Shown: positions 1-64,000, counted from the stretch's first letter. The stretch: DNA of 64,000 bases from Actinomyces oris (GCF_006546825.1 NZ_VICC01000004.1:1-64000); one strand, 5' to 3'. Translations and numbers: made by a program. Notes: a model not told the origin generated them from the letters alone.

Positions 1-166
1 GGAGCACCCCCGGGGCTGAACCTATCCCCGCATCCCCGCACCGGGACGGCACGAAACCCACCTCGATAACCCGGGGAACAGCACGATCACCCACCCCGAG
101 CCGCACCCCCCGCCCACACAACCAGCACAAGGGTTCTGCGCCCGCTTCGGCTCGCCTCTCCCATGC

Positions 167-715
167 GTGGCTGACGGCGAGAGCGTGGCCGGTCTCCTGA
201 AAGACAGTGACGCCGCTGTGGTCGCACTGCGTCCGCCCGCAGGTCACGAGAGCGACCTGGCCCAACTGACGACGGCCGTCCTGGACGCCGCTTTCAGGAA
301 CCGAACGCCCCTGCTCATCATCGGGGGCGCGGCTCCGCTGAGCTCGCCCGGCAATCCCGGCACCCTCGCCATTGAAGACCCCACCATTGTGCCGCCGGCC
401 TGGAGAGACGTGGCCCAGGCAAGCCTCGATCAGTTCCGGGCGTGCCAGGCGCACAACTACAAGGGCTGGGTCTATCTCAGCCCTCCGGCGATCTTCGCTC
501 CAGGAGATGCCACCGGCTCCTACCGCCGCGGAACCACCACGCTTCTGCGGGACGCCCATGGTGAGTCCCGCATCAGCCCTGAGGACCTGGCTCTCGCCGT
601 CGTCGACGAGCTGGAGCATCCCGGCGGCGATCAGCACATCACCGTCGTCGCCGCGGACCCAGGGGACTTAGATCCAGGACGACAGGAACATGTGGGAGAC
701 CCAGAAGGAGCGTGA
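167..715 (+). pseudogene. 5'-truncated NAD(P)H-binding (NmrA/YwnB-like) protein
   Basis: The reading frame encodes the middle and C-terminal part of an NAD(P)-binding NmrA/YwnB-type protein. Recognisable pieces are DAAVVAL, LLIIGGA (about residues 49-55), WVYLSPPAIFAPG (about 101-113) and SRISPEDLALAVVDELE. Family members are about 210 residues and open with a Rossmann GATG motif, which is absent. The frame stays open upstream to a TGA at 17-19, with no ATG, GTG or TTG between, and the upstream codons (rich in Pro and His) do not look like a Rossmann fold. The GTG at 167 is therefore only a nominal start. The last residues read into the antisense of the convergent mannosyltransferase gene. 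I infer a remnant left by a 5' rearrangement. A short functional protein is possible but unlikely. Confidence 0.55.
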
Positions 716-2863
716 GACCGTCTGCCCGGTCCAGATCGGCCACCAGAAGGCCGTTGCCACGCAGGCCAGAAGCGTGACCACGATGATGAGGCCGATGCCC
801 TCGGTGCGGATCTGCCACGTGGGGGCCATCGTCCACTTCGCCAAGGAGTCCCACGGGCTGCGGCGGCCAGCCAGCCGTGGCACCCCGCCGTCGGACCACG
901 CCGGCTTGGTGGTGTCCCCCGATGTCGACGGGGCCGGGTAGCCGGTCAACTCGTCGTAGCTGCGCGCCAGGGCCGCATCGGTCCGCGGGTCGCTGAAGGG
1001 GACGCCGGGCTCGAGGTCGTCGTCGACGTCGACCAGAGCCGGGTTGATGCGGTAGATCCCGGGGTCGGTCTCCTCCACCGGCGGCGTCCACACGGGTGTG
1101 CGCGCGAACTGCGGGCCGAAGCCCAGGAATCTGGCGCCCATGCCGCGCCACGGCCGGATGCCCGGGCCGATCTGCCGCCTGAGGAGAGCCTCCAACTGGG
1201 TGTCGGCGCTCGCCGAGCCCGGCAGCGGTGGCAGCAGCCCGGAGGCCATGCCCAGCGCCAGCACGAGGACGAGCACAACGCAGGGCACGAAGGCCACCGT
1301 GTAGAAGGTGAAGATGGTGCGATCCCGGTACTGGAACCAGGGCACGTACAGGCCCAGGTAGCCGATGAGCGGCACCCAGGCCCGCCAGTCGCGGTTCTTG
1401 ACCCCGATGATGACCACGGCCACCAGCGCCACCACGGCCGACCACCAGATGACGATGTTCCCGATCGAGGTGATGGCCTGAATGCAATCCCCACCCCCGC
1501 AGGTCTGCGGCACCTGAGCCTTGTCCTCCCAGAAGAAGGAGGTCGGGCGGGTCTGCAGCAGCCAGCCCGAGGGCTTCGACTGGTACGTGTGCGGGGCGTC
1601 CAGGCCCACGTGGAACTCGTACATCTGCTGGTGGTAGGCGATGAAGTCGTTGATCTTCTCGAACACCGAGTTGTCGACGTAACCGGACAGCCAGGGGGCG
1701 GGAACCGGCAGCCCCTGCTTGATCTGCTCGGCCGTCCAGCCGTGCTTGAAGGCACCCAGGTGGGTGAACCAGGACCACCAGCAGCCGACGTAGACCACGA
1801 TGACCACCGGAATCGCCTGCAGGAAGTCGCTCACGCCCTGGGCGACCGTCCCCTCCAGGAACCAGGCCCGTGCGCGCACTCGCCGTAGCGCCAGAGTGTC
1901 CCAGATGACGACGGCGATGCCGGATACCGCCACGAGGTAGAGCCCCGACCACTTGATGGAGCAGGTCAGCCCCAGCGCGATGCCCGCGGCCAGCAGCCAG
2001 GGACGGATGGTGGCGTGCGGGGCGCGCGCCCCGGGCGTGGTCCCCGCCATCCTGCGGGCCAGTCGCGCCCGTGACCACTCCCGGTCGCGGACCAGGCAGT
2101 ACAGGGACAAGGTGGCGAAGAAACCGATGAACACGTCCAGCAGCCCGATGCGGGACTCGGTCAGGGCCACGCCGTCGATCGCCAGGAGCAGCCCGGCCAG
2201 GCCCGCCAGCAGCGGTGAGCGCGTCAGGCGCATCGTCAGGCGCGCCAGCAGCATCACCGTGAGGATCCCGGCGACGGCCGGCATGAACCGCCAACCGAAG
2301 GGCGACTCCGGCCCGAAGATCTCCATGCCGGCGCCGATGAGCCACTTGCCCAGCTGCGGGTGGACGACGTAGGCGGCGCTGTCGGTGAGCTTGGAGAAGT
2401 CCCCCATGGCGAAGGCCGCGTCAGCCGAGCCGGCCTTGTCGTCCCACGCGGCCTCATAGCCCAGGTGCCACAGGGAGTAGGCGTCCTTGACGTAGTAGAT
2501 CTCATCGAACATGAGTGTCTTGGGGTGGTTCAGTCCGATGAGGCGTAGCAGGGCGGCGATGACGCCGACGACGCCGGTGACGATCCACCCGCGGGCCCTC
2601 ACGCCGAGGGGCATCACGGCACCCACCGGGCCCAGCCCGAGCATGGTGCGCAGTTCGGCCTCGGTGCGCTCGGCGGCGGGCTCGGTGTCGCGTTCGGTGA
2701 TGACGGGCTCGGCGACGGCGACCTCGACCGGCGCGGGGCTCGTGGCCTCGTCCCGCGCCGGGGCGGCTTCCTGTGCTCGTTCCTGCTCCGCGTCCGGGCC
2801 GGGGGAACCGTCGCGGGACTGCTCGGGGGACTGTTCGGGAGACAGCGCGCTCAGAGTCGTCAC
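668..2863 (-). CDS. pmt: Protein O-mannosyltransferase (GT39, Pmt family)
   Basis: An integral membrane enzyme that transfers mannose from polyprenyl-phosphate-mannose to Ser/Thr of exported proteins. The 731 residues start at a GTG. Residues 1-90 are a hydrophilic, Pro/Glu-rich extension. The first membrane helix is at about 92-110, followed by the family acidic pair D120-E121 (in LMFDEIYYV), which acts in sugar transfer. About ten further hydrophobic segments follow, with the conserved WSGLY and HPQLGKW stretches between them. Actinobacterial members such as mycobacterial Pmt are near 520 residues, so both the N-terminal and C-terminal extensions are unusual. It is divergent from rsmI with 53 bp between starts, the same pairing as in Mycobacterium. 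Its 3' end overlaps the truncated gene at the window edge. Confidence 0.92.
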   Translation of the reverse strand: MTTLSALSPEQSPEQSRDGSPGPDAEQERAQEAAPARDEATSPAPVEVAVAEPVITERDTEPAAERTEAELRTMLGLGPVGAVMPLGVRARGWIVTGVVGVIAALLRLIGLNHPKTLMFDEIYYVKDAYSLWHLGYEAAWDDKAGSADAAFAMGDFSKLTDSAAYVVHPQLGKWLIGAGMEIFGPESPFGWRFMPAVAGILTVMLLARLTMRLTRSPLLAGLAGLLLAIDGVALTESRIGLLDVFIGFFATLSLYCLVRDREWSRARLARRMAGTTPGARAPHATIRPWLLAAGIALGLTCSIKWSGLYLVAVSGIAVVIWDTLALRRVRARAWFLEGTVAQGVSDFLQAIPVVIVVYVGCWWSWFTHLGAFKHGWTAEQIKQGLPVPAPWLSGYVDNSVFEKINDFIAYHQQMYEFHVGLDAPHTYQSKPSGWLLQTRPTSFFWEDKAQVPQTCGGGDCIQAITSIGNIVIWWSAVVALVAVVIIGVKNRDWRAWVPLIGYLGLYVPWFQYRDRTIFTFYTVAFVPCVVLVLVLALGMASGLLPPLPGSASADTQLEALLRRQIGPGIRPWRGMGARFLGFGPQFARTPVWTPPVEETDPGIYRINPALVDVDDDLEPGVPFSDPRTDAALARSYDELTGYPAPSTSGDTTKPAWSDGGVPRLAGRRSPWDSLAKWTMAPTWQIRTEGIGLIIVVTLLACVATAFWWPIWTGQTVSRSFWVSHMFLSSWI

Positions 2864-2905
2864 ACCCCGAGTGTAGGCGGAGGCTACATCGAGGGCGCAC
2901 CGACA

Positions 2906-2911
2906 TACTGT
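2906..2911 (+). promoter_or_regulatory. Putative -10 box (TACTGT) of rsmI, leaderless start
   Basis: TACTGT lies 5 nt before the rsmI ATG and there is no Shine-Dalgarno sequence between them. This spacing would place the transcript start at or next to the ATG. The same hexamer followed by GTCCT precedes rsmA. Confidence 0.45.
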
Positions 2912-2916
2912 GTCCT

Positions 2917-3846
2917 ATGACTGAGAGCAGCCCGCCCCCACCTGCCGCCGCCGACGACGCCGACGTTGATCCCGTCGATGCTCCCGCCGCCCACAGCCCG
3001 GACCTGCGCGGCGGGACGATCACCCTGGCTGCCACCCCGATCGGCAATGTCTCTGACGCCTCACTGCGTCTGCGTCGCGCCCTGGAGCAGGCCGACCTCA
3101 TCGCCGCCGAGGACACCCGCCGGTTGCGGTCCCTGGCCCAGCGCCTCGACGTCGAGCCCCGAGGGCGCGTCATCGCCTTCCACGAGCACAACGAGCGCGA
3201 GCGCGCCGCCGAGCTGCTCGAGGCCGCCCGCGCCGGCCTGCGCGTCCTGGTCGTCTCCGATGCCGGCATGCCCTCGGTCTCCGACCCCGGGTACCGACTC
3301 GTCCAGGCGGCGGTGCGCGAGCAGGTGCCCGTCACGGTCGCACCGGGCCCCTCAGCGGTGCTGACCGCCCTGGCCCTGTCCGGACTGGCCTCCGACCGCT
3401 TCTGCTTCGAGGGATTCCTCCCGCGCAGGCCGGGGGAGCGGCGCCGGGCCCTGGAGTCCCTGGGCACCCAGGAGCGCACCATGATCTTCCTGGAGTCCCC
3501 CCGCCGCGTCCACGACTCCCTGGTCGCCATGGCCGAGGCTCTCGGCGCCGAACGCCCCGCGGCACTGTGCCGGGAGCTGACCAAGACCCATGAGCAGGTG
3601 CTGCGGGCCCCCTTGTCCGAGCTGGCCCTGGCCACGGCCGACGGCGTCCTGGGGGAGGTGGTCCTCGTGGTCGCCGGAGCCGAGCCTGTCGCCGCCAGCC
3701 CTGAGGCCGCCGCGCGCAAGGCCCTGGCGCTGGCCGAGGCCGGCATGCGCCTCAAGGCAGCCGCGGCCCAGGCGGCCGGTGAGGCCGGTCTGCGCCCCAA
3801 CGAGGTCTACCGCGCGTCCCTGGCGCTGCGTGACACCACAGACTGA
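2917..3846 (+). CDS. rsmI: 16S rRNA 2'-O-ribose C1402 methyltransferase RsmI
   Basis: Methylates the 2'-OH of C1402 in 16S rRNA using S-adenosylmethionine, in the decoding centre. 309 residues; the family is usually 280-290. Conserved motifs are TPIGN (40-44), EDTR (65-68) and SDAGMPSVSDPGY, then PGPSAVLTAL and RELTKTHEQV, in the order typical of the tetrapyrrole-methylase fold. The first 30 residues are a Pro/Ala/Asp-rich extension. I chose the ATG at 2917 because upstream in-frame codons run into the pmt promoter and a -10-like TACTGT sits 5 nt upstream. The C-terminal helical region (ALAEAGMRLKAAAAQA) is normal. pncA follows after 44 bp with its own putative promoter. Confidence 0.95.
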   Translation: MTESSPPPPAAADDADVDPVDAPAAHSPDLRGGTITLAATPIGNVSDASLRLRRALEQADLIAAEDTRRLRSLAQRLDVEPRGRVIAFHEHNERERAAELLEAARAGLRVLVVSDAGMPSVSDPGYRLVQAAVREQVPVTVAPGPSAVLTALALSGLASDRFCFEGFLPRRPGERRRALESLGTQERTMIFLESPRRVHDSLVAMAEALGAERPAALCRELTKTHEQVLRAPLSELALATADGVLGEVVLVVAGAEPVAASPEAAARKALALAEAGMRLKAAAAQAAGEAGLRPNEVYRASLALRDTTD

Positions 3847-3878
3847 GCCGACCGGGCTCCTGTCGGGGCCGATCCCGC

Positions 3879-3884
3879 TATGGT
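3879..3884 (+). promoter_or_regulatory. Putative -10 box (TATGGT) of pncA, leaderless start
   Basis: TATGGT ends 6 nt before the pncA ATG at 3891 and no purine-rich ribosome-binding site is present. The -35 region is not obvious. Confidence 0.4.
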
Positions 3885-3890
3885 CGTGTC

Positions 3891-4493
3891 ATGAACACCG
3901 AGCACCGCACCGGTTCCCAGGCCCCCGCTCGGCGGGCCCTCATCATCGTCGACGTCCAGCCCACCTTCTGCGAAGGAGGCGCCCTGCCGGTGACCGGCGG
4001 CAACGCCGTCGCCGAGCGCATAGCCGCCCACCTGTCCTCCCACCGGGGGGACTACGACCTGGTGGTCACCACCCAGGACTGGCACATCGACCCCGGTGAG
4101 CACTTCTCCAGCGAACCCGACTTCATCGACACCTGGCCCGTTCACGGCGTGGCTGACTCCGCCGAGGCCCAGCTCCACCCCGCCCTGAGCGCCCTGGAGG
4201 CCGACGCCGCCGTGAAGAAGGGCCAGTACGCCGCCGCCTACTCCGGCTTCGAGGGCGTTGACGAGGACGGACGCACCCTGGCCGACATCCTCAGCGCCGC
4301 TGGAATCGAGGCCGTTGACGTCGTCGGCCTGGCCGAGTCCCACTGCGTCAAGGACACCGCCCTGGACGCGGTCCGGCAGGGCTACCGGGTGCGGGTCCTG
4401 ACCGATCTGACCGAACCGGTCAGCCCCGAGCTGGGGCGCGCCGCCCGCGCCGACATGAGTGCTGCCGGCATCGAGCTGGTGCCCTCCCACTGA
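3891..4493 (+). CDS. pncA: Nicotinamidase
   Basis: Hydrolyses nicotinamide to nicotinate and ammonia for NAD salvage, in the cytoplasm. 200 residues with the full isochorismatase-like signature: catalytic Asp21 in VDVQPTFC, the metal-site region TQDWHID, WPVHGV, the catalytic Lys in VKKGQY, and the catalytic Cys in ESHCVKDTA. In mycobacteria this enzyme also activates pyrazinamide. It ends before a strong hairpin shared with the convergent gene. The start is set by the ATG next to a TATGGT -10-like box. Confidence 0.95.
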   Translation: MNTEHRTGSQAPARRALIIVDVQPTFCEGGALPVTGGNAVAERIAAHLSSHRGDYDLVVTTQDWHIDPGEHFSSEPDFIDTWPVHGVADSAEAQLHPALSALEADAAVKKGQYAAAYSGFEGVDEDGRTLADILSAAGIEAVDVVGLAESHCVKDTALDAVRQGYRVRVLTDLTEPVSPELGRAARADMSAAGIELVPSH

Positions 4494-4558
4494 AGGACTG
4501 CTCGCACCGGCCACCGGGGCCGGTCGCCGGGGTCGGGCCCCGAATCGCCCCGAACACC

Positions 4559-4597
4559 ATGGGTGCCCTCACCGATTGTCTCGGTGAGGGCACCCAT
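4559..4597. terminator. Bidirectional hairpin terminator between convergent genes
   Basis: A perfect 17-bp inverted repeat (arms 4559-4575 and 4581-4597) with a 5-nt loop TTGTC. It lies between the ends of pncA and the minus-strand membrane-protein gene, so it can serve both. No T-tract follows on either side, as is common in high-GC actinobacteria. Confidence 0.75.
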
Positions 4598-4614
4598 GCG
4601 TTGCCAGAGGTGGG

Positions 4615-5682
4615 CTACTGGGCCGGCCAGCCGCCGGGCTGCTGGTACGGGCCCGGCTGCCCGGGCTGAGCCTGCTGCTGCCCCTGCTGCACGGGCTGGG
4701 TGAACACCGAGGGCTGTGCGGGCTGAGCCTGCTGCTGCGCAGGTTGCTGAGCCGATTGCTGACCCGTCCACCCGAACTGGGCGGTCGGGGCCACCTGCGA
4801 GTACTGGGGCTGGGCTCCCGCCCCCGCAGCCGAAGCCGCGTAGGGGGCCTGCTGGGGGGTCGGCTCCGGCTGCTGGTACTGGGGCTGCTGGGCGTACTGC
4901 GCCGCCTGCGGCTGCTGGTCGGACTGCCAAGTCCCCTGGGTGTAGACGGTCGGAGTCCCGGGCGTCGCACCGGCCGTTGTGCTGAAGGCCTCACCTGCCG
5001 CAGCCGGGGCCGTGCCAGTGGCGGCCAGCTTGGAGCGCCAGGCCATGCCGCCGGCACCCATCGCCAGACCCACGACCGCCATGATGATCGCGCCGACGGC
5101 CCCGAACAGTGACAGCAGGGTGGCCGTCGCCGACGAGGGGGCGATGATCTCACCGACGGAGACCCCTGCAGTGCTATTGCAGTCAACGGTGTAGGCGCCC
5201 GACTTCTTGGAGGAGAAGGTCGAGAAGAGCTTGCCGCCCTTGACCTTCGTGGACGACGAGCTGGACTTCGTGTCGACGTCGTCGCCATCAGGAGAGGTCA
5301 CCGAGCACTCCGGCGCGTCGTCGCCGTCGCTGTAGAACAGCCCGTAGGTGCTGCCCTTGTCCAGCTCCACCGTGGCGGCCTGGTCATCCGGCAGGCTGGT
5401 GACGGTGGCGTTGAACTGGCCGCGGGTGACCGCCGAGCCGATTCCGCCGATGATGGCGATGAGGAGGATGGCCAGGCCGGCCACCGCCAAGGCCGTCGGG
5501 GCGGCCAGGCTCTTGGACGTCGCCGGCTGGCTCGCGGCACCTGAGTAACCGCCCTGAGGCGTCTGGAATGGTGCGGCCGGCGGGTACTGCGAAGACTGAG
5601 CGCCGGCGAGAGCCGGGTCGTAGCCGTTGGCCGACCAGCCGGCTGGGCTCGCTGGGTACTGGGAGCCGGGGTACTGGGACAT
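4615..5682 (-). CDS. Unknown two-TM protein with Q/P-rich cytoplasmic tails
   Basis: Not recognised. 355 residues in four parts: an N-terminal Tyr/Pro/Ser/Gly-rich stretch (about 1-58), a first membrane helix (about 64-84, ALAVAGLAILLIAIIGG), an extracytoplasmic segment (about 85-180) with two cysteines (PECSV and VDCNS) that could form a disulfide and a run of Ser, and a second membrane helix (about 190-210). A long Gln/Pro/Ala-rich C-terminal tail follows. The low-complexity tails resemble those of many actinobacterial envelope proteins and give no function. The start ATG has AGAAAGG about 6 nt upstream. Divergent from the metG side and convergent with pncA. Confidence 0.75.
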   Translation of the reverse strand: MSQYPGSQYPASPAGWSANGYDPALAGAQSSQYPPAAPFQTPQGGYSGAASQPATSKSLAAPTALAVAGLAILLIAIIGGIGSAVTRGQFNATVTSLPDDQAATVELDKGSTYGLFYSDGDDAPECSVTSPDGDDVDTKSSSSSTKVKGGKLFSTFSSKKSGAYTVDCNSTAGVSVGEIIAPSSATATLLSLFGAVGAIIMAVVGLAMGAGGMAWRSKLAATGTAPAAAGEAFSTTAGATPGTPTVYTQGTWQSDQQPQAAQYAQQPQYQQPEPTPQQAPYAASAAGAGAQPQYSQVAPTAQFGWTGQQSAQQPAQQQAQPAQPSVFTQPVQQGQQQAQPGQPGPYQQPGGWPAQ

Positions 5683-5808
5683 AACTGGCCTTTCTGGTCC
5701 ATCGTGTCCGTGTGAGAGGCGCGTGGGAACACGTCATGACGGCGTGCACGGCAGCATGGTGATGCCGGAAGCCCGCAGCGCACCCGAGACCTCACAGGAG
5801 GCGTCGAT

Positions 5809-5910
5809 ATGTCGGAACAATCACCGGGCGGGAGCCGCACGACTCGGACAGACTACCGGGTGACGGTGCACCCCCGCAGGCCGTGGACCAGATCCGTGGC
5901 CCTGGACTGA
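5809..5910 (+). CDS. Possible 33-residue ORF upstream of metG
   Basis: An ATG at 5809 sits 7 nt after a perfect AGGAGG (5796-5801) and opens a 33-codon frame ending in TGA at 5908-5910, 31 bp before metG. The peptide starts MSEQSPGG and ends RSVALD. It is rich in Arg, Ser and Thr with one Met, so it is not an obvious methionine-attenuation leader. The strong ribosome-binding site is the only support. No homologue is known to me. Confidence 0.35.
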
Positions 5911-5928
5911 AGCGGCCGCGGAACCCGA

Positions 5929-5934
5929 TAGGCT
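5929..5934 (+). promoter_or_regulatory. Putative -10 box (TAGGCT) of metG
   Basis: TAGGCT lies 7 nt before the metG ATG, and GACCTCC between them is not a ribosome-binding site. This fits a leaderless metG transcript. No T-box-like leader is seen. Confidence 0.4.
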
Positions 5935-5941
5935 GACCTCC

Positions 5942-7789
5942 ATGACCCACATCCTGTCCGCAGTCGCCTGGCCGTACGCCAACGGCCCGCGTCACATCGG
6001 CCACGTCGCCGGCTTCGGTGTTCCCTCTGACGTCTTCTCACGCTACATGCGCATGGCCGGTCATGACGTCCTCATGGTCTCGGGCACCGATGAACACGGC
6101 ACCCCGATCCTCGTCGCCGCCGACGAGGAGGGCCTCAGCGCCCGGGAGCTCGCCGACCGCAACAACCGGCTCATTGTCGAGGACCTCGTGGCTCTGGGGT
6201 TGTCCTACGACCTGTTCACCCGCACCACCGCCGGCAACCACTACCACGTGGTCCAGGACATGTTCACCACCGTGCGGGACAACGGCTACATGGTCCAGCA
6301 GGTGACCCGCTCGGCGATCTCCCCCTCCACCGGGCGCACCCTGCCTGACCGCTACATCGAGGGCACCTGCCCGATCTGCGGCGCCGAGGGCGCCCGCGGG
6401 GACCAGTGCGACACCTGCGGCAACCAGCTCGACCCCACCGACCTCATCAGCCCGCGCTCGCGGATCAACGGCGAGACCCCCGAGTTCGTGGAGACCACCC
6501 ACTGGTTCCTTGACCTGCCCGCCCTGGCTCAGGCCCTGGGCGCCTGGCTCGACGAGCGTGAGGCCTCCGGCACCTGGCGGCCCAACGTCATCAAGTTCTC
6601 CCAGAACCTCCTGGGGGACATCCGTCCGCGCGCCATGACCCGGGACATCGACTGGGGCATCCCGGTGCCCGGCTGGGAGGACCAGCCCACCAAGCGCCTC
6701 TACGTCTGGTTCGACGCCGTCATCGGCTACCTGTCCGCCTCCGTGGAGTGGGCGCGCCGCAGCGGCGACCCCGAGGCGTGGCGCGCCTGGTGGAACGACC
6801 CCCAGGCCCTGTCCTACTACTTCATGGGCAAGGACAACATCGTCTTCCACTCCCAGATCTGGCCCGCCGAGCTCCTGGGCTACAACGGCCAGGGCGCGGC
6901 CGGCGGCGAGCCCGGGCGCCTAGGCGTGCTCAACCTGCCCACCGAGGTCGTCTCCAGCGAGTTCCTCACCATGGAGGGCAAGAAGTTCTCCTCCTCCCAC
7001 GGCATCGTCATCTATGTGCGCGACTTCCTCGAGCGCTACCAGGCCGACGCCCTGCGCTACTTCATCTGCGCGGCCGGCCCGGAGACCGCGGACGCGGACT
7101 TCACCTGGGCGGAGTTCGTGCGGCGCACCAACGGCGAGCTCGTGGCCGGCTGGGGCAACCTGGTCAACCGCACCGCCTCCATGATCCACAAGCGCTTCGG
7201 ACAGATCCCCGAGCCCGGCGAGCTTCAGGACATCGACCGGGCCCTGCTCGACGCCGTCGAGGCCGGCTTCGCCTCCGTGGGCGACCTCATCTCCCAGCAC
7301 CGCCAGAAGGCCGCCCTGGGGGAGGCGATGCGCCTGGTCGGCGAGGCCAACAAGTACGTGGCCGACACCCAGCCCTTCAAGCTCAAGGGCGAGGACCCCG
7401 CCACCCAGGCCCGTCTGGCCACGGTCCTGCACACACTGGCCCAGGCAGTCACTGACCTCAACCTCATGCTCTCGCCCTTCCTGCCGCACGCCGCCAACGA
7501 CGTCGACCGGGTCCTGGGCGGGTCCGGCCGGATCGCCCCGATGCCCCGCATCGAGGAGGTCGCCGAGCTCGACCCCGAACACCTGCCCGAGGCCTTCGAC
7601 GGCCGCACCGGTTACCCGATCATCACCGGCGACTATCAGGACGCCCCGACCTGGGGACGTCACCCGGTGACCGTCGGCACCCCCGTGGCCAAGCCGGCCC
7701 CGGTGTTCACCAAGTTGGACGAGTCGATCGTCGAGGCCGAGCTGGCCCGTTACGCCGGCTCCGTGCCCGACGACGTCACCGGCTTCTGA
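5942..7789 (+). CDS. metG: Methionyl-tRNA synthetase
   Basis: Charges tRNA(Met) with methionine. 615 residues. The HIGH signature is H18-H21, the zinc knuckle CPIC...CDTC is at about residues 137-160, and the KMSKS-like loop appears as KKFSSS. An anticodon-binding helical domain follows ([17 protein letters not shown]). There is no C-terminal tRNA-binding (EMAP-like) appendix, as in many actinobacterial enzymes. tatD follows 6 nt after the stop, so the two are probably co-transcribed. This is the start of the conserved metG-tatD-rpf-rsmA-ispE order. Confidence 0.96.
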
Positions 7790-7795
7790 GGGCGC

Positions 7796-8722
7796 ATGGG
7801 ATCGAGGAAGCGAGACCGCTCCTGGCCGCCGGCCGACGCCGTCGCCCCCCTGGCGGCCCCGGTCACAGACAACCACACGCACCTGCCGGTCGCGGCGGAC
7901 GCCGGCGGCCCCGGCTCCGAGGCGCCGCTGAGTGCCGCTGAGCTGGTCGCGCGCGCCGCCGCCGTGGGTGTGACCCGCGTGGTGACCTCCGCCTGTGAGG
8001 TCACCACCTGGCAGGAGAGCCTGGCACTGGCGCGCCAGCTGCCCGGCGTGCGTGTGGCCCTGGCCGTGCACCCCAACGAGGCCGTCCTCCACGCCGGGGT
8101 GCGCGAGACCGGCCCCGACGGGCTCGAGCCCCGGGCTCAGGAGCACCATGCCGAGCCGCTCGAGGAGGTCATGGTCCGCCTGGAGGAGACGCTCAGGGCG
8201 AACGCCGACGTCGTCATCGCTGTCGGGGAGAGTGGTCTGGATTTCTTCCGAACCGGTGAAAAGGGGGCCGTCGCCCAGCGCGAGGCCTTCCGGGCGCACA
8301 TCGCCCTGGCCAAGGACCTCGACCTGCCCCTGCAGATCCACGACCGTGACGCGCACGCCGCCTGCGTGGAGGTTCTCAAGGCCGATGGCGCCCCCGATCG
8401 CACCGTCTTCCACTGCTTCTCAGGCGGGCCGCAGCTGGCCGCCGCCTGCGCCGAGCACGGCTGGTACGCCTCCATCGCCGGCCCGCTCACCTACCCGGCC
8501 AACGACACCCTGCGGGAGGCAGTCGCCGCCCTGCCCGAGGCGCTGCTCCTGGTGGAGACCGACGCCCCCTACCTCCCGCCCAAGCGCTGGCGCGGCCGCC
8601 CCAACGCCTCCTACCTGCTGGGCGACACGGTCCGCTTCCTGGCCGAGCAGCGGGGCCTGAGTGAGGAAGACCTCTGCCGGCGTCTGCAGGCCACCACCGA
8701 GACGGTTTACGGGACCTGGTGA
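7796..8722 (+). CDS. tatD: TatD family metal-dependent hydrolase (DNase)
   Basis: A TIM-barrel metallohydrolase of the TatD/YcfH type; family members have 3'-5' exonuclease/DNase activity. 308 residues. Metal ligands are H27 and H29 in NHTHL, the Glu of GESGLDFF, the His of IHDRDAH, the His of FHCFSGG and the Asp of ETDAPYLPP. The first 22 residues are a short extension. It lies 6 nt after metG. Its downstream neighbours are cell-wall lytic enzymes, as in mycobacteria. Confidence 0.93.
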   Translation: MGSRKRDRSWPPADAVAPLAAPVTDNHTHLPVAADAGGPGSEAPLSAAELVARAAAVGVTRVVTSACEVTTWQESLALARQLPGVRVALAVHPNEAVLHAGVRETGPDGLEPRAQEHHAEPLEEVMVRLEETLRANADVVIAVGESGLDFFRTGEKGAVAQREAFRAHIALAKDLDLPLQIHDRDAHAACVEVLKADGAPDRTVFHCFSGGPQLAAACAEHGWYASIAGPLTYPANDTLREAVAALPEALLLVETDAPYLPPKRWRGRPNASYLLGDTVRFLAEQRGLSEEDLCRRLQATTETVYGTW

Positions 8723-9042
8723 TCGCCGTCGGCCGCCGAGGGGCGACGGGATCCGTCTAAGACTCCGACTTATGGACCCTGACGTCCTGCGGGGAGGATG
8801 CCCGCCATCGGAGGGAAAGGAAAAGACCCCGCGACCGTCCCGGTACGGCCGATTTTGTCCGGACGTTGCCTCCCAGGTTGCCACCGTTCGTCCAGGGGTG
8901 TCCCAGGTGGGAGACAGGTTGGAATCAGGGCCTATCTGCACGGTTCCATCACAAGCCCACAGGGTGTGAGCAGGTGCATTGGCACGCCCTTGGGTCATCG
9001 GTTACGGTGACATGCAGTCGTCAAAACGAAGGAAGTTCTATC
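8723..9042 (+). promoter_or_regulatory. 320-bp leader and promoter region of the G5 gene
   Basis: No gene found here. A plausible promoter is TTGGCA (8979-8984), an 18-bp spacer and TACGGT (9003-9008). A ribosome-binding site GAAGGAAG follows at about 9028-9035. I looked for the c-di-AMP (ydaO) riboswitch found before many actinobacterial rpf genes and did not see its conserved core. The first 200 bp hold several short GC-rich inverted repeats and purine runs with no clear assignment. Confidence 0.45.
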
Positions 9043-10065
9043 GTGGGTCGTCACTCCCAGACCAGCTCCCTGAGTACTACACTCGCCGGCCTCGGGTCCT
9101 TGGCCTCCAAGAAGCGGGCCGTCTCCGCAAGTCACGGCCGTCGTCGCGCCGAGGGGCCTGCCAAGACCTCCCTGACCCCCATGCTCTTCAAGGCGGGGGG
9201 TGCTGCTGCGGCCTTCTCCCTGGCGGTCTCCGGTGCCGCCTACGCGGCCATCTCCGCGGGGGATGACGAGGGGCGTTCCTCCTCGGGCGGCTCCTTCGGG
9301 TTGATCGGTGGCGAGTCGGACGGACAGGCCAAGGCCGCTGCCACCCCGAAGGCCGGCGCCGGCAAGATCGCCAGCGCCCAGACCTCCACCACCACCGTCG
9401 ACGAGCCGCAGGTTCACAGCACGGTGAAGAAGGAGACCGACTCCCTGCCCAAGGGTGAGACCAAGGTTGAGACCGCCGGCGTTGACGGTCTCGTGCGCAC
9501 CACCTACGAGGTCACCACCCAGGACGGCAAGGAGGTCTCCCGCACCCCCGTCGCCCAGGTCGTCGTCACCAAGAAGGTGGACGAGGTCGTCCTGGTAGGT
9601 ACTGGAGAGCAGCAGGATCAGCAGGCGCAGCAGGATCAGCAGCAGGCCGCCCAGCAGGCCCAGTCCGCCGGTGACGGGCAGGCCGCCCAGGCCAACGGGG
9701 GCAGCGAGGGCTCGAACGGCAGCACTCCGGCTCCCGCGGCCAACCCCGGCGCGGGGACCGACCCCGACAGCGCCAAGGCCATTGCCCGCTCCATGATGGC
9801 CAGCCACGGCTGGGGGGACTCGGAGTTCTCCTGCCTGGAGAGCCTGTGGACCCGTGAGTCCAGCTGGAACTACCAGGCCGAGAACGCCTCCTCGGGCGCC
9901 TACGGCATCCCCCAGGCGCTGCCCGGCACCAAGATGAGCGAGGTCGCCGACGACTGGGCCACCAACCCCAGCACCCAGATCACCTGGGGCCTGAACTACA
10001 TCTCGGGCCGCTACGGCACCCCCTGCTCGGCCTGGGCCCACTCCGAGTCCGTCGGCTGGTACTGA
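9043..10065 (+). CDS. Secreted G5-domain protein with lytic transglycosylase-like end
   Basis: A predicted cell-wall hydrolase outside the membrane. 340 residues from a GTG that has GAAGGAAG 7 nt upstream; longer in-frame starts lack a ribosome-binding site. A signal/membrane segment is at about 49-70, a G5 domain at about 112-188, a Gln-rich linker at about 190-225, and a C-terminal domain at about 242-340. That domain carries WTRESSW (candidate catalytic E272) and AYGIPQAL, typical of SLT-like transglycosylases of actinobacteria. C264 and C328 may pair. It occupies the usual rpfB position, but the C-terminal domain is not the Rpf type. The G5 domain is almost identical to that of the next gene, which points to tandem duplication. 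Confidence 0.85.
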   Translation: MGRHSQTSSLSTTLAGLGSLASKKRAVSASHGRRRAEGPAKTSLTPMLFKAGGAAAAFSLAVSGAAYAAISAGDDEGRSSSGGSFGLIGGESDGQAKAAATPKAGAGKIASAQTSTTTVDEPQVHSTVKKETDSLPKGETKVETAGVDGLVRTTYEVTTQDGKEVSRTPVAQVVVTKKVDEVVLVGTGEQQDQQAQQDQQQAAQQAQSAGDGQAAQANGGSEGSNGSTPAPAANPGAGTDPDSAKAIARSMMASHGWGDSEFSCLESLWTRESSWNYQAENASSGAYGIPQALPGTKMSEVADDWATNPSTQITWGLNYISGRYGTPCSAWAHSESVGWY

Positions 10066-10234
10066 GCCGAAGTAGTCGCCCGGAACGTCGTCGACGGCGC
10101 CCGTCTCCCAGTGGGACTGGCGCTGTCGCCATTGTCATGGGACGCAGGTCACGCCGGCGTGAGGTGGCTCATTGTCGCCGCCGTGACGCTTCCACTACCG
10201 TGGCACTCGCCGTCAACTGGAAGGACGTCTCCCC

Positions 10235-11161
10235 ATGACTCCCCTCGCCCGTTCCCACGCCCACGCCCTGCCGGAGGAGCCGCAGGCGCCGGTCCCGCAG
10301 GAGACGGCCCTTGGGGAGCATGGGCAACATGGGCAACACAGCATGCGCGCTATCGCGCTGCGCGCCGGTCTGGCGGCCCTGGCTCTGTCGGTCGCGGTCT
10401 CCGGGGCCGCGTACGCCGCTGTCCGCGCGGGGGAGCCCTCACGCACCTCCGGTGTCGAGGCGGCCGCGAAGGGCACCGATGGTCTGGGGGCTGAAGGCGG
10501 TCGCAGCCGGGTCTCGGTCACGCCGAGCACCCAGAAGGTGACCACCGAGACGGTCGACGCCACCGACCCCCACGGCTCGGTCCAGCAGGAGAGCGGCGAT
10601 CTGTCCGAAGGTGAGACCAAGGTGGCCACAGCCGGTGTCGACGGCGTCGTGCGCACCACCTACGAGGTCACCACCGTGGGCGGCAAGGAGGTCTCCCGTA
10701 CTCCCGTCGCTCAGGTCGTCGTCACCCAGAAGGTTGATGAGGTCGTGCTGGTCGGCACCGGCGCGGCCAAGAAGCAGGAGAGCAAGCCGGAACAGTCTCA
10801 GGGCCAGGCTCAGTCCCAGGGGCAGGGTCAGACTCAGGCACCCTCGGCGTCGTCGGAGTCCTCCGGAGGCTCTGGTGGTTCGGCGTCCGGCGGCAGCGCC
10901 GGCACGACCGGAGGCGAGGTCGGCGACGACGTCTGGGCCCAGCTCGCCCAGTGCGAGTCAGGCGGCAACCCGGCCACCAACACCGGCAACGGCTTCTACG
11001 GCATGTACCAGTTCACCCTGGAGACCTGGCAGTCCCTGGGCGGAACCGGCTACCCCTACGAGGCCGATGCCGCCACCCAGACCGCCATGGCCAAGAAGCT
11101 TCAGGCCCAGGCCGGCTGGGGCCAGTGGCCCGGCTGCGCCGACAAACTCGGCCTGCGCTGA
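10235..11161 (+). CDS. rpfB: Resuscitation-promoting factor, RpfB-like (G5 + Rpf)
   Basis: A secreted muralytic enzyme; the Rpf fold is related to lysozyme and soluble transglycosylases and helps dormant cells regrow. 308 residues. An N-terminal cytoplasmic part is followed by a membrane/signal segment (about 40-62), a G5 domain (about 100-175), a Gln/Ser/Gly-rich linker and the Rpf domain (about 232-306). The Rpf domain contains QCESGGNP, with candidate catalytic E241, and the C240-C301 pair. The ATG at 10235 has GGAAGGA about 10 nt upstream. The DUF348 domains of mycobacterial RpfB are absent. It lies between the SLT-like G5 gene and rsmA. Confidence 0.9.
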   Translation: MTPLARSHAHALPEEPQAPVPQETALGEHGQHGQHSMRAIALRAGLAALALSVAVSGAAYAAVRAGEPSRTSGVEAAAKGTDGLGAEGGRSRVSVTPSTQKVTTETVDATDPHGSVQQESGDLSEGETKVATAGVDGVVRTTYEVTTVGGKEVSRTPVAQVVVTQKVDEVVLVGTGAAKKQESKPEQSQGQAQSQGQGQTQAPSASSESSGGSGGSASGGSAGTTGGEVGDDVWAQLAQCESGGNPATNTGNGFYGMYQFTLETWQSLGGTGYPYEADAATQTAMAKKLQAQAGWGQWPGCADKLGLR

Positions 11162-11177
11162 GCGGCCCGAGCCGCGT

Positions 11178-11200
11178 CCGGGGTGCCGCGCAGACCCCGG
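11178..11200 (+). terminator. Weak hairpin after rpfB
   Basis: A 7-bp stem CCGGGGT/ACCCCGG with a 9-nt loop, 16 nt after the rpfB stop, without a T-tract. It could end the rpf transcript before the rsmA promoter. Confidence 0.35.
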
Positions 11201-11268
11201 AGTGAATGATGCAGAGAGCATGCGGCATGTTCCCAGATATCTCACAGTGACAAAAGGCGGGCGCCGGT

Positions 11269-11274
11269 TACTGT
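11269..11274 (+). promoter_or_regulatory. Putative -10 box (TACTGT) of rsmA, leaderless start
   Basis: TACTGT ends 6 nt before the rsmA ATG, in the same context (TACTGTGTCCT) as the rsmI start. A -35-like GTGACA is at 11247-11252, 16 bp upstream of the box. Confidence 0.45.
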
Positions 11275-11280
11275 GTCCTC

Positions 11281-12384
11281 ATGACGTTGCCGGCCCCCGA
11301 TTCACAGGTGCCCCCGGCAGGAGCCGCCCCCACCGACGGGCCCGACCCTGCAGGAGCCTGTGAGGCCACCTCCGAGCCCCCCGCCGATGCCGCCCTCGCG
11401 GAGCACCCCCACCCGGGCCCTCGGGATCCTGAGGATCCTGAGGATCATGGCGCCTCCCCGAGTTCCCGTGCCGCCGGCCTCCTGGGCCCCACGGAGGTCC
11501 GCGGCCTGTCCCAGGCGCTGGGCATCCGCCCCACCAAGACGTTGGGGCAGAACTTCGTCCACGACGCCGGCACGGTGCGCCGCATTGTCAAGAGCGCGGG
11601 CGTGCGCCCCCAGGACACGGTCCTGGAGATCGGGCCGGGTCTGGGCTCCCTGACCCTGGCCCTCCTGGAGACCGGGGCGCGAGTGATCGCCGTCGAGATC
11701 GACCCCGCCCTGGCCCGGGCACTGCCCGTCACCGTCGCCGACCGCATGCCGTATGCCGCCGGCCGCCTGACCCTCATCCAGGCCGACGCGCTGAGTATCA
11801 CCGGCCCGGACTCGCTGGGCGAGGCCGGGCCCCCTCCCACCCGCCTCGTGGCGAACCTGCCCTACAACGTGGCCGTCCCCGTCCTGCTCACCGCGCTGGA
11901 GGCCCTGCCCAGCCTGGAGAGCGTCACCGTCATGGTCCAGGCCGAGGTCGCCGACCGCCTCGCCGCCGAACCCGGCTCGCGGACCTACGGGGTCCCCAGC
12001 GTCAAGGCCGCCTGGTACGCCGCGGCCCGCCGCACCCTGACCATCTCCCGCCACGTCTTCTGGCCCGTGCCCAACGTCGACTCCGCCCTCGTCGAGCTCG
12101 TGCGCCGTCGTCCCCCCACCACGCGCGCCACCCGCGGGCAGGTCTTCGCCGTGGTCGACGCCGCCTTCGCCCAGCGCCGCAAGACCCTGCGCAAGGCCCT
12201 GGCCAAGCTCGCCGGAGGGGCCGACGCCGCCGAGTCCGCCCTGCGCGCCGCCGGCATCGACCCGACCCGGCGCGGCGAGACCCTCGACATCACCGCCTTC
12301 GCCGCCCTGGCCGAGGTGCTGCAGCCCGTCGTCGCCGACGAGACCGCTGCGCCAACGCCTCCCACCTCACAGGAGCAGTCATGA
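11281..12384 (+). CDS. rsmA: 16S rRNA dimethyladenosine transferase (KsgA)
   Basis: Dimethylates A1518 and A1519 in 16S rRNA. 367 residues, of which about the first 65 are a Pro/Ala/Glu-rich extension not found in most homologues. The core shows LGQNFVHD, the SAM-binding [19 protein letters not shown], the catalytic-loop NLPYNV, and the C-terminal RRKTLRKAL. The ATG at 11281 is the only start with a -10-like element nearby; no in-frame start was noticed within the extension. Its TGA overlaps the ispE ATG by 4 bp, so the pair is translationally coupled. Confidence 0.95.
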
Positions 12385-13366
12385 GCCATCTGCATGCCGT
12401 CCCCGACGGCCCCGCCGGTCCGCGCGAGTCCACCGTGCCGCCCCGCAGCGGCTCGGCCAGCTCGGTGCGCGTCGAGGCCCCCGGCAAGGTCAACCTCTTC
12501 CTGTCCGTCGGCGCCCCCGGCCCCGACGGCTACCACCCGCTCACCACGGTCTTCCAGGCGGTCCGCCTCATCGAGACCGTCACCGCCCGCAGGCAGTCCG
12601 CCCAGGACCACGGCACCGTCACCCTCACCCTCGAGGAGCCCGACGGCGACGTGCCGGTGGACGAGTCCAACCTGGCCGTGCGGGCCGCCACGCTCCTGGC
12701 GCAGACCACCGGCGTCAGCGAGGGCGTCGACCTCCTGCTGCGCAAGCGCGTCCCCGTCGCCGGCGGGATGGCCGGAGGATCCGCCGACGCCGCCGCCGCC
12801 CTCGTGGCCTGCAACGCCCTGTGGGGCACGGGCCTGTCCCTGCCCGAGCTCTCCGCCCTGGCCGCGCGCCTGGGGGCCGACGTCCCCTTCCCCCTGACCG
12901 GGGCCACCGCCGTCGGGAGCGGCCGCGGCGACCTGGTCACCCCGATCATGACCCGGGGCGCCTACCACTGGGTCTTCGCCCTGGCCGAGGAGGGCCTGTC
13001 CACCCCGGCGGTCTTCCGGCGCTTCGATGAGCTGACCGGTGGCGGGCAGCCCGCCGTGCGCGACGTGCCCGAGGCCCTCACCGCTGCCCTGCGCGCCGGG
13101 GACGCCCGCGCCCTGGCCGACTCCCTCCACAATGACCTCCAGGCCGCCGCCCTCGACCTGCGTCCCGAGCTGGCCGAGGTCATCGCCGTGGCCGAGGAGG
13201 CCGGGGCCCTGCGCGCCATCGTCTCCGGCTCCGGCCCCACCATCGCCGCCCTCGTCGAGGACCCCGGCAGTGCCCAACGGGTCTCGCGCGCACTGAAGGC
13301 CTCGGGCCAGGTCGCTGACGTCCTGCGCGCCGACGCCCCCGTGGCCGGCGCCCGGGTGGTGGGCTG

Positions 13367-13367
<1 letters not shown>
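12381..13367 (+). CDS. ispE: 4-diphosphocytidyl-2-C-methyl-D-erythritol kinase
   Basis: A GHMP kinase of the MEP isoprenoid pathway that phosphorylates CDP-ME on the 2-hydroxyl with ATP. 328 residues. Motifs are APGKVNLFL near residue 35, DGYHPL, the glycine-rich ATP loop [17 protein letters not shown] and GSGPTIAAL near the end. It overlaps rsmA (4 bp) and the following ABC-F gene (1 bp, TGATG). Isoprenoids made here feed polyprenyl carriers used by the O-mannosyl and polysaccharide genes in this window, although that link is general metabolism rather than local evidence. Confidence 0.96.
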
Positions 13368-15277
<1,910 letters not shown>

Positions 15278-15409
15278 GGGGCGCTGCCCCCGCGCCCTGG
15301 CGGGGCCTTGTCGCTGGAAGCGGTGGGGAGGGAACGGGGCTCGGGGAGAGGGATCGGGGAGGTCAGCGGTGACGTCGCCGCTCACGAACGCCCGGGCCGT
15401 CTGCGCCGA

Positions 15410-15955
15410 TCAGACGACGGGAGCGACCTGGCGGGCCAGCTCGACGAGATGATCCAGGTTGGGGGCGATGTCCTCAGCGGCGGCGCCCCACAGGCGCATG
15501 ACCAGGTCCACCGGGACCGTGGGCAGTCCCGCCAGCCTCAGGACGACGACGCCCTGGGTGGGGCCGTTGGACTCGTAGAAGGCGGAGAACCCCACCATGT
15601 CCGGGCCCGGCCGCAGGCGCACCAGCTCGGCCTCGGGCAGGAGCGCGGCGACGATCTGGCGCTGGGTGGCGCGGCGCCCCTCCTTGGAGCCGTCATCCTT
15701 GGCGATCTCCAGGCTGAGGTCGATGACGAAGGGCGGGTGGGCGACGTCGTCGATATGCATGAGGCGGGCGAAGCGGCCCTGGCGCTCCATGGCCTGCAGC
15801 TCGTTGAGCAGGGACTCCAGCTCGGAGCGCCACTGCGGCCCGGTCACTCCCAGGTGGGCGCTGCGGTGCCTGGCCTCCTCCCGCGCCCATCCCGGCGGTG
15901 GGAAGGGCGGGATGATCACCCATCGCTGGGGATCAGGAGTGACCGCGATCTGCAC
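15410..15955 (-). CDS. Unknown protein divergent from the FHA/kinase genes
   Basis: Not recognised. 181 residues, soluble, no signal peptide or membrane helix. It starts at a GTG with GGAAGGAA 6 nt upstream. The N-terminus is rich in Pro and Trp (QRWVIIPPFPPPGW). The middle is helical with Arg/Glu and Gln. The C-terminal half alternates hydrophobic strands (GVVVLRLAGLPTVPVDLVMRLWG). It starts 67 bp from the short RDD-FHA gene on the opposite strand. A helper of the signalling module is a guess from position only. The 130 bp separating it from the ABC-F end include a near-palindrome at 15365-15382. Confidence 0.75.
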   Translation of the reverse strand: MQIAVTPDPQRWVIIPPFPPPGWAREEARHRSAHLGVTGPQWRSELESLLNELQAMERQGRFARLMHIDDVAHPPFVIDLSLEIAKDDGSKEGRRATQRQIVAALLPEAELVRLRPGPDMVGFSAFYESNGPTQGVVVLRLAGLPTVPVDLVMRLWGAAAEDIAPNLDHLVELARQVAPVV

Positions 15956-16007
15956 TGTGTGTTCCTTCCGAGACCTCGTCCGACTGCGAGGCAGTGGGCT
16001 GGGCGCC

Positions 16008-16013
16008 TACCAT
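16008..16013 (+). promoter_or_regulatory. Putative -10 box (TACCAT) of the RDD-FHA/kinase operon
   Basis: TACCAT lies 9 nt before the ATG at 16023, with no ribosome-binding site between. This supports 16023 as the start and suggests a leaderless first gene of the operon. Confidence 0.35.
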
Positions 16014-16022
16014 GTCTGTCCT

Positions 16023-16766
16023 ATGAGGACCCGAGAGCGACATACGACAATTATGCCTGCATCCGCACGCCGACGTGTGGTCCGCGTGCTGGTGGATGCG
16101 GGGCTCATCATCGCACTGTGTGCCGTCACGGAGCGCTGCTGTGGAATCTTATTCGCTGTCGGGGCGGTTGTGCTGCTTATTGCTGTGATGACTGCCATGA
16201 TGGCGATGACAGGCGCCACACCCGGCGGGCTGGTGACGGGGGTCCGGCTGCGGAGGGTGGCGGACACAAACGGTCCGCCCGGACGCTCAGCGGTGATTTA
16301 CGTCGCATTTTTGGGCCTCTCTTTGGTGGCAACCGCAGGCCTGGCCCCCCTGGTGTTGTGGATCCTCTCACTATGGCGTGCTGAACAGCGCACCTGGTTC
16401 GACCGACTGGCCGGAACGGTTCTTCTCAGCGCCAGGCCGACCTCGGTGTCGGCCTGTTCTCTGGTGGTTGAGGGCTCAGTAATCCCAGTTCTGGGGCCGA
16501 TTGTTCTCGGGCGCCGGCCGGCCCCGATCGAGTCCCACCCCGATGCGCAGCTCGTCGCGGTGCTCCGTTCGGAGGACTCCGTGTCCAAGACGCACGCCCT
16601 GTTCGTGCCCGCTTCGGATGGGGTACTCGTCACAGATCTGGGTTCGACGAACGGAACCCACATCGAGGACGAGGAGGGCGTTCACCGACTCTCACCCGGC
16701 CGACCGGAGTACGTGCACCGGGGACGGCAGGCATACTTGGGTGACGGTGTCTGTATCGTCCGTTGA
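16023..16766 (+). CDS. Short RDD-FHA membrane protein
   Basis: A membrane protein that probably binds phosphothreonine peptides on its cytoplasmic side. 247 residues. An N-terminal RDD-like part has hydrophobic helices (about 20-62 and 85-115), with GLVTGVRL and WFDRLAGT typical of RDD ends. A C-terminal FHA domain (about 150-247) has VLGRRP, SVSKTHALF and DLGSTNGTHI, covering the Arg, Ser-x-x-His and Asn-Gly positions of the phosphate-binding loop. I start it at the ATG at 16023, since the longer upstream frame overlaps the divergent gene. The TGA lies 8 nt before the next ATG. It is a small paralogue of the 1,122-residue RDD-FHA protein on the other side of the kinase. Confidence 0.85.
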   Translation: MRTRERHTTIMPASARRRVVRVLVDAGLIIALCAVTERCCGILFAVGAVVLLIAVMTAMMAMTGATPGGLVTGVRLRRVADTNGPPGRSAVIYVAFLGLSLVATAGLAPLVLWILSLWRAEQRTWFDRLAGTVLLSARPTSVSACSLVVEGSVIPVLGPIVLGRRPAPIESHPDAQLVAVLRSEDSVSKTHALFVPASDGVLVTDLGSTNGTHIEDEEGVHRLSPGRPEYVHRGRQAYLGDGVCIVR

Positions 16767-16774
16767 GGAGAAAA

Positions 16775-18937
16775 ATGATGACAAACAGCCCGAACAGCAG
16801 CGCGAACAACGAGGTCTGGTGGACCGAGGGTTCGTGGACAGGCGTGGTCACGCCACGTGCTGTGATGATCCTGCCCCCGTCGGTGCCGCAGGACCTCACC
16901 GAGCGCCTGTGGCGGCTGCTGCGCAGTGAGGAGGCCTCGCTGACGCGGGCCCTGGATGAGCTGGTGATGGGGATGGGCGGACGTCTGGGTGCGATCCCGG
17001 ACTTCGTGCTCGCCGTCTCGGCGCCCGAGGATGTCTTCCACGTGGCGCTGCGCGGTGCCCCGCAGATGGAGGTCGACGGCAAGGCGCTGGACGCCTCCGC
17101 GGTCACCACCTGGTTCGAGACGACGGTGACCGCCCCCAACTCGGTCATCGTCAGCGCGCCCGACGGCGCCGGACAGGTGCGCCGCCCGGCGGTCGACGCC
17201 GTCGTGAGCACCGGCCACCTGGTGCTGCGCGGATCGGAGAAGTCGAGCGGGACCCCGTCCCCCAGCCGTGCATCGTCGAAGGGGTCCGGTGACTCCGACG
17301 ACGATGACCCTGACCCGGCTGGTCCTGACTACTCCACCGCTTCTGCCGGCTCCGCCGGAACCCCCGCTGCTGCCGTGAGGACCTCTCGGTCCTCACGTCG
17401 GGCATCGCGTCGCGCCTCGCGCCGTCAGTCCGCCTCGTCGGACCACTCGGAGCAGGACGACTCGTCTGAAGGGGCGCCTGCCGAGACCGCCGAATCCGCC
17501 GACGTCGTCGACGACCTCATCGAGATCGCGCAGGACAACGCCGAGCAACAGGCCCTCGATGGTGCTGAGCTCGCCGCGTCCCTCGAGAGCGCCGAGGCCG
17601 CTGAAGCCGCCGGTCAGTCGGAGGACTCTGCTGAGGACTCCGATGCTGCTGAGGAGTCGGCCCTGATCGCCGACTCCGAGGGACCCGCTGACCTGCTGGC
17701 CGTCGTGGCGGGCATCTCCGAGGCCGCTGAGGCGACCGAGGTGACGCCGTCGCCCGAGCTGCCCGAGTACTCAGAGACTCCCGACGAGACCCCGGAAGCC
17801 CAGACCCCTGAGGCCGCCGAGGTCGCCACTGAGTCCTCACCGGAGACCTCCGATGAGGATCTGCTGATCGCCCCCGTCTTCGATATCCCGGCCCTGCCGA
17901 TCCCCTCCGCTCAGGAGGCAGAGGCCATGATCCCGCCCCCTCCGCCCCCGTCGAGCGAGGATCTTGAGGCTGCTGGTATCAAGGACGCTGCCGCCGAGGT
18001 AGCCGAGGTCGCCCAGACCCCGGCCGACTTCGTGCCCGTTGAGGCCGCCGAGGCTGCCGTGGTCGCGGAGGCCACTGCTGTTGCCGAGGCCGCCGCGCAG
18101 GCGCACGCCGAGGAAGAGCCCGTACGCTCCGGGGACCACGACGGACAGACCATCAACAGTCTGCCCGAGGACCTCTCCCAGGAGCTGCGTGCCGAGCTGC
18201 TCAACCAGGGGCTCGGTCCCCTGGAGCCGAGCCAGTCGGCGGAGGCCGTCGAGTCGGCCGGTTCCGCGGCTGTGGATGCCGCAATGGTCGAGCTCGTGCA
18301 GCCCTCCGTCGGCGAGCCGGCGACTGCCGAGCTCGGTCGCGGGGACCACGATGGTCAGACCATCAACGGTCTGCCCGAGGACCTGGTCGGCGAGCTCGTC
18401 TCCCTCGTGGGCACCGGGCCCTCCAGCCCGGCGTCCCCGGTCTCGGCGAGCTCTCCCAGTGAACCCGACGCCATCCGGATCGTGCTGTCGGCGGTGTGCC
18501 CCCAGGGCCACCCCAACCCCACGAACTACACCGTGTGCCGCGTCTGCGGAGCTGAGCTCAACCGTCCGGCCAAGTCGGTGGCCTGCCCCCCTCTGGGGCG
18601 CGTGGTCACCTCCGGCGGCGAGAGCATCGAGCTCAACCGTCCCCTCCTGGTGGGTCGCAACCCTGTGGCCGACGACATCAGCAGCGTCGCGGAGGTCCCC
18701 CTCCGTCCGCTGACTGTCGCCAGTCCCAACCAGCTCGTCTCCCGCAACCACATCCTCATCGACCTGGATGCGTGGAGCGTTCTGGCCCAGGACCTGGGCA
18801 ACTGCAATGGCACCGTTCTCAACCGCCAGAACGAGGCGCCCGTGCGCCTGTCCTCGGCGAATCCGGTGCTCCTGCGCAGTGGAGACGTCCTCGACCTCGG
18901 CGATGGTCAGACCCTCGCCTTTGAGAACCTCCCCTGA
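16775..18937 (+). CDS. Acidic-linker protein with zinc ribbon and C-terminal FHA domain
   Basis: A probable cytoplasmic adaptor of the kinase module. 720 residues; the ATG at 16778 is an equally good start (7 nt from GAGGAG). The N-terminal folded part (about 1-155, with WWTEGSWTGVV and LPPSVPQDLTERLW) is of a type I do not recognise. A long Ala/Glu/Ser linker follows (about 160-560), including the repeated DHDGQTIN motif. Then come a zinc-ribbon-like Cys cluster (CPQGHPN...CRVCGAE, about 573-595) and an FHA domain (about 600-720; LLVGRNP, LVSRNHILI, NCNGTVLN). Its TGA overlaps the kinase ATG by 1 bp. The acidic linker suggests a flexible, phosphorylatable scaffold. That is inference. Confidence 0.85.
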   Translation: MMTNSPNSSANNEVWWTEGSWTGVVTPRAVMILPPSVPQDLTERLWRLLRSEEASLTRALDELVMGMGGRLGAIPDFVLAVSAPEDVFHVALRGAPQMEVDGKALDASAVTTWFETTVTAPNSVIVSAPDGAGQVRRPAVDAVVSTGHLVLRGSEKSSGTPSPSRASSKGSGDSDDDDPDPAGPDYSTASAGSAGTPAAAVRTSRSSRRASRRASRRQSASSDHSEQDDSSEGAPAETAESADVVDDLIEIAQDNAEQQALDGAELAASLESAEAAEAAGQSEDSAEDSDAAEESALIADSEGPADLLAVVAGISEAAEATEVTPSPELPEYSETPDETPEAQTPEAAEVATESSPETSDEDLLIAPVFDIPALPIPSAQEAEAMIPPPPPPSSEDLEAAGIKDAAAEVAEVAQTPADFVPVEAAEAAVVAEATAVAEAAAQAHAEEEPVRSGDHDGQTINSLPEDLSQELRAELLNQGLGPLEPSQSAEAVESAGSAAVDAAMVELVQPSVGEPATAELGRGDHDGQTINGLPEDLVGELVSLVGTGPSSPASPVSASSPSEPDAIRIVLSAVCPQGHPNPTNYTVCRVCGAELNRPAKSVACPPLGRVVTSGGESIELNRPLLVGRNPVADDISSVAEVPLRPLTVASPNQLVSRNHILIDLDAWSVLAQDLGNCNGTVLNRQNEAPVRLSSANPVLLRSGDVLDLGDGQTLAFENLP
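18131..18385 (+). repeat. Two near-identical 45-bp coding repeats (DHDGQTIN motif)
   Basis: Copies at 18131-18175 and 18341-18385, exactly 70 codons apart, differ at about four bases. Each encodes GDHDGQTIN, then LPEDL. They sit in the disordered linker of the zinc-ribbon/FHA protein. Conservation at both DNA and protein level suggests a recent duplication of a short functional motif. Confidence 0.8.
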
Positions 18938-20403
18938 TGCTGGATCACAAGGGACCGCCTCCGGTCATCTCCGGGTTCACGTACCTGGAGAGACTCGGAG
19001 CGGGAGGCTACTCCACGGTCTACCTCTTCGAGCAGCACATGCCCCGCCGCGAGGTCGCGGTCAAGGTCATGAACGCTGACGTGGAGGACAAGACCGCCTC
19101 CCGCTTCGAGTCGGAGGCGAACCTCATGGCGCGGGTCTCCTCCCACCCGGCCATCCTGTCCATCTACGGCGCGGGCGTCTCCGCCGACGGCCACCCCTTC
19201 CTGGTCATGGAGTACTGCCCGCCGCCGCAGCTGGGCGCCATCTTGCGCCAGGGTCCCCTCAATGTCGCTGAGACCCTGTCGACGGCGATTCAGATCGCCG
19301 GAGCGGTGGAGACCGCTCACCGGGCCGGCATCGTCCACCGGGACATCAAGCCCGCCAACATTCTGTTCACCACCTACCGCCGCCCGGTGCTCTCCGACTT
19401 CGGCATCTCCGCCATGAGTGGCCCGGAGGGTGCCGAGGAGCTGCGGGGGATGAGCGTGCCCTGGGCTCCCCCCGAGCAGCTGGTGGGGATGCGCTCGGCC
19501 AACCCGGCCTCCGACATCTACTCCCTGGGCGCGACCACCTTCGCGATGCTCACGGGGCGCAGCCCCTTCGAGACCGACGGCATTCCGGACGTCTACGAGC
19601 TCTCCCGCCGTATCGTCAAGGACCCCCTGCCGCCGCTGGGGCGTCAGGACGCCCCGCCGTCGTTGCACCGCGTGCTGTCGGTGGCGATGGACAAGAACCC
19701 GGACTCGCGCTACCCGACGGCGCTGGCCTTCGCCCGGGCGCTCCAGCAGGTCCAGGCCGAGCTCGACCTGCCCATCACGACGGTCGACCTGTTCCAGGAG
19801 CCGGACAAGGCCGCGAAGTCCGCCCGGCGCCCCAACCCCGACGAGGCCGACACCGCCACGAAGATGGGGGTCTTCAACCAGGTCGACGTCACCAGCGAGC
19901 ACATCGCCATGCGGGTGGAGCCCGACAGTGAGGACAAGGGCTCGTCGTCGGACTCGGAGGCCGGTGAGTCGAGCCGCCCCAACCGCATGCGGGCCGTCCT
20001 GACCGGTCTGCTGGTCGTGGCCATGGTCGCCGCCGTCGTCGCCGCGATCGTCGTCTCCCAGAACCAGGACAAGCAGAAGAAGCCCAACAACCCCATTGCC
20101 ACGATCGCCCCGCAGCCCGGCGCCAACCCCCTGCAGGCCTCAGTGCCCATGGTGGGAGATATCGTCGGTGAGGCACAGGGCGACGGCACGGTGAAGTTCA
20201 GCTGGGGTGAGCCGGAGACGAACTGGTCCGGCAGCTACCTCTACCGGGTCAAGCTGCCCGACGAGGAGACCGAGGTGGACTCCACCCGCACCAACGAGGT
20301 CACTGTCAACGCCCAGCCGGCGCGCACCTGCCTCGAGGTCACCGCGGTGCGCGCGGATGGTAAGGCCTCGCCGGCCAAGACCGCCTGCGTCGACACTCCC
20401 TGA
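18937..20403 (+). CDS. Membrane Ser/Thr protein kinase with extracellular Fn3-like domain
   Basis: A PknB-type signalling kinase. 488 residues. The kinase domain (about 15-275) has the Gly-rich loop GAGGYST, K43 in AVKVM, HRDIKPAN with catalytic D136, and DFG at 154-156. An activation loop ends in MSVPWAPPE and has Ser but no Thr. A juxtamembrane linker follows, then a membrane helix (about 350-372). The extracytoplasmic part (about 400-488) looks Fn3-like with two cysteines. It overlaps the preceding FHA gene by 1 bp, so FHA adaptor and kinase are made together. The arrangement resembles Pkb2 of bifidobacteria. It converges on the long RDD-FHA gene of the opposite operon. Confidence 0.93.
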   Translation: MLDHKGPPPVISGFTYLERLGAGGYSTVYLFEQHMPRREVAVKVMNADVEDKTASRFESEANLMARVSSHPAILSIYGAGVSADGHPFLVMEYCPPPQLGAILRQGPLNVAETLSTAIQIAGAVETAHRAGIVHRDIKPANILFTTYRRPVLSDFGISAMSGPEGAEELRGMSVPWAPPEQLVGMRSANPASDIYSLGATTFAMLTGRSPFETDGIPDVYELSRRIVKDPLPPLGRQDAPPSLHRVLSVAMDKNPDSRYPTALAFARALQQVQAELDLPITTVDLFQEPDKAAKSARRPNPDEADTATKMGVFNQVDVTSEHIAMRVEPDSEDKGSSSDSEAGESSRPNRMRAVLTGLLVVAMVAAVVAAIVVSQNQDKQKKPNNPIATIAPQPGANPLQASVPMVGDIVGEAQGDGTVKFSWGEPETNWSGSYLYRVKLPDEETEVDSTRTNEVTVNAQPARTCLEVTAVRADGKASPAKTACVDTP

Positions 20404-20468
20404 GGTCGCCTCCCGAGGGCGATCACGCCCGAGACATCGTTGAAGTGAGCGCCGTCGAGACATAGCCA

Positions 20469-20506
20469 CTGGGGCCCGCACTCCCGGACAGGAGTGCGGG
20501 CCCCAG
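20469..20506. terminator. Bidirectional terminator between kinase and long RDD-FHA gene
   Basis: A perfect 16-bp inverted repeat (arms 20469-20484 and 20491-20506) with a 6-nt loop, in the 127-bp gap between two convergent operons. Confidence 0.8.
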
Positions 20507-20530
20507 CGCTTGAGGGAACCGGTGCGGAAC

Positions 20531-23500
20531 TCAGACGACCTCCACCTTGAAGGCGATGCGGCCGAAGAAGATCGTGCTGCCCTCCAGGGCGGACAGCGCC
20601 TTGTCCGGTACGGCCTCGACGGTGCGCCCGTCGCGGTACTCCACCCGCGTCCCGTTGGTGGAGTGCAGGTCGGTGACCCACACCCCGTCCAGCAGCGGGA
20701 AGATCGCCGCGTGCGTCTTGGACACCGAGCGCGTGGGATCGTCGAGAGCCACGCGCTCCGCCCCGGGGTAGGCCGAGATGTTGTCGGGGTCGCGTCCCAC
20801 CACCGTGGGCTCGTGGATGACGATCGGGTTGCCGCCCAGCAGCGGGACGAGACGCACCGACAGGGCCGGGGCGGCAGAGGAGGCCGACGGCAGCGACGGT
20901 GTGGCGGTCTGGGCGCTTGTGGCGGGAACCTGGGTGAGCGGGGGCAGAGAGACGCCTGCTGCGGGGGCGGAGGCAGGCGCGGCCGCCTCCGGCATGCTGC
21001 CGGCACCGTGCCTGGACGCGCCGGTGTGGGGCTGCGCCGACGCCTGGACGGAGGCGGAGCGCTCGTGACGAGCGGCGCCGGCCTCCGCGGCGGGGGCATC
21101 GCTGCGGGACTCGCCGGGGACGGCGCGCTCATCCGCGGGAGAGGGGATACCCGGCCCTGAGAAGCGGTGCGAGGCGTGGGGCCGACGCGCGGAGCTCCCC
21201 TCCGCAGCGGCCGTGCTTGCTGCGCTGCCGGCGGAGGTTCGAGCGTGGCTGCGGTGACTGCGCACGGTCGGGTGCGTGTTCCCCTCAGAGGAGGCCGGCA
21301 CACCACCGGGCACGGTGGCCGGGTTGGTCAGATCCATCGGGGACGCGTGCTGCGCAGGCGCCGAAACCGTCTTCGGCTGCTGCGGCAGGCCGTCGTCGGA
21401 GACGATGGCTCCTTCCGGCAGGGAGTCCACCGTGGCGGCATCGACCGAGGTGGGAACCGAGGACCAGGGCACCGAGTCGATGAGGGCCTGCGTGTTGCGG
21501 TCTCCTGAGGGCAGGATGCTGGAGGTGTCGAAGGTGTGCGCCACCTCCGGGACGGGGCCTGCTCCGGCAGCGAAGCGCTGCCGATCGGAGGCGAAGAGGC
21601 TCTCGCGACGAGGAACGCCGGGCTGTGACACCGACTCTCGCTGATCCTCGGCAGGTGCAGCAGACGAGCCGGAGGTCTTCTTGCCGGTGTGACCGGGCTG
21701 AATCCTCCAGCGCTGGGCGTGGGCGTGTCGTGGTTCCATCGTTTGTGATGTTACGGGTTTTGTGGCTTTCGAGCGCGGGACTTGTGGTGTGGAAGTCGCA
21801 TCGTGCGACGTGGAGGACTCTGTTGCCTCGGAATCAGCAACTGTTTTGGAGGATTCCGCTGAGGGCGTCGTCGCTTCGGACTGCTGCTGATCGGCCGGGT
21901 GCTCAGGTGAGGGCGGTGCGTGGGACGAGGGCTTCTCGGCGTCGTCACCCTGACCGTCGGCGGCATCCGTGGACTGAGACGGCGCGTCCTCCACGACGTC
22001 GAGCGTAGCGGTTTCGGAATCCGTCTGCGAGGGCTGCTGCGTCGGGGCGTCGTCGGAGTCCGATGATGCGGCCACCGGCGGCTCCTCGGTGTCCGTCTCA
22101 GACGGCTCGTCGGACGGTTCCTCGACGTCCGCAGCCGGTTCATCGACCGGTTCCACGGCGTGCTCGTCAACCGCCTCCTCAGCTTCCTCTGCCGATTCTT
22201 CGGCCGTCTTTTCGGTCGGTGCTGGGCCGGCCGGCTGTGATGATGCGGCCGGGGCGGCGTCGTCCGCCTCCGGCTCGGTGGCCTCGGCGGGGGCGAGCGG
22301 TGCCGGCTCCGTGTCCTGATGAGCCGGGGGAGCGGCGTCCTCCGCGGCCTCGGGTGCGGTTGCGACGGTGTCCTCGTCGGCCGGACCCGTCGAGAGTTTC
22401 GATGCTCCCGCCACGGCCGGCAGGGAGTCGGCCCGGGCCGCGGCCATGGCAGCGGATGCCTGAGGGTCCATGGGGGTGGCCGAAGCGACGGCGACGGCCT
22501 CGGCGTCGGTGTCCACAATGGCCGGACCGGCCTCCGCCGCCGACTTCGCGGAGGCGGACGATGACACGGTCGCCGCCTTGGTGGCCTTGACGGTGACCTG
22601 AGGCGCGGCTGCGATCGTTGCGGCATCCGTGCTCGCGGCCTGGCTGGCGGCGGAGCCTCCTGAGACCACAGGCGCGTAGCCGTCCGAGGAACCGGCCTTC
22701 AGGGCGCGACCGGCATGGCGCGCGGGTCGGGCCGGACGGGGCCGACGGATCGAGGAGGAGACCGGATCCGACGTCGTCGGGTGCGCGTTCCTGCCGGAGG
22801 AGTCGGTGATGCCGGCCTCGGTGGCGCTCTGGGCGCCCGCGGTGGCGGCCTGCTGGGTCTCCTGTGCCGTCTCCTGGCCGGCCATGGCGCGTGTCGAGCC
22901 CGGACGGGGGCCGCGTTTCCTGGGCTTCCTGCCCCGTGCCGTCTTGCCCGCCTTCTTCTCGGTCTTGCGCACGGCTCGCTCGGAGGGCCGAGTGCGGGGG
23001 GCGGACTCGCCTGACTTCTCGGTGGCCTGAGTGGACAGTTCCGCGGCGGGTTCCTGGCCCGCGGCGCTGCGCTCGGCGGGGGAGGAGACAGACGCGCGCC
23101 TGGCGGCGTCCCAGGCCTCACCGATGTCCTGAGCGGAGGACGTCTCGGGCTCCTCCGGCGCCACGGCACCGGCGTCGGCCCGGGGGCCGAGGGAGGCGGG
23201 CTCGGTGACTGGGCGGTGTGCCGACCCGGCCTCTGAGGGAGCAGGTCGTGCGGGACGCCTCGGCCTGCGGGCGTTGAGCAGCGCCATCCCGGAGAGCTTG
23301 TCGTGCCAGCCGCGCCCCTCGGGGTCGGCGGCCGCCGTGCGCATGAGCGCGATGGTGCCCAGGCCGAGCGTGGTGATGCTGACGGCCAGGATGAGATCGG
23401 CGTGGAGGAACGAGCCCAGTGGTGAGGGGGTCTGGTTGCGGGCCCCCAGCATGCGGATCCTGAGCAGGCGCCCGCCCAGGGACCAGCCGGTGGCGGCGAT

Positions 23501-23899
23501 GGCCAGCCAGCGTGCCCCGACGACCAGACCGAAGGCGATGAGCCCGCTGGTCAGGGCCGGGCGGCCGCCCACCTGCCAAATGACCGTGGTCAGGCCCCCG
23601 ACCAGAAGCGAACCGATGACGAGGTCGATGACCCCGGCGACCACGCGTGCCCGCACCGGGGCCGGGGGGAGGCGGTGATGCGCAGCTGAGGGCGTGTGCG
23701 CGCCGGCCCGGGCCGCGTCGGGCTCCGGGCCCCGGGAGTCGGCCGTCTGCGCTCCGCCGTGCGGATCACCGGGGGCGCTCGGCGCCGTGCCGTACGGACT
23801 GACGACGTCGGTGCGCGGCGCGTCATCGGATGGACGGGAGGACGTCGGTCGGCCCGCAGCGGTCGAGGCGCTGCTACGGGCGTCAGCAGTGATCGTCAT
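20531..23899 (-). CDS. Long RDD-FHA protein with 800-residue low-complexity linker
   Basis: A membrane FHA protein. 1,122 residues from the ATG at 23899 (AGGAGG 7 nt upstream; overlap of 4 bp with the preceding gene). Longer in-frame starts lie inside that gene and are rejected. An RDD domain (about 75-225) begins RARVVAGVIDLVIG and ends GRGWHDKLSG. A disordered linker rich in Ala, Ser, Glu, Pro and Thr runs from about 230 to 1025. The C-terminal FHA domain (about 1030-1122) shows VVGRDP, SVSKTHAAI and DLHSTNGTRV, closely matching the short RDD-FHA protein. It is the last gene of the minus-strand run and may localise phosphorylated partners at the membrane. Confidence 0.88.
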   Translation of the reverse strand: MTITADARSSASTAAGRPTSSRPSDDAPRTDVVSPYGTAPSAPGDPHGGAQTADSRGPEPDAARAGAHTPSAAHHRLPPAPVRARVVAGVIDLVIGSLLVGGLTTVIWQVGGRPALTSGLIAFGLVVGARWLAIAATGWSLGGRLLRIRMLGARNQTPSPLGSFLHADLILAVSITTLGLGTIALMRTAAADPEGRGWHDKLSGMALLNARRPRRPARPAPSEAGSAHRPVTEPASLGPRADAGAVAPEEPETSSAQDIGEAWDAARRASVSSPAERSAAGQEPAAELSTQATEKSGESAPRTRPSERAVRKTEKKAGKTARGRKPRKRGPRPGSTRAMAGQETAQETQQAATAGAQSATEAGITDSSGRNAHPTTSDPVSSSIRRPRPARPARHAGRALKAGSSDGYAPVVSGGSAASQAASTDAATIAAAPQVTVKATKAATVSSSASAKSAAEAGPAIVDTDAEAVAVASATPMDPQASAAMAAARADSLPAVAGASKLSTGPADEDTVATAPEAAEDAAPPAHQDTEPAPLAPAEATEPEADDAAPAASSQPAGPAPTEKTAEESAEEAEEAVDEHAVEPVDEPAADVEEPSDEPSETDTEEPPVAASSDSDDAPTQQPSQTDSETATLDVVEDAPSQSTDAADGQGDDAEKPSSHAPPSPEHPADQQQSEATTPSAESSKTVADSEATESSTSHDATSTPQVPRSKATKPVTSQTMEPRHAHAQRWRIQPGHTGKKTSGSSAAPAEDQRESVSQPGVPRRESLFASDRQRFAAGAGPVPEVAHTFDTSSILPSGDRNTQALIDSVPWSSVPTSVDAATVDSLPEGAIVSDDGLPQQPKTVSAPAQHASPMDLTNPATVPGGVPASSEGNTHPTVRSHRSHARTSAGSAASTAAAEGSSARRPHASHRFSGPGIPSPADERAVPGESRSDAPAAEAGAARHERSASVQASAQPHTGASRHGAGSMPEAAAPASAPAAGVSLPPLTQVPATSAQTATPSLPSASSAAPALSVRLVPLLGGNPIVIHEPTVVGRDPDNISAYPGAERVALDDPTRSVSKTHAAIFPLLDGVWVTDLHSTNGTRVEYRDGRTVEAVPDKALSALEGSTIFFGRIAFKVEVV

Positions 23900-26481
23900 G
23901 ACCGCAACCTCCTGGGGCGACGTGACCGCCTGTCGGCGGGATGGACGAGGGAGCGCGGGGACAAACGGGCCCATACCCGTCCCAGGCGCGAGCGGTCCGC
24001 CCCCATGCAGCGGACGATCGCATCTGAGGATTCCCACAACTCCCCTAGAGCGTACGATGGCGGCTCCCCGGAGCTGAAGACCTGGGTGTCAACTGCTCCG
24101 GCGAATCGAGGCAGATCGACCTGTGGGAAGTGAGGAGCCAGCTGCGCGGCCGCCTCCCTCCGAGTGGCCCCCCACCCGGGGTAGCGCCCCAGGTCGCGGG
24201 CCCGGTCAAGGATCTCCTCCCAGGCTCCCAGGGCCTTGCCGACGCCGGTGCGTGCGCGTCGGCGTCGGCGCCGCCAGGCCTTCCACCCCAGGACCGAGCC
24301 CACGATCATCGCGATCGCCAGGACGGAGCCTCCGACGGCGATGACCGCCGTCGGCAGACCGCCCTTGTCCTTGTCCTGGGGGTCGTCGCGCTGCGGGTCC
24401 TCGTAGTTGGGGGGCAGCTGGGCCGGGTCCTCATTGGGCAGCGGGGGCTGGAGGACGTTGGGCTCGGGGTTGGAGACCTTCTGGGTGGTCTGCTGCTGGG
24501 GAACCTGGTCGCGGTCCGGCGTGACGTCGAAGGACACCCAGCCCAGCCCCTCGAAGGGGATCTCCACCCAGGCCTTGACGTCCTCGCCGGTGACGGTCTT
24601 GGCGTCGCCGTCGGTGGCCGGGTCGAAGCCCATGACGACGCGGGCCGGGATGTTGAGCGAGCGGCACATGAGCATCATGAGCACCGAGTACTGCTCGTCG
24701 TCGCCGATGAGGGAGTCGGCCTCCACCATGGAGGCGATACGGGCGGCCCCGTGCCCGGGCTGGGAGGGGCTCTTGGTGCCGTCGGAGTAGTAGCTCGTGC
24801 GCAGGCGCTGCTGAAGCGCCCGGACCTGCGCGATGGGGTTGGACTCGGCCCCGACGATCTCCTTGGCCAGGGAGGCCACCGACGACGGTACCTGCTCGAC
24901 CGGTCCCAGCGAGGTCTGCGCCAGGGAGGCCTTGTTGAGGGCGGCCTCGGAGGGCGCGGTGTAGGGGGCGACCCGCTCGGTGAGGACGTCACCCGAGGCC
25001 AGGCCGCTGGTGGCGATCCCGGTGGAGGAGAACTTGTCGTAGTACATGCCCTCGCGCAGGGCCGACTGACGCGGCCCGGAGGACTCGATGCGGATCGTCT
25101 TGGGCATGGTGGGCACCCAGGGGAAGCTGTAGTCCTCGATGGTCAGGGAGGAGGTCTGCTTGCGTCCGTCGAGCCGGTTGGCCGTCAACTGGGTCTTGTC
25201 GCCGATGCGCTCGAAGCGCGACTGGCCGTTCTCGTTCTGACCGATGTGGGCCGACAGGCCGTCGTAGGAGTCCAGGGCGGCGATGCGGATGCGTCCGCCC
25301 GAGGGCAGGTTGATCGGCTTCATGAGCCGGGTGTGGGCCTTGTCCGTCTCCAGGGTGCGCACCAGGGACAGGGGGCTGGCGTACTCGGTCACGTCCAGCG
25401 GCGGCTGGAACAGGTCGCGCACCACCGTCCGGGAGGCGGGGGCGGCAGGGGTGAGGACCATGGCGGCCAGGGAGGTGACCAGCAGCAGCACGGCGGCGAT
25501 GACCGTTCCGCGCAGGGCCGCCCGCCCCAGGTCCCCGGTGGAGCGGGCGCTCGTGGCGCCCGAGGTGGTCGAGAAGGAGCTCAGGTCCAGGGCCTCGACG
25601 ACGTGGCTGCGCCGCTGCCGCAGGGAGCCGCAGGTCCACAGGGCCAGGATCCCGACGACGAACAGGACGCCCAGCACGGTGGGGCGCACGGTCTCCTGCC
25701 CGCCCCAGCCGATGCCGACGGCGGGCAGGCAGGTCAGGGTCAGGCCGGCCAGGACCTCACGGCCCGCCAGGATGAGGCGGGTCGCCAGCGCCGAGACCAC
25801 CAGCCCGGTCATCCAGGGCAGCACCGTCATGCCGCTGAAGGAGCTCAGCGGCATCGGCACGGTCAAGGCGTCGCGCCACACGGTGATCGTGGAGCCCAGC
25901 ACCGTCTTGATCGCCGCGGTCCCGGAGCCGACGTCGGTCAGCAGCCACGGGGCCACCAGGACGTGGACCAGCGCCAGGGCCGCCATGCTCGGCAGCACCG
26001 ACAGGCGCAGGCGCGAGCAGAGCATGGAGGTCAGGGCGCCGATGAGCGCGCCGTAGCCGACGGCGAGGCAACCCACCACGGAGGCGAAGATCGGCAGGAA
26101 GGGGACCGCGCCGATGGCGAGGATCCCGGCCATGAGGACCAGCTCGAGGGCGGCGGCGGCCGGCGTGGGCGGCTTGGCACCGCGCCGGGGAGGCAGGAAG
26201 CGGCGGGCGGAGAGCGCCGGCCGGGAGGGACGCGACAGGAGCGGTCCGGCGCCGGTGATCGAGCGGGCCTGACGAGTCGTCTCGTTGCTGTAGAGACTGC
26301 GCGTGCGCGACGACGTCGCCGTCGACCAGGAGGAGGGCGACTCGTCCGAGCCTCCGGAGGGTGCGGCGGTGACCTGCGAGGGGGCCTCAGCCGGAGAGGG
26401 CGCCCCGGCCGGCGAGGCGCCCGAGATCGGGGAGCCCGCGGTGCGGGGGGATGCGGTGGTGAGGGTTGTCGTGGGGGTCAT
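23896..26481 (-). CDS. TgpA-type transglutaminase-fold membrane protein, catalytic residues lost
   Basis: 861 residues. A hydrophilic N-terminus (about 1-110) is followed by about seven membrane helices (about 115-350), an extracytoplasmic region with a transglutaminase-like core (about 540-660), another membrane helix (about 705-730) and a cytoplasmic tail. Active members use a Cys-His-Asp triad in a G-x-C-E-Q-F / H-A-W-V-E / F-D-x-T-P framework. Here those positions read GDDEQY (D595 for Cys), VKAWVE (K636 for His) and FDVTP (D652 kept). It is therefore probably not a peptidase or transglutaminase. The framework is otherwise intact, which suggests a binding role. Overlaps of 4 bp with both neighbours tie it to DUF58 and RDD-FHA. 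Confidence 0.88.
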   Translation of the reverse strand: MTPTTTLTTASPRTAGSPISGASPAGAPSPAEAPSQVTAAPSGGSDESPSSWSTATSSRTRSLYSNETTRQARSITGAGPLLSRPSRPALSARRFLPPRRGAKPPTPAAAALELVLMAGILAIGAVPFLPIFASVVGCLAVGYGALIGALTSMLCSRLRLSVLPSMAALALVHVLVAPWLLTDVGSGTAAIKTVLGSTITVWRDALTVPMPLSSFSGMTVLPWMTGLVVSALATRLILAGREVLAGLTLTCLPAVGIGWGGQETVRPTVLGVLFVVGILALWTCGSLRQRRSHVVEALDLSSFSTTSGATSARSTGDLGRAALRGTVIAAVLLLVTSLAAMVLTPAAPASRTVVRDLFQPPLDVTEYASPLSLVRTLETDKAHTRLMKPINLPSGGRIRIAALDSYDGLSAHIGQNENGQSRFERIGDKTQLTANRLDGRKQTSSLTIEDYSFPWVPTMPKTIRIESSGPRQSALREGMYYDKFSSTGIATSGLASGDVLTERVAPYTAPSEAALNKASLAQTSLGPVEQVPSSVASLAKEIVGAESNPIAQVRALQQRLRTSYYSDGTKSPSQPGHGAARIASMVEADSLIGDDEQYSVLMMLMCRSLNIPARVVMGFDPATDGDAKTVTGEDVKAWVEIPFEGLGWVSFDVTPDRDQVPQQQTTQKVSNPEPNVLQPPLPNEDPAQLPPNYEDPQRDDPQDKDKGGLPTAVIAVGGSVLAIAMIVGSVLGWKAWRRRRRRARTGVGKALGAWEEILDRARDLGRYPGWGATRREAAAQLAPHFPQVDLPRFAGAVDTQVFSSGEPPSYALGELWESSDAIVRCMGADRSRLGRVWARLSPRSLVHPADRRSRRPRRLRS

Positions 26482-27857
26482 AGTGCTCGCCTCAGGGCGG
26501 TGGGAAGCTGCTCAAGACGGTCCATGTCCACGACCGGCATCGTTCCGGCGTGGTGGCGCGACAGGCCGCGCTGGCCGGCGCGCAGGGCAACGGTCACCAT
26601 GGGCAGCGGTGCGAAGCCGCGGGCCCGGGCCAGCACGGCGCGGTCGACCTGCTGGCCGGTGACGAGGACGACGATAGAGGCATCGGGGTGCGCCGTGCAG
26701 GCGTGTCGCACCAGCAGGTCGCAGCCGTAGTCGTCCTCACCGGTGCTCAGCAGGCAGGACGTGTCCAGCATTCGCAGGGCGGAGGAGGTGGGCAGAGCCC
26801 CGATCTGGGTGATGAAGCGGACCTCGCGCCCGTCCTGGATCGCGTCCATGGCCAGTGAGCAGGCGATGGACACCGCGGTCTCGAAGTCCTCCTCGCCGGC
26901 GTAGTCGTCCTGACGGGTGGACAGCAGGACGAGCAGGCTGGAGCGGCGGGTCTCCTCGAACTGACGCACCATGAGCCGGCCGGTGCGGGCCGTGGTGCGC
27001 CAGTGGACGTTGCGCCGGTCATCGCCGGGGACGTACTCGCGCAGGGCGTGGAAGGCGACGTCGGAGCTGGACAGGTCCTGGGTGACGGCGCCCTCGATGT
27101 CTCGCAGGACGCCGTGCAGGACCGTGCCCAGGCGCACGGTGCGCGGGTGGATGTGGATGTGCTGCGGGGTGCTCAGGGAGCGTTCGCGCTGGAGCAGCCC
27201 CACCGGGTCTCGCTGGACCGCCAGGACCGGACCGACGGTGACGATGCCGCGGCGCTGCGTGGGCAGGACGAAGCCGCGCTCGTGGACGGCCCCGGGGGTC
27301 AGGGTGGGGACGACGAAGACGGCACGCCCCGGCCCCACGGGCATCTCCATGCGCGAGGGCAGCAGCGGCCGGGTACGGGGGTTGGTGACGGTCAGACGGA
27401 TGAGGGCGTGGTCGCCCACGGTGACGCGGGACTCGAGCAGGTTGTGGTTGACCGAGTAGCCGCGGCGGGGGATGAGCCACAGCCAGGCGCTCACCGCGAC
27501 GATGCCGACGGCGGCCGCGGCGCTCCACGCCTCCTGCCAGCCCATGACGGCCCCGGTCAGTCCGCAGGCCGCCAGCAGCACCAGGCTGCCCCATCCGATC
27601 GGGGTCACGGTGTGCAGCAGCCAGCGCAGCGGTCGCAGCGCCACCGCGGCCGCTGCGGCCAGTCGGGACTGCGAGGGCCTGGCGGTCAGGGCCTCGTTCG
27701 TGGAGGTCGACGACGCAGCCGATGCCGCGGGCTGCGCGGAGGCCGGAGCCCCCGAGGAGGTGGGGGCTGCGGCGGAGGAGGCGGATGCGCCGGTCCCGCC
27801 CGCCGAGCCCGGACGGGCCTGGAGGGCAGGTTTCTGCGACGTCGTCTGAGGCGTCAT
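26478..27857 (-). CDS. DUF58 membrane-anchored protein
   Basis: 459 residues from the ATG at 27857, 5 nt after the MoxR stop. An Ala/Ser-rich N-terminus and two close membrane helices (about 75-115) are followed by a beta-rich region and the DUF58 signature ALREYVPGDDRRNVHWRTTA (about 275-295). The rest resembles a von-Willebrand-A-like fold. Such proteins are thought to be clients or partners of MoxR ATPases, and the MoxR-DUF58-transglutaminase order is widespread. Its function here is unknown. Confidence 0.88.
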   Translation of the reverse strand: MTPQTTSQKPALQARPGSAGGTGASASSAAAPTSSGAPASAQPAASAASSTSTNEALTARPSQSRLAAAAAVALRPLRWLLHTVTPIGWGSLVLLAACGLTGAVMGWQEAWSAAAAVGIVAVSAWLWLIPRRGYSVNHNLLESRVTVGDHALIRLTVTNPRTRPLLPSRMEMPVGPGRAVFVVPTLTPGAVHERGFVLPTQRRGIVTVGPVLAVQRDPVGLLQRERSLSTPQHIHIHPRTVRLGTVLHGVLRDIEGAVTQDLSSSDVAFHALREYVPGDDRRNVHWRTTARTGRLMVRQFEETRRSSLLVLLSTRQDDYAGEEDFETAVSIACSLAMDAIQDGREVRFITQIGALPTSSALRMLDTSCLLSTGEDDYGCDLLVRHACTAHPDASIVVLVTGQQVDRAVLARARGFAPLPMVTVALRAGQRGLSRHHAGTMPVVDMDRLEQLPTALRRAL

Positions 27858-27862
27858 ACGGC

Positions 27863-28828
27863 TCAGTCGCGGGTCGTGGGGGCGGGGACCTGGGCCAGCG
27901 CGGCGGTGATGACGCCGGAGGCGGTGGCGCCGGTGAACTCGGCGTCGGGGTCCATGACCAGGCGGTGGGCCCACACGACCTCGGCGAGGTCCTTGACGTC
28001 GTCGGGCAGGACGTAGCTGCGGCCCTGGGAGGCCGCCCACACCCGGGCGGCCCGGGCCATGCCGATGGCGCCACGGGTGGACACGCCCATGCGGGTCTCG
28101 TCGGCTGCACGCGTGGCCTCCACCAGCGCCCCGATGTAGTCCAGCACCGAGTTCTCGATGTGGTTCTCGGCGGCGAGGTCGGCCATGGAGGCCACCACGG
28201 AGGAGGCCACGACCGCGGACAGGCTCTTGGAGCGGTCCGGGTGGGCCGAGCTTGACAGGATCCGGGTGAGCGCCTCCCGGTTGGGGTAGCCCACGGAGGT
28301 CTTCATGAGGAAGCGGTCGAGCTGGGCCTCGGGCAGGCGGTAGGTGCCGGCCTGCTCGATGGGGTTCTGGGTGGCGATGACCATGAAGGGGCGCTCGGTC
28401 GTGTGACGCACGCCGTCGACCGTCACTTGGGACTCCTCCATGACCTCCAGGAGGGCCGACTGGGTCTTGGGGCTGGCCCGGTTGATCTCGTCGGCCAGGA
28501 CGATGGAGGAGAAGATCGGGCCGGCGTGGAAGTCCCAGGTGCCGGTCTTCTGGTCGTAGATCGTCACGCCCGTGATGTCGCTGGGCAGCAGGTCGGGGGT
28601 GAACTGGATGCGAGAGTGCGTCCCCTGCACCGAGGCCGCCAGGGCCCGGGCCAGGGCGGTCTTGCCGGTGCCGGGGGCGTCCTCGAGCAGGAGGTGGCCC
28701 TCGGAGAGCATGGTGGTCAGGGCCAGCTTGATTACGTCCTCCTTGTCGAGCAGCGCCTGACCGACGTTGTTGACAATGGTGGAGAAGGCGTCAGCGAACC
28801 ATGTCGCGTTCTCGGGAGTCATCGGCAT
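27863..28828 (-). CDS. MoxR-family AAA+ ATPase
   Basis: A chaperone-like AAA+ ATPase. 321 residues with Walker A APGTGKT (51-57), Walker B VLADEINRAS, a sensor region VIATQNPIEQAGTYRLPEAQLDRF and the C-terminal lid. I start it at the first ATG of MPMTPEN, 11 nt after GAAGGA. A further upstream in-frame ATG at 28888 lacks a ribosome-binding site. MoxR proteins assist assembly of VWA or DUF58 partners, and the DUF58 gene is immediately downstream. The 80 bp between it and the giant gene include a small hairpin (CCGGTT/AACCGG) just after that gene's stop. Confidence 0.92.
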   Translation of the reverse strand: MPMTPENATWFADAFSTIVNNVGQALLDKEDVIKLALTTMLSEGHLLLEDAPGTGKTALARALAASVQGTHSRIQFTPDLLPSDITGVTIYDQKTGTWDFHAGPIFSSIVLADEINRASPKTQSALLEVMEESQVTVDGVRHTTERPFMVIATQNPIEQAGTYRLPEAQLDRFLMKTSVGYPNREALTRILSSSAHPDRSKSLSAVVASSVVASMADLAAENHIENSVLDYIGALVEATRAADETRMGVSTRGAIGMARAARVWAASQGRSYVLPDDVKDLAEVVWAHRLVMDPDAEFTGATASGVITAALAQVPAPTTRD

Positions 28829-28908
28829 GGAATCAATGATCCTTCGGGTGGAGAGAGGTGGGTGTGTGACTTGTTGCGTACTGGGCATCGATCCGGTTAA
28901 TGAACCGG

Positions 28909-31900
28909 TTACTGCTGGGTACAGGTGATGGTCTGGTCCCAGTTCGGTGTCCGGTGGGGGAACTTGTGCCGGGCGTATCCGTTCTTATCGAGGGCGATCT
29001 CCTCCTCGTTCCAGGCGGGCTGCCAGTTCCAGGTGTCCCAGTACCAGTAGCCGCAGGACACGGTGCTGTTGGGGTTGCCGGTGATGTCAAAGACCATCTG
29101 GTAGCAGGTGCCCCAGGGGCCGAAGGGGTGGCACCTCTGCGTGTAGTCCACGTAGAACTTCTGCTCGGTGCCGACCGGGTAGGCCTGCTTCTTGTCATCG
29201 TCATCGTCGTCGTCATCGTTGTCGTGCTTGGACGGCCGGGTGACGGTGTCGCAGCCCCACTCGGAGGTGCCGGCGTTGGTCCTGGCCCGCACGCACCAGG
29301 TGAGCGACTCGCCGCGCTTGAGCTTGCCGTCATAGGTGTCACCGATCTCGATGTCCTCGACGGACTTGCCGCCGTCGTCGGTCTGCTCGTACTCGGCGCT
29401 GGCGCCGTTGTTGGCACCGGGGCTCCAGGAGCAGGAGACCTTCTTCTGCTTCTTGCCGGTGAGCTCGCAGCTGACCGAGGGGGCCGACGGCGGACCGTAG
29501 GGCGCCACCGGTGAGGAGGCGACGACATCGGAGTACTGCCCGCCGCCGTTGGCGCGGGCGTAGACGGTGTAGGCCTGCCCGTCGTTCAGTCCCCGGATGG
29601 TCGAGGAGCTGGTCCAGGTGACCTGGTTCACGGAGTACTCCACCGTCAGCTCGCCCACGCTCCAGCCGTTGCCGGCCCGGGGCGAGGAGCTCACGGACAG
29701 CTCGCCGCTGTTGCCGGTGGCCTTGACGGCGGGGGTCGACGGCGTCAGCGGGGTCGGCTTGTAGGTGTAGCTGGCCTGGCCCGAGGTCTTGGAGCCGTGA
29801 CCGTTGTCGGCCTCGACCCAGAAGGTCCAGGTTCCGCGCGAGACCGAGACCGTGGTGGAGGTGGCCCCTCCCACGTTCTTGGAGTCGCTGGTGTGCCCGT
29901 TGGAGTAGTGCAGCGTGTAGCTCACGGGGCTGCCGTTGCCGTTGGCGGCCTGCCAGCCGATGGTGACCGTGTCCCCGTTGGGGGTGATGACAGGGGTCCC
30001 GGGGGTGCCGGGTTCGCCGTAGGGCGTCACCGAGTTGGACGGGGAGGACCACTCCGAGACCGTCCCCTGGCTGGACCTGGCGCGCACCTGAGCGGTGTAG
30101 GCGCGTCCCGGGGAGACGTCGAAGGAGGCCGAGTCCCCGGAGATGCCCGACTGCACGGTGCCGTCGGACAGGCGCACGTCATAGGTCGCCGTGCCCCCGA
30201 AGGGGTCGTCCACTTGGGTCCAGGCGGCGGTGACCTTGCCCGAGCCGGCCGTCAGCGTGGGCGCGGCCGGGGTCTTGGCGGTGGCGTTGTGCTGGTAGGA
30301 CACCGTCGCGGCCTCGGAGTCGCCGTACTTGTTGGTGGACACGACCTGGATGCTGTAGCTCTGACCGGGCGCCAGGCCACTGATGAGGCAGTTCGAGGTC
30401 GAGCAGGACTGCTCGGAGCCGTTGACACTGACCTTGTAGCCGGTGATGGGGGAGCCGTTGGCGGAGCCGTCGGTCCAGGACACGCGCGCCGAGTCGGCGT
30501 CCACGGGGGTCACGCTCAACCCGGAGGGGGCTGCGGGCGCCACCCCACCGACCTGGACGGTGATGGTGCCGGTGACGGCCCGGGACTCCGAGCCGGTGGA
30601 GTCCAGCACCTTGTACTGCGCGGTGATGGTGCCGTGGAACCCGTTGTTGGGCGTGATCGTCACGGTCGTTCCCGAGGCGCTGATCGAGCCCTGGCCGGAG
30701 GTGATCGTCGGGGTGCCGGACAGGGTGATCGGCTTGTCCGGGAAGGGGTTGCTCACCGCCTTGGACACGTCGGTGCTGACCGCCTCGCCGTTGCGGGACT
30801 CCAGGTTGATCGGGGCCGTGGTCATGAGGGGCTTGTTGGAGGCGCTGACCCGCACGGGCAGGGAGGCGCTCACCGGCGGGTTGACGCCGTCGGAGACCGT
30901 GATCGGGATGGAGCCTGTGGTGCCCTCGGCGGTCTTGTCGGAGGCCTTGACCGACAGTGTCGAGCCGCTCAGGGAGATCTCGAATCCCGCGGGGGCGGGA
31001 CCGGCCTGGAAGGAGAGCTTGTCATTCGGGTCGGGGTCGGTGGCCATGGCCGCCAGGTTGGCTGTCACGGCCCCCTCGCCAGGGGCCACCGTCATCTCGG
31101 TGGGGGTGAAGGTCGGCGGCCGGTTCGTCGAGGATTCCACGATGATCGGCAGCGTGAGCGTCGCGCTCAGGGCGTCGGAGCCGGTGCCGTCGGCCACGGT
31201 GAAGGTCACCGAGGTCTGCCCGGTGAAGCCCGAGTCGGGGGTGAAGGACAGCGCCGACCCGCCCGAGGCGACCTTGGCGTCCTTGGTGCCCTTGGCCATG
31301 TGGATGGAGGAGGTGTCCGTGATGACGGGCTTGGTGCCCTCCCGGGTGAGGATGTAGGAGGACAGGTTGATGTCCGTGGTCTTGTCCGCAAGCACTCGGG
31401 CGGGCACGGCCGAGGGGTTGATGCGGGGCCGCAGGGCCGAGCGGGCCGGCACCACGACGACGGCGTGGCCGGTCAGCCCGTCGGCGTCGGTGATCGTGTA
31501 GAGCACGAGCCGCTGGGTCTCGCCCACCGTCAGGCTCAGCGAGTCCTTGCCCACCTCGACGTCGGGGTCGGAGGAGGACAGCTTGAGGTCCCACGGCGAG
31601 CCGTCGGTGTCCTTGTCGTTGTCCAGGACCGGGACGGTGACCTTGCCGTTGGCGTCGACCTGGTCGACGGTGACGTAGTCGTCCACGCCCACCGGGTTGG
31701 CCAGGGGGGCGTTGCTCGAGACCTGGACGGTGACGGTGCCGGTGTCGGTGCCGCCGCGTCCATCGGAGACGGTGTAGGTGACCGAGTGGTTGCCCTCCTT
31801 CTCGGGCAGGTCGAGCACCAGGCGGCCGGCGCGGGTGGACACGCCCAGGGAGGGGTCGCTGGAGGCCGGGTCGCCCTCCAGGGACAGGCTGTCGCCGTCG

Positions 31901-34900
31901 GTGTCCAGGTCGTTGGACAGCACGTCCACGGCCACGGTGCGCCCGGGCTTGGCCACGACCAGGTCGTCAGTGGCCACCGGGGCCACGTTGAGCGGTGAGG
32001 CCTGGGCCACGCCCACTCGGACCGTACCGGTGGCCTGGGCCCCGAAGCGGTCCTCGACGACGTAGGTGAAGGTGTCGGTACCGGTGGCCCCCTCGGAGGG
32101 CGTGTAGGTCAGCCACGAGGAGTTGATCTCCACCGAGCCCAAGGAGGGGGCCTGGTTGAGGCCCACGAGGCTCACCGAGTCGCCGTCGGGGTCGATGCCG
32201 TCCAGCGGCACGGTGATGTTCGTGGTCGAGCCGGCCAGGGTGCGGGCCTCCAGGTTGCGCGGTGAGGGCGCGGAGTTGTGCTCGGCGTCCTGGGCGCGCA
32301 CCTCCACCGTCAGAACGCCCGAGGCGGTCTGGCCCTGGTCATCCTTGGCCGTGTAGGCGTAGGAAGTGCGGCCGGGCTGGTTGCCGGCGCGGAAGCGCAC
32401 GGTGTTCTCGCTGACCCAGGCGGTGCCCAGCTCGTCGCCCACCAGGCTGACCTGGGAGTCCACCGACAGGTTGAGACCGGCGGGGGAGGAGTCGTTGTCC
32501 AGGACGGAGGCGGTGACGACGTCGCCGGCTCGCACGACGGCGGTGTCGTTGGTGACCACCGGTGGCTGAGGCTGGGACTGGGTCACCGGGACGATGGCGA
32601 CCTTCCCGGTGGCGCTGGAGGTGCCGTTGGTGACCGTGTACTCCACCGTCAGGTTGGCCGGCACGGTGCTGGCCGCACTGATCTGCAGCAGGGAGTGATC
32701 CACGACCGTGACAGTGACCCCGGAGTCCGGCGGGGCCTTGACCGACTGCAGGACCAGGATCCCCCCGGAGGGGTCGAAGTCGTTGGTGAGCGGGGCGATG
32801 GTCGTCGAGCCGCCGTTGCGCAGCAGGGCGGTGTCGTTCTCGACCTCGGGAGGCACGGTGGCGTCGGCCTTGGGCGTGACGTCCACACGCACGATGCCCT
32901 GAGCCGTGTTGGCCCCGTCCATGACGTCGTAGGTGAGGTAGTAGGTCTGGGCCTGGGCATTGGCCTCGGTGGAGAAGGTGAAGACACCGGCCTGCTGGTC
33001 GACGCTGATCGAGGTCCCGGCCGGGGCCTCCTGCACCGCGGCCAGGCGCAGGGTCCCCCCGGAGGGGGAGGTGTCGTTGTCCAGGGGCGAGACGACGGCC
33101 TTGGAGCCGGCGACGACGCGCACGTGGTCGGCATTGGCGATCGGCTTGGCCGACTGGGCCGGCTGCACGTCGACCTTGACCACGCCGGAGGTGGTCTCCC
33201 GGCCGTCGGAGACGGTGACGGTCAGGTCGCGAGTGCCGGTGCCGGCACCCAGCTCGCGCACCGTGACGGTGCCCTCGTTGGAGACCTTGGTGTCCAGGCC
33301 CTCGCCCTGGGCGGAGACCAGGTACAGGTCGTCCCCGTCCGGGTCCAGCCAGTGGCCCAGCACGTCCAGGGAGCCGGAGGCCTTCTCGGCGACGGTCAGG
33401 GTGGGGGTGGTGATCTGCTTCGGGGCGCCGTTGACGTCCCAGCCGTGGACGTCAACGGTGGCGACGGCGGAGTCGCTCATGCCGCGGCCGTCGTCGGCCG
33501 TGTAGGGCACGGAGAAGCTGCCGGAGGCGTTGTCCGGAACGTCCATGCGCAGAGCCAGTCCGCCCTGGGCCTTGGTGGCCTTGAGCGAGCCTCCGTTGTC
33601 CTGGGGGGTGGCGGTGAGGACGTCGCCGTCAGGATCGGAGTCGTTGGCCAGCACCGGCAGGAGCGCGGAACGGCCCGGGCGCACGCCGAAGCTGTCATCG
33701 GCCGCCTTGGGGGCGTGGTTCTCCTCGGTACGCTCCGGCGGGGTCTGGGAGTCCGAGGTGTTGGCCGAGTCGTCCTTCTGGTCGGCGTTGTCGTCGGTCT
33801 GGGCGGTCTTGTCCGTCCAGTCGTCGATGAGGACGAGGTCCTCGTTGGGCAGCCACACCGAGCCCGTGTCCAGGTCGTTGAGCACGATGGCGTCGCGGTT
33901 GACCCGGAAGACCGGGGCGGAGGAGGCGGCGAGCTTGTCGTCGTGGGCGGTGTCGGTGCCGCCGCCGAACAGCCCCGAGCAGCTGCGCACGAACTGGCCC
34001 GAGCCGGACCAGGCCGCGTAGACGCACTTGCCCAGGCGCACCGGCTGAGCGGGCACGCCCTCGGGGGCGGAGCCCTCCTTGGCCGACGGCGTCCTGGTGA
34101 CCTTGCCCCCGTCCATGGGGACGGAGATGAGCTCGTTGCGGGAGGCGACCAGGACCGAGTCGGCATCGGGGCCGGGCTGCTGGAGCACCAGACCGGAGGT
34201 CCCCAGGCTGACGGACTTGCCCTCGGGCAGGTGGAGGATGCCGGTGCCGCGCTCCAGGACCACGGGCTGGTCACCGACGGCGGTGATCGCCAGATCGGTG
34301 CCGGCGGTCAGCTTCAGGGAGGTGTTCGTGGCCTCCTTCCAGCCCTTGTCGCTGGTCTCCAGGGAGACCAGCGACTTGCTGGTGGCCGAGACGGCGTGGA
34401 TGGCACCGTCCTTGCCGATGGCGGCCACGACGTCGGGCATGCCGGTGACCACGGGGGCGGCCGCGGTCAGGGAGCCGGCCTCCTTGGCCTTGGCGGCGCG
34501 GATGGTGCCCTGGACCTTGTCGACCGCCATGACCCGGTCCCCGCCCTGGGCGATGGTCACGCCCTTGGTGAGCTGGGTGCGCCCGGAGAAGGCGACCTGG
34601 GAGGGGTCGACCGAGGAGACGGAGGCGTCGCCGGAGTCGGGGACCAGGACGTCCTCGGCGTTCTGGGTGACGTCGAAGGAGGACGAGGAGGTGCGGATCG
34701 CGCCGTCGACCTCGCGGGAGGGATAGTTGAGGCGGGCCACCAGGTGCTTGGAGGTGGAGGTGACCCACACGCCGCCGTCATTGAGGTGCAGGTCGGCCTG
34801 GGCCACGCCCTCGTGGAGCCAGGCGGCCGTTCCCAGGGCGGTGACGCAGACGACGGCGGCCAGGGTCGACAGGCGCTTGCGCAGCCGCACGCGCTGGGCG

Positions 34901-35199
34901 CGCGACTGGGGGATGCGGAAGGTCGCGGCCAGTCGGGAGGTGGTGGTGCCGGAGGTCAGACCCGAGTCGACGTCCTGAACGTCGTCGGACCGGGAGGCCT
35001 TGCTGCGCCGCCGGGGGCGCAGGGCGCCGACGGCACGGGCGAGCAGACCGGGACGGTCCGCGGCGGACGGTTCGGTCTGAGCGGTGCCGGAGTCGGATCG
35101 GTTGCTTCCGCCGTCACCGGCACCGGAGGTGGCTGCGGCGGAGTCGATGCTGCTCGACGGGGTGTCGGGCGTCTCGAAGTCGTTACGTGAAGTGGTCAC
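28909..35199 (-). CDS. Giant membrane-anchored propeller/Ig-like/Fn3 surface protein
   Basis: 2,096 residues, GTG start overlapping the preceding TGA by 4 bp. A cytoplasmic N-terminus (1-108, basic near the end) is followed by one membrane helix (about 110-127), a beta-propeller-like region (about 135-430) and an Asp/Asn/Thr-rich spacer. At least seven tandem Ig/cadherin-like domains (about 510-1300) follow, each with an ND-x-D-x-x-G type loop (NDSDPDGD, DNDTSPSGG, NDLDTDGD). Further Ig-like repeats and about four to five Fn3 domains (about 1550-1985) come next, then an Asp8 tract and a Cys/Trp-rich C-terminal domain (about 2005-2096). No sorting signal. It resembles the Fn3 proteins encoded beside Pkb2 in bifidobacteria, which are reported to interact with host cytokines. 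Role here inferred as surface adhesion or sensing. Confidence 0.9.
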   Translation of the reverse strand: MTTSRNDFETPDTPSSSIDSAAATSGAGDGGSNRSDSGTAQTEPSAADRPGLLARAVGALRPRRRSKASRSDDVQDVDSGLTSGTTTSRLAATFRIPQSRAQRVRLRKRLSTLAAVVCVTALGTAAWLHEGVAQADLHLNDGGVWVTSTSKHLVARLNYPSREVDGAIRTSSSSFDVTQNAEDVLVPDSGDASVSSVDPSQVAFSGRTQLTKGVTIAQGGDRVMAVDKVQGTIRAAKAKEAGSLTAAAPVVTGMPDVVAAIGKDGAIHAVSATSKSLVSLETSDKGWKEATNTSLKLTAGTDLAITAVGDQPVVLERGTGILHLPEGKSVSLGTSGLVLQQPGPDADSVLVASRNELISVPMDGGKVTRTPSAKEGSAPEGVPAQPVRLGKCVYAAWSGSGQFVRSCSGLFGGGTDTAHDDKLAASSAPVFRVNRDAIVLNDLDTGSVWLPNEDLVLIDDWTDKTAQTDDNADQKDDSANTSDSQTPPERTEENHAPKAADDSFGVRPGRSALLPVLANDSDPDGDVLTATPQDNGGSLKATKAQGGLALRMDVPDNASGSFSVPYTADDGRGMSDSAVATVDVHGWDVNGAPKQITTPTLTVAEKASGSLDVLGHWLDPDGDDLYLVSAQGEGLDTKVSNEGTVTVRELGAGTGTRDLTVTVSDGRETTSGVVKVDVQPAQSAKPIANADHVRVVAGSKAVVSPLDNDTSPSGGTLRLAAVQEAPAGTSISVDQQAGVFTFSTEANAQAQTYYLTYDVMDGANTAQGIVRVDVTPKADATVPPEVENDTALLRNGGSTTIAPLTNDFDPSGGILVLQSVKAPPDSGVTVTVVDHSLLQISAASTVPANLTVEYTVTNGTSSATGKVAIVPVTQSQPQPPVVTNDTAVVRAGDVVTASVLDNDSSPAGLNLSVDSQVSLVGDELGTAWVSENTVRFRAGNQPGRTSYAYTAKDDQGQTASGVLTVEVRAQDAEHNSAPSPRNLEARTLAGSTTNITVPLDGIDPDGDSVSLVGLNQAPSLGSVEINSSWLTYTPSEGATGTDTFTYVVEDRFGAQATGTVRVGVAQASPLNVAPVATDDLVVAKPGRTVAVDVLSNDLDTDGDSLSLEGDPASSDPSLGVSTRAGRLVLDLPEKEGNHSVTYTVSDGRGGTDTGTVTVQVSSNAPLANPVGVDDYVTVDQVDANGKVTVPVLDNDKDTDGSPWDLKLSSSDPDVEVGKDSLSLTVGETQRLVLYTITDADGLTGHAVVVVPARSALRPRINPSAVPARVLADKTTDINLSSYILTREGTKPVITDTSSIHMAKGTKDAKVASGGSALSFTPDSGFTGQTSVTFTVADGTGSDALSATLTLPIIVESSTNRPPTFTPTEMTVAPGEGAVTANLAAMATDPDPNDKLSFQAGPAPAGFEISLSGSTLSVKASDKTAEGTTGSIPITVSDGVNPPVSASLPVRVSASNKPLMTTAPINLESRNGEAVSTDVSKAVSNPFPDKPITLSGTPTITSGQGSISASGTTVTITPNNGFHGTITAQYKVLDSTGSESRAVTGTITVQVGGVAPAAPSGLSVTPVDADSARVSWTDGSANGSPITGYKVSVNGSEQSCSTSNCLISGLAPGQSYSIQVVSTNKYGDSEAATVSYQHNATAKTPAAPTLTAGSGKVTAAWTQVDDPFGGTATYDVRLSDGTVQSGISGDSASFDVSPGRAYTAQVRARSSQGTVSEWSSPSNSVTPYGEPGTPGTPVITPNGDTVTIGWQAANGNGSPVSYTLHYSNGHTSDSKNVGGATSTTVSVSRGTWTFWVEADNGHGSKTSGQASYTYKPTPLTPSTPAVKATGNSGELSVSSSPRAGNGWSVGELTVEYSVNQVTWTSSSTIRGLNDGQAYTVYARANGGGQYSDVVASSPVAPYGPPSAPSVSCELTGKKQKKVSCSWSPGANNGASAEYEQTDDGGKSVEDIEIGDTYDGKLKRGESLTWCVRARTNAGTSEWGCDTVTRPSKHDNDDDDDDDDKKQAYPVGTEQKFYVDYTQRCHPFGPWGTCYQMVFDITGNPNSTVSCGYWYWDTWNWQPAWNEEEIALDKNGYARHKFPHRTPNWDQTITCTQQ

Positions 35200-35636
35200 T
35201 TGGCCCCTTGGGGACTACGGGATGCGACCTCCTGGACGAGGGTGCGTCGCAGCATCGTCGAGGAGGTGGTGGGTGTGTAGGGCAGGTAGATCACCGAGGC
35301 CCCGACCTCGGCCATCTCGGCCTCCAGACGGCGGCCCTTGTCGGTCCCCTCCCAGTCGGTGCCCTTGAACAGCACGTCGAAGGGGGAACGCTTCCAGGCC
35401 AGACGCTTGTCCTGGTCATAGTCGGGGACCACGGAGTCCACCATGCGCAGGGCGGCCACCATGGCCATGCGCTCGGCCAGGGGCACGATGGGGCCGCGCC
35501 CCTTCATCCGCTCCAGCGACTCGTCGGTTGCGACCCCCGCGATGAGGTGGTCGCAGCGCTTGGCCGCCTCGGTGAGGATGTTGAGGTGCCCCACGTGCAG
35601 CATGTCGAAGCCGCCGGGGACGTAGCCGGTAATCAT
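35196..35636 (-). CDS. TagD-like cytidylyltransferase (glycerol-3-phosphate type)
   Basis: A nucleotidyltransferase that activates a phosphorylated polyol or similar with CTP. 146 residues; the TagD family is about 130. It has the HxGH motif in MLHVGHLNIL, GVATDESL, a WEG-containing strand (GTDWEGTDKG) and the terminal SSTMLRR in place of the TagD RTEGISTT. The ATG at 35636 shares one base with the preceding stop (TGATG). The substrate cannot be told from sequence. Glycerol-phosphate is the family prototype. A CDP-alcohol phosphotransferase gene lies 4 kb away, which supports a phospho-polyol in the local polymer. Confidence 0.85.
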   Translation of the reverse strand: MITGYVPGGFDMLHVGHLNILTEAAKRCDHLIAGVATDESLERMKGRGPIVPLAERMAMVAALRMVDSVVPDYDQDKRLAWKRSPFDVLFKGTDWEGTDKGRRLEAEMAEVGASVIYLPYTPTTSSTMLRRTLVQEVASRSPQGAK

Positions 35637-37093
35637 CAGTAGGCTCCCTTTCCGCCGATGACCGCGCGCAGCGTTCCGGCGAAGATCTTCGCGTCCAGGG
35701 CTCCGCCCCGGTTCTCCACGTAGTGACGGTCCAGGGCCACGGTCGAGGCCCAGGACAGGTCCGAGCGTCCGGAGATCTGCCACAGGCCGGTCAGCCCGGG
35801 CTTGACCAGGAGACGACGCAGCGCCTCGGCGTCGTACTTGGCGACCTCGACGGGAAGTGCGGGGCGGGGCCCCACCAGGCTCATGTCCCCGCGCACGACG
35901 TTGATGAGCTGGGGGAGCTCGTCAATCGACAGGCGGCGGATCCAGCGGCCCACACGGGTGATGCGCGGGTCCTGACGGTCCTTGAACATGACCTCGTTGC
36001 CGGCGTCGCCACCGGCCTTGACCACCGAGGCGCGGCGCGCGTCGGAGTCGATGTACATGGAGCGGAACTTCCACATGGTGAAGGGCTTGCCGTCCTGGCC
36101 CACACGGGTCTGGGTGTAGAAGACTGGACCGGGGGAGTCGATGCGGATGGCGAGCGCGGTGGCCGCCAGCAGCGGCGAGATGAGGGCCAGCCCGATGGCG
36201 CCGGCGAGCCGGTCGAACAGGGCCTTGCCCGCGGCGCGGGTGCGGCGGGTCTTGACGGCGATGAGACCGGTCCAGCCGTGCGTGACGGTCAGGGCCCGCA
36301 TGCGCCCGGGCACGACGTCCTGCAGCCCCGGGGCGACGACGAGGCGCACCTGGGTGCCCTCCAGGCCGCGCATGAGGGTGACCAGGTCCTCGGGGATGAC
36401 CGAGCCGACCGTCATGACGGCGTCGATGCGCTCGGCGTGCAGGGTCTGGGCGATGTGCTGGGGGCTGCGCACGGGCTCAGCGGAGTGGAAGGCCCGGTCC
36501 TGCCCGGAGGACAGGTAGCCCACGATGAGGAAGCCGTCCATGGGGTGGCGGCGCAGCTGGGTGAGCATGGGCTGGGAGCCCGAGCCCATGACGATGAGGG
36601 TGCGACGCAGGGCGTGCCCCTCGAGGCGGCGGCGACGCAGCCACCCGGCCTCGATGGAACGTCCGGTGACGGCCAGGAGGAGCTGGGCCGCCAGAGTGGC
36701 CAGGAGGGTGGTCCGGGCGACTCCGGACAGGTCGGCCAGCAGCAGGGCCACCGGGACGCTCACGGCGGCCGCGGCGACGAAGCGGCCCGTACCAGGGCCG
36801 GCCTGCTCGACGGCGTCGATACCGAGAGCTCCCAGGAACCAGGCGACGAGCACCATCGTGATGCCCACGGTGGTCGCGGACCAGACCAGTGGCAGGTGGC
36901 CGCCCAGGAGGGCGAGCCAGAAGGGGACGGCGACGGCGAAGAGGTCGGACAGGACGAGCCAGATGACGAGGTCATGGCGCGTGCGTGCCCAAGGACTGCG
37001 CGGAGCGGTGGGGCAGGTGGCGTCGGCTGCTGCTGCTGTCGAGGGACGCCGGTGCTGCTCGCGCTGGGGCAGTGTCAGGGTCGAACTAGACAA
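35636..37093 (-). CDS. Polyprenyl-phosphate sugar-1-phosphate transferase (WbaP/CpsE type)
   Basis: Starts polysaccharide assembly by loading a sugar-phosphate on the lipid carrier. 485 residues from a TTG start with GGAG 7 nt upstream. The first half has four or five membrane helices and a CoA-binding-like domain (TLIVMGSG...). The C-terminal catalytic half has DRLAGAIGLALISP, GPVFYTQTRVGQDGKPF, KFRSM, RLSIDELPQLINV, LVGPRP and KPGLTGLWQISGRS, all hallmark motifs. First gene of the minus-strand run that continues into the giant surface-protein gene. Divergent from the flippase gene. Confidence 0.94.
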   Translation of the reverse strand: MSSSTLTLPQREQHRRPSTAAAADATCPTAPRSPWARTRHDLVIWLVLSDLFAVAVPFWLALLGGHLPLVWSATTVGITMVLVAWFLGALGIDAVEQAGPGTGRFVAAAAVSVPVALLLADLSGVARTTLLATLAAQLLLAVTGRSIEAGWLRRRRLEGHALRRTLIVMGSGSQPMLTQLRRHPMDGFLIVGYLSSGQDRAFHSAEPVRSPQHIAQTLHAERIDAVMTVGSVIPEDLVTLMRGLEGTQVRLVVAPGLQDVVPGRMRALTVTHGWTGLIAVKTRRTRAAGKALFDRLAGAIGLALISPLLAATALAIRIDSPGPVFYTQTRVGQDGKPFTMWKFRSMYIDSDARRASVVKAGGDAGNEVMFKDRQDPRITRVGRWIRRLSIDELPQLINVVRGDMSLVGPRPALPVEVAKYDAEALRRLLVKPGLTGLWQISGRSDLSWASTVALDRHYVENRGGALDAKIFAGTLRAVIGGKGAY

Positions 37094-37529
37094 GGTGGAC
37101 TCCGCAGGGATGATCGTGGGTGGGCAATAACTGGTCGGCTAGTGCTGACGGGACGTCGCGAACAGCAGCGTTTTAGAATGCTACTAAGTCTTGCGGACGT
37201 TATTTGTGGGAAGTGGCCAAGATCGCAGGGGCAAGTTGAGGAGTCGAGAGGTTTCTGAGGTGTCTGTATGTTACAGGTGCGCAACGATATGGAGGCGTCA
37301 ATGCACCTCTGAGAAACCTTTCAGAGTTCTTCCAGTGGGCGGCGTTGTTGCAGGTCAGGGCCGGTTTGCTGGGTTTGTGCCAAGGGGGGTGGGTGGGGGA
37401 CTGCCTATGTCACAAGACGATAAACAAAAGATACCAGGTCGCCGGTCCTGATGCGTCTACTCTCGTGCCTGTCTTCGGGCGTCTTTCCGATGCCGGATTG
37501 TGACCTTCCTACAACATCAGGAGTGCTAC
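37094..37529. promoter_or_regulatory. 436-bp divergent regulatory region with an imperfect inverted repeat
   Basis: No convincing gene. This is one of the least GC-rich stretches of the window and separates the divergent sugar-transferase and flippase genes. An imperfect inverted repeat links 37246-37260 (GAGAGGTTTCTGAGG) and 37304-37318 (CACCTCTGAGAAACC), about 45 bp apart. The flippase start at 37530 has CAGGAG 6 nt upstream. Short open frames here lack ribosome-binding sites. Confidence 0.5.
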
Positions 37530-39071
37530 GTGACCCAGTCGAGTTCTTCGGCGTCTGAGTCGGCTTCCGAGCCGACCGAGGTGCGGGCGGTGGGCGGCGC
37601 CGCCCCGGCGGGTGCCGTTGAGTGTGGGCGACCTGCCGATAGCTCAGTCGCCGCAAGCCTCTCGGCGGTTGAGGTGAGTGATGGGGTCGTCCCGTCGCGG
37701 GCCTCGCGCCCTTCGCCGCTGCGACGGCTCGGCGGGATCCTCAAACGGGGGTCGTCGTCAGGCGCCAGCTGGTCGTCTGTGGGAACCACAGCCGTGGCCA
37801 AAGTGGTGGTCATGGGGGTGTCCGGCGTCTTCGGGCTGGTCAACACCAGCCTCATCATCAGGCACTTCGGGGCCGATGCCTTCGCCCAGTACGGCCTGCT
37901 GGCCACCTTCCCCACCCTCATGCCCTTCACCGACCTGGGGATCGGCGCGGTCATCCTCAACACGGTGGCGAGCTCGAACGACCCGGCCCACGACTCGACC
38001 GTGCGGCGCACGATCACCACCGCCGTCCGGGTGCTGCTCGGCTCCGCCCTGGTCATCAGCACCGTCGGCGTCGTCATCCTGCTGCTGGGCGCCTGGCCCG
38101 GGCTGCTGGGGGGCAAGCTCATGGAGGGCGGCGGACTCACCGCCACCGTCTGCCTCATCATCTACGCCGCGGCCCTGCCACTGTCCGTGGGGCAGCGGGT
38201 CATCATCGGGCTGGGGCGCTCGACCACCCAGGTCATCAGTCAGGGGGTCGTCTCCCCGGCCATGTCCTGCTTCCTGCTGCTGGCCATCGTCACCGGGCTG
38301 GGGCGCGGCAACGCCGTGTCCATCTACTCCTACATCGCCAACGCCCTGGTGTCGGTCATCTGCATCGTCGTCGCCTGGCGCGCCACCCGCCCCCTGTTCA
38401 AGGGTGCCCTGAGGGACGTGCCGCGGCTGCGCAGTGTGCGCGGTGTGCGCATCGTCAACACCGCGGGCCCCCAGCTGCTGCAGTCCCTGGCCATCCCGAT
38501 CGCCTTCCAGACCGACCGCCTCCTCCTGTCCCACCTGGGGCAGTCTCAGGCCCTGGCCGAGTACAACCTGGCCAACAACCTGTTCAACATGCTCACCCAG
38601 ACTGTCATGGCGGCCGGCGTCGCCATGTGGCCCATGTTCGCCAGGGCCCGGGCCGACAAGCGCGTCGAGAGCCCCTTCAAGCCGGCCATCGCCTTCAGCG
38701 GGGGCGGTCTCCTCCTGGCCCTGGCCCTGGTGGCCATCACCCCCTGGGCCGCCCGAGTCATGTCCCACGGCAAGATCGTCCTGCCGGCCGCGCTCGTGTG
38801 GGCCTTCGCCGCCTACGTCGCCGTCGAGGCCGGCAAGCAGCCGCTGGGCATGTACATGACCGACCCGCGCGGCCTGCAGTTCCAGGTCATTCCGGTGCTC
38901 ATCCTGGTGCCGATGAATCTCGCCATCTCCTGGGTCCTCATTGGGCCCTTCGACGCCGCCGGGCCTATCCTTGGCTCGGTGATCTCGGTGGTCCTGTGCC
39001 AGATCCTCCCGTATGCCTGGTGGGTGCGCCAGGACGTGGCCAGGCGTCGTCGAGAGCTGGCCCAGCAGTGA
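37530..39071 (+). CDS. Polysaccharide flippase (Wzx/MATE-like)
   Basis: A predicted lipid-linked oligosaccharide flippase. 513 residues. A Ser/Glu-rich cytoplasmic N-terminus of about 75 residues is followed by about twelve to fourteen membrane helices. Typical features are the opening NTSLIIRHFGADAFAQYGLL and an internal QTDRLLLSHLG near the second half. GTG start with AGGAG 6 nt upstream; the earlier GTG at 37500 has none. It follows the divergent promoter region and is the first gene of the plus-strand arm of the polysaccharide locus. Confidence 0.88.
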   Translation: MTQSSSSASESASEPTEVRAVGGAAPAGAVECGRPADSSVAASLSAVEVSDGVVPSRASRPSPLRRLGGILKRGSSSGASWSSVGTTAVAKVVVMGVSGVFGLVNTSLIIRHFGADAFAQYGLLATFPTLMPFTDLGIGAVILNTVASSNDPAHDSTVRRTITTAVRVLLGSALVISTVGVVILLLGAWPGLLGGKLMEGGGLTATVCLIIYAAALPLSVGQRVIIGLGRSTTQVISQGVVSPAMSCFLLLAIVTGLGRGNAVSIYSYIANALVSVICIVVAWRATRPLFKGALRDVPRLRSVRGVRIVNTAGPQLLQSLAIPIAFQTDRLLLSHLGQSQALAEYNLANNLFNMLTQTVMAAGVAMWPMFARARADKRVESPFKPAIAFSGGGLLLALALVAITPWAARVMSHGKIVLPAALVWAFAAYVAVEAGKQPLGMYMTDPRGLQFQVIPVLILVPMNLAISWVLIGPFDAAGPILGSVISVVLCQILPYAWWVRQDVARRRRELAQQ

Positions 39072-39240
39072 GTCCCTCCTCGTCGGCCGCCGGTGCTGAG
39101 CCGGCTCGCGCAGCCCGGGAGTCGACGCCGCGCCCCTACGCCCGACCACTGCCCGACATCCCCCGACTCCCTCATCTCGCCGTTCCTCATCTGTCCAACA
39201 CCCGGCCCGGTTCCTCGGGCCCCGCTCAAGGAGAAGCCTC

Positions 39241-39975
39241 ATGAGCTCCCCTGCTGGTTCCCCCACCATTGCCGAGAACATCAGGGCCCTGTCCCGGGCT
39301 CAGAAGTCCAAGGCCGGTGCCCCCCTCTACTCCCGCATCATCAACCGCCCCGCGGGCCGGGTCCTGGCCGCGATCGCCCACCGGCTGGGCGCGACCCCGG
39401 ACCAGGTGACGGTCCTGTCGGCACTGTGCACCTACAGCGGCATCGCGCTCATCGCCCTGTGGCGTCCCACAGTCGTGTCCGCCGTGGCGACCGCCCTGCT
39501 GCTCATGTTCGGATACGCCCTCGACGCCGCTGACGGACAGCTGGCAAGATTGCGTCACGGTGGTTCCAAAGCCGGTGAATGGCTCGATCACGTTGCCGAC
39601 GTCATCAAGCTCTCGACAATTCACGGGGCCATTGCGATCTCGCTGTTCCGTTTTGCAGAACTACCTCCCTCGGTTCTGCTTATTCCGCTGGCTTTCGGAG
39701 CGGTTCAGAATATTCACTTCTTCAGCTACATCCTGACGTATCAGCTGCGTTATCACGGTGGGACGCCTTTGGCTAAGGATGAATCCCGACCGGGCATTCT
39801 CAAGTCGGTTCTGTCGGCCCCCACGGACTACGGGCTCATGTGCTTCGTGCTCATGACCCGCTTCGCGCCCACGGTCTTCCTGTGGGTGTACGGCATCATG
39901 CTCCTGGGCTACGCGGGCTACGTGGCGCTGGCTCTGCCCAAGTGGTACCGCGACCTGCGCAACGACCTCCAGTAG
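39241..39975 (+). CDS. CDP-alcohol phosphotransferase family membrane enzyme
   Basis: Transfers a phospho-alcohol from a CDP-alcohol to an acceptor, or the reverse headgroup reaction. 244 residues with about six membrane helices. The family signature D-G-x2-A-R-x8-G-x3-D-x3-D is complete: D98, G99, A102, R103, G112, D116, D120. The ATG has AAGGAG 7 nt upstream. Nearby genes are for surface polysaccharide, so a CDP-polyol or CDP-glycerol substrate made by the TagD-like enzyme is plausible. Classical phospholipid synthesis is the alternative. Confidence 0.9.
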   Translation: MSSPAGSPTIAENIRALSRAQKSKAGAPLYSRIINRPAGRVLAAIAHRLGATPDQVTVLSALCTYSGIALIALWRPTVVSAVATALLLMFGYALDAADGQLARLRHGGSKAGEWLDHVADVIKLSTIHGAIAISLFRFAELPPSVLLIPLAFGAVQNIHFFSYILTYQLRYHGGTPLAKDESRPGILKSVLSAPTDYGLMCFVLMTRFAPTVFLWVYGIMLLGYAGYVALALPKWYRDLRNDLQ

Positions 39976-40098
39976 GCCCTCGTCGTCGGCCCTCATCGGG
40001 CATGGGGAGGCCGACCCGTGACGGGCTGCGGCGAACCGATCACCGGCACTCCCGCTGAGATCTCCATCTATTCCCCCTCATATCTGTTAAGGAATCTT

Positions 40099-41004
40099 AT
40101 GGCTCTGCTAACCGGGCGCAAGGCGCTACTGGTCTATACGGGACGCAAGGACGGGTTGGGCAACCGTGTGCGTGCGCTGCTGTCCGCCCAGGAGCTCGCT
40201 CGGGTCGAGGACCGCGACCTCTACTACGTGTGGAGCACCGATGAGTACTTCGGCCCCCGGATGGATGAGCTCTGGCGATTCGAAGGGGGCAGTGCCGTAT
40301 CGCGCCTGACCTCCCGGGCGCTCCTGCCCGTGGCCCGGTACCGCCAGCCCAAGGGGGTTCAGATCACTTCCGATCTGCGCCGCCGCCACCTGTGGCAGAT
40401 CCACTCCCACGGCCTGCCCGTCACCTGGGAGGACCCGGCTTGGAAGGGGGGCGCCGCGGAGGGGACGGCGCCCGCCGGGCCGCGCCCCTGGACCGAGCGG
40501 CTGCGCGAACTCACCCCGGTTGACGAGATCGCCGATGAGGTCCGCTCCCTCTACGACGCCCACCTGCGGGGACGCCCCTACGTCGGCATCCAGGTACGCA
40601 CCCACGCGGTCTCCCACGCCAAGACCATCGAGTCCTCACCGGTGGAGTGGTTCGCCGACCGGATGCGCCAGATCCGCGCCGACCACCCCGACGTCCCCTT
40701 CTTCCTGTCCTGCGACACCCCCGAGGCCCAGAATCAGCTGGCCGGGGAGTTCGACGGCTGCGTCTTCCTGACGGACAAAGGTGGTTACAACACCGTCAAA
40801 GGCGTGCGCTCGGGCCTGGTCGACCTCTACCTGCTGGCCAGCTCCCAGCACCTCATCGGGGCCTCCTTCTCCAGCTTCGTGGAGATGGCCGTCTTCCTGT
40901 GCGACGGCGTTGTCCCCTTCGAGCGGCCCGACCAACCCCTTGACGGCGAGTTCAGCCTTTCCCTGGGGCTGGCCGAGGACCCGCTGCGCCCCGCCCAGCG
41001 CTGA
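40099..41004 (+). CDS. NodZ/fucosyltransferase-like protein
   Basis: A possible glycosyltransferase. 301 residues. The N-terminus (LVYTGRKDGLGNRVRALLSA) resembles the G-x-GNR loop of NodZ/POFUT-type transferases. The second half has VGIQVRTH, the GDP-sugar phosphate-binding Arg region of that fold, then FFLSCDTPEAQNQL and a DLYLLASSQHLIGASFSSFVEMA stretch typical of the C-terminal Rossmann lobe. I start at the ATG at 40099 with TTAAGGAA just upstream; the longer frame from 40018 has no ribosome-binding site. Donor and acceptor unknown. GDP-fucose is the family precedent only. Confidence 0.7.
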   Translation: MALLTGRKALLVYTGRKDGLGNRVRALLSAQELARVEDRDLYYVWSTDEYFGPRMDELWRFEGGSAVSRLTSRALLPVARYRQPKGVQITSDLRRRHLWQIHSHGLPVTWEDPAWKGGAAEGTAPAGPRPWTERLRELTPVDEIADEVRSLYDAHLRGRPYVGIQVRTHAVSHAKTIESSPVEWFADRMRQIRADHPDVPFFLSCDTPEAQNQLAGEFDGCVFLTDKGGYNTVKGVRSGLVDLYLLASSQHLIGASFSSFVEMAVFLCDGVVPFERPDQPLDGEFSLSLGLAEDPLRPAQR

Positions 41005-41022
41005 CGGCCCACAGGTTGGTCA

Positions 41023-41071
41023 GCCGGCAGGACGCCTGCCGGCGGGGTCAGGCGGGAGGGGTGCTCCCGCC
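41023..41071. terminator. Two tandem hairpins between convergent genes
   Basis: Perfect 9-bp stem GCCGGCAGG/CCTGCCGGC (41023-41043), then 8-bp stem GGCGGGAG/CTCCCGCC (41051-41071). They lie in the 88-bp gap between the plus-strand NodZ-like gene and the minus-strand GT4 genes, so probably terminate both. Confidence 0.7.
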
Positions 41072-41092
41072 CGACCCGGTGGAGCGGGGGCC

Positions 41093-42268
41093 TCAGTGCC
41101 TGACGAGCTCGTCGATGATGCGGGTCATCGTGGCGCGATACCCGGCCACGGAGAAGCGCTCGGCGGCCTCGCGCGCACCCTGCGCGGCGAGCCGGGCTGC
41201 CAGGTCCGGGTCGGCCGCCAGGGATCCCAGGGCGTCGGCCAGGGCCTGCGCGTCGTCGGCGGGAACGAGCAGGCCGGTGGCCGAATCGGTGACGACCTCG
41301 GCCAGGCCCTGGACCCGGGAGGCCACCAGCGGCCGGGCCGCGTGCATCGCCTCGACCGCCGTGTTCCCGAAGGGCTCGGCCCGGGAGGGCACGACGACGG
41401 CGTCGGCGGCCTCCAGCACCGGCCAGGTGGGGTGCACATAACCCAGCAGCTCGACGTGCCCCTCCAGGTCCGCCCGACCTGCGCGCTCACGCAGCTCGGC
41501 CTCGTACCACTCGTAACCGGGGAAGACCGAGCCGCACACGCTTAAGGAGGCATCCACCCCCGAGCGGCGCAGCAGCCCGACGGCGTCGAGAGCCACGTCC
41601 ACACCCTTGCGCGGGGACAGTCGCCCCACCATGGCGATCCGGAAGGAGTCCCCGGCTTGTCTGGGGCGCAGGGGCTCCAGAGGCTGGTCCGGTCCGGCGA
41701 CCCCGTTGTGGACCACCTCCGTGCGTGAGGCCAGTCGCGGCTGGGCGTCCAAGAGCGCGTCGCGGGCCGCCCCGGAGTTCGCCACGATCCGGGAGGCCGC
41801 CAGCAGTGGGGCGTTGAGCCCGGCGCGGATGATCCGGCGCTGGGTGTCCTCGGCCTCGTGCACGTGGGCCAGCACCGGGATGCCGGCCGCGCTCGCGGCC
41901 ACTGGCCACCAGGGGATGGTCACCGTGTTGCTGAGAACCACGTCGGCGCGGCTGGCACGGATGACCGACCGCAGGCGGGCGATCTCCGGGGCGGCCTGAG
42001 CGGAGAGCCTCGCCAGGCCGGAGGGGCTGAGCAGGGCCTTGCGCAGGACCGTGAAGGGCATGACGGCCACGCGGGCGCCGGCGTTGCGCAGCACCGCCAC
42101 CAGGGGGCCGTCCTGGGGCAGGGCCACGAGGACCTCGTGGCCGGTCTCGATGAGTCCGTGAATGGTCTCCACCAGCTGCCAGTCCGAGCCGTACAGGTCG
42201 GGGGAGGGGTGGGCCACGAGGACTCGGGCGGCACCGGTGCGGGCGCCGGCCGCCCCACCCCGGTTCAC
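41093..42268 (-). CDS. GT4-family glycosyltransferase
   Basis: A GT-B retaining transferase. 391 residues from a GTG that overlaps the TGA of the upstream GT4 gene (GTGA) and has GGAAAGG 7 nt upstream. The N-lobe begins RVLVAHPSPDLYGSDWQL. The C-lobe has AMVGRLSPRKGVDVALDA and the donor-binding acidic pair in SRAEPFGNTAVEAMHA. A longer open frame extending to 43051 is only an antisense-like continuation inside the neighbour. No signal peptide. Probably adds a sugar of the surface polymer on the cytoplasmic face. Confidence 0.9.
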   Translation of the reverse strand: MNRGGAAGARTGAARVLVAHPSPDLYGSDWQLVETIHGLIETGHEVLVALPQDGPLVAVLRNAGARVAVMPFTVLRKALLSPSGLARLSAQAAPEIARLRSVIRASRADVVLSNTVTIPWWPVAASAAGIPVLAHVHEAEDTQRRIIRAGLNAPLLAASRIVANSGAARDALLDAQPRLASRTEVVHNGVAGPDQPLEPLRPRQAGDSFRIAMVGRLSPRKGVDVALDAVGLLRRSGVDASLSVCGSVFPGYEWYEAELRERAGRADLEGHVELLGYVHPTWPVLEAADAVVVPSRAEPFGNTAVEAMHAARPLVASRVQGLAEVVTDSATGLLVPADDAQALADALGSLAADPDLAARLAAQGAREAAERFSVAGYRATMTRIIDELVRH

Positions 42269-43434
42269 CAGCCGGCCTTTCCGGTGCGCCGTCCGGAGGG
42301 GCGCTGGCGGACGGGGCCCTCGAGCGCGAGGCGCCGGGCCAGGGCCTCGTAGCCGGAGGCCACCTCGTCCCAGTCGTAGAGGGCCGCACGCTTGCGGGAC
42401 TCCTCGCCGCGCGCGGTTTGGGCCTCCACGTCGGACTCGGCGGAGACGACCAGGGCGGCCACCTCCTCGGGCGTGGTCCAGTAGCGGCCGGCCTCGCCCA
42501 GGACCTCGCGGTTGAAGGAGACGTCGAAGGCGTCCACTGCGGCCCCGGCGCCGATGGCGCGCAGCAGGGAGGGGTTCGTGCCGCCCACGGAGTGGCCGTG
42601 GTAGTAGACCAGGGCGCCGGAGTAGAGGGCGTCGAGCAGATCCTGGTCCCACAGGCCGCCGAGCAGGCGGACCCGGCCGTCGGCCAGGGACTCGATGCGG
42701 GCGGTGTAGTCGTCGGCGTAGGGTGCCGATCCGACGACGACCAGGGGAAGCGTCGCCCCGGAGCGCACGTAGCCCTCCACGATGACGTCGACGTGGTTCT
42801 CCACCTCGAAGCGGGCCACCACCAGGTGGAAGCCCTTGGGGTTCAGGTCCAGCTCGGCCAGGCGCGAGGTGTCGGCGCTGATGCGGGGCGCCCCGTAGGC
42901 GAGAAGGTCGGTGGGGGCGTTGAACTCCTCGGTGTAGTAGTCGGCGATGCCCTGGGCGTCGGCGATGAGTGCGTCGGAGTAGCGCACGGCCAGGGCCTCG
43001 GCGGCGCGGTAGTAGCGCTTGCCGGTGGGACCCCACTTTCCGCGACGCCACTCCAGGCCGTCGACGTGCGTGGCCACCGGAATGCGTGCGGCGCGCAGGG
43101 CCGGCAGGAAGGGGGAGTTGGCGGCGTTGAAGACGAAGGCCGCGTCCGGGTGGGTGCGGCGCAGCAGGTGGGCCACTGACAGGGCCGTGTGTGACAGGGT
43201 CTCCAGGCTGCGGTTCTTCACCGAGGGCAGCTCAACCAGTCGCATCCCCAGGTAGGTGTTGGGCAGCGGGGTGTCCGGCTCAGGGTTGCGGCAGTAGACG
43301 AGGACCTGGTGGCCGCGGTCGGCCAGGCGCCGGCCGACCTCCTCGATGGCGGTCTCGAAACCTCCGTAGCGGGCGGGGACGCCTCGCGTCCCGATCATGG
43401 CGATACGGAGCCTGTCCGGGTTCACAGCAGTCAA
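42265..43434 (-). CDS. GT4/DUF1972 glycosyltransferase (RgpA-like)
   Basis: 389 residues from a TTG start with AAGGA 5 nt upstream. It opens with RIAMIGTRGVPARYGGFETAIEE, the DUF1972 signature of rhamnosyl/glucosyltransferases such as RgpA that act early in rhamnose-containing polysaccharides. C-lobe stretches include HSVGGTNPSLLRAIGAGAA and FEVENHVDVIVEGY. It forms a two-gene unit with the following GT4 (4-bp overlap). No dTDP-rhamnose genes are in the window. Confidence 0.9.
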   Translation of the reverse strand: MTAVNPDRLRIAMIGTRGVPARYGGFETAIEEVGRRLADRGHQVLVYCRNPEPDTPLPNTYLGMRLVELPSVKNRSLETLSHTALSVAHLLRRTHPDAAFVFNAANSPFLPALRAARIPVATHVDGLEWRRGKWGPTGKRYYRAAEALAVRYSDALIADAQGIADYYTEEFNAPTDLLAYGAPRISADTSRLAELDLNPKGFHLVVARFEVENHVDVIVEGYVRSGATLPLVVVGSAPYADDYTARIESLADGRVRLLGGLWDQDLLDALYSGALVYYHGHSVGGTNPSLLRAIGAGAAVDAFDVSFNREVLGEAGRYWTTPEEVAALVVSAESDVEAQTARGEESRKRAALYDWDEVASGYEALARRLALEGPVRQRPSGRRTGKAGW

Positions 43435-44112
43435 CGGAGTCCTTTCGAAGGGCGGCGGGGCCGCTCAGGGATGGGAACCAAAGGTCCTCTTCGATGCGAC
43501 TGCCAGTCACGGTGACGGCGGAGGATCATCGACGAGGCGGATGGGGAGGCGGTGATGATGGTGGTGATGATGATGGCGATGAGGCAACGGGCGAGGAGGC
43601 GGGGGCTTGGGCTCTTGCCCTTGAGGTCGCAGGTTCCCGCGGAGCGCCTACGAGCTCGTGGTACCGCGCCTGCCCGGTACACCCGGTCAGCAGTCTAGGG
43701 GCAGGCGACCGCGGGCATGTGCCGAAGGGAGTGTCACGTGAATACCTCCGGTGCACTGGAGCGTGGGTTCAGGGTGCCGCACTGGTGATGCGCCAGAACT
43801 ATGGTGGAGGGATCGCGTTCGACTGGTCCACACCACCTGGGCATGCGCTGAGCATTCCAGCCAAGAATCGGGTGTGGAACTGCGCGGCGGTTAATGAGAG
43901 TCTATCTGTGAGAAAAGTGGGTGGGGCGAACCCTGTCACGTGAGAAGTGATTGATTGCACAACGGGAGCTGGAACAAAGGCCCCTGGAGTCGTTATCAAA
44001 GCGTTATCGCTGTAATACTCTCGTGACTGGCGCCGGTCTTGCTGAGGCAGGGCCGTCCCGTCATACCGCGCCACTTACCCACGTTCCCTCACGTCTTAAG
44101 AACGGAGCACTC
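43435..44112. promoter_or_regulatory. 678-bp intergenic region with repeated TGTCACGTGA and a GAT repeat
   Basis: No gene supported. It contains a (GAT)n-like repeat at 43551-43583 and two exact copies of TGTCACGTGA (43732-43741 and 43934-43943), each with the palindromic core TCACGTGA. The promoter of the first propeller gene is near the right end. Base composition drops in the right half. Short open frames, such as the minus-strand one at 43431-43682, have no ribosome-binding site and read through the GAT repeat. Confidence 0.5.
43991..44018 (+). promoter_or_regulatory. CGTTATC direct repeat and -10 box of the first propeller gene
   Basis: CGTTATC at 43991-43997 and CGTTATCGC at 44002-44010 are 11 bp apart (one helical turn), followed by TAATAC at 44013-44018, a good -10 box. 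The 9-mer CGTTATCGC recurs before the third propeller gene. This suggests a shared regulator binding just upstream of -10. Confidence 0.5.
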
Positions 44113-45678
44113 GTGCATCCTTTCCGTGCTGCCTCCAGTGTGGGGGCGGTCCTGACCGCCCTCCCCCTCGCCCTCGGTGCGCTCGTCGCCCCTACTGTTG
44201 CGCCCCCGGCCGCCGCCGCCCCGGGGCAGGTCGCTCTCGCCTCCCCGCAGCCTCTGCCCACTGCTCAGATGGACGGCATCGTTCTCGACCAGGCGGTGGT
44301 GGGCAATACCGTCTACGTCGTCGGAGAGTTCAAGAACGCCCGCCCGGCAGGGGCGGCCGCCGGCGAGAACGAGTCTCCTCGTTACAACGCCATGGCCTTC
44401 GACATCACGACCGGTGCGCTGCTGGACTGGGCCCCCAAGGTCAATGGCAAGATCAATGCGGTCGAGGCGTCGGCCGACGGCTCCACCATCTACCTCGGCG
44501 GCAACTTCACCTCCGTCAACGATGAGACCGTCTACCGGGTGGCGGCGGTGGATGCTGCAGGCAAGCGCAAGCCACTGGGGGCCTCGGCCAACGGCGCGGT
44601 GATGGATCTGGAGCTCTCTCCCGACGGCTCCACCCTGTACCTGGGTGGTTCCTTCACCCAGATCAACTCCTCCGCGAGGCAGCGCGCCGGTGCTGTGGAT
44701 CTCAAGACGAACAAGGTCAACAGCTTCGCCCCTCAGGTCGACAACTCCCTGGTTCGTTCCATCACGGTGGCCGCTGACAACTCCGCTGTGGCGATCGGTG
44801 GCTCCTTCACCTCGGTGGACGGATCGTCCGACGCCTATGGAATCGCCGTGCTGGAGAAGAGCGGTTCTCTGCGGCACACCAACATCTCCAGCGTCATCCG
44901 CAACGCGGGCTCGAACTCCGGCATCATGAGCCTCAAGTCGGACTCCCGAGGCCTTTACGGCACCGCATACTCCCAGGAGGGGGCTTTCGAGGGGATGTTC
45001 CGCGCCAGCTGGACCACCGGGGACATCGACCTCATGGCCGACTGCCACGGTGACACCTATGACGTGCTGCCCACCACTGACGTCATCTACATCGCCAGCC
45101 ACACGCACGACTGCAGCAACATCGGCGGCTTCTCCGACGGGGAGGAGAGCGGCAAGTATCACCATGCCGTCGGCTTCTCCAGCACGGCCACCGGAACCGT
45201 GCAGCGCAACAAGGTCTGGGGCTACACCGACTTCGAGGGGCAGCCTGCGCCCACTCAGTACAGCGGCTTCCTGCCGGGGTTCCAGATCGGCGAGTACAGC
45301 GGCCTGAGCCAGGCCGTGTGGACCGTCGAGGGCAACAGCCAGTACATCGTCTACGGCGGTGAGTTCCTCGCGGTCAACGGCACCAAGCAGCAGGGGCTCG
45401 TGCGCTTCGCCGCTAGTGGGGGCGACGCCAACGCCGCTGCGCCCGGTGACGAGGGTGGCAACGACAACGGCGACAACGGCAAGGACAACGGCGACAACGG
45501 CAAGGACAAGAAGAACAAGGATAAGAAGGACAAGAAGAACAAGAAGAAGAACAAGAAGAAGCAGGACGACTGGGACAACCAGGACGACTGGGGCCAGGAT
45601 GGCTGGGACAACCAGGACGGCTGGGGCCAGGATGGCTGGGGCCGGGGCGGCTGGGACAACCAGGACGACGAGTGGTGA
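44113..45678 (+). CDS. Secreted beta-propeller protein 1 with Lys- and Trp/Asp-rich tail
   Basis: 521 residues from a GTG with GGAG 5 nt upstream. A signal peptide is followed by a likely cleavage near APPAAAAPG. A six- or seven-bladed-propeller-like region covers about 45-435; repeats such as GSTIYLGGNFTSVN and GSTLYLGGSFTQIN are delta-60/DUF5122-like. Within it C311-H312-G-D314 and H330-x-H332-x-C334 are conserved in the two paralogues. The tail has Asn/Gly/Asp repeats, then a Lys-rich run (about 455-485) and a Trp/Asp/Gly/Gln-rich run to the end. No sorting signal or second membrane helix. It may bind the surface polymer electrostatically. Function unknown. Confidence 0.82.
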   Translation: MHPFRAASSVGAVLTALPLALGALVAPTVAPPAAAAPGQVALASPQPLPTAQMDGIVLDQAVVGNTVYVVGEFKNARPAGAAAGENESPRYNAMAFDITTGALLDWAPKVNGKINAVEASADGSTIYLGGNFTSVNDETVYRVAAVDAAGKRKPLGASANGAVMDLELSPDGSTLYLGGSFTQINSSARQRAGAVDLKTNKVNSFAPQVDNSLVRSITVAADNSAVAIGGSFTSVDGSSDAYGIAVLEKSGSLRHTNISSVIRNAGSNSGIMSLKSDSRGLYGTAYSQEGAFEGMFRASWTTGDIDLMADCHGDTYDVLPTTDVIYIASHTHDCSNIGGFSDGEESGKYHHAVGFSSTATGTVQRNKVWGYTDFEGQPAPTQYSGFLPGFQIGEYSGLSQAVWTVEGNSQYIVYGGEFLAVNGTKQQGLVRFAASGGDANAAAPGDEGGNDNGDNGKDNGDNGKDKKNKDKKDKKNKKKNKKKQDDWDNQDDWGQDGWDNQDGWGQDGWGRGGWDNQDDEW

Positions 45679-45811
45679 TGATGACCATGAGAACCGTTCG
45701 GTCTGTGGACCTGCACGGCGTATCTCCTGAATCCTCCGGTTCTATCGGCAGTGGTGGTGTGCTTCCCGACTCAGTGGTCGCTGAGGGCGGTGCGGCGCGC
45801 GACGGAGGTCG

Positions 45812-45817
45812 TACGCT
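45812..45817 (+). promoter_or_regulatory. Putative -10 box (TACGCT) of the lipoprotein gene
   Basis: TACGCT ends 7 nt before the GTG at 45825 and no ribosome-binding site lies between. It supports that GTG, which also gives a normal-length lipoprotein signal peptide. Confidence 0.4.
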
Positions 45818-45824
45818 TCGGCAC

Positions 45825-46508
45825 GTGTCACGAACTCGAATGCTGATCCTCCCCGCTGTCCTGGTGCTGGGTCTGGGGCTGGCCGCCTGCGGAGGCGGAA
45901 AGTCTCAGAGCACTGCCAGTCCCTCCGCCTCTGCTGCAGCCTCTGCCAGTGGCTCGGCCTCCGCTCAGGCCGTCCCCTCGAACGTCGCCACCCCGACGGT
46001 CCAGACCGCGAAGCCGACGGCCGCGCCTGCGTCCCCCTCGGAGGATGTCTCCACTCCGGACGCCTCCTCGCTCGACCCCAAGGCCGTCGAGACCGGTGAT
46101 CTGTCGAAGGATGAGTACCCCGAGGTGGGCCTGGACAAGTCCGTCCGCGTTGACGGGGACCTGGTGATCTCCCTGGGCCAGATGCAGGCGAAGGACTTCG
46201 CCAGTGGGCCCGGCGAGGTGGGGGGTGCTGGAGTCCTGGTTCCGGTGACGGTGACGAACAAGTCCAGCCAGGACCTGCCGCTGGCCAGCGTGCTGTCCAC
46301 CACCGTCAACTACGGTGAGGGGGCTGGTACGCCCGCCAGCGAGATCGTCTCGGCCTCGGACGCGGTCCCTGCCACACTCGCGGCCGGTCAGACGGTGACT
46401 GTCAATCGAGCCTTCGTCATCCCTGCGGAGGGGCGAGGAAACGTCAAGGTCGTCGTGGACCTCGGGGCGGGCCGTGGGGCCGCCACCTTCCGGGGGTCTG
46501 CCGGCTGA
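45825..46508 (+). CDS. Lipoprotein with DUF4352-like Ig fold
   Basis: 227 residues. The signal peptide MLILPAVLVLGLGLAAC ends in a lipobox (LAAC), so the mature Cys is lipidated. A Ser/Ala/Pro/Thr-rich linker follows. The C-terminal domain (about 105-220, VRVDGDLVISLGQM... VPVTVTNKSSQDLPL) looks like the Ig-type DUF4352 fold of actinobacterial lipoproteins. It lies between two secreted propeller genes, and a role with them is only positional. The frame extends to 45672, but upstream codons lack a signal-sequence start. Confidence 0.8.
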   Translation: MSRTRMLILPAVLVLGLGLAACGGGKSQSTASPSASAAASASGSASAQAVPSNVATPTVQTAKPTAAPASPSEDVSTPDASSLDPKAVETGDLSKDEYPEVGLDKSVRVDGDLVISLGQMQAKDFASGPGEVGGAGVLVPVTVTNKSSQDLPLASVLSTTVNYGEGAGTPASEIVSASDAVPATLAAGQTVTVNRAFVIPAEGRGNVKVVVDLGAGRGAATFRGSAG

Positions 46509-46554
46509 TCCGGGGCGAGCCTTCCAAGGCTGACTCCTCTTCGGCGGGTCTGTT

Positions 46555-46602
46555 CAAGGCGCCGTCCGGTACTCATGAAAGTGAGTGTCGGACGGCGCCT
46601 TG
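46555..46602 (+). terminator. Hairpin terminator after the lipoprotein gene
   Basis: A 14-bp perfect stem (CAAGGCGCCGTCCG and its complement) extended by imperfect pairs around a short loop, 46 bp after the stop. No T-tract. Confidence 0.75.
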
Positions 46603-46960
46603 GCGTGCGGGGTGATCCGCTCGAGCAGCTCGGCTCGGGGGTCGGCGTCGTTGCTTCGCTGTGACACGAGACGAGCCGGCGCCGAAGGCAACCTGAGTCG
46701 CGTCTATATAGAAGGCGGCACCAATGTCGGGTACTTATGAGTGTCCCGCAGTCCTTGAGACGCTTGGAGTGTGGCGGGATTTGAACGAAGGGTCAGTGTC
46801 TGGCGGATTTGTTCTGCTCTGTGGTGTGCACCAAAACAGGGGCGCGCAAGTTGTTGACGGTGTACGATGAGCGCGCCCGTCGACCCGTGCCGGGCGCGGA
46901 ATACCAGCCATTCGTAAGGTTGCGTGTCCGTGATCTGAGTATGTTCTGAATGGAATACCT
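46603..46960 (+). other. 358-bp leader region of the second propeller gene
   Basis: No gene found. A TTGACG (46854-46859) is a -35-like element, but no convincing -10 box was matched to it. The CGTTATCGC motif present before the other two propeller genes is absent here. The GTG start has only a weak TGGAA upstream. Confidence 0.4.
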
Positions 46961-49900
46961 GTGAAGCTCCCCCGCCGACTCCTGAGCGGCCTGCTGGCCG
47001 CGGCTCTCGTTCCCCTCGGTGCCGTCACGCTCGCTCCGGCCTCCCCAGCCGCCGCGGACCCGGCCCCTGCCCCAGCCGGCGCCGCCGGTACTCCCAGCAC
47101 CGTGTCCGCCGATGCCCTGCCCACCGCCCAGATCAATGGCATTGTCTGGGACCAGGTCGTAGTCGGCGACATCGTCTACGCCGTCGGGAAGTTCTCCGCG
47201 GTCCGGCCGGCAGGCTCGCCGGCCGGCCAGAACGAGTCCCCGCGCGGCAACGCGATGGCCTACAACATCAACACCGGTGAGATCCTCAACTGGGCGCCCA
47301 CCACCAACGGCACCATCAATTCCATCGCCGCCTCCGCTGACGGCCAGACCCTCTACCTGGGCGGGGAGTTCACCACGCTGAACAACCAGACCGCCTGGCG
47401 CGTCGGCGCGGTCAGGGCCTCCGACGGTCAGCGCGCCCCGTTGGGCGCCGCGGCCAACGGCAGCGTCAAGGCCCTGAGCGTCTCCCCCGACGGACAGACC
47501 CTCTACATCGGTGGCGCCTTCACCCAGATCAACTCCTCGGCCCGTCAGCGCGTCGCGGCGCTCAACCTGGGCAGCCAGCAGCTGACGAACTTCGCTCCGA
47601 AGATCGACAACTACTACGTGCGCAGCATCGTCGAGGCCGTGGACGGCTCGGCCGTGGCCATCGGCGGCGCCTTCGAGTCCGTCGGTGGCAGCGACAAGCC
47701 CGGGCACGGCATCGCCATCTTCGAGAAGGACGGCAGCCTGCGCAAGAACAACGCCTCCAGCGTGGTTCGCGGTGCCGGCGCTGAGGCCTCCGTCATGAGC
47801 GTCAAGGCCGATGAGCACGGCCTGTACGCGGCGAGCTACTCCCGACTGGGCACCTTCGAGGGCGTCATGCGCCTGAACTGGGTCACCGGCGACATCGACT
47901 ACATGGCCGACTGCCACGGCGACTCCTATGACGTCCTGCCCGCCGGTGACGTCGTCTACGCCGCCAGCCACTCCCACGACTGCTCCAACATCGGTGGCTT
48001 CCCGGACGTCTCGTACCACTACCACAACGCGGTGGCCTATACGAACGCCGCCACCGGAACGGTGGAGGACAACCACGGCGCGGGCTACAAGAACTACGCC
48101 GGCCAGAACGCCACCACGAACCTCAACTTCTACCCCGACTTCACGCCGGGCAAGATCTCCGGCGCCATCCAGGCGACCTGGACCGTTGAGGGCAACGACA
48201 AGTACGTCGTCTACGGCGGCGAGTTCCTGGCCGTCAATGGCACCGCCCAGCAGGGACTGGTGCGCTTCGCCCGCCGCGACATCGCTCCGAACAAGCAGGG
48301 GCCCATGGACAAGGGCGGTGCCTTCAAGGTCTCCGGCAGCTCGCCGCGCGCCGGGGTCGTCTCCCTGTCCTTCAAGGCCAACTGGGACCGGGACGACAAG
48401 ACCCTGACCTACAACGTCTACCGTGACGCCATGAACGGTCAGCCGGTCACCAGTCAGACCGCGACCGCCGGCTTCTGGGAGCGCCCCGATCTGAGCGCCA
48501 CCGACGTCGTCGAGCCTGGAAGCACGCACCGCTACCGGGTCCAGGTGACCGACCAGTGGGGGGCCTCCACGGTCTCGGACTGGGTGACGGTCAAAGCCGC
48601 TGAGGGCCAGGGCCTGAGCAAGTACGGCGCCCGCGTCCTGGCCGACGGCGCCGCCCACTACTGGTCCTTCGACGAGACCAGCGGCGACAAGGCCGAGGAC
48701 TTCGTGGCCCAGCGCAACCTGACGATTCGCGGAAAGGCCTACAAGCGCGGAGCCGGGTCCGTCCTGGGCTCGGGCGCCTCGCTCGGCCTGACCTCGGACA
48801 GCGCCAACAAGTCGCACGCCGCGACGCGCGTCGCCTCCCAGGCCCCCACTGCCTTCTCCATGGAGGCCTGGGTCCGCACGACCTCGACCTCGGGCGGCGA
48901 GATCATGGGCTACGGCTCCTCCGCGGCCAACCAGTCGTGGAGCCGTGACCGCATGGTGTACATGCGCAATGACGGTACGCTCAGCTTCATGCTCTACCCG
49001 GGCAAGCTGACCACCATCACCACTCCCAAGAGCTACAACGACGGGCAGTGGCACCACATCGTGGCCTCCCTGAGCCCGACCGCCGGCGCCATGCTCTACG
49101 TGGATGGCAACCTCGCCGCCTTCGACGGCGCCATGACCTCGGGGCAGAGCTACTCCGGTTACTGGCGCATCGGCGGGGACGCCCTCAGCGGTGTCAACGG
49201 CCAGCCCTCCAACACCAACATCCAGGCCGACATCGACGAGGCCGCCGTCTACAGCACCCCGCTGTCGGCGCGCCAGATCGGCGAGCACTACACCGCCGCC
49301 ACCGGCAAGCAGGTCGAGCCGGACAAGGGCGACGACAAGGGTAAGGACAACGGCAAGGACAACGCCGGCAAGGACAAGGACAACGGCAAGGACAAGGGCA
49401 AGCAGCCCGAGGGCAAGGCCCTGCTGGACGACTCCTTCGAGCGCAGCGTGAACGGCGGCTGGGGCAAGGCCCAGGCCGGCGGTGAGTGGAAGACCACCTG
49501 GAACGCCGCGGCATTCTCCGTCGACGGCACCAGCGGCCGGATCGCCATGGCCGGTCCGCGCTCCTCGGCCTCCATCATCTCCGACCCGGTCAAGTCGACC
49601 TCCACCGACGCCGTCGTGGACTTCTCCCTGGACGCGGTGCCCACTGGAAACGGAGCCTTCATCTCCTACGCCGCCCGCACCACCAAGGCCGGCCAGTACC
49701 AGGCCACGGTCCGCATCGGCAGCACCGGCAACCCGGTGGTCACGGTCTCGCGCGTGGTTAAGGGCAAGGAGACCTCCCTGGGCTCCTACGTGATGAAGCA
49801 GCCCTACACGGCCGGTCAGCCGCTCCACCTGCGCATGGTGGTTGACGGCGCGGAGTCGACCAACATCCAGACCAAGCTCTGGGCCGGAGACGCCGAGCCC

Positions 49901-50044
49901 GCCGAGTGGGGGATCGAGGCCGTCGACAACGACAAGACCCTCAACGAGGCCGGAACCGTCGGGCTGACCACCTACATGTCCAGCTCGGCCGGACCGGAGA
50001 CCGTCACCCTGTCGGTCGACAAGGTCACCATCAAGCAGCACTGA
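46961..50044 (+). CDS. Secreted beta-propeller protein 2 with Fn3, LamG and C-terminal binding domain
   Basis: 1,027 residues. A signal peptide (about 1-32) is followed by a propeller (about 50-440) with GQTLYLGGEFTTLN-type blades and the CHGD...HxHxC set at C318, H319, D321, H337, H339 and C341. A Fn3-like domain (about 450-545), a LamG/concanavalin-like domain (about 555-780; MEAWVRT, GQWHHIVASL, YVDGNL, DIDEAAVYS), a charged KDNGKD linker and a C-terminal beta-sandwich (about 820-1027) follow. Such modules usually bind glycans. No anchor is seen, so it is secreted or held non-covalently. GTG start chosen because it gives the signal peptide directly. Paralogous to the genes at 44113 and 62722. 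Confidence 0.88.
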   Translation: MKLPRRLLSGLLAAALVPLGAVTLAPASPAAADPAPAPAGAAGTPSTVSADALPTAQINGIVWDQVVVGDIVYAVGKFSAVRPAGSPAGQNESPRGNAMAYNINTGEILNWAPTTNGTINSIAASADGQTLYLGGEFTTLNNQTAWRVGAVRASDGQRAPLGAAANGSVKALSVSPDGQTLYIGGAFTQINSSARQRVAALNLGSQQLTNFAPKIDNYYVRSIVEAVDGSAVAIGGAFESVGGSDKPGHGIAIFEKDGSLRKNNASSVVRGAGAEASVMSVKADEHGLYAASYSRLGTFEGVMRLNWVTGDIDYMADCHGDSYDVLPAGDVVYAASHSHDCSNIGGFPDVSYHYHNAVAYTNAATGTVEDNHGAGYKNYAGQNATTNLNFYPDFTPGKISGAIQATWTVEGNDKYVVYGGEFLAVNGTAQQGLVRFARRDIAPNKQGPMDKGGAFKVSGSSPRAGVVSLSFKANWDRDDKTLTYNVYRDAMNGQPVTSQTATAGFWERPDLSATDVVEPGSTHRYRVQVTDQWGASTVSDWVTVKAAEGQGLSKYGARVLADGAAHYWSFDETSGDKAEDFVAQRNLTIRGKAYKRGAGSVLGSGASLGLTSDSANKSHAATRVASQAPTAFSMEAWVRTTSTSGGEIMGYGSSAANQSWSRDRMVYMRNDGTLSFMLYPGKLTTITTPKSYNDGQWHHIVASLSPTAGAMLYVDGNLAAFDGAMTSGQSYSGYWRIGGDALSGVNGQPSNTNIQADIDEAAVYSTPLSARQIGEHYTAATGKQVEPDKGDDKGKDNGKDNAGKDKDNGKDKGKQPEGKALLDDSFERSVNGGWGKAQAGGEWKTTWNAAAFSVDGTSGRIAMAGPRSSASIISDPVKSTSTDAVVDFSLDAVPTGNGAFISYAARTTKAGQYQATVRIGSTGNPVVTVSRVVKGKETSLGSYVMKQPYTAGQPLHLRMVVDGAESTNIQTKLWAGDAEPAEWGIEAVDNDKTLNEAGTVGLTTYMSSSAGPETVTLSVDKVTIKQH

Positions 50045-50066
50045 CGCCGTCGAGCGCAGCGCGCAT

Positions 50067-50109
50067 ACGGGGCGGGCCGGGAAGATCAGATCTTCCCGGC
50101 CCGCCCCGT
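50067..50109 (+). terminator. Strong hairpin terminator after propeller gene 2
   Basis: Near-perfect 20-bp arms (50067-50087 and 50089-50109, centre GATCAGATC), 22 bp after the stop and followed by a T-rich stretch. Separates this gene from the toxin-antitoxin pair. Confidence 0.8.
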
Positions 50110-50162
50110 TCTGTTCGCGTGCCGCGAGGGGGTGTCGTCGAGGTGCAATACCGCTCGTGTTA

Positions 50163-50177
50163 TACCAAAAACTGGTA
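50163..50177 (+). promoter_or_regulatory. Palindrome upstream of the toxin-antitoxin pair
   Basis: TACCA-AAAAC-TGGTA, a 5-bp inverted repeat with a 5-bp spacer, lies 10 bp before the antitoxin ATG. It overlaps the only AT-rich promoter-like stretch. Its position suits autoregulation by the ribbon-helix-helix antitoxin. Confidence 0.5.
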
Positions 50178-50187
50178 GGTTAAGGGC

Positions 50188-50430
50188 ATGTCAGTGAACA
50201 CCTCCGTCAGCCTCGATGACCACTTCGTCGGATTCATCGCGAGCCAAGTCGGGTCCGGACGGTACCGGTCCGCGAGCGAGGTCATCCGCGCCGGCCTGCG
50301 CCTTCTGGAGGACCAGGAGACAGAGATGTCGGCGCTGCGCGAGGCACTCGCATCCGGTGAGGCAAGCGGACAGGCGGAGCCCTTCGACTTCGACGCCTTC
50401 ATCGCCGCCAAGGCGGCAAGGACGTCGTGA
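50188..50430 (+). CDS. ParD-like ribbon-helix-helix antitoxin
   Basis: 80 residues. An N-terminal ribbon (TSVSLDDHF) and helices with RSASEVIRAGLRLLEDQE form the ParD/CC2985 type DNA-binding domain. The acidic, Phe-containing C-terminus (EPFDFDAF) would bind the toxin. The toxin start overlaps its stop (GTGA). Known members repress their own promoter, and a palindrome lies just upstream. Confidence 0.88.
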   Translation: MSVNTSVSLDDHFVGFIASQVGSGRYRSASEVIRAGLRLLEDQETEMSALREALASGEASGQAEPFDFDAFIAAKAARTS

Positions 50431-50717
50431 GCACCTACCGTCTGACCCCGGCTGCGCGCCGCGATCTGTCACGTATCTGGGACTACAGCGAAGAGCGCTG
50501 GGGGCTGCGGCAGGCCGAGGTCTATCTGCGTAATCTTCAGACGTGTCTGGAAAGACTCGCAGACGATCCTCGTCGAGGGCATCCCAGAGACGAGGTACGT
50601 CCCGGCTACCGAAGCCGCGCCGTCGGAAGCCATGTCGTCTTCTACGTCATCAGTGATGGTGGCGTTGACGTGATCCGTGTGCTCCACCAACGCATGGACC
50701 CCGACAGGCACGTGTAG
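50427..50717 (+). CDS. ParE/RelE-family toxin
   Basis: 96 residues. RLTPAARRDLSRIWDYSEERWG at the start and the C-terminal YRSRAVGSHVVFYVISDGGVDVIRVLHQRMD fit the ParE subgroup, whose members poison DNA gyrase, rather than RelE mRNA nucleases. GTG start with 4-bp overlap on the antitoxin gene. Complete length, with the key C-terminal R-x-LHQRMD present. Confidence 0.88.
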   Translation: MSTYRLTPAARRDLSRIWDYSEERWGLRQAEVYLRNLQTCLERLADDPRRGHPRDEVRPGYRSRAVGSHVVFYVISDGGVDVIRVLHQRMDPDRHV

Positions 50718-50816
50718 CCCTGTCGGTCAGACGGTCACTCCCCGACATGTCACACGCAGGCAACACGGGGCGTCCCTAGGATCATCACTTGTAGTGAGAA
50801 CCCACTAGGAGGAACC

Positions 50817-51788
50817 ATGCTCAGGGTAGCGATCAACGGATACGGCAACCTCGGCCGCGGTGTCGAGCAGGCCATCACCAAGAACGCGGACATGGAGGTC
50901 GCCGTCGTCTTCACCCGGCGCGACCCGGCCACCGTCACCACCCAGGGGGCGCCCATCGCCCACGTCGACGACATGGCCTCCTGGGCCGACAAGGTCGATG
51001 TCTGCCTGAACTGCGGAGGCTCGGCCACCGACCTGATCGAGCAGACCCCGGCCGCCGCCACCCTGTTCAACACGGTCGACTCCTTCGACACCCACGCCCG
51101 CATCCCCGAGCACTTCGCCGCCGTCGACGCCGCCGCCAAGGCCTCGGGCCACGTCGCCCTGATCTCCGCCGGCTGGGACCCGGGACTGTTCTCCATGCTG
51201 CGGGTCCTGGGCGAGGCCGTCCTGCCCGACGGCGCCACCACTACGTTCTGGGGGCCCGGCGTCTCCCAGGGGCACTCCGATGCCCTGCGCCGCATCGAGG
51301 GCGTCGTCGACGCCAAGCAGTACACCCGCCCGGTGGAGGCTACCGTCGCCGCCGTCAAGGCCGGTGACGACGTCGAGCTGACCACCCGCTCCATGCACAC
51401 GCGCGACTGCTACGTGGTGGCCGAGGAGGGGGCCGACCGGGCCCGCATCGAGCGGGAGATCGTGGAGATGCCCAACTACTTCGCCGACTACGACACCACC
51501 GTCACCTTCATCACCGCCGAGGAGCTGGCCGCCGAGCACGCCGGGATCCCGCACGGCGGCTCTGTCATCCGCCGCGGGCACACCTCCGAGGGCGTGGCCG
51601 AGACCGTGAGCTTCGAGCTCCAGCTCGACTCCAACCCGGAGTTCACCGGCTCGGTCCTGGTCGCCACGGCGCGAGCGGTGGCCAGGCTGGCCGCCCGCGG
51701 TGAGACCGGTGCGCGCACCGTCTTCGACGTGACGCTCGCCGACCTGTCCCCGACGAGCCCCGAGGAACTGCGCGCCCACTACCTGTGA
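50817..51788 (+). CDS. ddh: meso-diaminopimelate D-dehydrogenase
   Basis: NADPH-dependent reductive amination of tetrahydrodipicolinate to meso-DAP in one step, a shortcut in lysine and cell-wall precursor synthesis. 323 residues; family about 320-326. The N-terminal Rossmann motif is INGYGNLGRG (6-15). GWDPGLFSMLR, GPGVSQGHSDALRRIEGV and a C-terminal dimerisation region are typical. The ATG has AGGAGGA 5 nt upstream. It stands alone between the toxin-antitoxin pair and the glycosyltransferases, with a terminator after it. Confidence 0.95.
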   Translation: MLRVAINGYGNLGRGVEQAITKNADMEVAVVFTRRDPATVTTQGAPIAHVDDMASWADKVDVCLNCGGSATDLIEQTPAAATLFNTVDSFDTHARIPEHFAAVDAAAKASGHVALISAGWDPGLFSMLRVLGEAVLPDGATTTFWGPGVSQGHSDALRRIEGVVDAKQYTRPVEATVAAVKAGDDVELTTRSMHTRDCYVVAEEGADRARIEREIVEMPNYFADYDTTVTFITAEELAAEHAGIPHGGSVIRRGHTSEGVAETVSFELQLDSNPEFTGSVLVATARAVARLAARGETGARTVFDVTLADLSPTSPEELRAHYL

Positions 51789-51806
51789 GGCGGGCGGACG
51801 GCCCGA

Positions 51807-51845
51807 GGCGTCCCGCCACCGGCACCGCGCCGGTGGCGGGACGCC
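51807..51845. terminator. Bidirectional terminator after ddh
   Basis: A perfect 17-bp inverted repeat (51807-51823 and 51829-51845) with a 5-nt loop, between convergent ddh and the GT2 gene. Confidence 0.8.
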
Positions 51846-51860
51846 TCGTCTCCGGCTGAG

Positions 51861-52940
51861 TCAGTCGCGGATGAGGGGGACGTCGACGTCGGGCAGCTCG
51901 CCGCGGCGGGCGGCACGCAGGAGCCTCATCCCGTCCCGGGTGGCCTGCGCCGCCGTGATGAGCGGGCGGCGAGTGCTCAGGAGCTGGCGCCTGCCGCCGC
52001 GCAGGACGATCTCTCGGGCGGCCCGGCCCGCGGTGGCCACCCACCGGCGCTGTGTGGCCCGATCCAGGTGCAGCCCCGCATACAGCAGCCGGTTGCGCAC
52101 GTTGTAGTAGTAGTAGATGTCCGACTTGGCGCGGTCGGACTGGTCGTCCTCGGAGTGGGTGCCGCCCTCATCGTGGACGGCCACGGCGTCGCGCACCAGG
52201 GCCAGGCTGCCCCCGGCCGCCAGCACCCGGGCCGAGAAGTCCACGTCCTCCCAGTACAGGAAGTAGCGCGCGTCCAGGCCGCCGGCGGCCTCGAACAGGT
52301 CCGCCGACAGCGCCAGGCAGGCCCCCGAGAGCCACGGCTGGGTGCCGCCGGGGGGAATCGGGCGCGGTGAGCGGCGCGAGCGCATCGAGCCGTCGGCCAG
52401 GCACACGACGATCCCGTCGGAGACGATGCGGCCACTGGAGTCCTTGAGCACCGGTGCCACCAGGGCGAGCCGGTCCGCATGCGCCCTGGCCGCCAGGCGG
52501 ATGAGGTCGGCCCGGGCGATGACGGCGTCGGGATTGAGCAGGACCAGCAGGTCGGCGCCGAGCTCGCGCGCCCGGGCCGCCCCCAGGTTCATGCCGCCGC
52601 CGAAGCCGGTGTTCGTCTCCGGCAGGACCGCCTCCCAGCCCCGCGAGGAGGCCAGCGCCACCAGCTCTCCGCGGGCGGCGGGCGTGGAGTAGTTGTCGAC
52701 GACGATGATACGGGCCTCGGGGGAGTCCTCGGCCACACGCGCCAGCGTGCGCTCCAGCAGCGCCGCCGAGTCGTAGCTGACGACGATGACCGCCGTGCGC
52801 GAGAGCAGCTCGCCGCCGGAGAGAGCCTCGGAGGCCTCGGTGATCTCGACGGCCTGGGCGGGGGCACCGGTGTCGGGGCCGGTCGGATCGGCGGGCTCGG
52901 GGGTCTCGGCGCCCTGGGCGGGGTCAGAGGTGGCGGTCAT
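51861..52940 (-). CDS. GT2-family glycosyltransferase (rhamnosyltransferase-like)
   Basis: 359 residues. After a 45-residue acidic extension the GT-A core begins TAVIVVSYDSAALLERTL, with VVDNYSTP, NTGFGGGMNLG and LLNPDAV (the NPD variant of the DxD motif) and the catalytic-region YWEDVDFSARV, all typical of WbbL-type rhamnosyltransferases. The C-terminal part (YYYYNVRNRLLYAG) is also characteristic. Soluble or peripheral. ATG with GGAAGG 11 nt upstream. Divergent from the next GT2 gene. Confidence 0.88.
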   Translation of the reverse strand: MTATSDPAQGAETPEPADPTGPDTGAPAQAVEITEASEALSGGELLSRTAVIVVSYDSAALLERTLARVAEDSPEARIIVVDNYSTPAARGELVALASSRGWEAVLPETNTGFGGGMNLGAARARELGADLLVLLNPDAVIARADLIRLAARAHADRLALVAPVLKDSSGRIVSDGIVVCLADGSMRSRRSPRPIPPGGTQPWLSGACLALSADLFEAAGGLDARYFLYWEDVDFSARVLAAGGSLALVRDAVAVHDEGGTHSEDDQSDRAKSDIYYYYNVRNRLLYAGLHLDRATQRRWVATAGRAAREIVLRGGRRQLLSTRRPLITAAQATRDGMRLLRAARRGELPDVDVPLIRD

Positions 52941-53030
52941 CGGAGCAGGAGCCTTCCGGGTGCGGGACGACGTCGTGGCTCGGGTGCTCCCACCGTGGGG
53001 CGCACCCGCTTCGTGATAGTACCGTTAGAC

Positions 53031-53042
53031 CCTGATATCAGG
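53031..53042. promoter_or_regulatory. Perfect 12-bp palindrome in a divergent promoter region
   Basis: CCTGATATCAGG lies between two divergent glycosyltransferase genes. A minus-strand TACTAT (-10-like) is at 53016-53021. Position and symmetry suggest an operator. Confidence 0.35.
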
Positions 53043-53083
53043 CCGCGATCCGCCGGCAGGCGGGAGGAAGGACGGGGCTGGAC

Positions 53084-54157
53084 GTGCACCTGACCATCGC
53101 GATGCTCACCTACCGCCGCAACGACTACCTCGCGCAGGTGATCCCCGAGCTGCTGGCGCAGGCCGACGACGTCTGTGACGCGCAGACGACGGCGAGCGTG
53201 CTCATTGTGGACAACGACCCGCAGGCCGGGGCGAGGGCCGTCGTCGAGGCCGCCCGGGCGGCGCTGGCCGGCGGGCAGTCGGAGGCGGCGGAATCGTCCG
53301 GGCAGGCAGGGCCCTCCGGGTCGGCTGACTCGGATGCGGCGGCGACGTCGCGGCTGGTCTACGTTCACGAGCCCGAGCCGGGCATCGTGGCCGGCCGCAA
53401 CCGGGCCCTGAGCCAGGCCCACGGCTCTGACGCCCTCGTCTTCATCGACGACGACGAGATCCCCTCACCGGGCTGGCTCAAGGCCCTCGTGAGCACCTGG
53501 CGCGCCCAGGGCTGCGCCGCCGTCACCGGCCCCACGCCGCCGACCTTCGAGGTCGACCCCTCGGCGTGGGTCACCGCCTCAGGTGCCTTCGACTCCTGGG
53601 AGGCCGCCGACGGCGCCCAGGTCCGCAGCGCCGACACCGGCAACTTGCTCCTGGACCTGGCCGTCGTCGAGGACCTGGGGCTGCGCTTCGACCCGCGCTA
53701 CGGGCTCACCGGCGGCGAGGACTCCCTGTTCACCCGCCAGCTCACCCGCGCCGGTGGCGTCATCCGCTTCGCGGCCGGGGCGGTCGTCACCAAGCGCGTG
53801 CCCGCGGCCCGCGCCCGGCGCACTTGGGTGCTGGAGCGCTCCCTGCGCTCGGGCTCGTCCTGGGCCCGGGTGCGCATCGACACGGCCGGGCCTGCCGACG
53901 GCGGTGCCTCCGGCAGACTCGCGCGCCTCAGACTGCGCCTGGGCTATGGCGCCAAGGGACTGGCCAAGGCCGGAATCGACGGGGCGCGCGCCGGCGTGGC
54001 CCGCATCCGCGGTGACGTGCCCGCCCAGGCCCGCTACGAGGTCTCCTCGCGCGGGGGACTGGGCATGGTCGTGGGCGCTCTGGGCGTCCACGTGCGCGAG
54101 TACGGACGCCCCCGGCGCCTGAGGAGCACAGCACGCCCCGGCAGGAGGAGCGCATGA
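53084..54157 (+). CDS. GT2-family glycosyltransferase A of a tandem pair
   Basis: 357 residues. GTG start with GGAGGAAGGA about 11 nt upstream. The GT-A core shows TIAMLTYRRNDYL, LIVDNDP, GIVAGRNRAL, FIDDDEIPSPGWL (DDD metal site) and GLTGGEDSLFTRQL. An Ala/Ser/Gly-rich insertion at about 62-88 is unusual. The C-terminal 90 residues are basic and may associate with the membrane. It shares the whole architecture with the next gene, whose ATG overlaps its TGA by 4 bp. Confidence 0.88.
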   Translation: MHLTIAMLTYRRNDYLAQVIPELLAQADDVCDAQTTASVLIVDNDPQAGARAVVEAARAALAGGQSEAAESSGQAGPSGSADSDAAATSRLVYVHEPEPGIVAGRNRALSQAHGSDALVFIDDDEIPSPGWLKALVSTWRAQGCAAVTGPTPPTFEVDPSAWVTASGAFDSWEAADGAQVRSADTGNLLLDLAVVEDLGLRFDPRYGLTGGEDSLFTRQLTRAGGVIRFAAGAVVTKRVPAARARRTWVLERSLRSGSSWARVRIDTAGPADGGASGRLARLRLRLGYGAKGLAKAGIDGARAGVARIRGDVPAQARYEVSSRGGLGMVVGALGVHVREYGRPRRLRSTARPGRRSA

Positions 54158-55206
54158 ACCGGCTGACGATCGCCATCCCCACCTTCCGTCGCCCGCAGGA
54201 CCTCAAGCGGGCCGTCCGTGGGGTTCTGGAGCAGGCCGGGGAGCTGGTTGGTGGCCTGAGCGCCGAGGCCAGGGAACCCGAGGGCGATGCCGCGGGTGCG
54301 GCGGACGGGGACGGGGGAGCCAGGAGGGGCGTGAGCGACGTTGAGGTCCTCGTCATCGACAACGACGCCCAGGGCACCGGGCGCGAGGCCGCCCTCGCCG
54401 CAGCGGCAGACGCCGGGGTACCGGTGCGTTCCTCAGCGGAGGGAGCGGATGAGCCTGAGGCCGTCGGCCTGCGCTACGTCATCGAGGAGAGGCCCGGTGT
54501 GGCGGCGGTGCGCAACCGTGCCCTGGATGAGACCGGCGGGCGCGACCTGCTCGTCTTCATCGACGACGACGAGGAGCCCGAGCCCGGCTGGCTCGCCGCC
54601 CTCGTGGGGCTGTGGGCCTCCACCGGCTGCCAGGCGGTGGCCGGCCCCGTCGTCCCCGTCTACGAGGTCGAGCCCGAGGCGTGGGTGCGCCAGGGCGAGT
54701 TCTTCGTGCGCAGGACCTGGCCCACCGGCACGGTCCGCCCGGTGGCGGCCTCCAACTGCCTGCTGCTGGACCTGGGTTTCGTGCGCCGGGCCGGGCTGCG
54801 CTTCGATGAGGCCTTCGGCGCCACCGGGGGAGAGGACACGCTCTTCACCCGCCGGCTGAGCGCCGCCGGCGGCGTCATCTGCTGGTGCGATGAGGCGCGC
54901 GTGCGCGACCACGTGCCGGCCTCGCGCCTTACCCGCCCCTGGATCCTGCGACGGCAGCGCTCCCACGCCGCCACCTCGGTGCGCGTGGAGCTGGCCCTGG
55001 CCGGCGGCGGGGCTCAGCCGGCCATCCGGGCCAAGGCCGCGGCCGGTGGCCTGGTGCGCATCGTCGTCGGCGGCCTGCGAACCGCCAGCGGAACCCTCAT
55101 CGGCAGCCCCCGGCACGCGGCCAAGGGGGCTCGGCTACTGGCCCGTGGCCGCGGCATCCTGGCGGCCAGCGTCGGAGGCGGCGTCCACCGCGAGTACGAC
55201 CACTGA
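54154..55206 (+). CDS. GT2-family glycosyltransferase B of a tandem pair
   Basis: 350 residues, paralogue of the preceding gene. It has TIAIPTFRRPQDLKRAV, VLVIDNDAQ, GVAAVRNRALDE, FIDDDEEPEPGWL and GATGGEDTLFTRRL. Like its neighbour, it carries a low-complexity insertion, here at about 35-58. Overlap of 4 bp implies coupled translation. Probably adds consecutive residues of the same polymer. Confidence 0.88.
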   Translation: MNRLTIAIPTFRRPQDLKRAVRGVLEQAGELVGGLSAEAREPEGDAAGAADGDGGARRGVSDVEVLVIDNDAQGTGREAALAAAADAGVPVRSSAEGADEPEAVGLRYVIEERPGVAAVRNRALDETGGRDLLVFIDDDEEPEPGWLAALVGLWASTGCQAVAGPVVPVYEVEPEAWVRQGEFFVRRTWPTGTVRPVAASNCLLLDLGFVRRAGLRFDEAFGATGGEDTLFTRRLSAAGGVICWCDEARVRDHVPASRLTRPWILRRQRSHAATSVRVELALAGGGAQPAIRAKAAAGGLVRIVVGGLRTASGTLIGSPRHAAKGARLLARGRGILAASVGGGVHREYDH

Positions 55207-55221
55207 GGGCCCGAGGCTCGA

Positions 55222-55370
55222 ACCCACTGCGGTGCTTGGCCGAGGGGGTCCCCCGACGTCCTGCCCATCACTGCACGAAGGTCGGGGGTTACTCGGCGAG
55301 GGCCGGGTGTACTCCATGGGGGTCGGGGGGGGGGGGGTCGTGCAGTATGCACAACCCTTGGCCAGTGGGT
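55222..55370. repeat. Nested inverted repeats around a 13-G tract
   Basis: Outer arms ACCCACTG (55222-55229) and CAGTGGGT (55363-55370). Inner arms ACTGCACGA (55270-55278) and TCGTGCAGT (55338-55346). Between the inner arms lies a run of 13 G (55325-55337). The element fills the 190-bp gap between convergent GT2 and polymerase genes and has no coding capacity. Confidence 0.7.
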
Positions 55371-55396
55371 CCCCACCCTCGTGGAGTGCGCTGGGA

Positions 55397-56770
55397 TCAC
55401 GCCTGCTGGGCGGGCGCCACAGCGGAGTCGGTGGGCTCATCCCGCGGTGGGGCGGCCGGCTCGTCGTCGATGCCCAGCTGGGCGGCCTCGCGCAGGGGAG
55501 GTTGCAGGACGGCGGCCCCCAGCACGATCGGCAGGTAGGCGGGCAGCACCGTCCAGGGCCCCACGAAGACGTTCTGCACCACGGTCAGAGCCGCGAAGAA
55601 CAGCCAGGGCGTGGCCTTGAGGCGTCCCAGGTCGCGCATCATCGCCGCCAGCGCCATTCCCGCGATGAGCAGCAGCAGCAGGCCGCCCGGGATCGAGGCC
55701 GCCGCCCACATGTCCATGAGGCCCGAGTGCAGCTCGATGCGGCCGCCGAACATGAAGTTCTCGACGTAACCGTTCTCCGGGTCGTAGCCCAGGGCGGCCA
55801 TCCCTTGCTTGGCCACCCACAGGTCCTCGAAACGGGGCTTGACGCCGGCTCCGTACCCCCAGGGCCGGTTCTGGAACAGTGCCCAGGAGGCTCCCAGCTC
55901 GGGGCGGGCGGACAGGAGCAGGCCCGCCGAGCTGGAGGACTGGGCAATGGTCCGGTTCTGGGCGTCCTCGCCCAGGGTCCCGGACTCCGAGGCCATGACC
56001 ACCCCGACCATCGCCACGATCCCCACGACCGCCAGAACGAGGATCTGGGAGATCGCCAGGCGCCGGGGAGTGGGCACGTGCCATCGGGCCCAGGACGCCA
56101 GGGCCTGCCAGATGACCGTGCCCAGGATGATGGCCAGGAAGGCCAGGGTGGAGCGCGAGTCGGAGACGAGGAAGACGCCGCTGAGCACCAGCAGGGCCAC
56201 GATCTGCACCAGCCGGCGCTGGTCGGCCACGAGACTGAGGACCATGATCGTCACCGCCGCACCGATCCCGAACTTCCACGGGTTGGAGCTGGTCTGCAGC
56301 AGGGGCAGCGCGTCCAGGAACATGCCGAAGCCGACCGCCAGGGCCGCGCGCCTCGCGCCCAGCCGGCGGGCCCCCCACACGAAGACGGCCACCGCACAGG
56401 GCACCGCCAGCAGGCTCAAGGTGGTGACCCGGCGGGCCCAGGCCTCGACGACGAAGCTGCTCTCGGCCAGCAGGGACATGATGTAGGCCGTGCCCGACGC
56501 CAGGATGGACAGCACGAGCAGCAGCGAGAAGCGGCGCGCCTTGCGCACGGCCGTCCAGGTGATGGGGACCGAGGCGAGTGCGGCACAGTCCCCGACGCTC
56601 AGGGCTGCCGCCAACTCGCGGCGCACACCCACGCAGACCAGCAGGACGACGGCGATCGCCATCTCCAGCCGCCGCCATGTCGTCCCCGGTTCGCGGCTCG
56701 ATTCAGGATCAGCGCCCGACGGCGTCCGCGAGTCCTGGTGGGAAGTGCCCTGCGACCATGTCTGGGCCAC
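55397..56770 (-). CDS. O-antigen polymerase/ligase-like membrane protein
   Basis: 457 residues with about ten to eleven membrane helices. The large periplasmic-type loop (about 270-340, with ARPELGASWALFQNRPWGYGAGV and HSGLMDMWAA) is typical of Wzy/WaaL proteins that join lipid-linked glycans. GTG start 6 nt after the Wzz-like stop. Pairs with the flippase and chain-length genes to make a Wzx/Wzy-type pathway. Which reaction (polymerase or ligase) cannot be decided. Confidence 0.82.
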   Translation of the reverse strand: MAQTWSQGTSHQDSRTPSGADPESSREPGTTWRRLEMAIAVVLLVCVGVRRELAAALSVGDCAALASVPITWTAVRKARRFSLLLVLSILASGTAYIMSLLAESSFVVEAWARRVTTLSLLAVPCAVAVFVWGARRLGARRAALAVGFGMFLDALPLLQTSSNPWKFGIGAAVTIMVLSLVADQRRLVQIVALLVLSGVFLVSDSRSTLAFLAIILGTVIWQALASWARWHVPTPRRLAISQILVLAVVGIVAMVGVVMASESGTLGEDAQNRTIAQSSSSAGLLLSARPELGASWALFQNRPWGYGAGVKPRFEDLWVAKQGMAALGYDPENGYVENFMFGGRIELHSGLMDMWAAASIPGGLLLLLIAGMALAAMMRDLGRLKATPWLFFAALTVVQNVFVGPWTVLPAYLPIVLGAAVLQPPLREAAQLGIDDEPAAPPRDEPTDSAVAPAQQA

Positions 56771-56776
56771 GGCCGG

Positions 56777-57436
56777 TCAGGCGTCTTCCCGAGAGCGACG
56801 ACGCCCAATGATGAGCAGCGGGTCCTCGACCTTGTCCTGCGGGTTCTTCTGACTCAGGAAGTACAGCAGGATCGCCACGATGGCGCCGGCGGCCAGCCCG
56901 ATGGCGGTCCCGATCAGCGCGGTCGACATGGCCGACAGGCTCGAGGGGGCGGAGGGGGTCGTGGGGGAGTCGACCACCTTGAGCGTCGCGGTGGTGTTTC
57001 CCGCCTGCCCGGAGCTGGACAGGTCGCGGGCCACCGAGTCCAGGGCGGTCAGCTCGGCCTCGGCGATCCTGTGGGCGCGCTGGGGATCCGTGCTGGTGGC
57101 TCGGATCTCCACCAGGGTGGTGCCGGTCTTGCTTGTCACCGAGACGGACTTGCGCAGCTCGTCCTGACTGATCCCCGTGTCCTTGGAGACCTCCGCGAAG
57201 GTGCTCTCCGAGGTCCCGATCTCCACCAACGTCGGCATGATGGAGGTCAGGTAGTTGAAGGTGTTGGGGAGGTTGGCCTCACTGTTCTCCACACCCAGAT
57301 TCGCATTGGCGGTGGAGGTGTACTGCGCCGGCGTCAACAGGCCGAAGACAGTGCCGATGATGGTGCCCAGCACAACGTGCATGACCACCAGGACTGCGTT
57401 CTTGCGCAGCGCGATGATGAGGGTTTCCGGGTCCAT
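56777..57436 (-). CDS. Wzz-like polysaccharide chain-length determinant
   Basis: 219 residues with two membrane helices (about 12-35 and 175-197) flanking an extracytoplasmic helical region, the Wzz/YveK plan. The proline-rich end before the second helix (DSPTTPSAPSSLS) is characteristic. A BY-kinase domain is absent. I chose the ATG (MDPETLIIALRKN) although its ribosome-binding site is weak; a TTG 18 codons upstream has none. The polymerase gene follows after 6 bp. Confidence 0.85.
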   Translation of the reverse strand: MDPETLIIALRKNAVLVVMHVVLGTIIGTVFGLLTPAQYTSTANANLGVENSEANLPNTFNYLTSIMPTLVEIGTSESTFAEVSKDTGISQDELRKSVSVTSKTGTTLVEIRATSTDPQRAHRIAEAELTALDSVARDLSSSGQAGNTTATLKVVDSPTTPSAPSSLSAMSTALIGTAIGLAAGAIVAILLYFLSQKNPQDKVEDPLLIIGRRRSREDA

Positions 57437-57678
57437 GGGTTCCGTTTCGGTGATTGCGGGAGCAACAGAATAGCGCGCCGTTTGGGGCAAGAGCCGGGCA
57501 CAGGAAGTGACTCACCTCCTTCCCGGGCACTTCTCAGAACTCGTTGGGTCGTCGGGGTTTGAGGATTGCTGGCACTCGCAGGGTGATCGACCGGTCGGGT
57601 AGTGACCAATGCGACGAGACGCCGCCAGGCGCGGTGGGACCAACGACGATGCGGGGGCGAGTGACTCCTCGGCAGCGC

Positions 57679-58461
57679 TCAGGGCGCGTTGGAGGACTCG
57701 GTGGCGCTGTGGCGGTGGACGGCGCTCTCGGTGCGCGAGTCGGTCCCCGCCCCCGAGGCGTCCTCGGAGCCGTGTGAGTTGTCTGCGGGGCCGGAGTGGA
57801 GGGTGGGCTCGGCCTTCAGGCCGCGCAGGCCGTTCCACGCGAGGTTGACCATGTGGGCAGCCACCTCCTCCTTGCTCATCGAGCGGTTCTCCAACCACCA
57901 CTGAGCCGGCATGGCCACGATACCCACCAGCATCTGGGCGTACAACGGGGCCGTGCGCGGGTCGAGGTCGTGGGCGGCGAACTGCGAGGCGAGGATCCCG
58001 GAGACCTCGATAGCGACGTCGGCCAGCAGCGTGGAGTAGGTGCCGGCGGCGCGGTCCGAGCCGGCCGAGAGGATGCGGAAACCGTCGGGGGAGTCCTCGA
58101 TATAGGTCAGCAGGGCCAGGGCGGCCCGCTCGGCGACCCGTGAGGCCGAGCCGGAGGCGTCAGATCCTCCTGTTTCGTGACGCCCGGCCTCCGGCGCCGC
58201 CGCGGCGTCCGCGGCCGGGTCCGCGATCGCCGAGGAGATCGCGGCCGAGATCGTGGTGATCTCCCGGTCGACGACGACGGCGTACAGGCCCTCCTTGCCG
58301 CCGAAGTGCTCGTAGACCACCGGTTTGGACACCTGGGCGCGGGCCGCCACCTCCTCCACACTCGTGGCGTCGAAGCCGCGTTCGGCGAACAGCCCGCGGG
58401 CCACGGCGATGAGCTGCTCGCGCCGCTCGCTGGCGCTCATACGGGTGCGCTTGGCCGCCAT
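57679..58461 (-). CDS. TetR-family transcriptional regulator
   Basis: 260 residues. The N-terminal HTH (about 12-60: REQLIAVARGLFAERGFDATSVEEVAARAQVSKPVVYEHFGGKEGL) is classical. The ligand domain is variable, with an Ala/Gly/Ser-rich insert at about 82-110. Its ATG is 4 nt after the stop of the acyltransferase gene, so the two form an operon. A 10-bp palindrome CGACCGGTCG at 57588-57597 lies downstream, before the Wzz-like gene. Its target is not known. Confidence 0.9.
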   Translation of the reverse strand: MAAKRTRMSASERREQLIAVARGLFAERGFDATSVEEVAARAQVSKPVVYEHFGGKEGLYAVVVDREITTISAAISSAIADPAADAAAAPEAGRHETGGSDASGSASRVAERAALALLTYIEDSPDGFRILSAGSDRAAGTYSTLLADVAIEVSGILASQFAAHDLDPRTAPLYAQMLVGIVAMPAQWWLENRSMSKEEVAAHMVNLAWNGLRGLKAEPTLHSGPADNSHGSEDASGAGTDSRTESAVHRHSATESSNAP

Positions 58462-58465
58462 GGCC

Positions 58466-59686
58466 CTAGCCCCTCTCGCTGTGGTCCGCCGGCCGGGTGG
58501 GGCGACGGCGCTCGGACCACTGGGCGAAGCGCGCCGAGGCCAGAGCCCCGGTGCGGCGGGCCAGCCGGTGGCTGGGGGCCTCGATGTAGCGCTGGAACAA
58601 CCAGGTCAGCGGCGCCGAGGCCAACGGCGCCAGGATGAGCACCCACCACGGCGAGATCGAGTGCGTCAGCAGCCGCAGCGAGACCACGACCGGCTCGTGC
58701 ACCAGGTACAGGGAGAAGGACATGAGGCCCAGGTACTGCACGGTGCGCGAGCGCAGCAGGCCGCGCAGCGCCCCGGCCCGCACCACGAGGTGGACCAGGT
58801 AGGCCGCGGCCGCCAGGGTGACCGCGTTGGCCAGACGCTGAGCCGTGTGGCTCTCCATCCCCGGCCACCAGGCCAGGGTGATGAGCAGCAGGCACACCAG
58901 GGCCTGCGCCGCCGCCCAGGGCTGGGGGCGCTGCGGCACCGGGGCGGGGTTGTGCCCCCAGGCCCAGCCCATGACCGCGCCGACGGTGAAGACCGGCAGG
59001 TAGCTGCCCGAGCCGGGGCTGGCGGTGATGACGGGCACCGCCAGGGCCGCCACCACCGGCAGCCAGGAGATCCGCCAGCGGGCGCACAGGGCCACCCCGA
59101 GGATCATCAGGGGCAGCACGAAGGAGAAGATCGCCTCGGCGTGCAACGACCACAGGACGGTATTGCGGTAGGCGTGCTTGGGGATGAGCAGGTACTCCAT
59201 GAGCATCTGGCGCGCCCCGAGCCCCACGGGGTGAGTGACGGTCATCCAGTGCCCCAGCGCCGGATCCTCCGAGCGCGGCACGAGCAGCATCGCGATGACC
59301 GCGAAGGTGGTGGAGGCCGCCGCCGGCAGCCACAGGCGCACGAAGCGCCTCGGGGCGTAGTCGACCCAGTCGAAGCGCCGCCCCTGGGCGTGGCGGCGGG
59401 CCACCGGGTAGGTCAGGGCCACACCGGACAGGACGAAGAAGATGAGGACGGCCTCATGGCCCGCCCACAGCAGGTGGAGGGGGCTCTGGGTGAGGATCCG
59501 GTTGAAGGTGCCGGTGGGGACGGTGCCGGGCCGCGCCCCGACCTCCGCCAGTGCGGGGACGGTCTCCAGGGCGTGGTGGATGAGCACGACGACGGCGGCC
59601 AGCCCGCGCAGCCCGTCGAGCTCGATGAGTCGCACCGCTGCCGGCTTGCCGGAGGAGGGAGGGGGAGCGGAGGGGGAACTGGACAT
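58466..59686 (-). CDS. Acyltransferase 3 family membrane protein
   Basis: A probable O-acetyl/acyl-transferase of surface glycans. 406 residues and about ten membrane helices. The signature RLIELDGLRGLAAVVVLIHH (about 18-37) carries the family GxRGxAxxxVxxxH pattern. VLSGVALTYPVARR and PRRFVRLWLP follow. I start at MSSSPSAPPP (59686); a frame running upstream to 59941 crosses the divergent tRNA gene and is rejected. Co-transcribed with the TetR gene. Confidence 0.85.
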   Translation of the reverse strand: MSSSPSAPPPSSGKPAAVRLIELDGLRGLAAVVVLIHHALETVPALAEVGARPGTVPTGTFNRILTQSPLHLLWAGHEAVLIFFVLSGVALTYPVARRHAQGRRFDWVDYAPRRFVRLWLPAAASTTFAVIAMLLVPRSEDPALGHWMTVTHPVGLGARQMLMEYLLIPKHAYRNTVLWSLHAEAIFSFVLPLMILGVALCARWRISWLPVVAALAVPVITASPGSGSYLPVFTVGAVMGWAWGHNPAPVPQRPQPWAAAQALVCLLLITLAWWPGMESHTAQRLANAVTLAAAAYLVHLVVRAGALRGLLRSRTVQYLGLMSFSLYLVHEPVVVSLRLLTHSISPWWVLILAPLASAPLTWLFQRYIEAPSHRLARRTGALASARFAQWSERRRPTRPADHSERG

Positions 59687-59917
59687 GCCCCCATCCTGCC
59701 CTGTCCTCCCAGCCGACCGCGAAGTCCGAGGAGTGTGGCATACGCCCCGCTCAGACGGGAGACCCGGTGCCAGGTCCGGTCCTGGAGGCGACCGGGGCGC
59801 AACCGGGCGCGACCGGGGCGCGCTGAGCCGCCGCGAAGGTGCCGAGTGCGACCGGGACATGAGAGACTGTCCCGGCGTCTCGCCCCTCGCCGTCAGGCCC
59901 GGGTCGGGATGCGTCCT

Positions 59918-59989
59918 TCCGCCCTGGTGTAGCGGCAGCACGCAGGCCTTTGGAGCCTTGAGGCCCGGGTTCGAATCCTGGGGGCGGAG
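59918..59989 (+). tRNA. tRNA-Gln (anticodon UUG)
   Basis: A 72-nt cloverleaf. Acceptor stem TCCGCCC/GGGCGGA with discriminator G. The anticodon loop CTTTGGA (59948-59954) gives anticodon TTG, reading CAA. The T-arm contains GGTTCGAATCC. No encoded CCA. It precedes glmU and prs, an order familiar in other actinobacteria. Confidence 0.95.
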
Positions 59990-60181
59990 CGGCGTAGCAT
60001 GAGCGGCGTTGGGGTTCCCTCGCTCTCACGCCCGACGGCGGTCACCCGGTCGCCGGCGGGATACGCGCCAACCGTCCATCCGTACCTGATTTCAGAAACC
60101 GTTGGAGTCCGTCCCCGGCCTCCGCCCGGTCGCGGCCGGAGACGTCGGGAGCCCGGGCGCGAACCTGTGAGAAGAGGACAC

Positions 60182-61174
60182 GTGACGTCAACCGCACCCG
60201 CCGCCGTCATCGTCATGGCCGCAGGCAAGGGAACTCGTATGCGATCGGTCACCCCCAAGGTCCTGCACCGGATCGGCGGTCGCAGCCTCGTGGACCACGC
60301 CGTCACCGCGGCCAGGGGGCTGGAGCCCCAGCACCTCGTCGTCGTTGTGCGCCACGAGCGCGACGCCGTCATCGCCCACCTCGCCGAGGTCGCCCCCGAT
60401 GCCGTTCCGGCCGACCAGGACGAGGTGCCCGGTACCGGGCGGGCCGTCGCCTGCGGGCTGGCCGCCCTCCCCGAGGACCTCATCGGGCCCGTCGTCGTCA
60501 CCAGCGGGGACGTCCCGCTGCTGGACACCGCCACCCTGAAGGAACTCCTGGCTCAGCATCATGAGCGCGGGGATGCCGTCACCCTGCTGACCACCGAGCT
60601 CGAGGACCCCACCGGCTACGGGCGAGTCGTGCGCGAGGCGGACGGCACCGTCTCGGCCGTCGTCGAGCAGCGCGACGCCAGCGAGGCCCAGCGCGCTATC
60701 CGCGAGATCAACGCCGGCGTCTACGTCTTCGACGCCGCCCACCTGCGCACCGCCCTGGCGACCCTGGGCACGGACAACGACCAGGGCGAGGTCTACCTCA
60801 CCGACGTCGTCGCCCATGCCCACCAGACCGGCCGGTCCACCAGCGCGCTGGTCGCCACCGACCACTGGCTCGTCGAGGGCTGCAACGACCGCGCCCAGCT
60901 CGCCGAGCTCGGCGCCGAGCTCAACCGCCGCGTCCTGGCCGGCTGGATGGCCCAGGGCGTCGGCGTCGTCGACCCGGCCTCCACCTGGGTGGACGTCACC
61001 GCCGAGCTCGCTCAGGACGTCACCCTCGAGCAGGGTGTCCTCGTACGCGGAACCACCCGGATCGGCCAGGGTGCCCGGGTGGGCGCCTACGCGATCCTCA
61101 CCGACGCCGTCATCCCGGCCGGCTGTGTCGTGGCCCCCTTCAGCCAGCTCGACGCCGATGCCGCCCAGGCCTGA
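60182..61174 (+). CDS. glmU: UDP-GlcNAc pyrophosphorylase, GlmU with truncated acetyltransferase domain
   Basis: 330 residues from a GTG with AGAGGA 4 nt upstream; the family is about 450-490. The uridylyltransferase domain is whole: MAAGKGTRM (12-20), PKVLHRI with K26, SGDVPLL, YGRVVR, REINAGVYVFD and NDQGEVYLTDVV. The left-handed beta-helix begins (about 265) but ends after roughly three coils at DADAAQA. The residues of the acetyl-CoA site further along in normal GlmU (for example the NYDG and KH region) are absent. The 137 bp to prs cannot hold the rest. It probably forms UDP-GlcNAc only, and glucosamine-1-phosphate acetylation must come from elsewhere. UDP-GlcNAc feeds peptidoglycan and the local polysaccharide. 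Confidence 0.85.
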   Translation: MTSTAPAAVIVMAAGKGTRMRSVTPKVLHRIGGRSLVDHAVTAARGLEPQHLVVVVRHERDAVIAHLAEVAPDAVPADQDEVPGTGRAVACGLAALPEDLIGPVVVTSGDVPLLDTATLKELLAQHHERGDAVTLLTTELEDPTGYGRVVREADGTVSAVVEQRDASEAQRAIREINAGVYVFDAAHLRTALATLGTDNDQGEVYLTDVVAHAHQTGRSTSALVATDHWLVEGCNDRAQLAELGAELNRRVLAGWMAQGVGVVDPASTWVDVTAELAQDVTLEQGVLVRGTTRIGQGARVGAYAILTDAVIPAGCVVAPFSQLDADAAQA

Positions 61175-61311
61175 CGCATGAGCGCACCGCAGCTTCGGCC
61201 CCGACCGGTGAGGCCGTCATGGCTCTGCCGGCCGAAGCGATCACTGACCTTCACCTCCGTCTCCAACAGTCACATCGAGGGCCGCACCGGCCGTGAGAAG
61301 GGAACCACGTC

Positions 61312-62304
61312 ATGACGGGCATCATTACCAAGGGTGAGAAACGGCTGGTCGTCGTCTCCGGACGCGCTCATCCCGAGCTCGCCCGGGACGTGGCCAGCGA
61401 GCTCGGCACCGAGGTGCTGTCCTCCACGGCCTACGACTTCGCCAACGGGGAGACCTACGTCCGCTTCAACGAGTCGGTGCGCGGCTGCGACGTGTTCGTC
61501 GTCCAGTCCCACGGCGACCGCGTCAACGACTGGCTCATGGAGCAGCTCATCATGGTTGACGCCCTCAAGCGCGCCTCCGCCAAGCGCATCACCGTGGTCG
61601 CCCCCTTCTTCCCCTACGCCCGTCAGGACAAGAAGCACCTGGGGCGCGAGCCCATCAGCGCCCGCCTCGTGGCCGACCTCTACAAGACCGCCGGCGCCGA
61701 CCGCCTCATGAGCGTGGACCTGCACACCTCCCAGGAGCAGGGCTTCTTCGACGGCCCCTGGGACCACCTGTGGGCCCAGCCGGTGCTCGTGGACTATGTG
61801 CGCACCCGCGTCGACCCGGCCAATGCCGCCGTCGTCTCACCCGACGCCGGCCGCATCCGGGTGGCCGAGCGCTGGGCCAACCAGCTCGGCGGCACCCCGC
61901 TCGCCTTTGTCCACAAGACCCGCGACGTCACCCGCCCCAACGAGTCGGTGGCCAACCGCGTCGTCGGCGACGTCGAGGGACGCTCCTGCGTCCTGGTCGA
62001 TGACATGATCGACACCGGCGGCACCATCGCCAAGGCCGTCCAGGTGCTCCTGGACTCCGGGGCCAAGGACGTCATCGTCGCCGCGACCCACGGGGTGCTC
62101 TCCGGGCCGGCTGTGGACCGGCTCTCCACCTGCGGGGCCCGCGAGGTCATCGTCACCGACACCCTGCCGATCCCCGCCGGCAAGCGCTTCGAGCAGCTGA
62201 CGGTCCTGCCGATCGCGCCGCTGCTGGCGCGCGCCATCAAGGCCGTTTTCGACGACGGCTCAGTGGCGGAGCTCTTCGACACCGTCGGCGTCGCCGGCGA
62301 CTGA
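61312..62304 (+). CDS. prs: Ribose-phosphate pyrophosphokinase
   Basis: Makes PRPP from ribose-5-phosphate and ATP for nucleotides, His, Trp and NAD; also the source of decaprenyl-phosphate-arabinose precursors in relatives. 330 residues. Motifs: FANGETYVRF, PYARQDKKHLGREPISA (regulatory and catalytic loop), DLHTSQEQGFF and the PRPP-binding LVDDMIDTGGTIAKA. ATG with GAGAAGGGAA 8 nt upstream. It follows glmU, the conserved actinobacterial order. Confidence 0.96.
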   Translation: MTGIITKGEKRLVVVSGRAHPELARDVASELGTEVLSSTAYDFANGETYVRFNESVRGCDVFVVQSHGDRVNDWLMEQLIMVDALKRASAKRITVVAPFFPYARQDKKHLGREPISARLVADLYKTAGADRLMSVDLHTSQEQGFFDGPWDHLWAQPVLVDYVRTRVDPANAAVVSPDAGRIRVAERWANQLGGTPLAFVHKTRDVTRPNESVANRVVGDVEGRSCVLVDDMIDTGGTIAKAVQVLLDSGAKDVIVAATHGVLSGPAVDRLSTCGAREVIVTDTLPIPAGKRFEQLTVLPIAPLLARAIKAVFDDGSVAELFDTVGVAGD

Positions 62305-62373
62305 GACAGTCGGGTCCGCTCCTCGCAGGACCCCCATGAGCCACCGCGCGCCGGCTCCGGCCGCCGCGCTCCC

Positions 62374-62415
62374 GCCCTCGCCGAGCCCCTCACCGGGCCC
62401 GGCGAGGGCGTTTTT
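62374..62415 (+). terminator. Intrinsic terminator after prs
   Basis: A 15-bp stem with one mismatch (62374-62388 and 62395-62409), a 6-nt loop and a following T5 tract (62411-62415). One of the few T-tract terminators in the window. Confidence 0.85.
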
Positions 62416-62721
62416 CATGGGGTGGGCTCCCCATGACGGCGAGTCGCGCTCGAAGTGTGCAGTAACCTTCAGATAACGATTTCGTTGCAAACCGACCTTG
62501 CGGTCACGTAGCGTGGCGCCGTCATCGAATTGTGTTCCTTTCGTTGCCTCTTCGTGTTCCGCATGGTCGGATGCGCTCCCCGAACTAACAAGCGCTACCA
62601 GTTACATTAATCGTTATCGCAGACATTCATCCGGTGACTCATGTGGGCCTCATCCGTCCCGGTACCAGCGATGATCTGTGATCCGCTTGCGCGTCGCTCG
62701 CCATATATACCGGAGGTTCCT
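62416..62721 (+). promoter_or_regulatory. 306-bp low-GC upstream region of the third propeller gene
   Basis: No gene. It contains GATAACG (62472-62478, the complement of CGTTATC) and CGTTATCGC (62612-62620), the exact 9-mer also found before the first propeller gene, and GGTCACGTA (62502-62510), close to the TCACGTGA seen there. CATTAAT next to the 9-mer may be part of a promoter. The gene's own ribosome-binding site is CGGAGG, 5 nt before the GTG. Confidence 0.5.
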
Positions 62722-64000
62722 GTGCGTCGTCTCTCCCCCATCCCCCGTCTTGCCATCATCGTCTCCCTCCTGCCGCTCCTGCTCGCCTCGATGGTTGTCC
62801 TGACCCCCGCCGCCCCGGTGGCCTCGGCTCAGGAGACCGAGGCCGATGCCGACGGAGACGACCCGGGCGACGGCTCCGGCGACGTCGGTGACAACGAGGC
62901 CGCCGCTGCCGCTGGTACTGACCCCTCCGGCCAGTCCTCCCGGGAGCCCACCTACACGGCCGCGCCCCTGCCCACGGTGCAGATCGACGGCGTCGCCTGG
63001 GGGCAGCTCGTCGTCGGCGACGTGGTCTACGTCGTCGGCAACTTCAACAATGCCCGCCCGGCCGGGGCCCGTGCCGGACAACAAGAGGTCCCGCGCTCCA
63101 ACATCCTGGCCTACGACCTCAACACCGGGAAGCTCATTGAGGACTTCGCCCCCACCCTCAATGGCGCGGGACGAAGCCTGGCCCTCTCCGAGGACGGCAA
63201 GACCCTCTACGTCGCCGGGGAGTTCGACAAGGTCAACAACGAGTGGCACAGCCGTCTGGCCGCCTTCGACATCTCCCACGGGCACGGCACCCTCATCTCC
63301 TCCTTCAAGCCCGTGTTCAGCACCACCGTCAAGGACATCGCGGTGGCCGGCGACACCCTCTACGTCGGGGGCTACTTCACCAAGGTGAACAACCAGCAGC
63401 GGACCCGCCTGGCCGCCCTCAAGGCCTCCACCGGTGAGCTCCTGGACTGGACCGCCTCCGCCGAGGGCCCCAACGCCCAGGTCTACGCGATCGAGGTCTC
63501 CCCGGACCATTCCAAGGTCGTCATCGGTGGCTCCTTCTCCACGGTCAACGGCTCGAGCAAGCCCGGATACGGGATGGCGCTTTTGAGCGCCTCCACTGGT
63601 GAGGTGCTGCCCATGCCGGTCAACGACACGGTGCGCACGGCCGGTGAGAAGGCCGCCATCTTCGACATCGCCGTCGACGAGGACGGTTTCTACGGCACTG
63701 CCTACTCCGCCGTCGGGCGCCTCGACGAGGCCAACCTCGAAGGGAGCTTCAAGGCCGACTGGAACGGCAACCTCGTCTGGCTCGAGCCCTGCCACGGTGA
63801 CACCTACGGGATCGCCCCCACCAAGGACACCGTCTACACGGTGGGGCACGCCCACTCCTGCGAGACCATCTACGGGTTCCCCAACATGCCCGAGGTGCGC
63901 AAGGACGGTCAGCACCCCCTGTACGTGCGGGCCATGGCCTTCACCAACAGCCCTGACATCACCATCCGCCACCAGGGGGTGGTCGACGGGTACCAGGACT
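62722..64000 (+). CDS. Secreted beta-propeller protein 3 (partial, runs off the window)
   Basis: At least 426 residues; the frame is open to the window end. GTG start with GGAGG 5 nt upstream. A signal peptide (about 1-36, ending VASAQ) is followed by an Asp/Gly-rich linker and a propeller (from about 78) with NTGKLIEDFAPTLNG and KTLYVAGEFDKVN blades. C357-H358-G-D360 and H376-x-H378-x-C380 match propellers 1 and 2 in exact spacing. Later domains are not visible. It is separated from them by the ddh/glycosyltransferase block and tRNA-glmU-prs. Confidence 0.88.
   Translation, partial: MRRLSPIPRLAIIVSLLPLLLASMVVLTPAAPVASAQETEADADGDDPGDGSGDVGDNEAAAAAGTDPSGQSSREPTYTAAPLPTVQIDGVAWGQLVVGDVVYVVGNFNNARPAGARAGQQEVPRSNILAYDLNTGKLIEDFAPTLNGAGRSLALSEDGKTLYVAGEFDKVNNEWHSRLAAFDISHGHGTLISSFKPVFSTTVKDIAVAGDTLYVGGYFTKVNNQQRTRLAALKASTGELLDWTASAEGPNAQVYAIEVSPDHSKVVIGGSFSTVNGSSKPGYGMALLSASTGEVLPMPVNDTVRTAGEKAAIFDIAVDEDGFYGTAYSAVGRLDEANLEGSFKADWNGNLVWLEPCHGDTYGIAPTKDTVYTVGHAHSCETIYGFPNMPEVRKDGQHPLYVRAMAFTNSPDITIRHQGVVDGYQD

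Follow-up and report, generated by a model that had tools for sequence, protein, structure and literature searches.

In a 64,000-nucleotide stretch of the Actinomyces oris genome (GCF_006546825.1, NZ_VICC01000004.1:1-64000; hereafter the window), a gene at positions 23896-26481 on the minus strand encodes a TgpA-like membrane protein with a transglutaminase (TG) domain. A preliminary description of the locus held that the Cys and His of the catalytic triad are replaced in this domain and proposed a binding or scaffolding role, not cross-linking. This raises the questions whether the protein could still act as an enzyme, how widely the loss is shared among its relatives, and what such a domain may contribute to the cluster in which it is encoded.

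Residues at the catalytic positions

The gene is an open frame of 861 aa without an internal stop. Its core domain (Transglut_core, residues 537-652; 24526-24873, minus strand) matched PF01841 with an E-value of 1.5e-18 and 67.5 bits compared to a cut-off of 23, and no other Pfam family was detected in the protein at E-values up to 0.01. Hydropathy peaks indicate an N-terminal membrane region (residues 107-345; 25447-26163, minus strand), which may correspond to a divergent TgpA_N region: PF11992 was unmatched in the window protein at an E-value of 0.01 and was matched in relatives (L034, L008 and L110). A further membrane helix is predicted from hydropathy towards the C-terminus (residues 713-731; 24289-24345, minus strand). 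By analogy with TgpA, the TG domain probably lies outside the membrane.

The triad columns were placed via alignment to Pseudomonas aeruginosa TgpA (6g49) and with a profile that included active domains. Of the residues required in a transglutaminase enzyme, the catalytic Cys is replaced by D595 (GAC, 24697-24699) at the start of the core helix and the His by K636 (AAG, 24574-24576), while the third member, an Asp or Glu, is present as D652 (GAC, 24526-24528; all minus strand). The alignment to TgpA and the codons thereby bear out all three assignments of the preliminary description. The TG of A. oris WVU627 contains the identical GDDEQYS and VKAWVE motifs (99.6% identity across the matched stretch), and the change from a Cys to an Asp codon requires two base changes. 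Therefore, a read error can be ruled out as the source of D595 and K636.

An AlphaFold2 model of residues 345-730 was confident (mean pLDDT 87.7). In this model, D595 opens the core helix, K636 occupies the second position of the long strand that comes next and D652 is located just after the strand that follows, which are the predicted equivalents of the triad positions of active enzymes. The best solved match was TgpA (6g4h; Z 21.5, rmsd 3.6, 248 aligned residues); the TgpA fold is kept. The form of Bifidobacterium catenulatum also matched TgpA best (Z 23.2, rmsd 3.2, 253 aligned residues). Protein 4.2 was among the matches of the window model with a Z of 6.6 (rmsd 3.8, 136 aligned residues), which is under the Z of 8 needed to weigh alone.

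Two further readings of these residues were considered. C606 (24664-24666, minus strand), which the preliminary description had named as a Cys that could occupy the active site, was rejected as a substitute nucleophile: it is located 11 residues further along the same predicted helix, and a Cys occurs there in only 8 of 100 relatives. An isopeptide bond or salt bridge between D595 and K636, which might have accounted for this pair, was dropped because sister Actinomyces have S, A, T, Y or R in the His column. The status of the protein as a pseudoenzyme is strongly supported, and we consider it very improbable that it acts as a thiol transglutaminase or protease.

Spread and conservation of the Cys-less domain

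Domains were gathered at the levels of genus, class and order, together with 75 named loci (mostly Bifidobacteriaceae) and lower-scoring matches. After removal of near-copies, 131 non-redundant domains remained, 22 with and 109 without the Cys. The 22 ordinary (active) TgpA domains have kept both C and H. Among the Cys-less domains, 100 form one clade (support 99) that is nearly entirely found in FN3-type clusters (FN3/Ig-MoxR-DUF58-TG), and the remaining nine constitute a sister group. The alignment of the core with active TgpA and with cluster homologues revealed no Cys in the catalytic column of any clade member (0/100) or sister domain (0/9), and 90 of the 100 clade domains lack a Cys altogether. 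This pattern is far beyond chance. In the clade, the Cys column is occupied by D (53), S (23), A (9), E (9) and G (6), the His column by H in 37 and the Asp column by D in 48 domains, and the combination D-H-D is kept in 27. The suggestion that the loss could be a trait of the whole subfamily consequently holds for the Cys but not for the His, which was lost repeatedly.

In a tree that was computed with the triad columns left out, the Cys state changed once (support 88), while at least 15 changes occurred in the His and at least 21 in the Asp column. Most simply, these sequences point to a single loss of the Cys before these actinobacterial lineages split, with the moderate support of 88. A Cys-less TG is present in about half of the sampled genomes of the order; no TG relatives were found on viral contigs.

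As most of these relatives had been retrieved with Cys-less seeds, we also conducted a search seeded with the propeller of the adjacent surface protein and then read the TG gene next to it. In clusters chosen in this way, some of which were already in the earlier set, the TG was Cys-less in 16 of 16 readable cases. Across the wide loci, the domains located near such a surface protein were all Cys-less (115, with some loci counted twice), and none of the six Cys-bearing domains in these loci had such a protein nearby.

The window-type copy has lost the His in all 20 Actinomyces genomes that were read, in which K, S, A, T, Y or R is found instead. Several genomes of the genus (L034, L036, L037, L038, L011 and L118) contain a second, paralogous cluster with a TG of the form GDDEQYA...HAWVE, in which His and Asp are kept and the Cys is replaced by Asp. 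On contig C2 of the window genome (L274:7149-10470), a second FN3-propeller protein is represented by an N-terminal fragment of 144 aa, which is directly followed by FHA and kinase frames. This resembles the remains of a further FN3-MoxR-DUF58-TG cluster, one that has been kept in other Actinomyces; its loss would leave the window genome with the D-K-D copy only. In the sister clade (L004, L008, L125, L136 and L273), MoxR-DUF58-TG operons without an FN3 protein likewise lack the Cys. Their motif is mostly GTSEQF or GTAEQF (GTSEQFA/GTAEQFA), some members have lost all three triad residues and some have a kinase gene upstream. The TG of Arthrobacter sp. StoSoilB13 (L003:8620-11125) is divided into two frames with a break near L003:10140, which is either a genuine frameshift or an artefact of sequencing.

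To assess constraint, the window gene was compared with six close relatives; against distant Actinomyces, synonymous sites are near saturation. The pN/pS ratio was 0.064 in the TG core and 0.19-0.31 in the other four regions. Thus, of the five gene regions, the one in which catalysis was lost is under the strongest constraint. Together with the absence of the Cys throughout the clade, this is in line with the maintained pseudo-enzyme that had been proposed. A decaying pseudogene, retained only through its position in the operon, could account for the missing catalytic residues. This reading is contradicted by the ratio in the core, and it would also have to explain a gene without stop or frameshift, motifs that are held across the clade and a trait present in so large a part of the order; it is the least probable of the alternatives that we considered.

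Alternatively, the domain could regulate an active transglutaminase paralogue that is present in the same cell, or act as its decoy, and some Actinomyces genomes indeed contain an active TgpA alongside Cys-less copies. The 3.17-Mb window genome, however, does not contain a second Transglut_core gene, and yet the core is strongly constrained. Such a function is therefore very unlikely, if slightly less so than mere decay.

The clade has fixed residues of its own, in the motifs GH-x3-R, G-[DN]-x-E-Q-[YF]-A and AWVE. G576 is found in 96, H577 (24751-24753, minus strand) in 97 and R581 (24739-24741, minus strand) in 98 of the 100 domains. Neither H577 nor R581 is a consensus residue of the 22 active domains, while H577 is shared by eight of the nine sister domains. 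These new, nearly fixed polar residues might be catalytic, and the D-H-D combination could in principle support another chemistry, which would argue against a non-catalytic role. In an enzyme with changed chemistry, the Asp or Ser that occupies the Cys column would form a hydrolase or metal site with the help of H577 or the old His. The Ser that bifidobacteria have in this column and the papain-like families known to have Thr or Ser in the site (PMC10318531) are compatible with this. However, A, G and E also occur at the Cys column of otherwise normal members, which indicates that no side chain is required there, and the His and Asp columns are themselves variable. We regard a changed chemistry as unlikely, given that Ala and Gly are tolerated at the former Cys position.

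Operon context and the proposed role of the domain

The window operon is encoded on the minus strand in the order Ig/FN3 surface protein, MoxR, DUF58, TG and RDD-FHA. It comprises a giant Ig-like/FN3 surface protein of 2096 aa (28909-35199; Big_9, Cadherin and fn3 repeats in Pfam), followed by a MoxR AAA+ ATPase (27863-28828; AAA_3, E 1.1e-61), a DUF58 protein (26478-27857; E 3.4e-12), the TG gene and an RDD-FHA protein (20531-23899; RDD and FHA in Pfam). The starts of the MoxR and DUF58 genes follow the annotation of A. oris WVU627. The TG gene shares a 4-bp ATGA overlap with each of its two neighbours, which confirms the tightly overlapping operon of the preliminary description. A Ser/Thr protein kinase (18937-20403; Pkinase, E 1.5e-38), an FHA protein (16763-18937) and a further RDD-FHA protein (15597-16766; both assigned by Pfam) are encoded on the plus strand and head toward the operon. 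In many other genomes, the set runs on along the same strand with FHA, PP2C, FHA and kinase genes.

The DUF58 protein (26478-27857) lacks the metal motif of the DxSxS type that a vWA-like domain would be expected to contain, and the same applies to its relatives. A parallel change within the clade was rejected as an explanation because the DUF58 protein beside the active TgpA of Listeria also lacks this motif. The WVU627 cluster (L002, NZ_CP116225.1) is located on a 415-kb record that is labelled as a plasmid and typed as non-mobilizable; this record is possibly a mislabelled piece of the chromosome.

Taken together, the TG is most likely a pseudoenzyme of ancient origin within the TgpA family and would serve as the extracytoplasmic docking domain of a MoxR-DUF58 machine. 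A binding or scaffolding role fits all observations, and we assign a probability of roughly 0.65 to a non-catalytic binding or signalling role of the domain. The nucleophilic Cys would have been lost from the extracytoplasmic TG domain of FN3/Ig-MoxR-DUF58-TG clusters before the lineages split. The His and Asp columns would then have been free to vary, while the fold and the signature residues were held. In the present-day protein, the dead domain may form a docking surface outside the membrane that holds either the giant Ig/FN3 protein of the operon or a wall ligand. The docked state could reach DUF58 and the MoxR ATPase via the membrane helices and the C-terminal tail, and this relay may be controlled by the kinase of the cluster, the FHA proteins and, where present, the phosphatase.

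The surface protein appears as the most natural partner because its link to the clade is strict, and we propose it tentatively as the binding partner. The sister clade lacks an FN3 neighbour, and thus the surface protein cannot fill this role for all Cys-less TGs; in view of this clade, a wall ligand is possible. The dead domain could then be a wall sensor. It would bind stem peptides of peptidoglycan or some other ligand in the wall, rather than the surface protein, and report the state of the wall to MoxR-DUF58 and the kinase network. Peptide binding has been proposed for inactive transglutaminase domains (PMC3482391), and the Cys-less sister domains in MoxR-DUF58 operons without an FN3 protein also speak for such a sensor. 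However, it leaves unexplained why the main clade is so strictly linked to the FN3/Ig protein, and we consider it rather doubtful, albeit more probable than a changed chemistry.

Coming back to docking, it may be speculated that the loss of the Cys was a functional change, in which the old active-site region turned into a ligand site involving H577, R581, D/N594, E596 and Q597, residues that are fixed across the class. A machine of MoxR, DUF58 and pseudo-TG would then read or hold the giant surface filament from the outside and relay its state to the Ser/Thr kinase network. This detailed version is considerably less certain than the binding role as such.

Relation to known systems

The TgpA family (PF11992 TgpA_N and PF01841; P. 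aeruginosa TgpA, 6g49/6g4h) and the window protein have their fold in common, as well as an N-terminal membrane region with a domain that, in the window protein, is probably outside, and the MoxR-DUF58-TG gene order as in Listeria. The window protein differs in that it lacks Cys and His and has its own signature (GH-x3-R, GDxEQYA, AWVE), and the FN3/Ig surface protein and the kinase-FHA genes are features of the window cluster.

The PFNA cluster of bifidobacteria consists of pkb2, fn3, aaa-atp, duf58 and tgm (PMC6803598, PMC8430577). Its fn3-aaa-duf58-tgm set and order are also found in the window cluster, and its Tgm is a member of the same Cys-less clade. In PFNA, the kinase gene pkb2 is located ahead of fn3 in the same operon, whereas the window kinase is downstream and on the opposite strand; in PFNA-type clusters of Actinomyces, kinase and FHA genes are downstream and convergent. 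In contrast to the window TG, the bifidobacterial Tgm has also lost the Asp: all three triad residues are missing in 62 of 62 Bifidobacterium domains, a set that did not include B. longum, to which the PFNA model strain belongs. Most often, the Cys column in this genus is Ser, the His column Thr, Glu, Gln or Ala and the Asp column Tyr. According to a review, Tgm is an enzyme and "presumably a cysteine protease", and a part in host-microbe communication has been proposed.

Inactive transglutaminase domains are known from other systems. RloB of gammaproteobacteria is an inactive transglutaminase fused to seven membrane helices (PMC12239564). Its neighbours are an ATP-grasp and a retropepsin-like protease, while those of the window protein are MoxR, DUF58, FN3/Ig and RDD-FHA, and RloB's own Pfam family was unmatched by the window protein at E-values up to 0.01. 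Such domains also occur in polymorphic toxins (PMC3482391) and in protein 4.2 (EPB42) and FBXO21 (PMC10318531). Like the window TG, these have lost at least one triad residue, and a peptide-binding or structural role is proposed or known for them (PMC3482391, PMC10318531). They are separate proteins of the same superfamily with other domain partners. We found no literature report of inactive transglutaminases in MoxR-DUF58-FN3 clusters or of an inactive Tgm, although an earlier report in subscription journals may exist. Hence, inactive transglutaminase domains as such are known, whereas the inactivity of this group was not found reported.

In very many actinobacterial genomes this gene is named transglutaminase, and its bifidobacterial version has been proposed as an enzyme in host-microbe communication. 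The group described here is a pseudoenzyme with most likely a single origin, a class-wide spread and a conserved signature of its own, for which the active TgpA cousins within the same genus provide natural controls. If the domain can neither cross-link nor cut, models of PFNA, of gut bifidobacteria and of oral Actinomyces would need a docking or sensing role in its place. If the ligand-site reading were true, a conserved actinobacterial envelope sensor would have been mislabelled as an enzyme.
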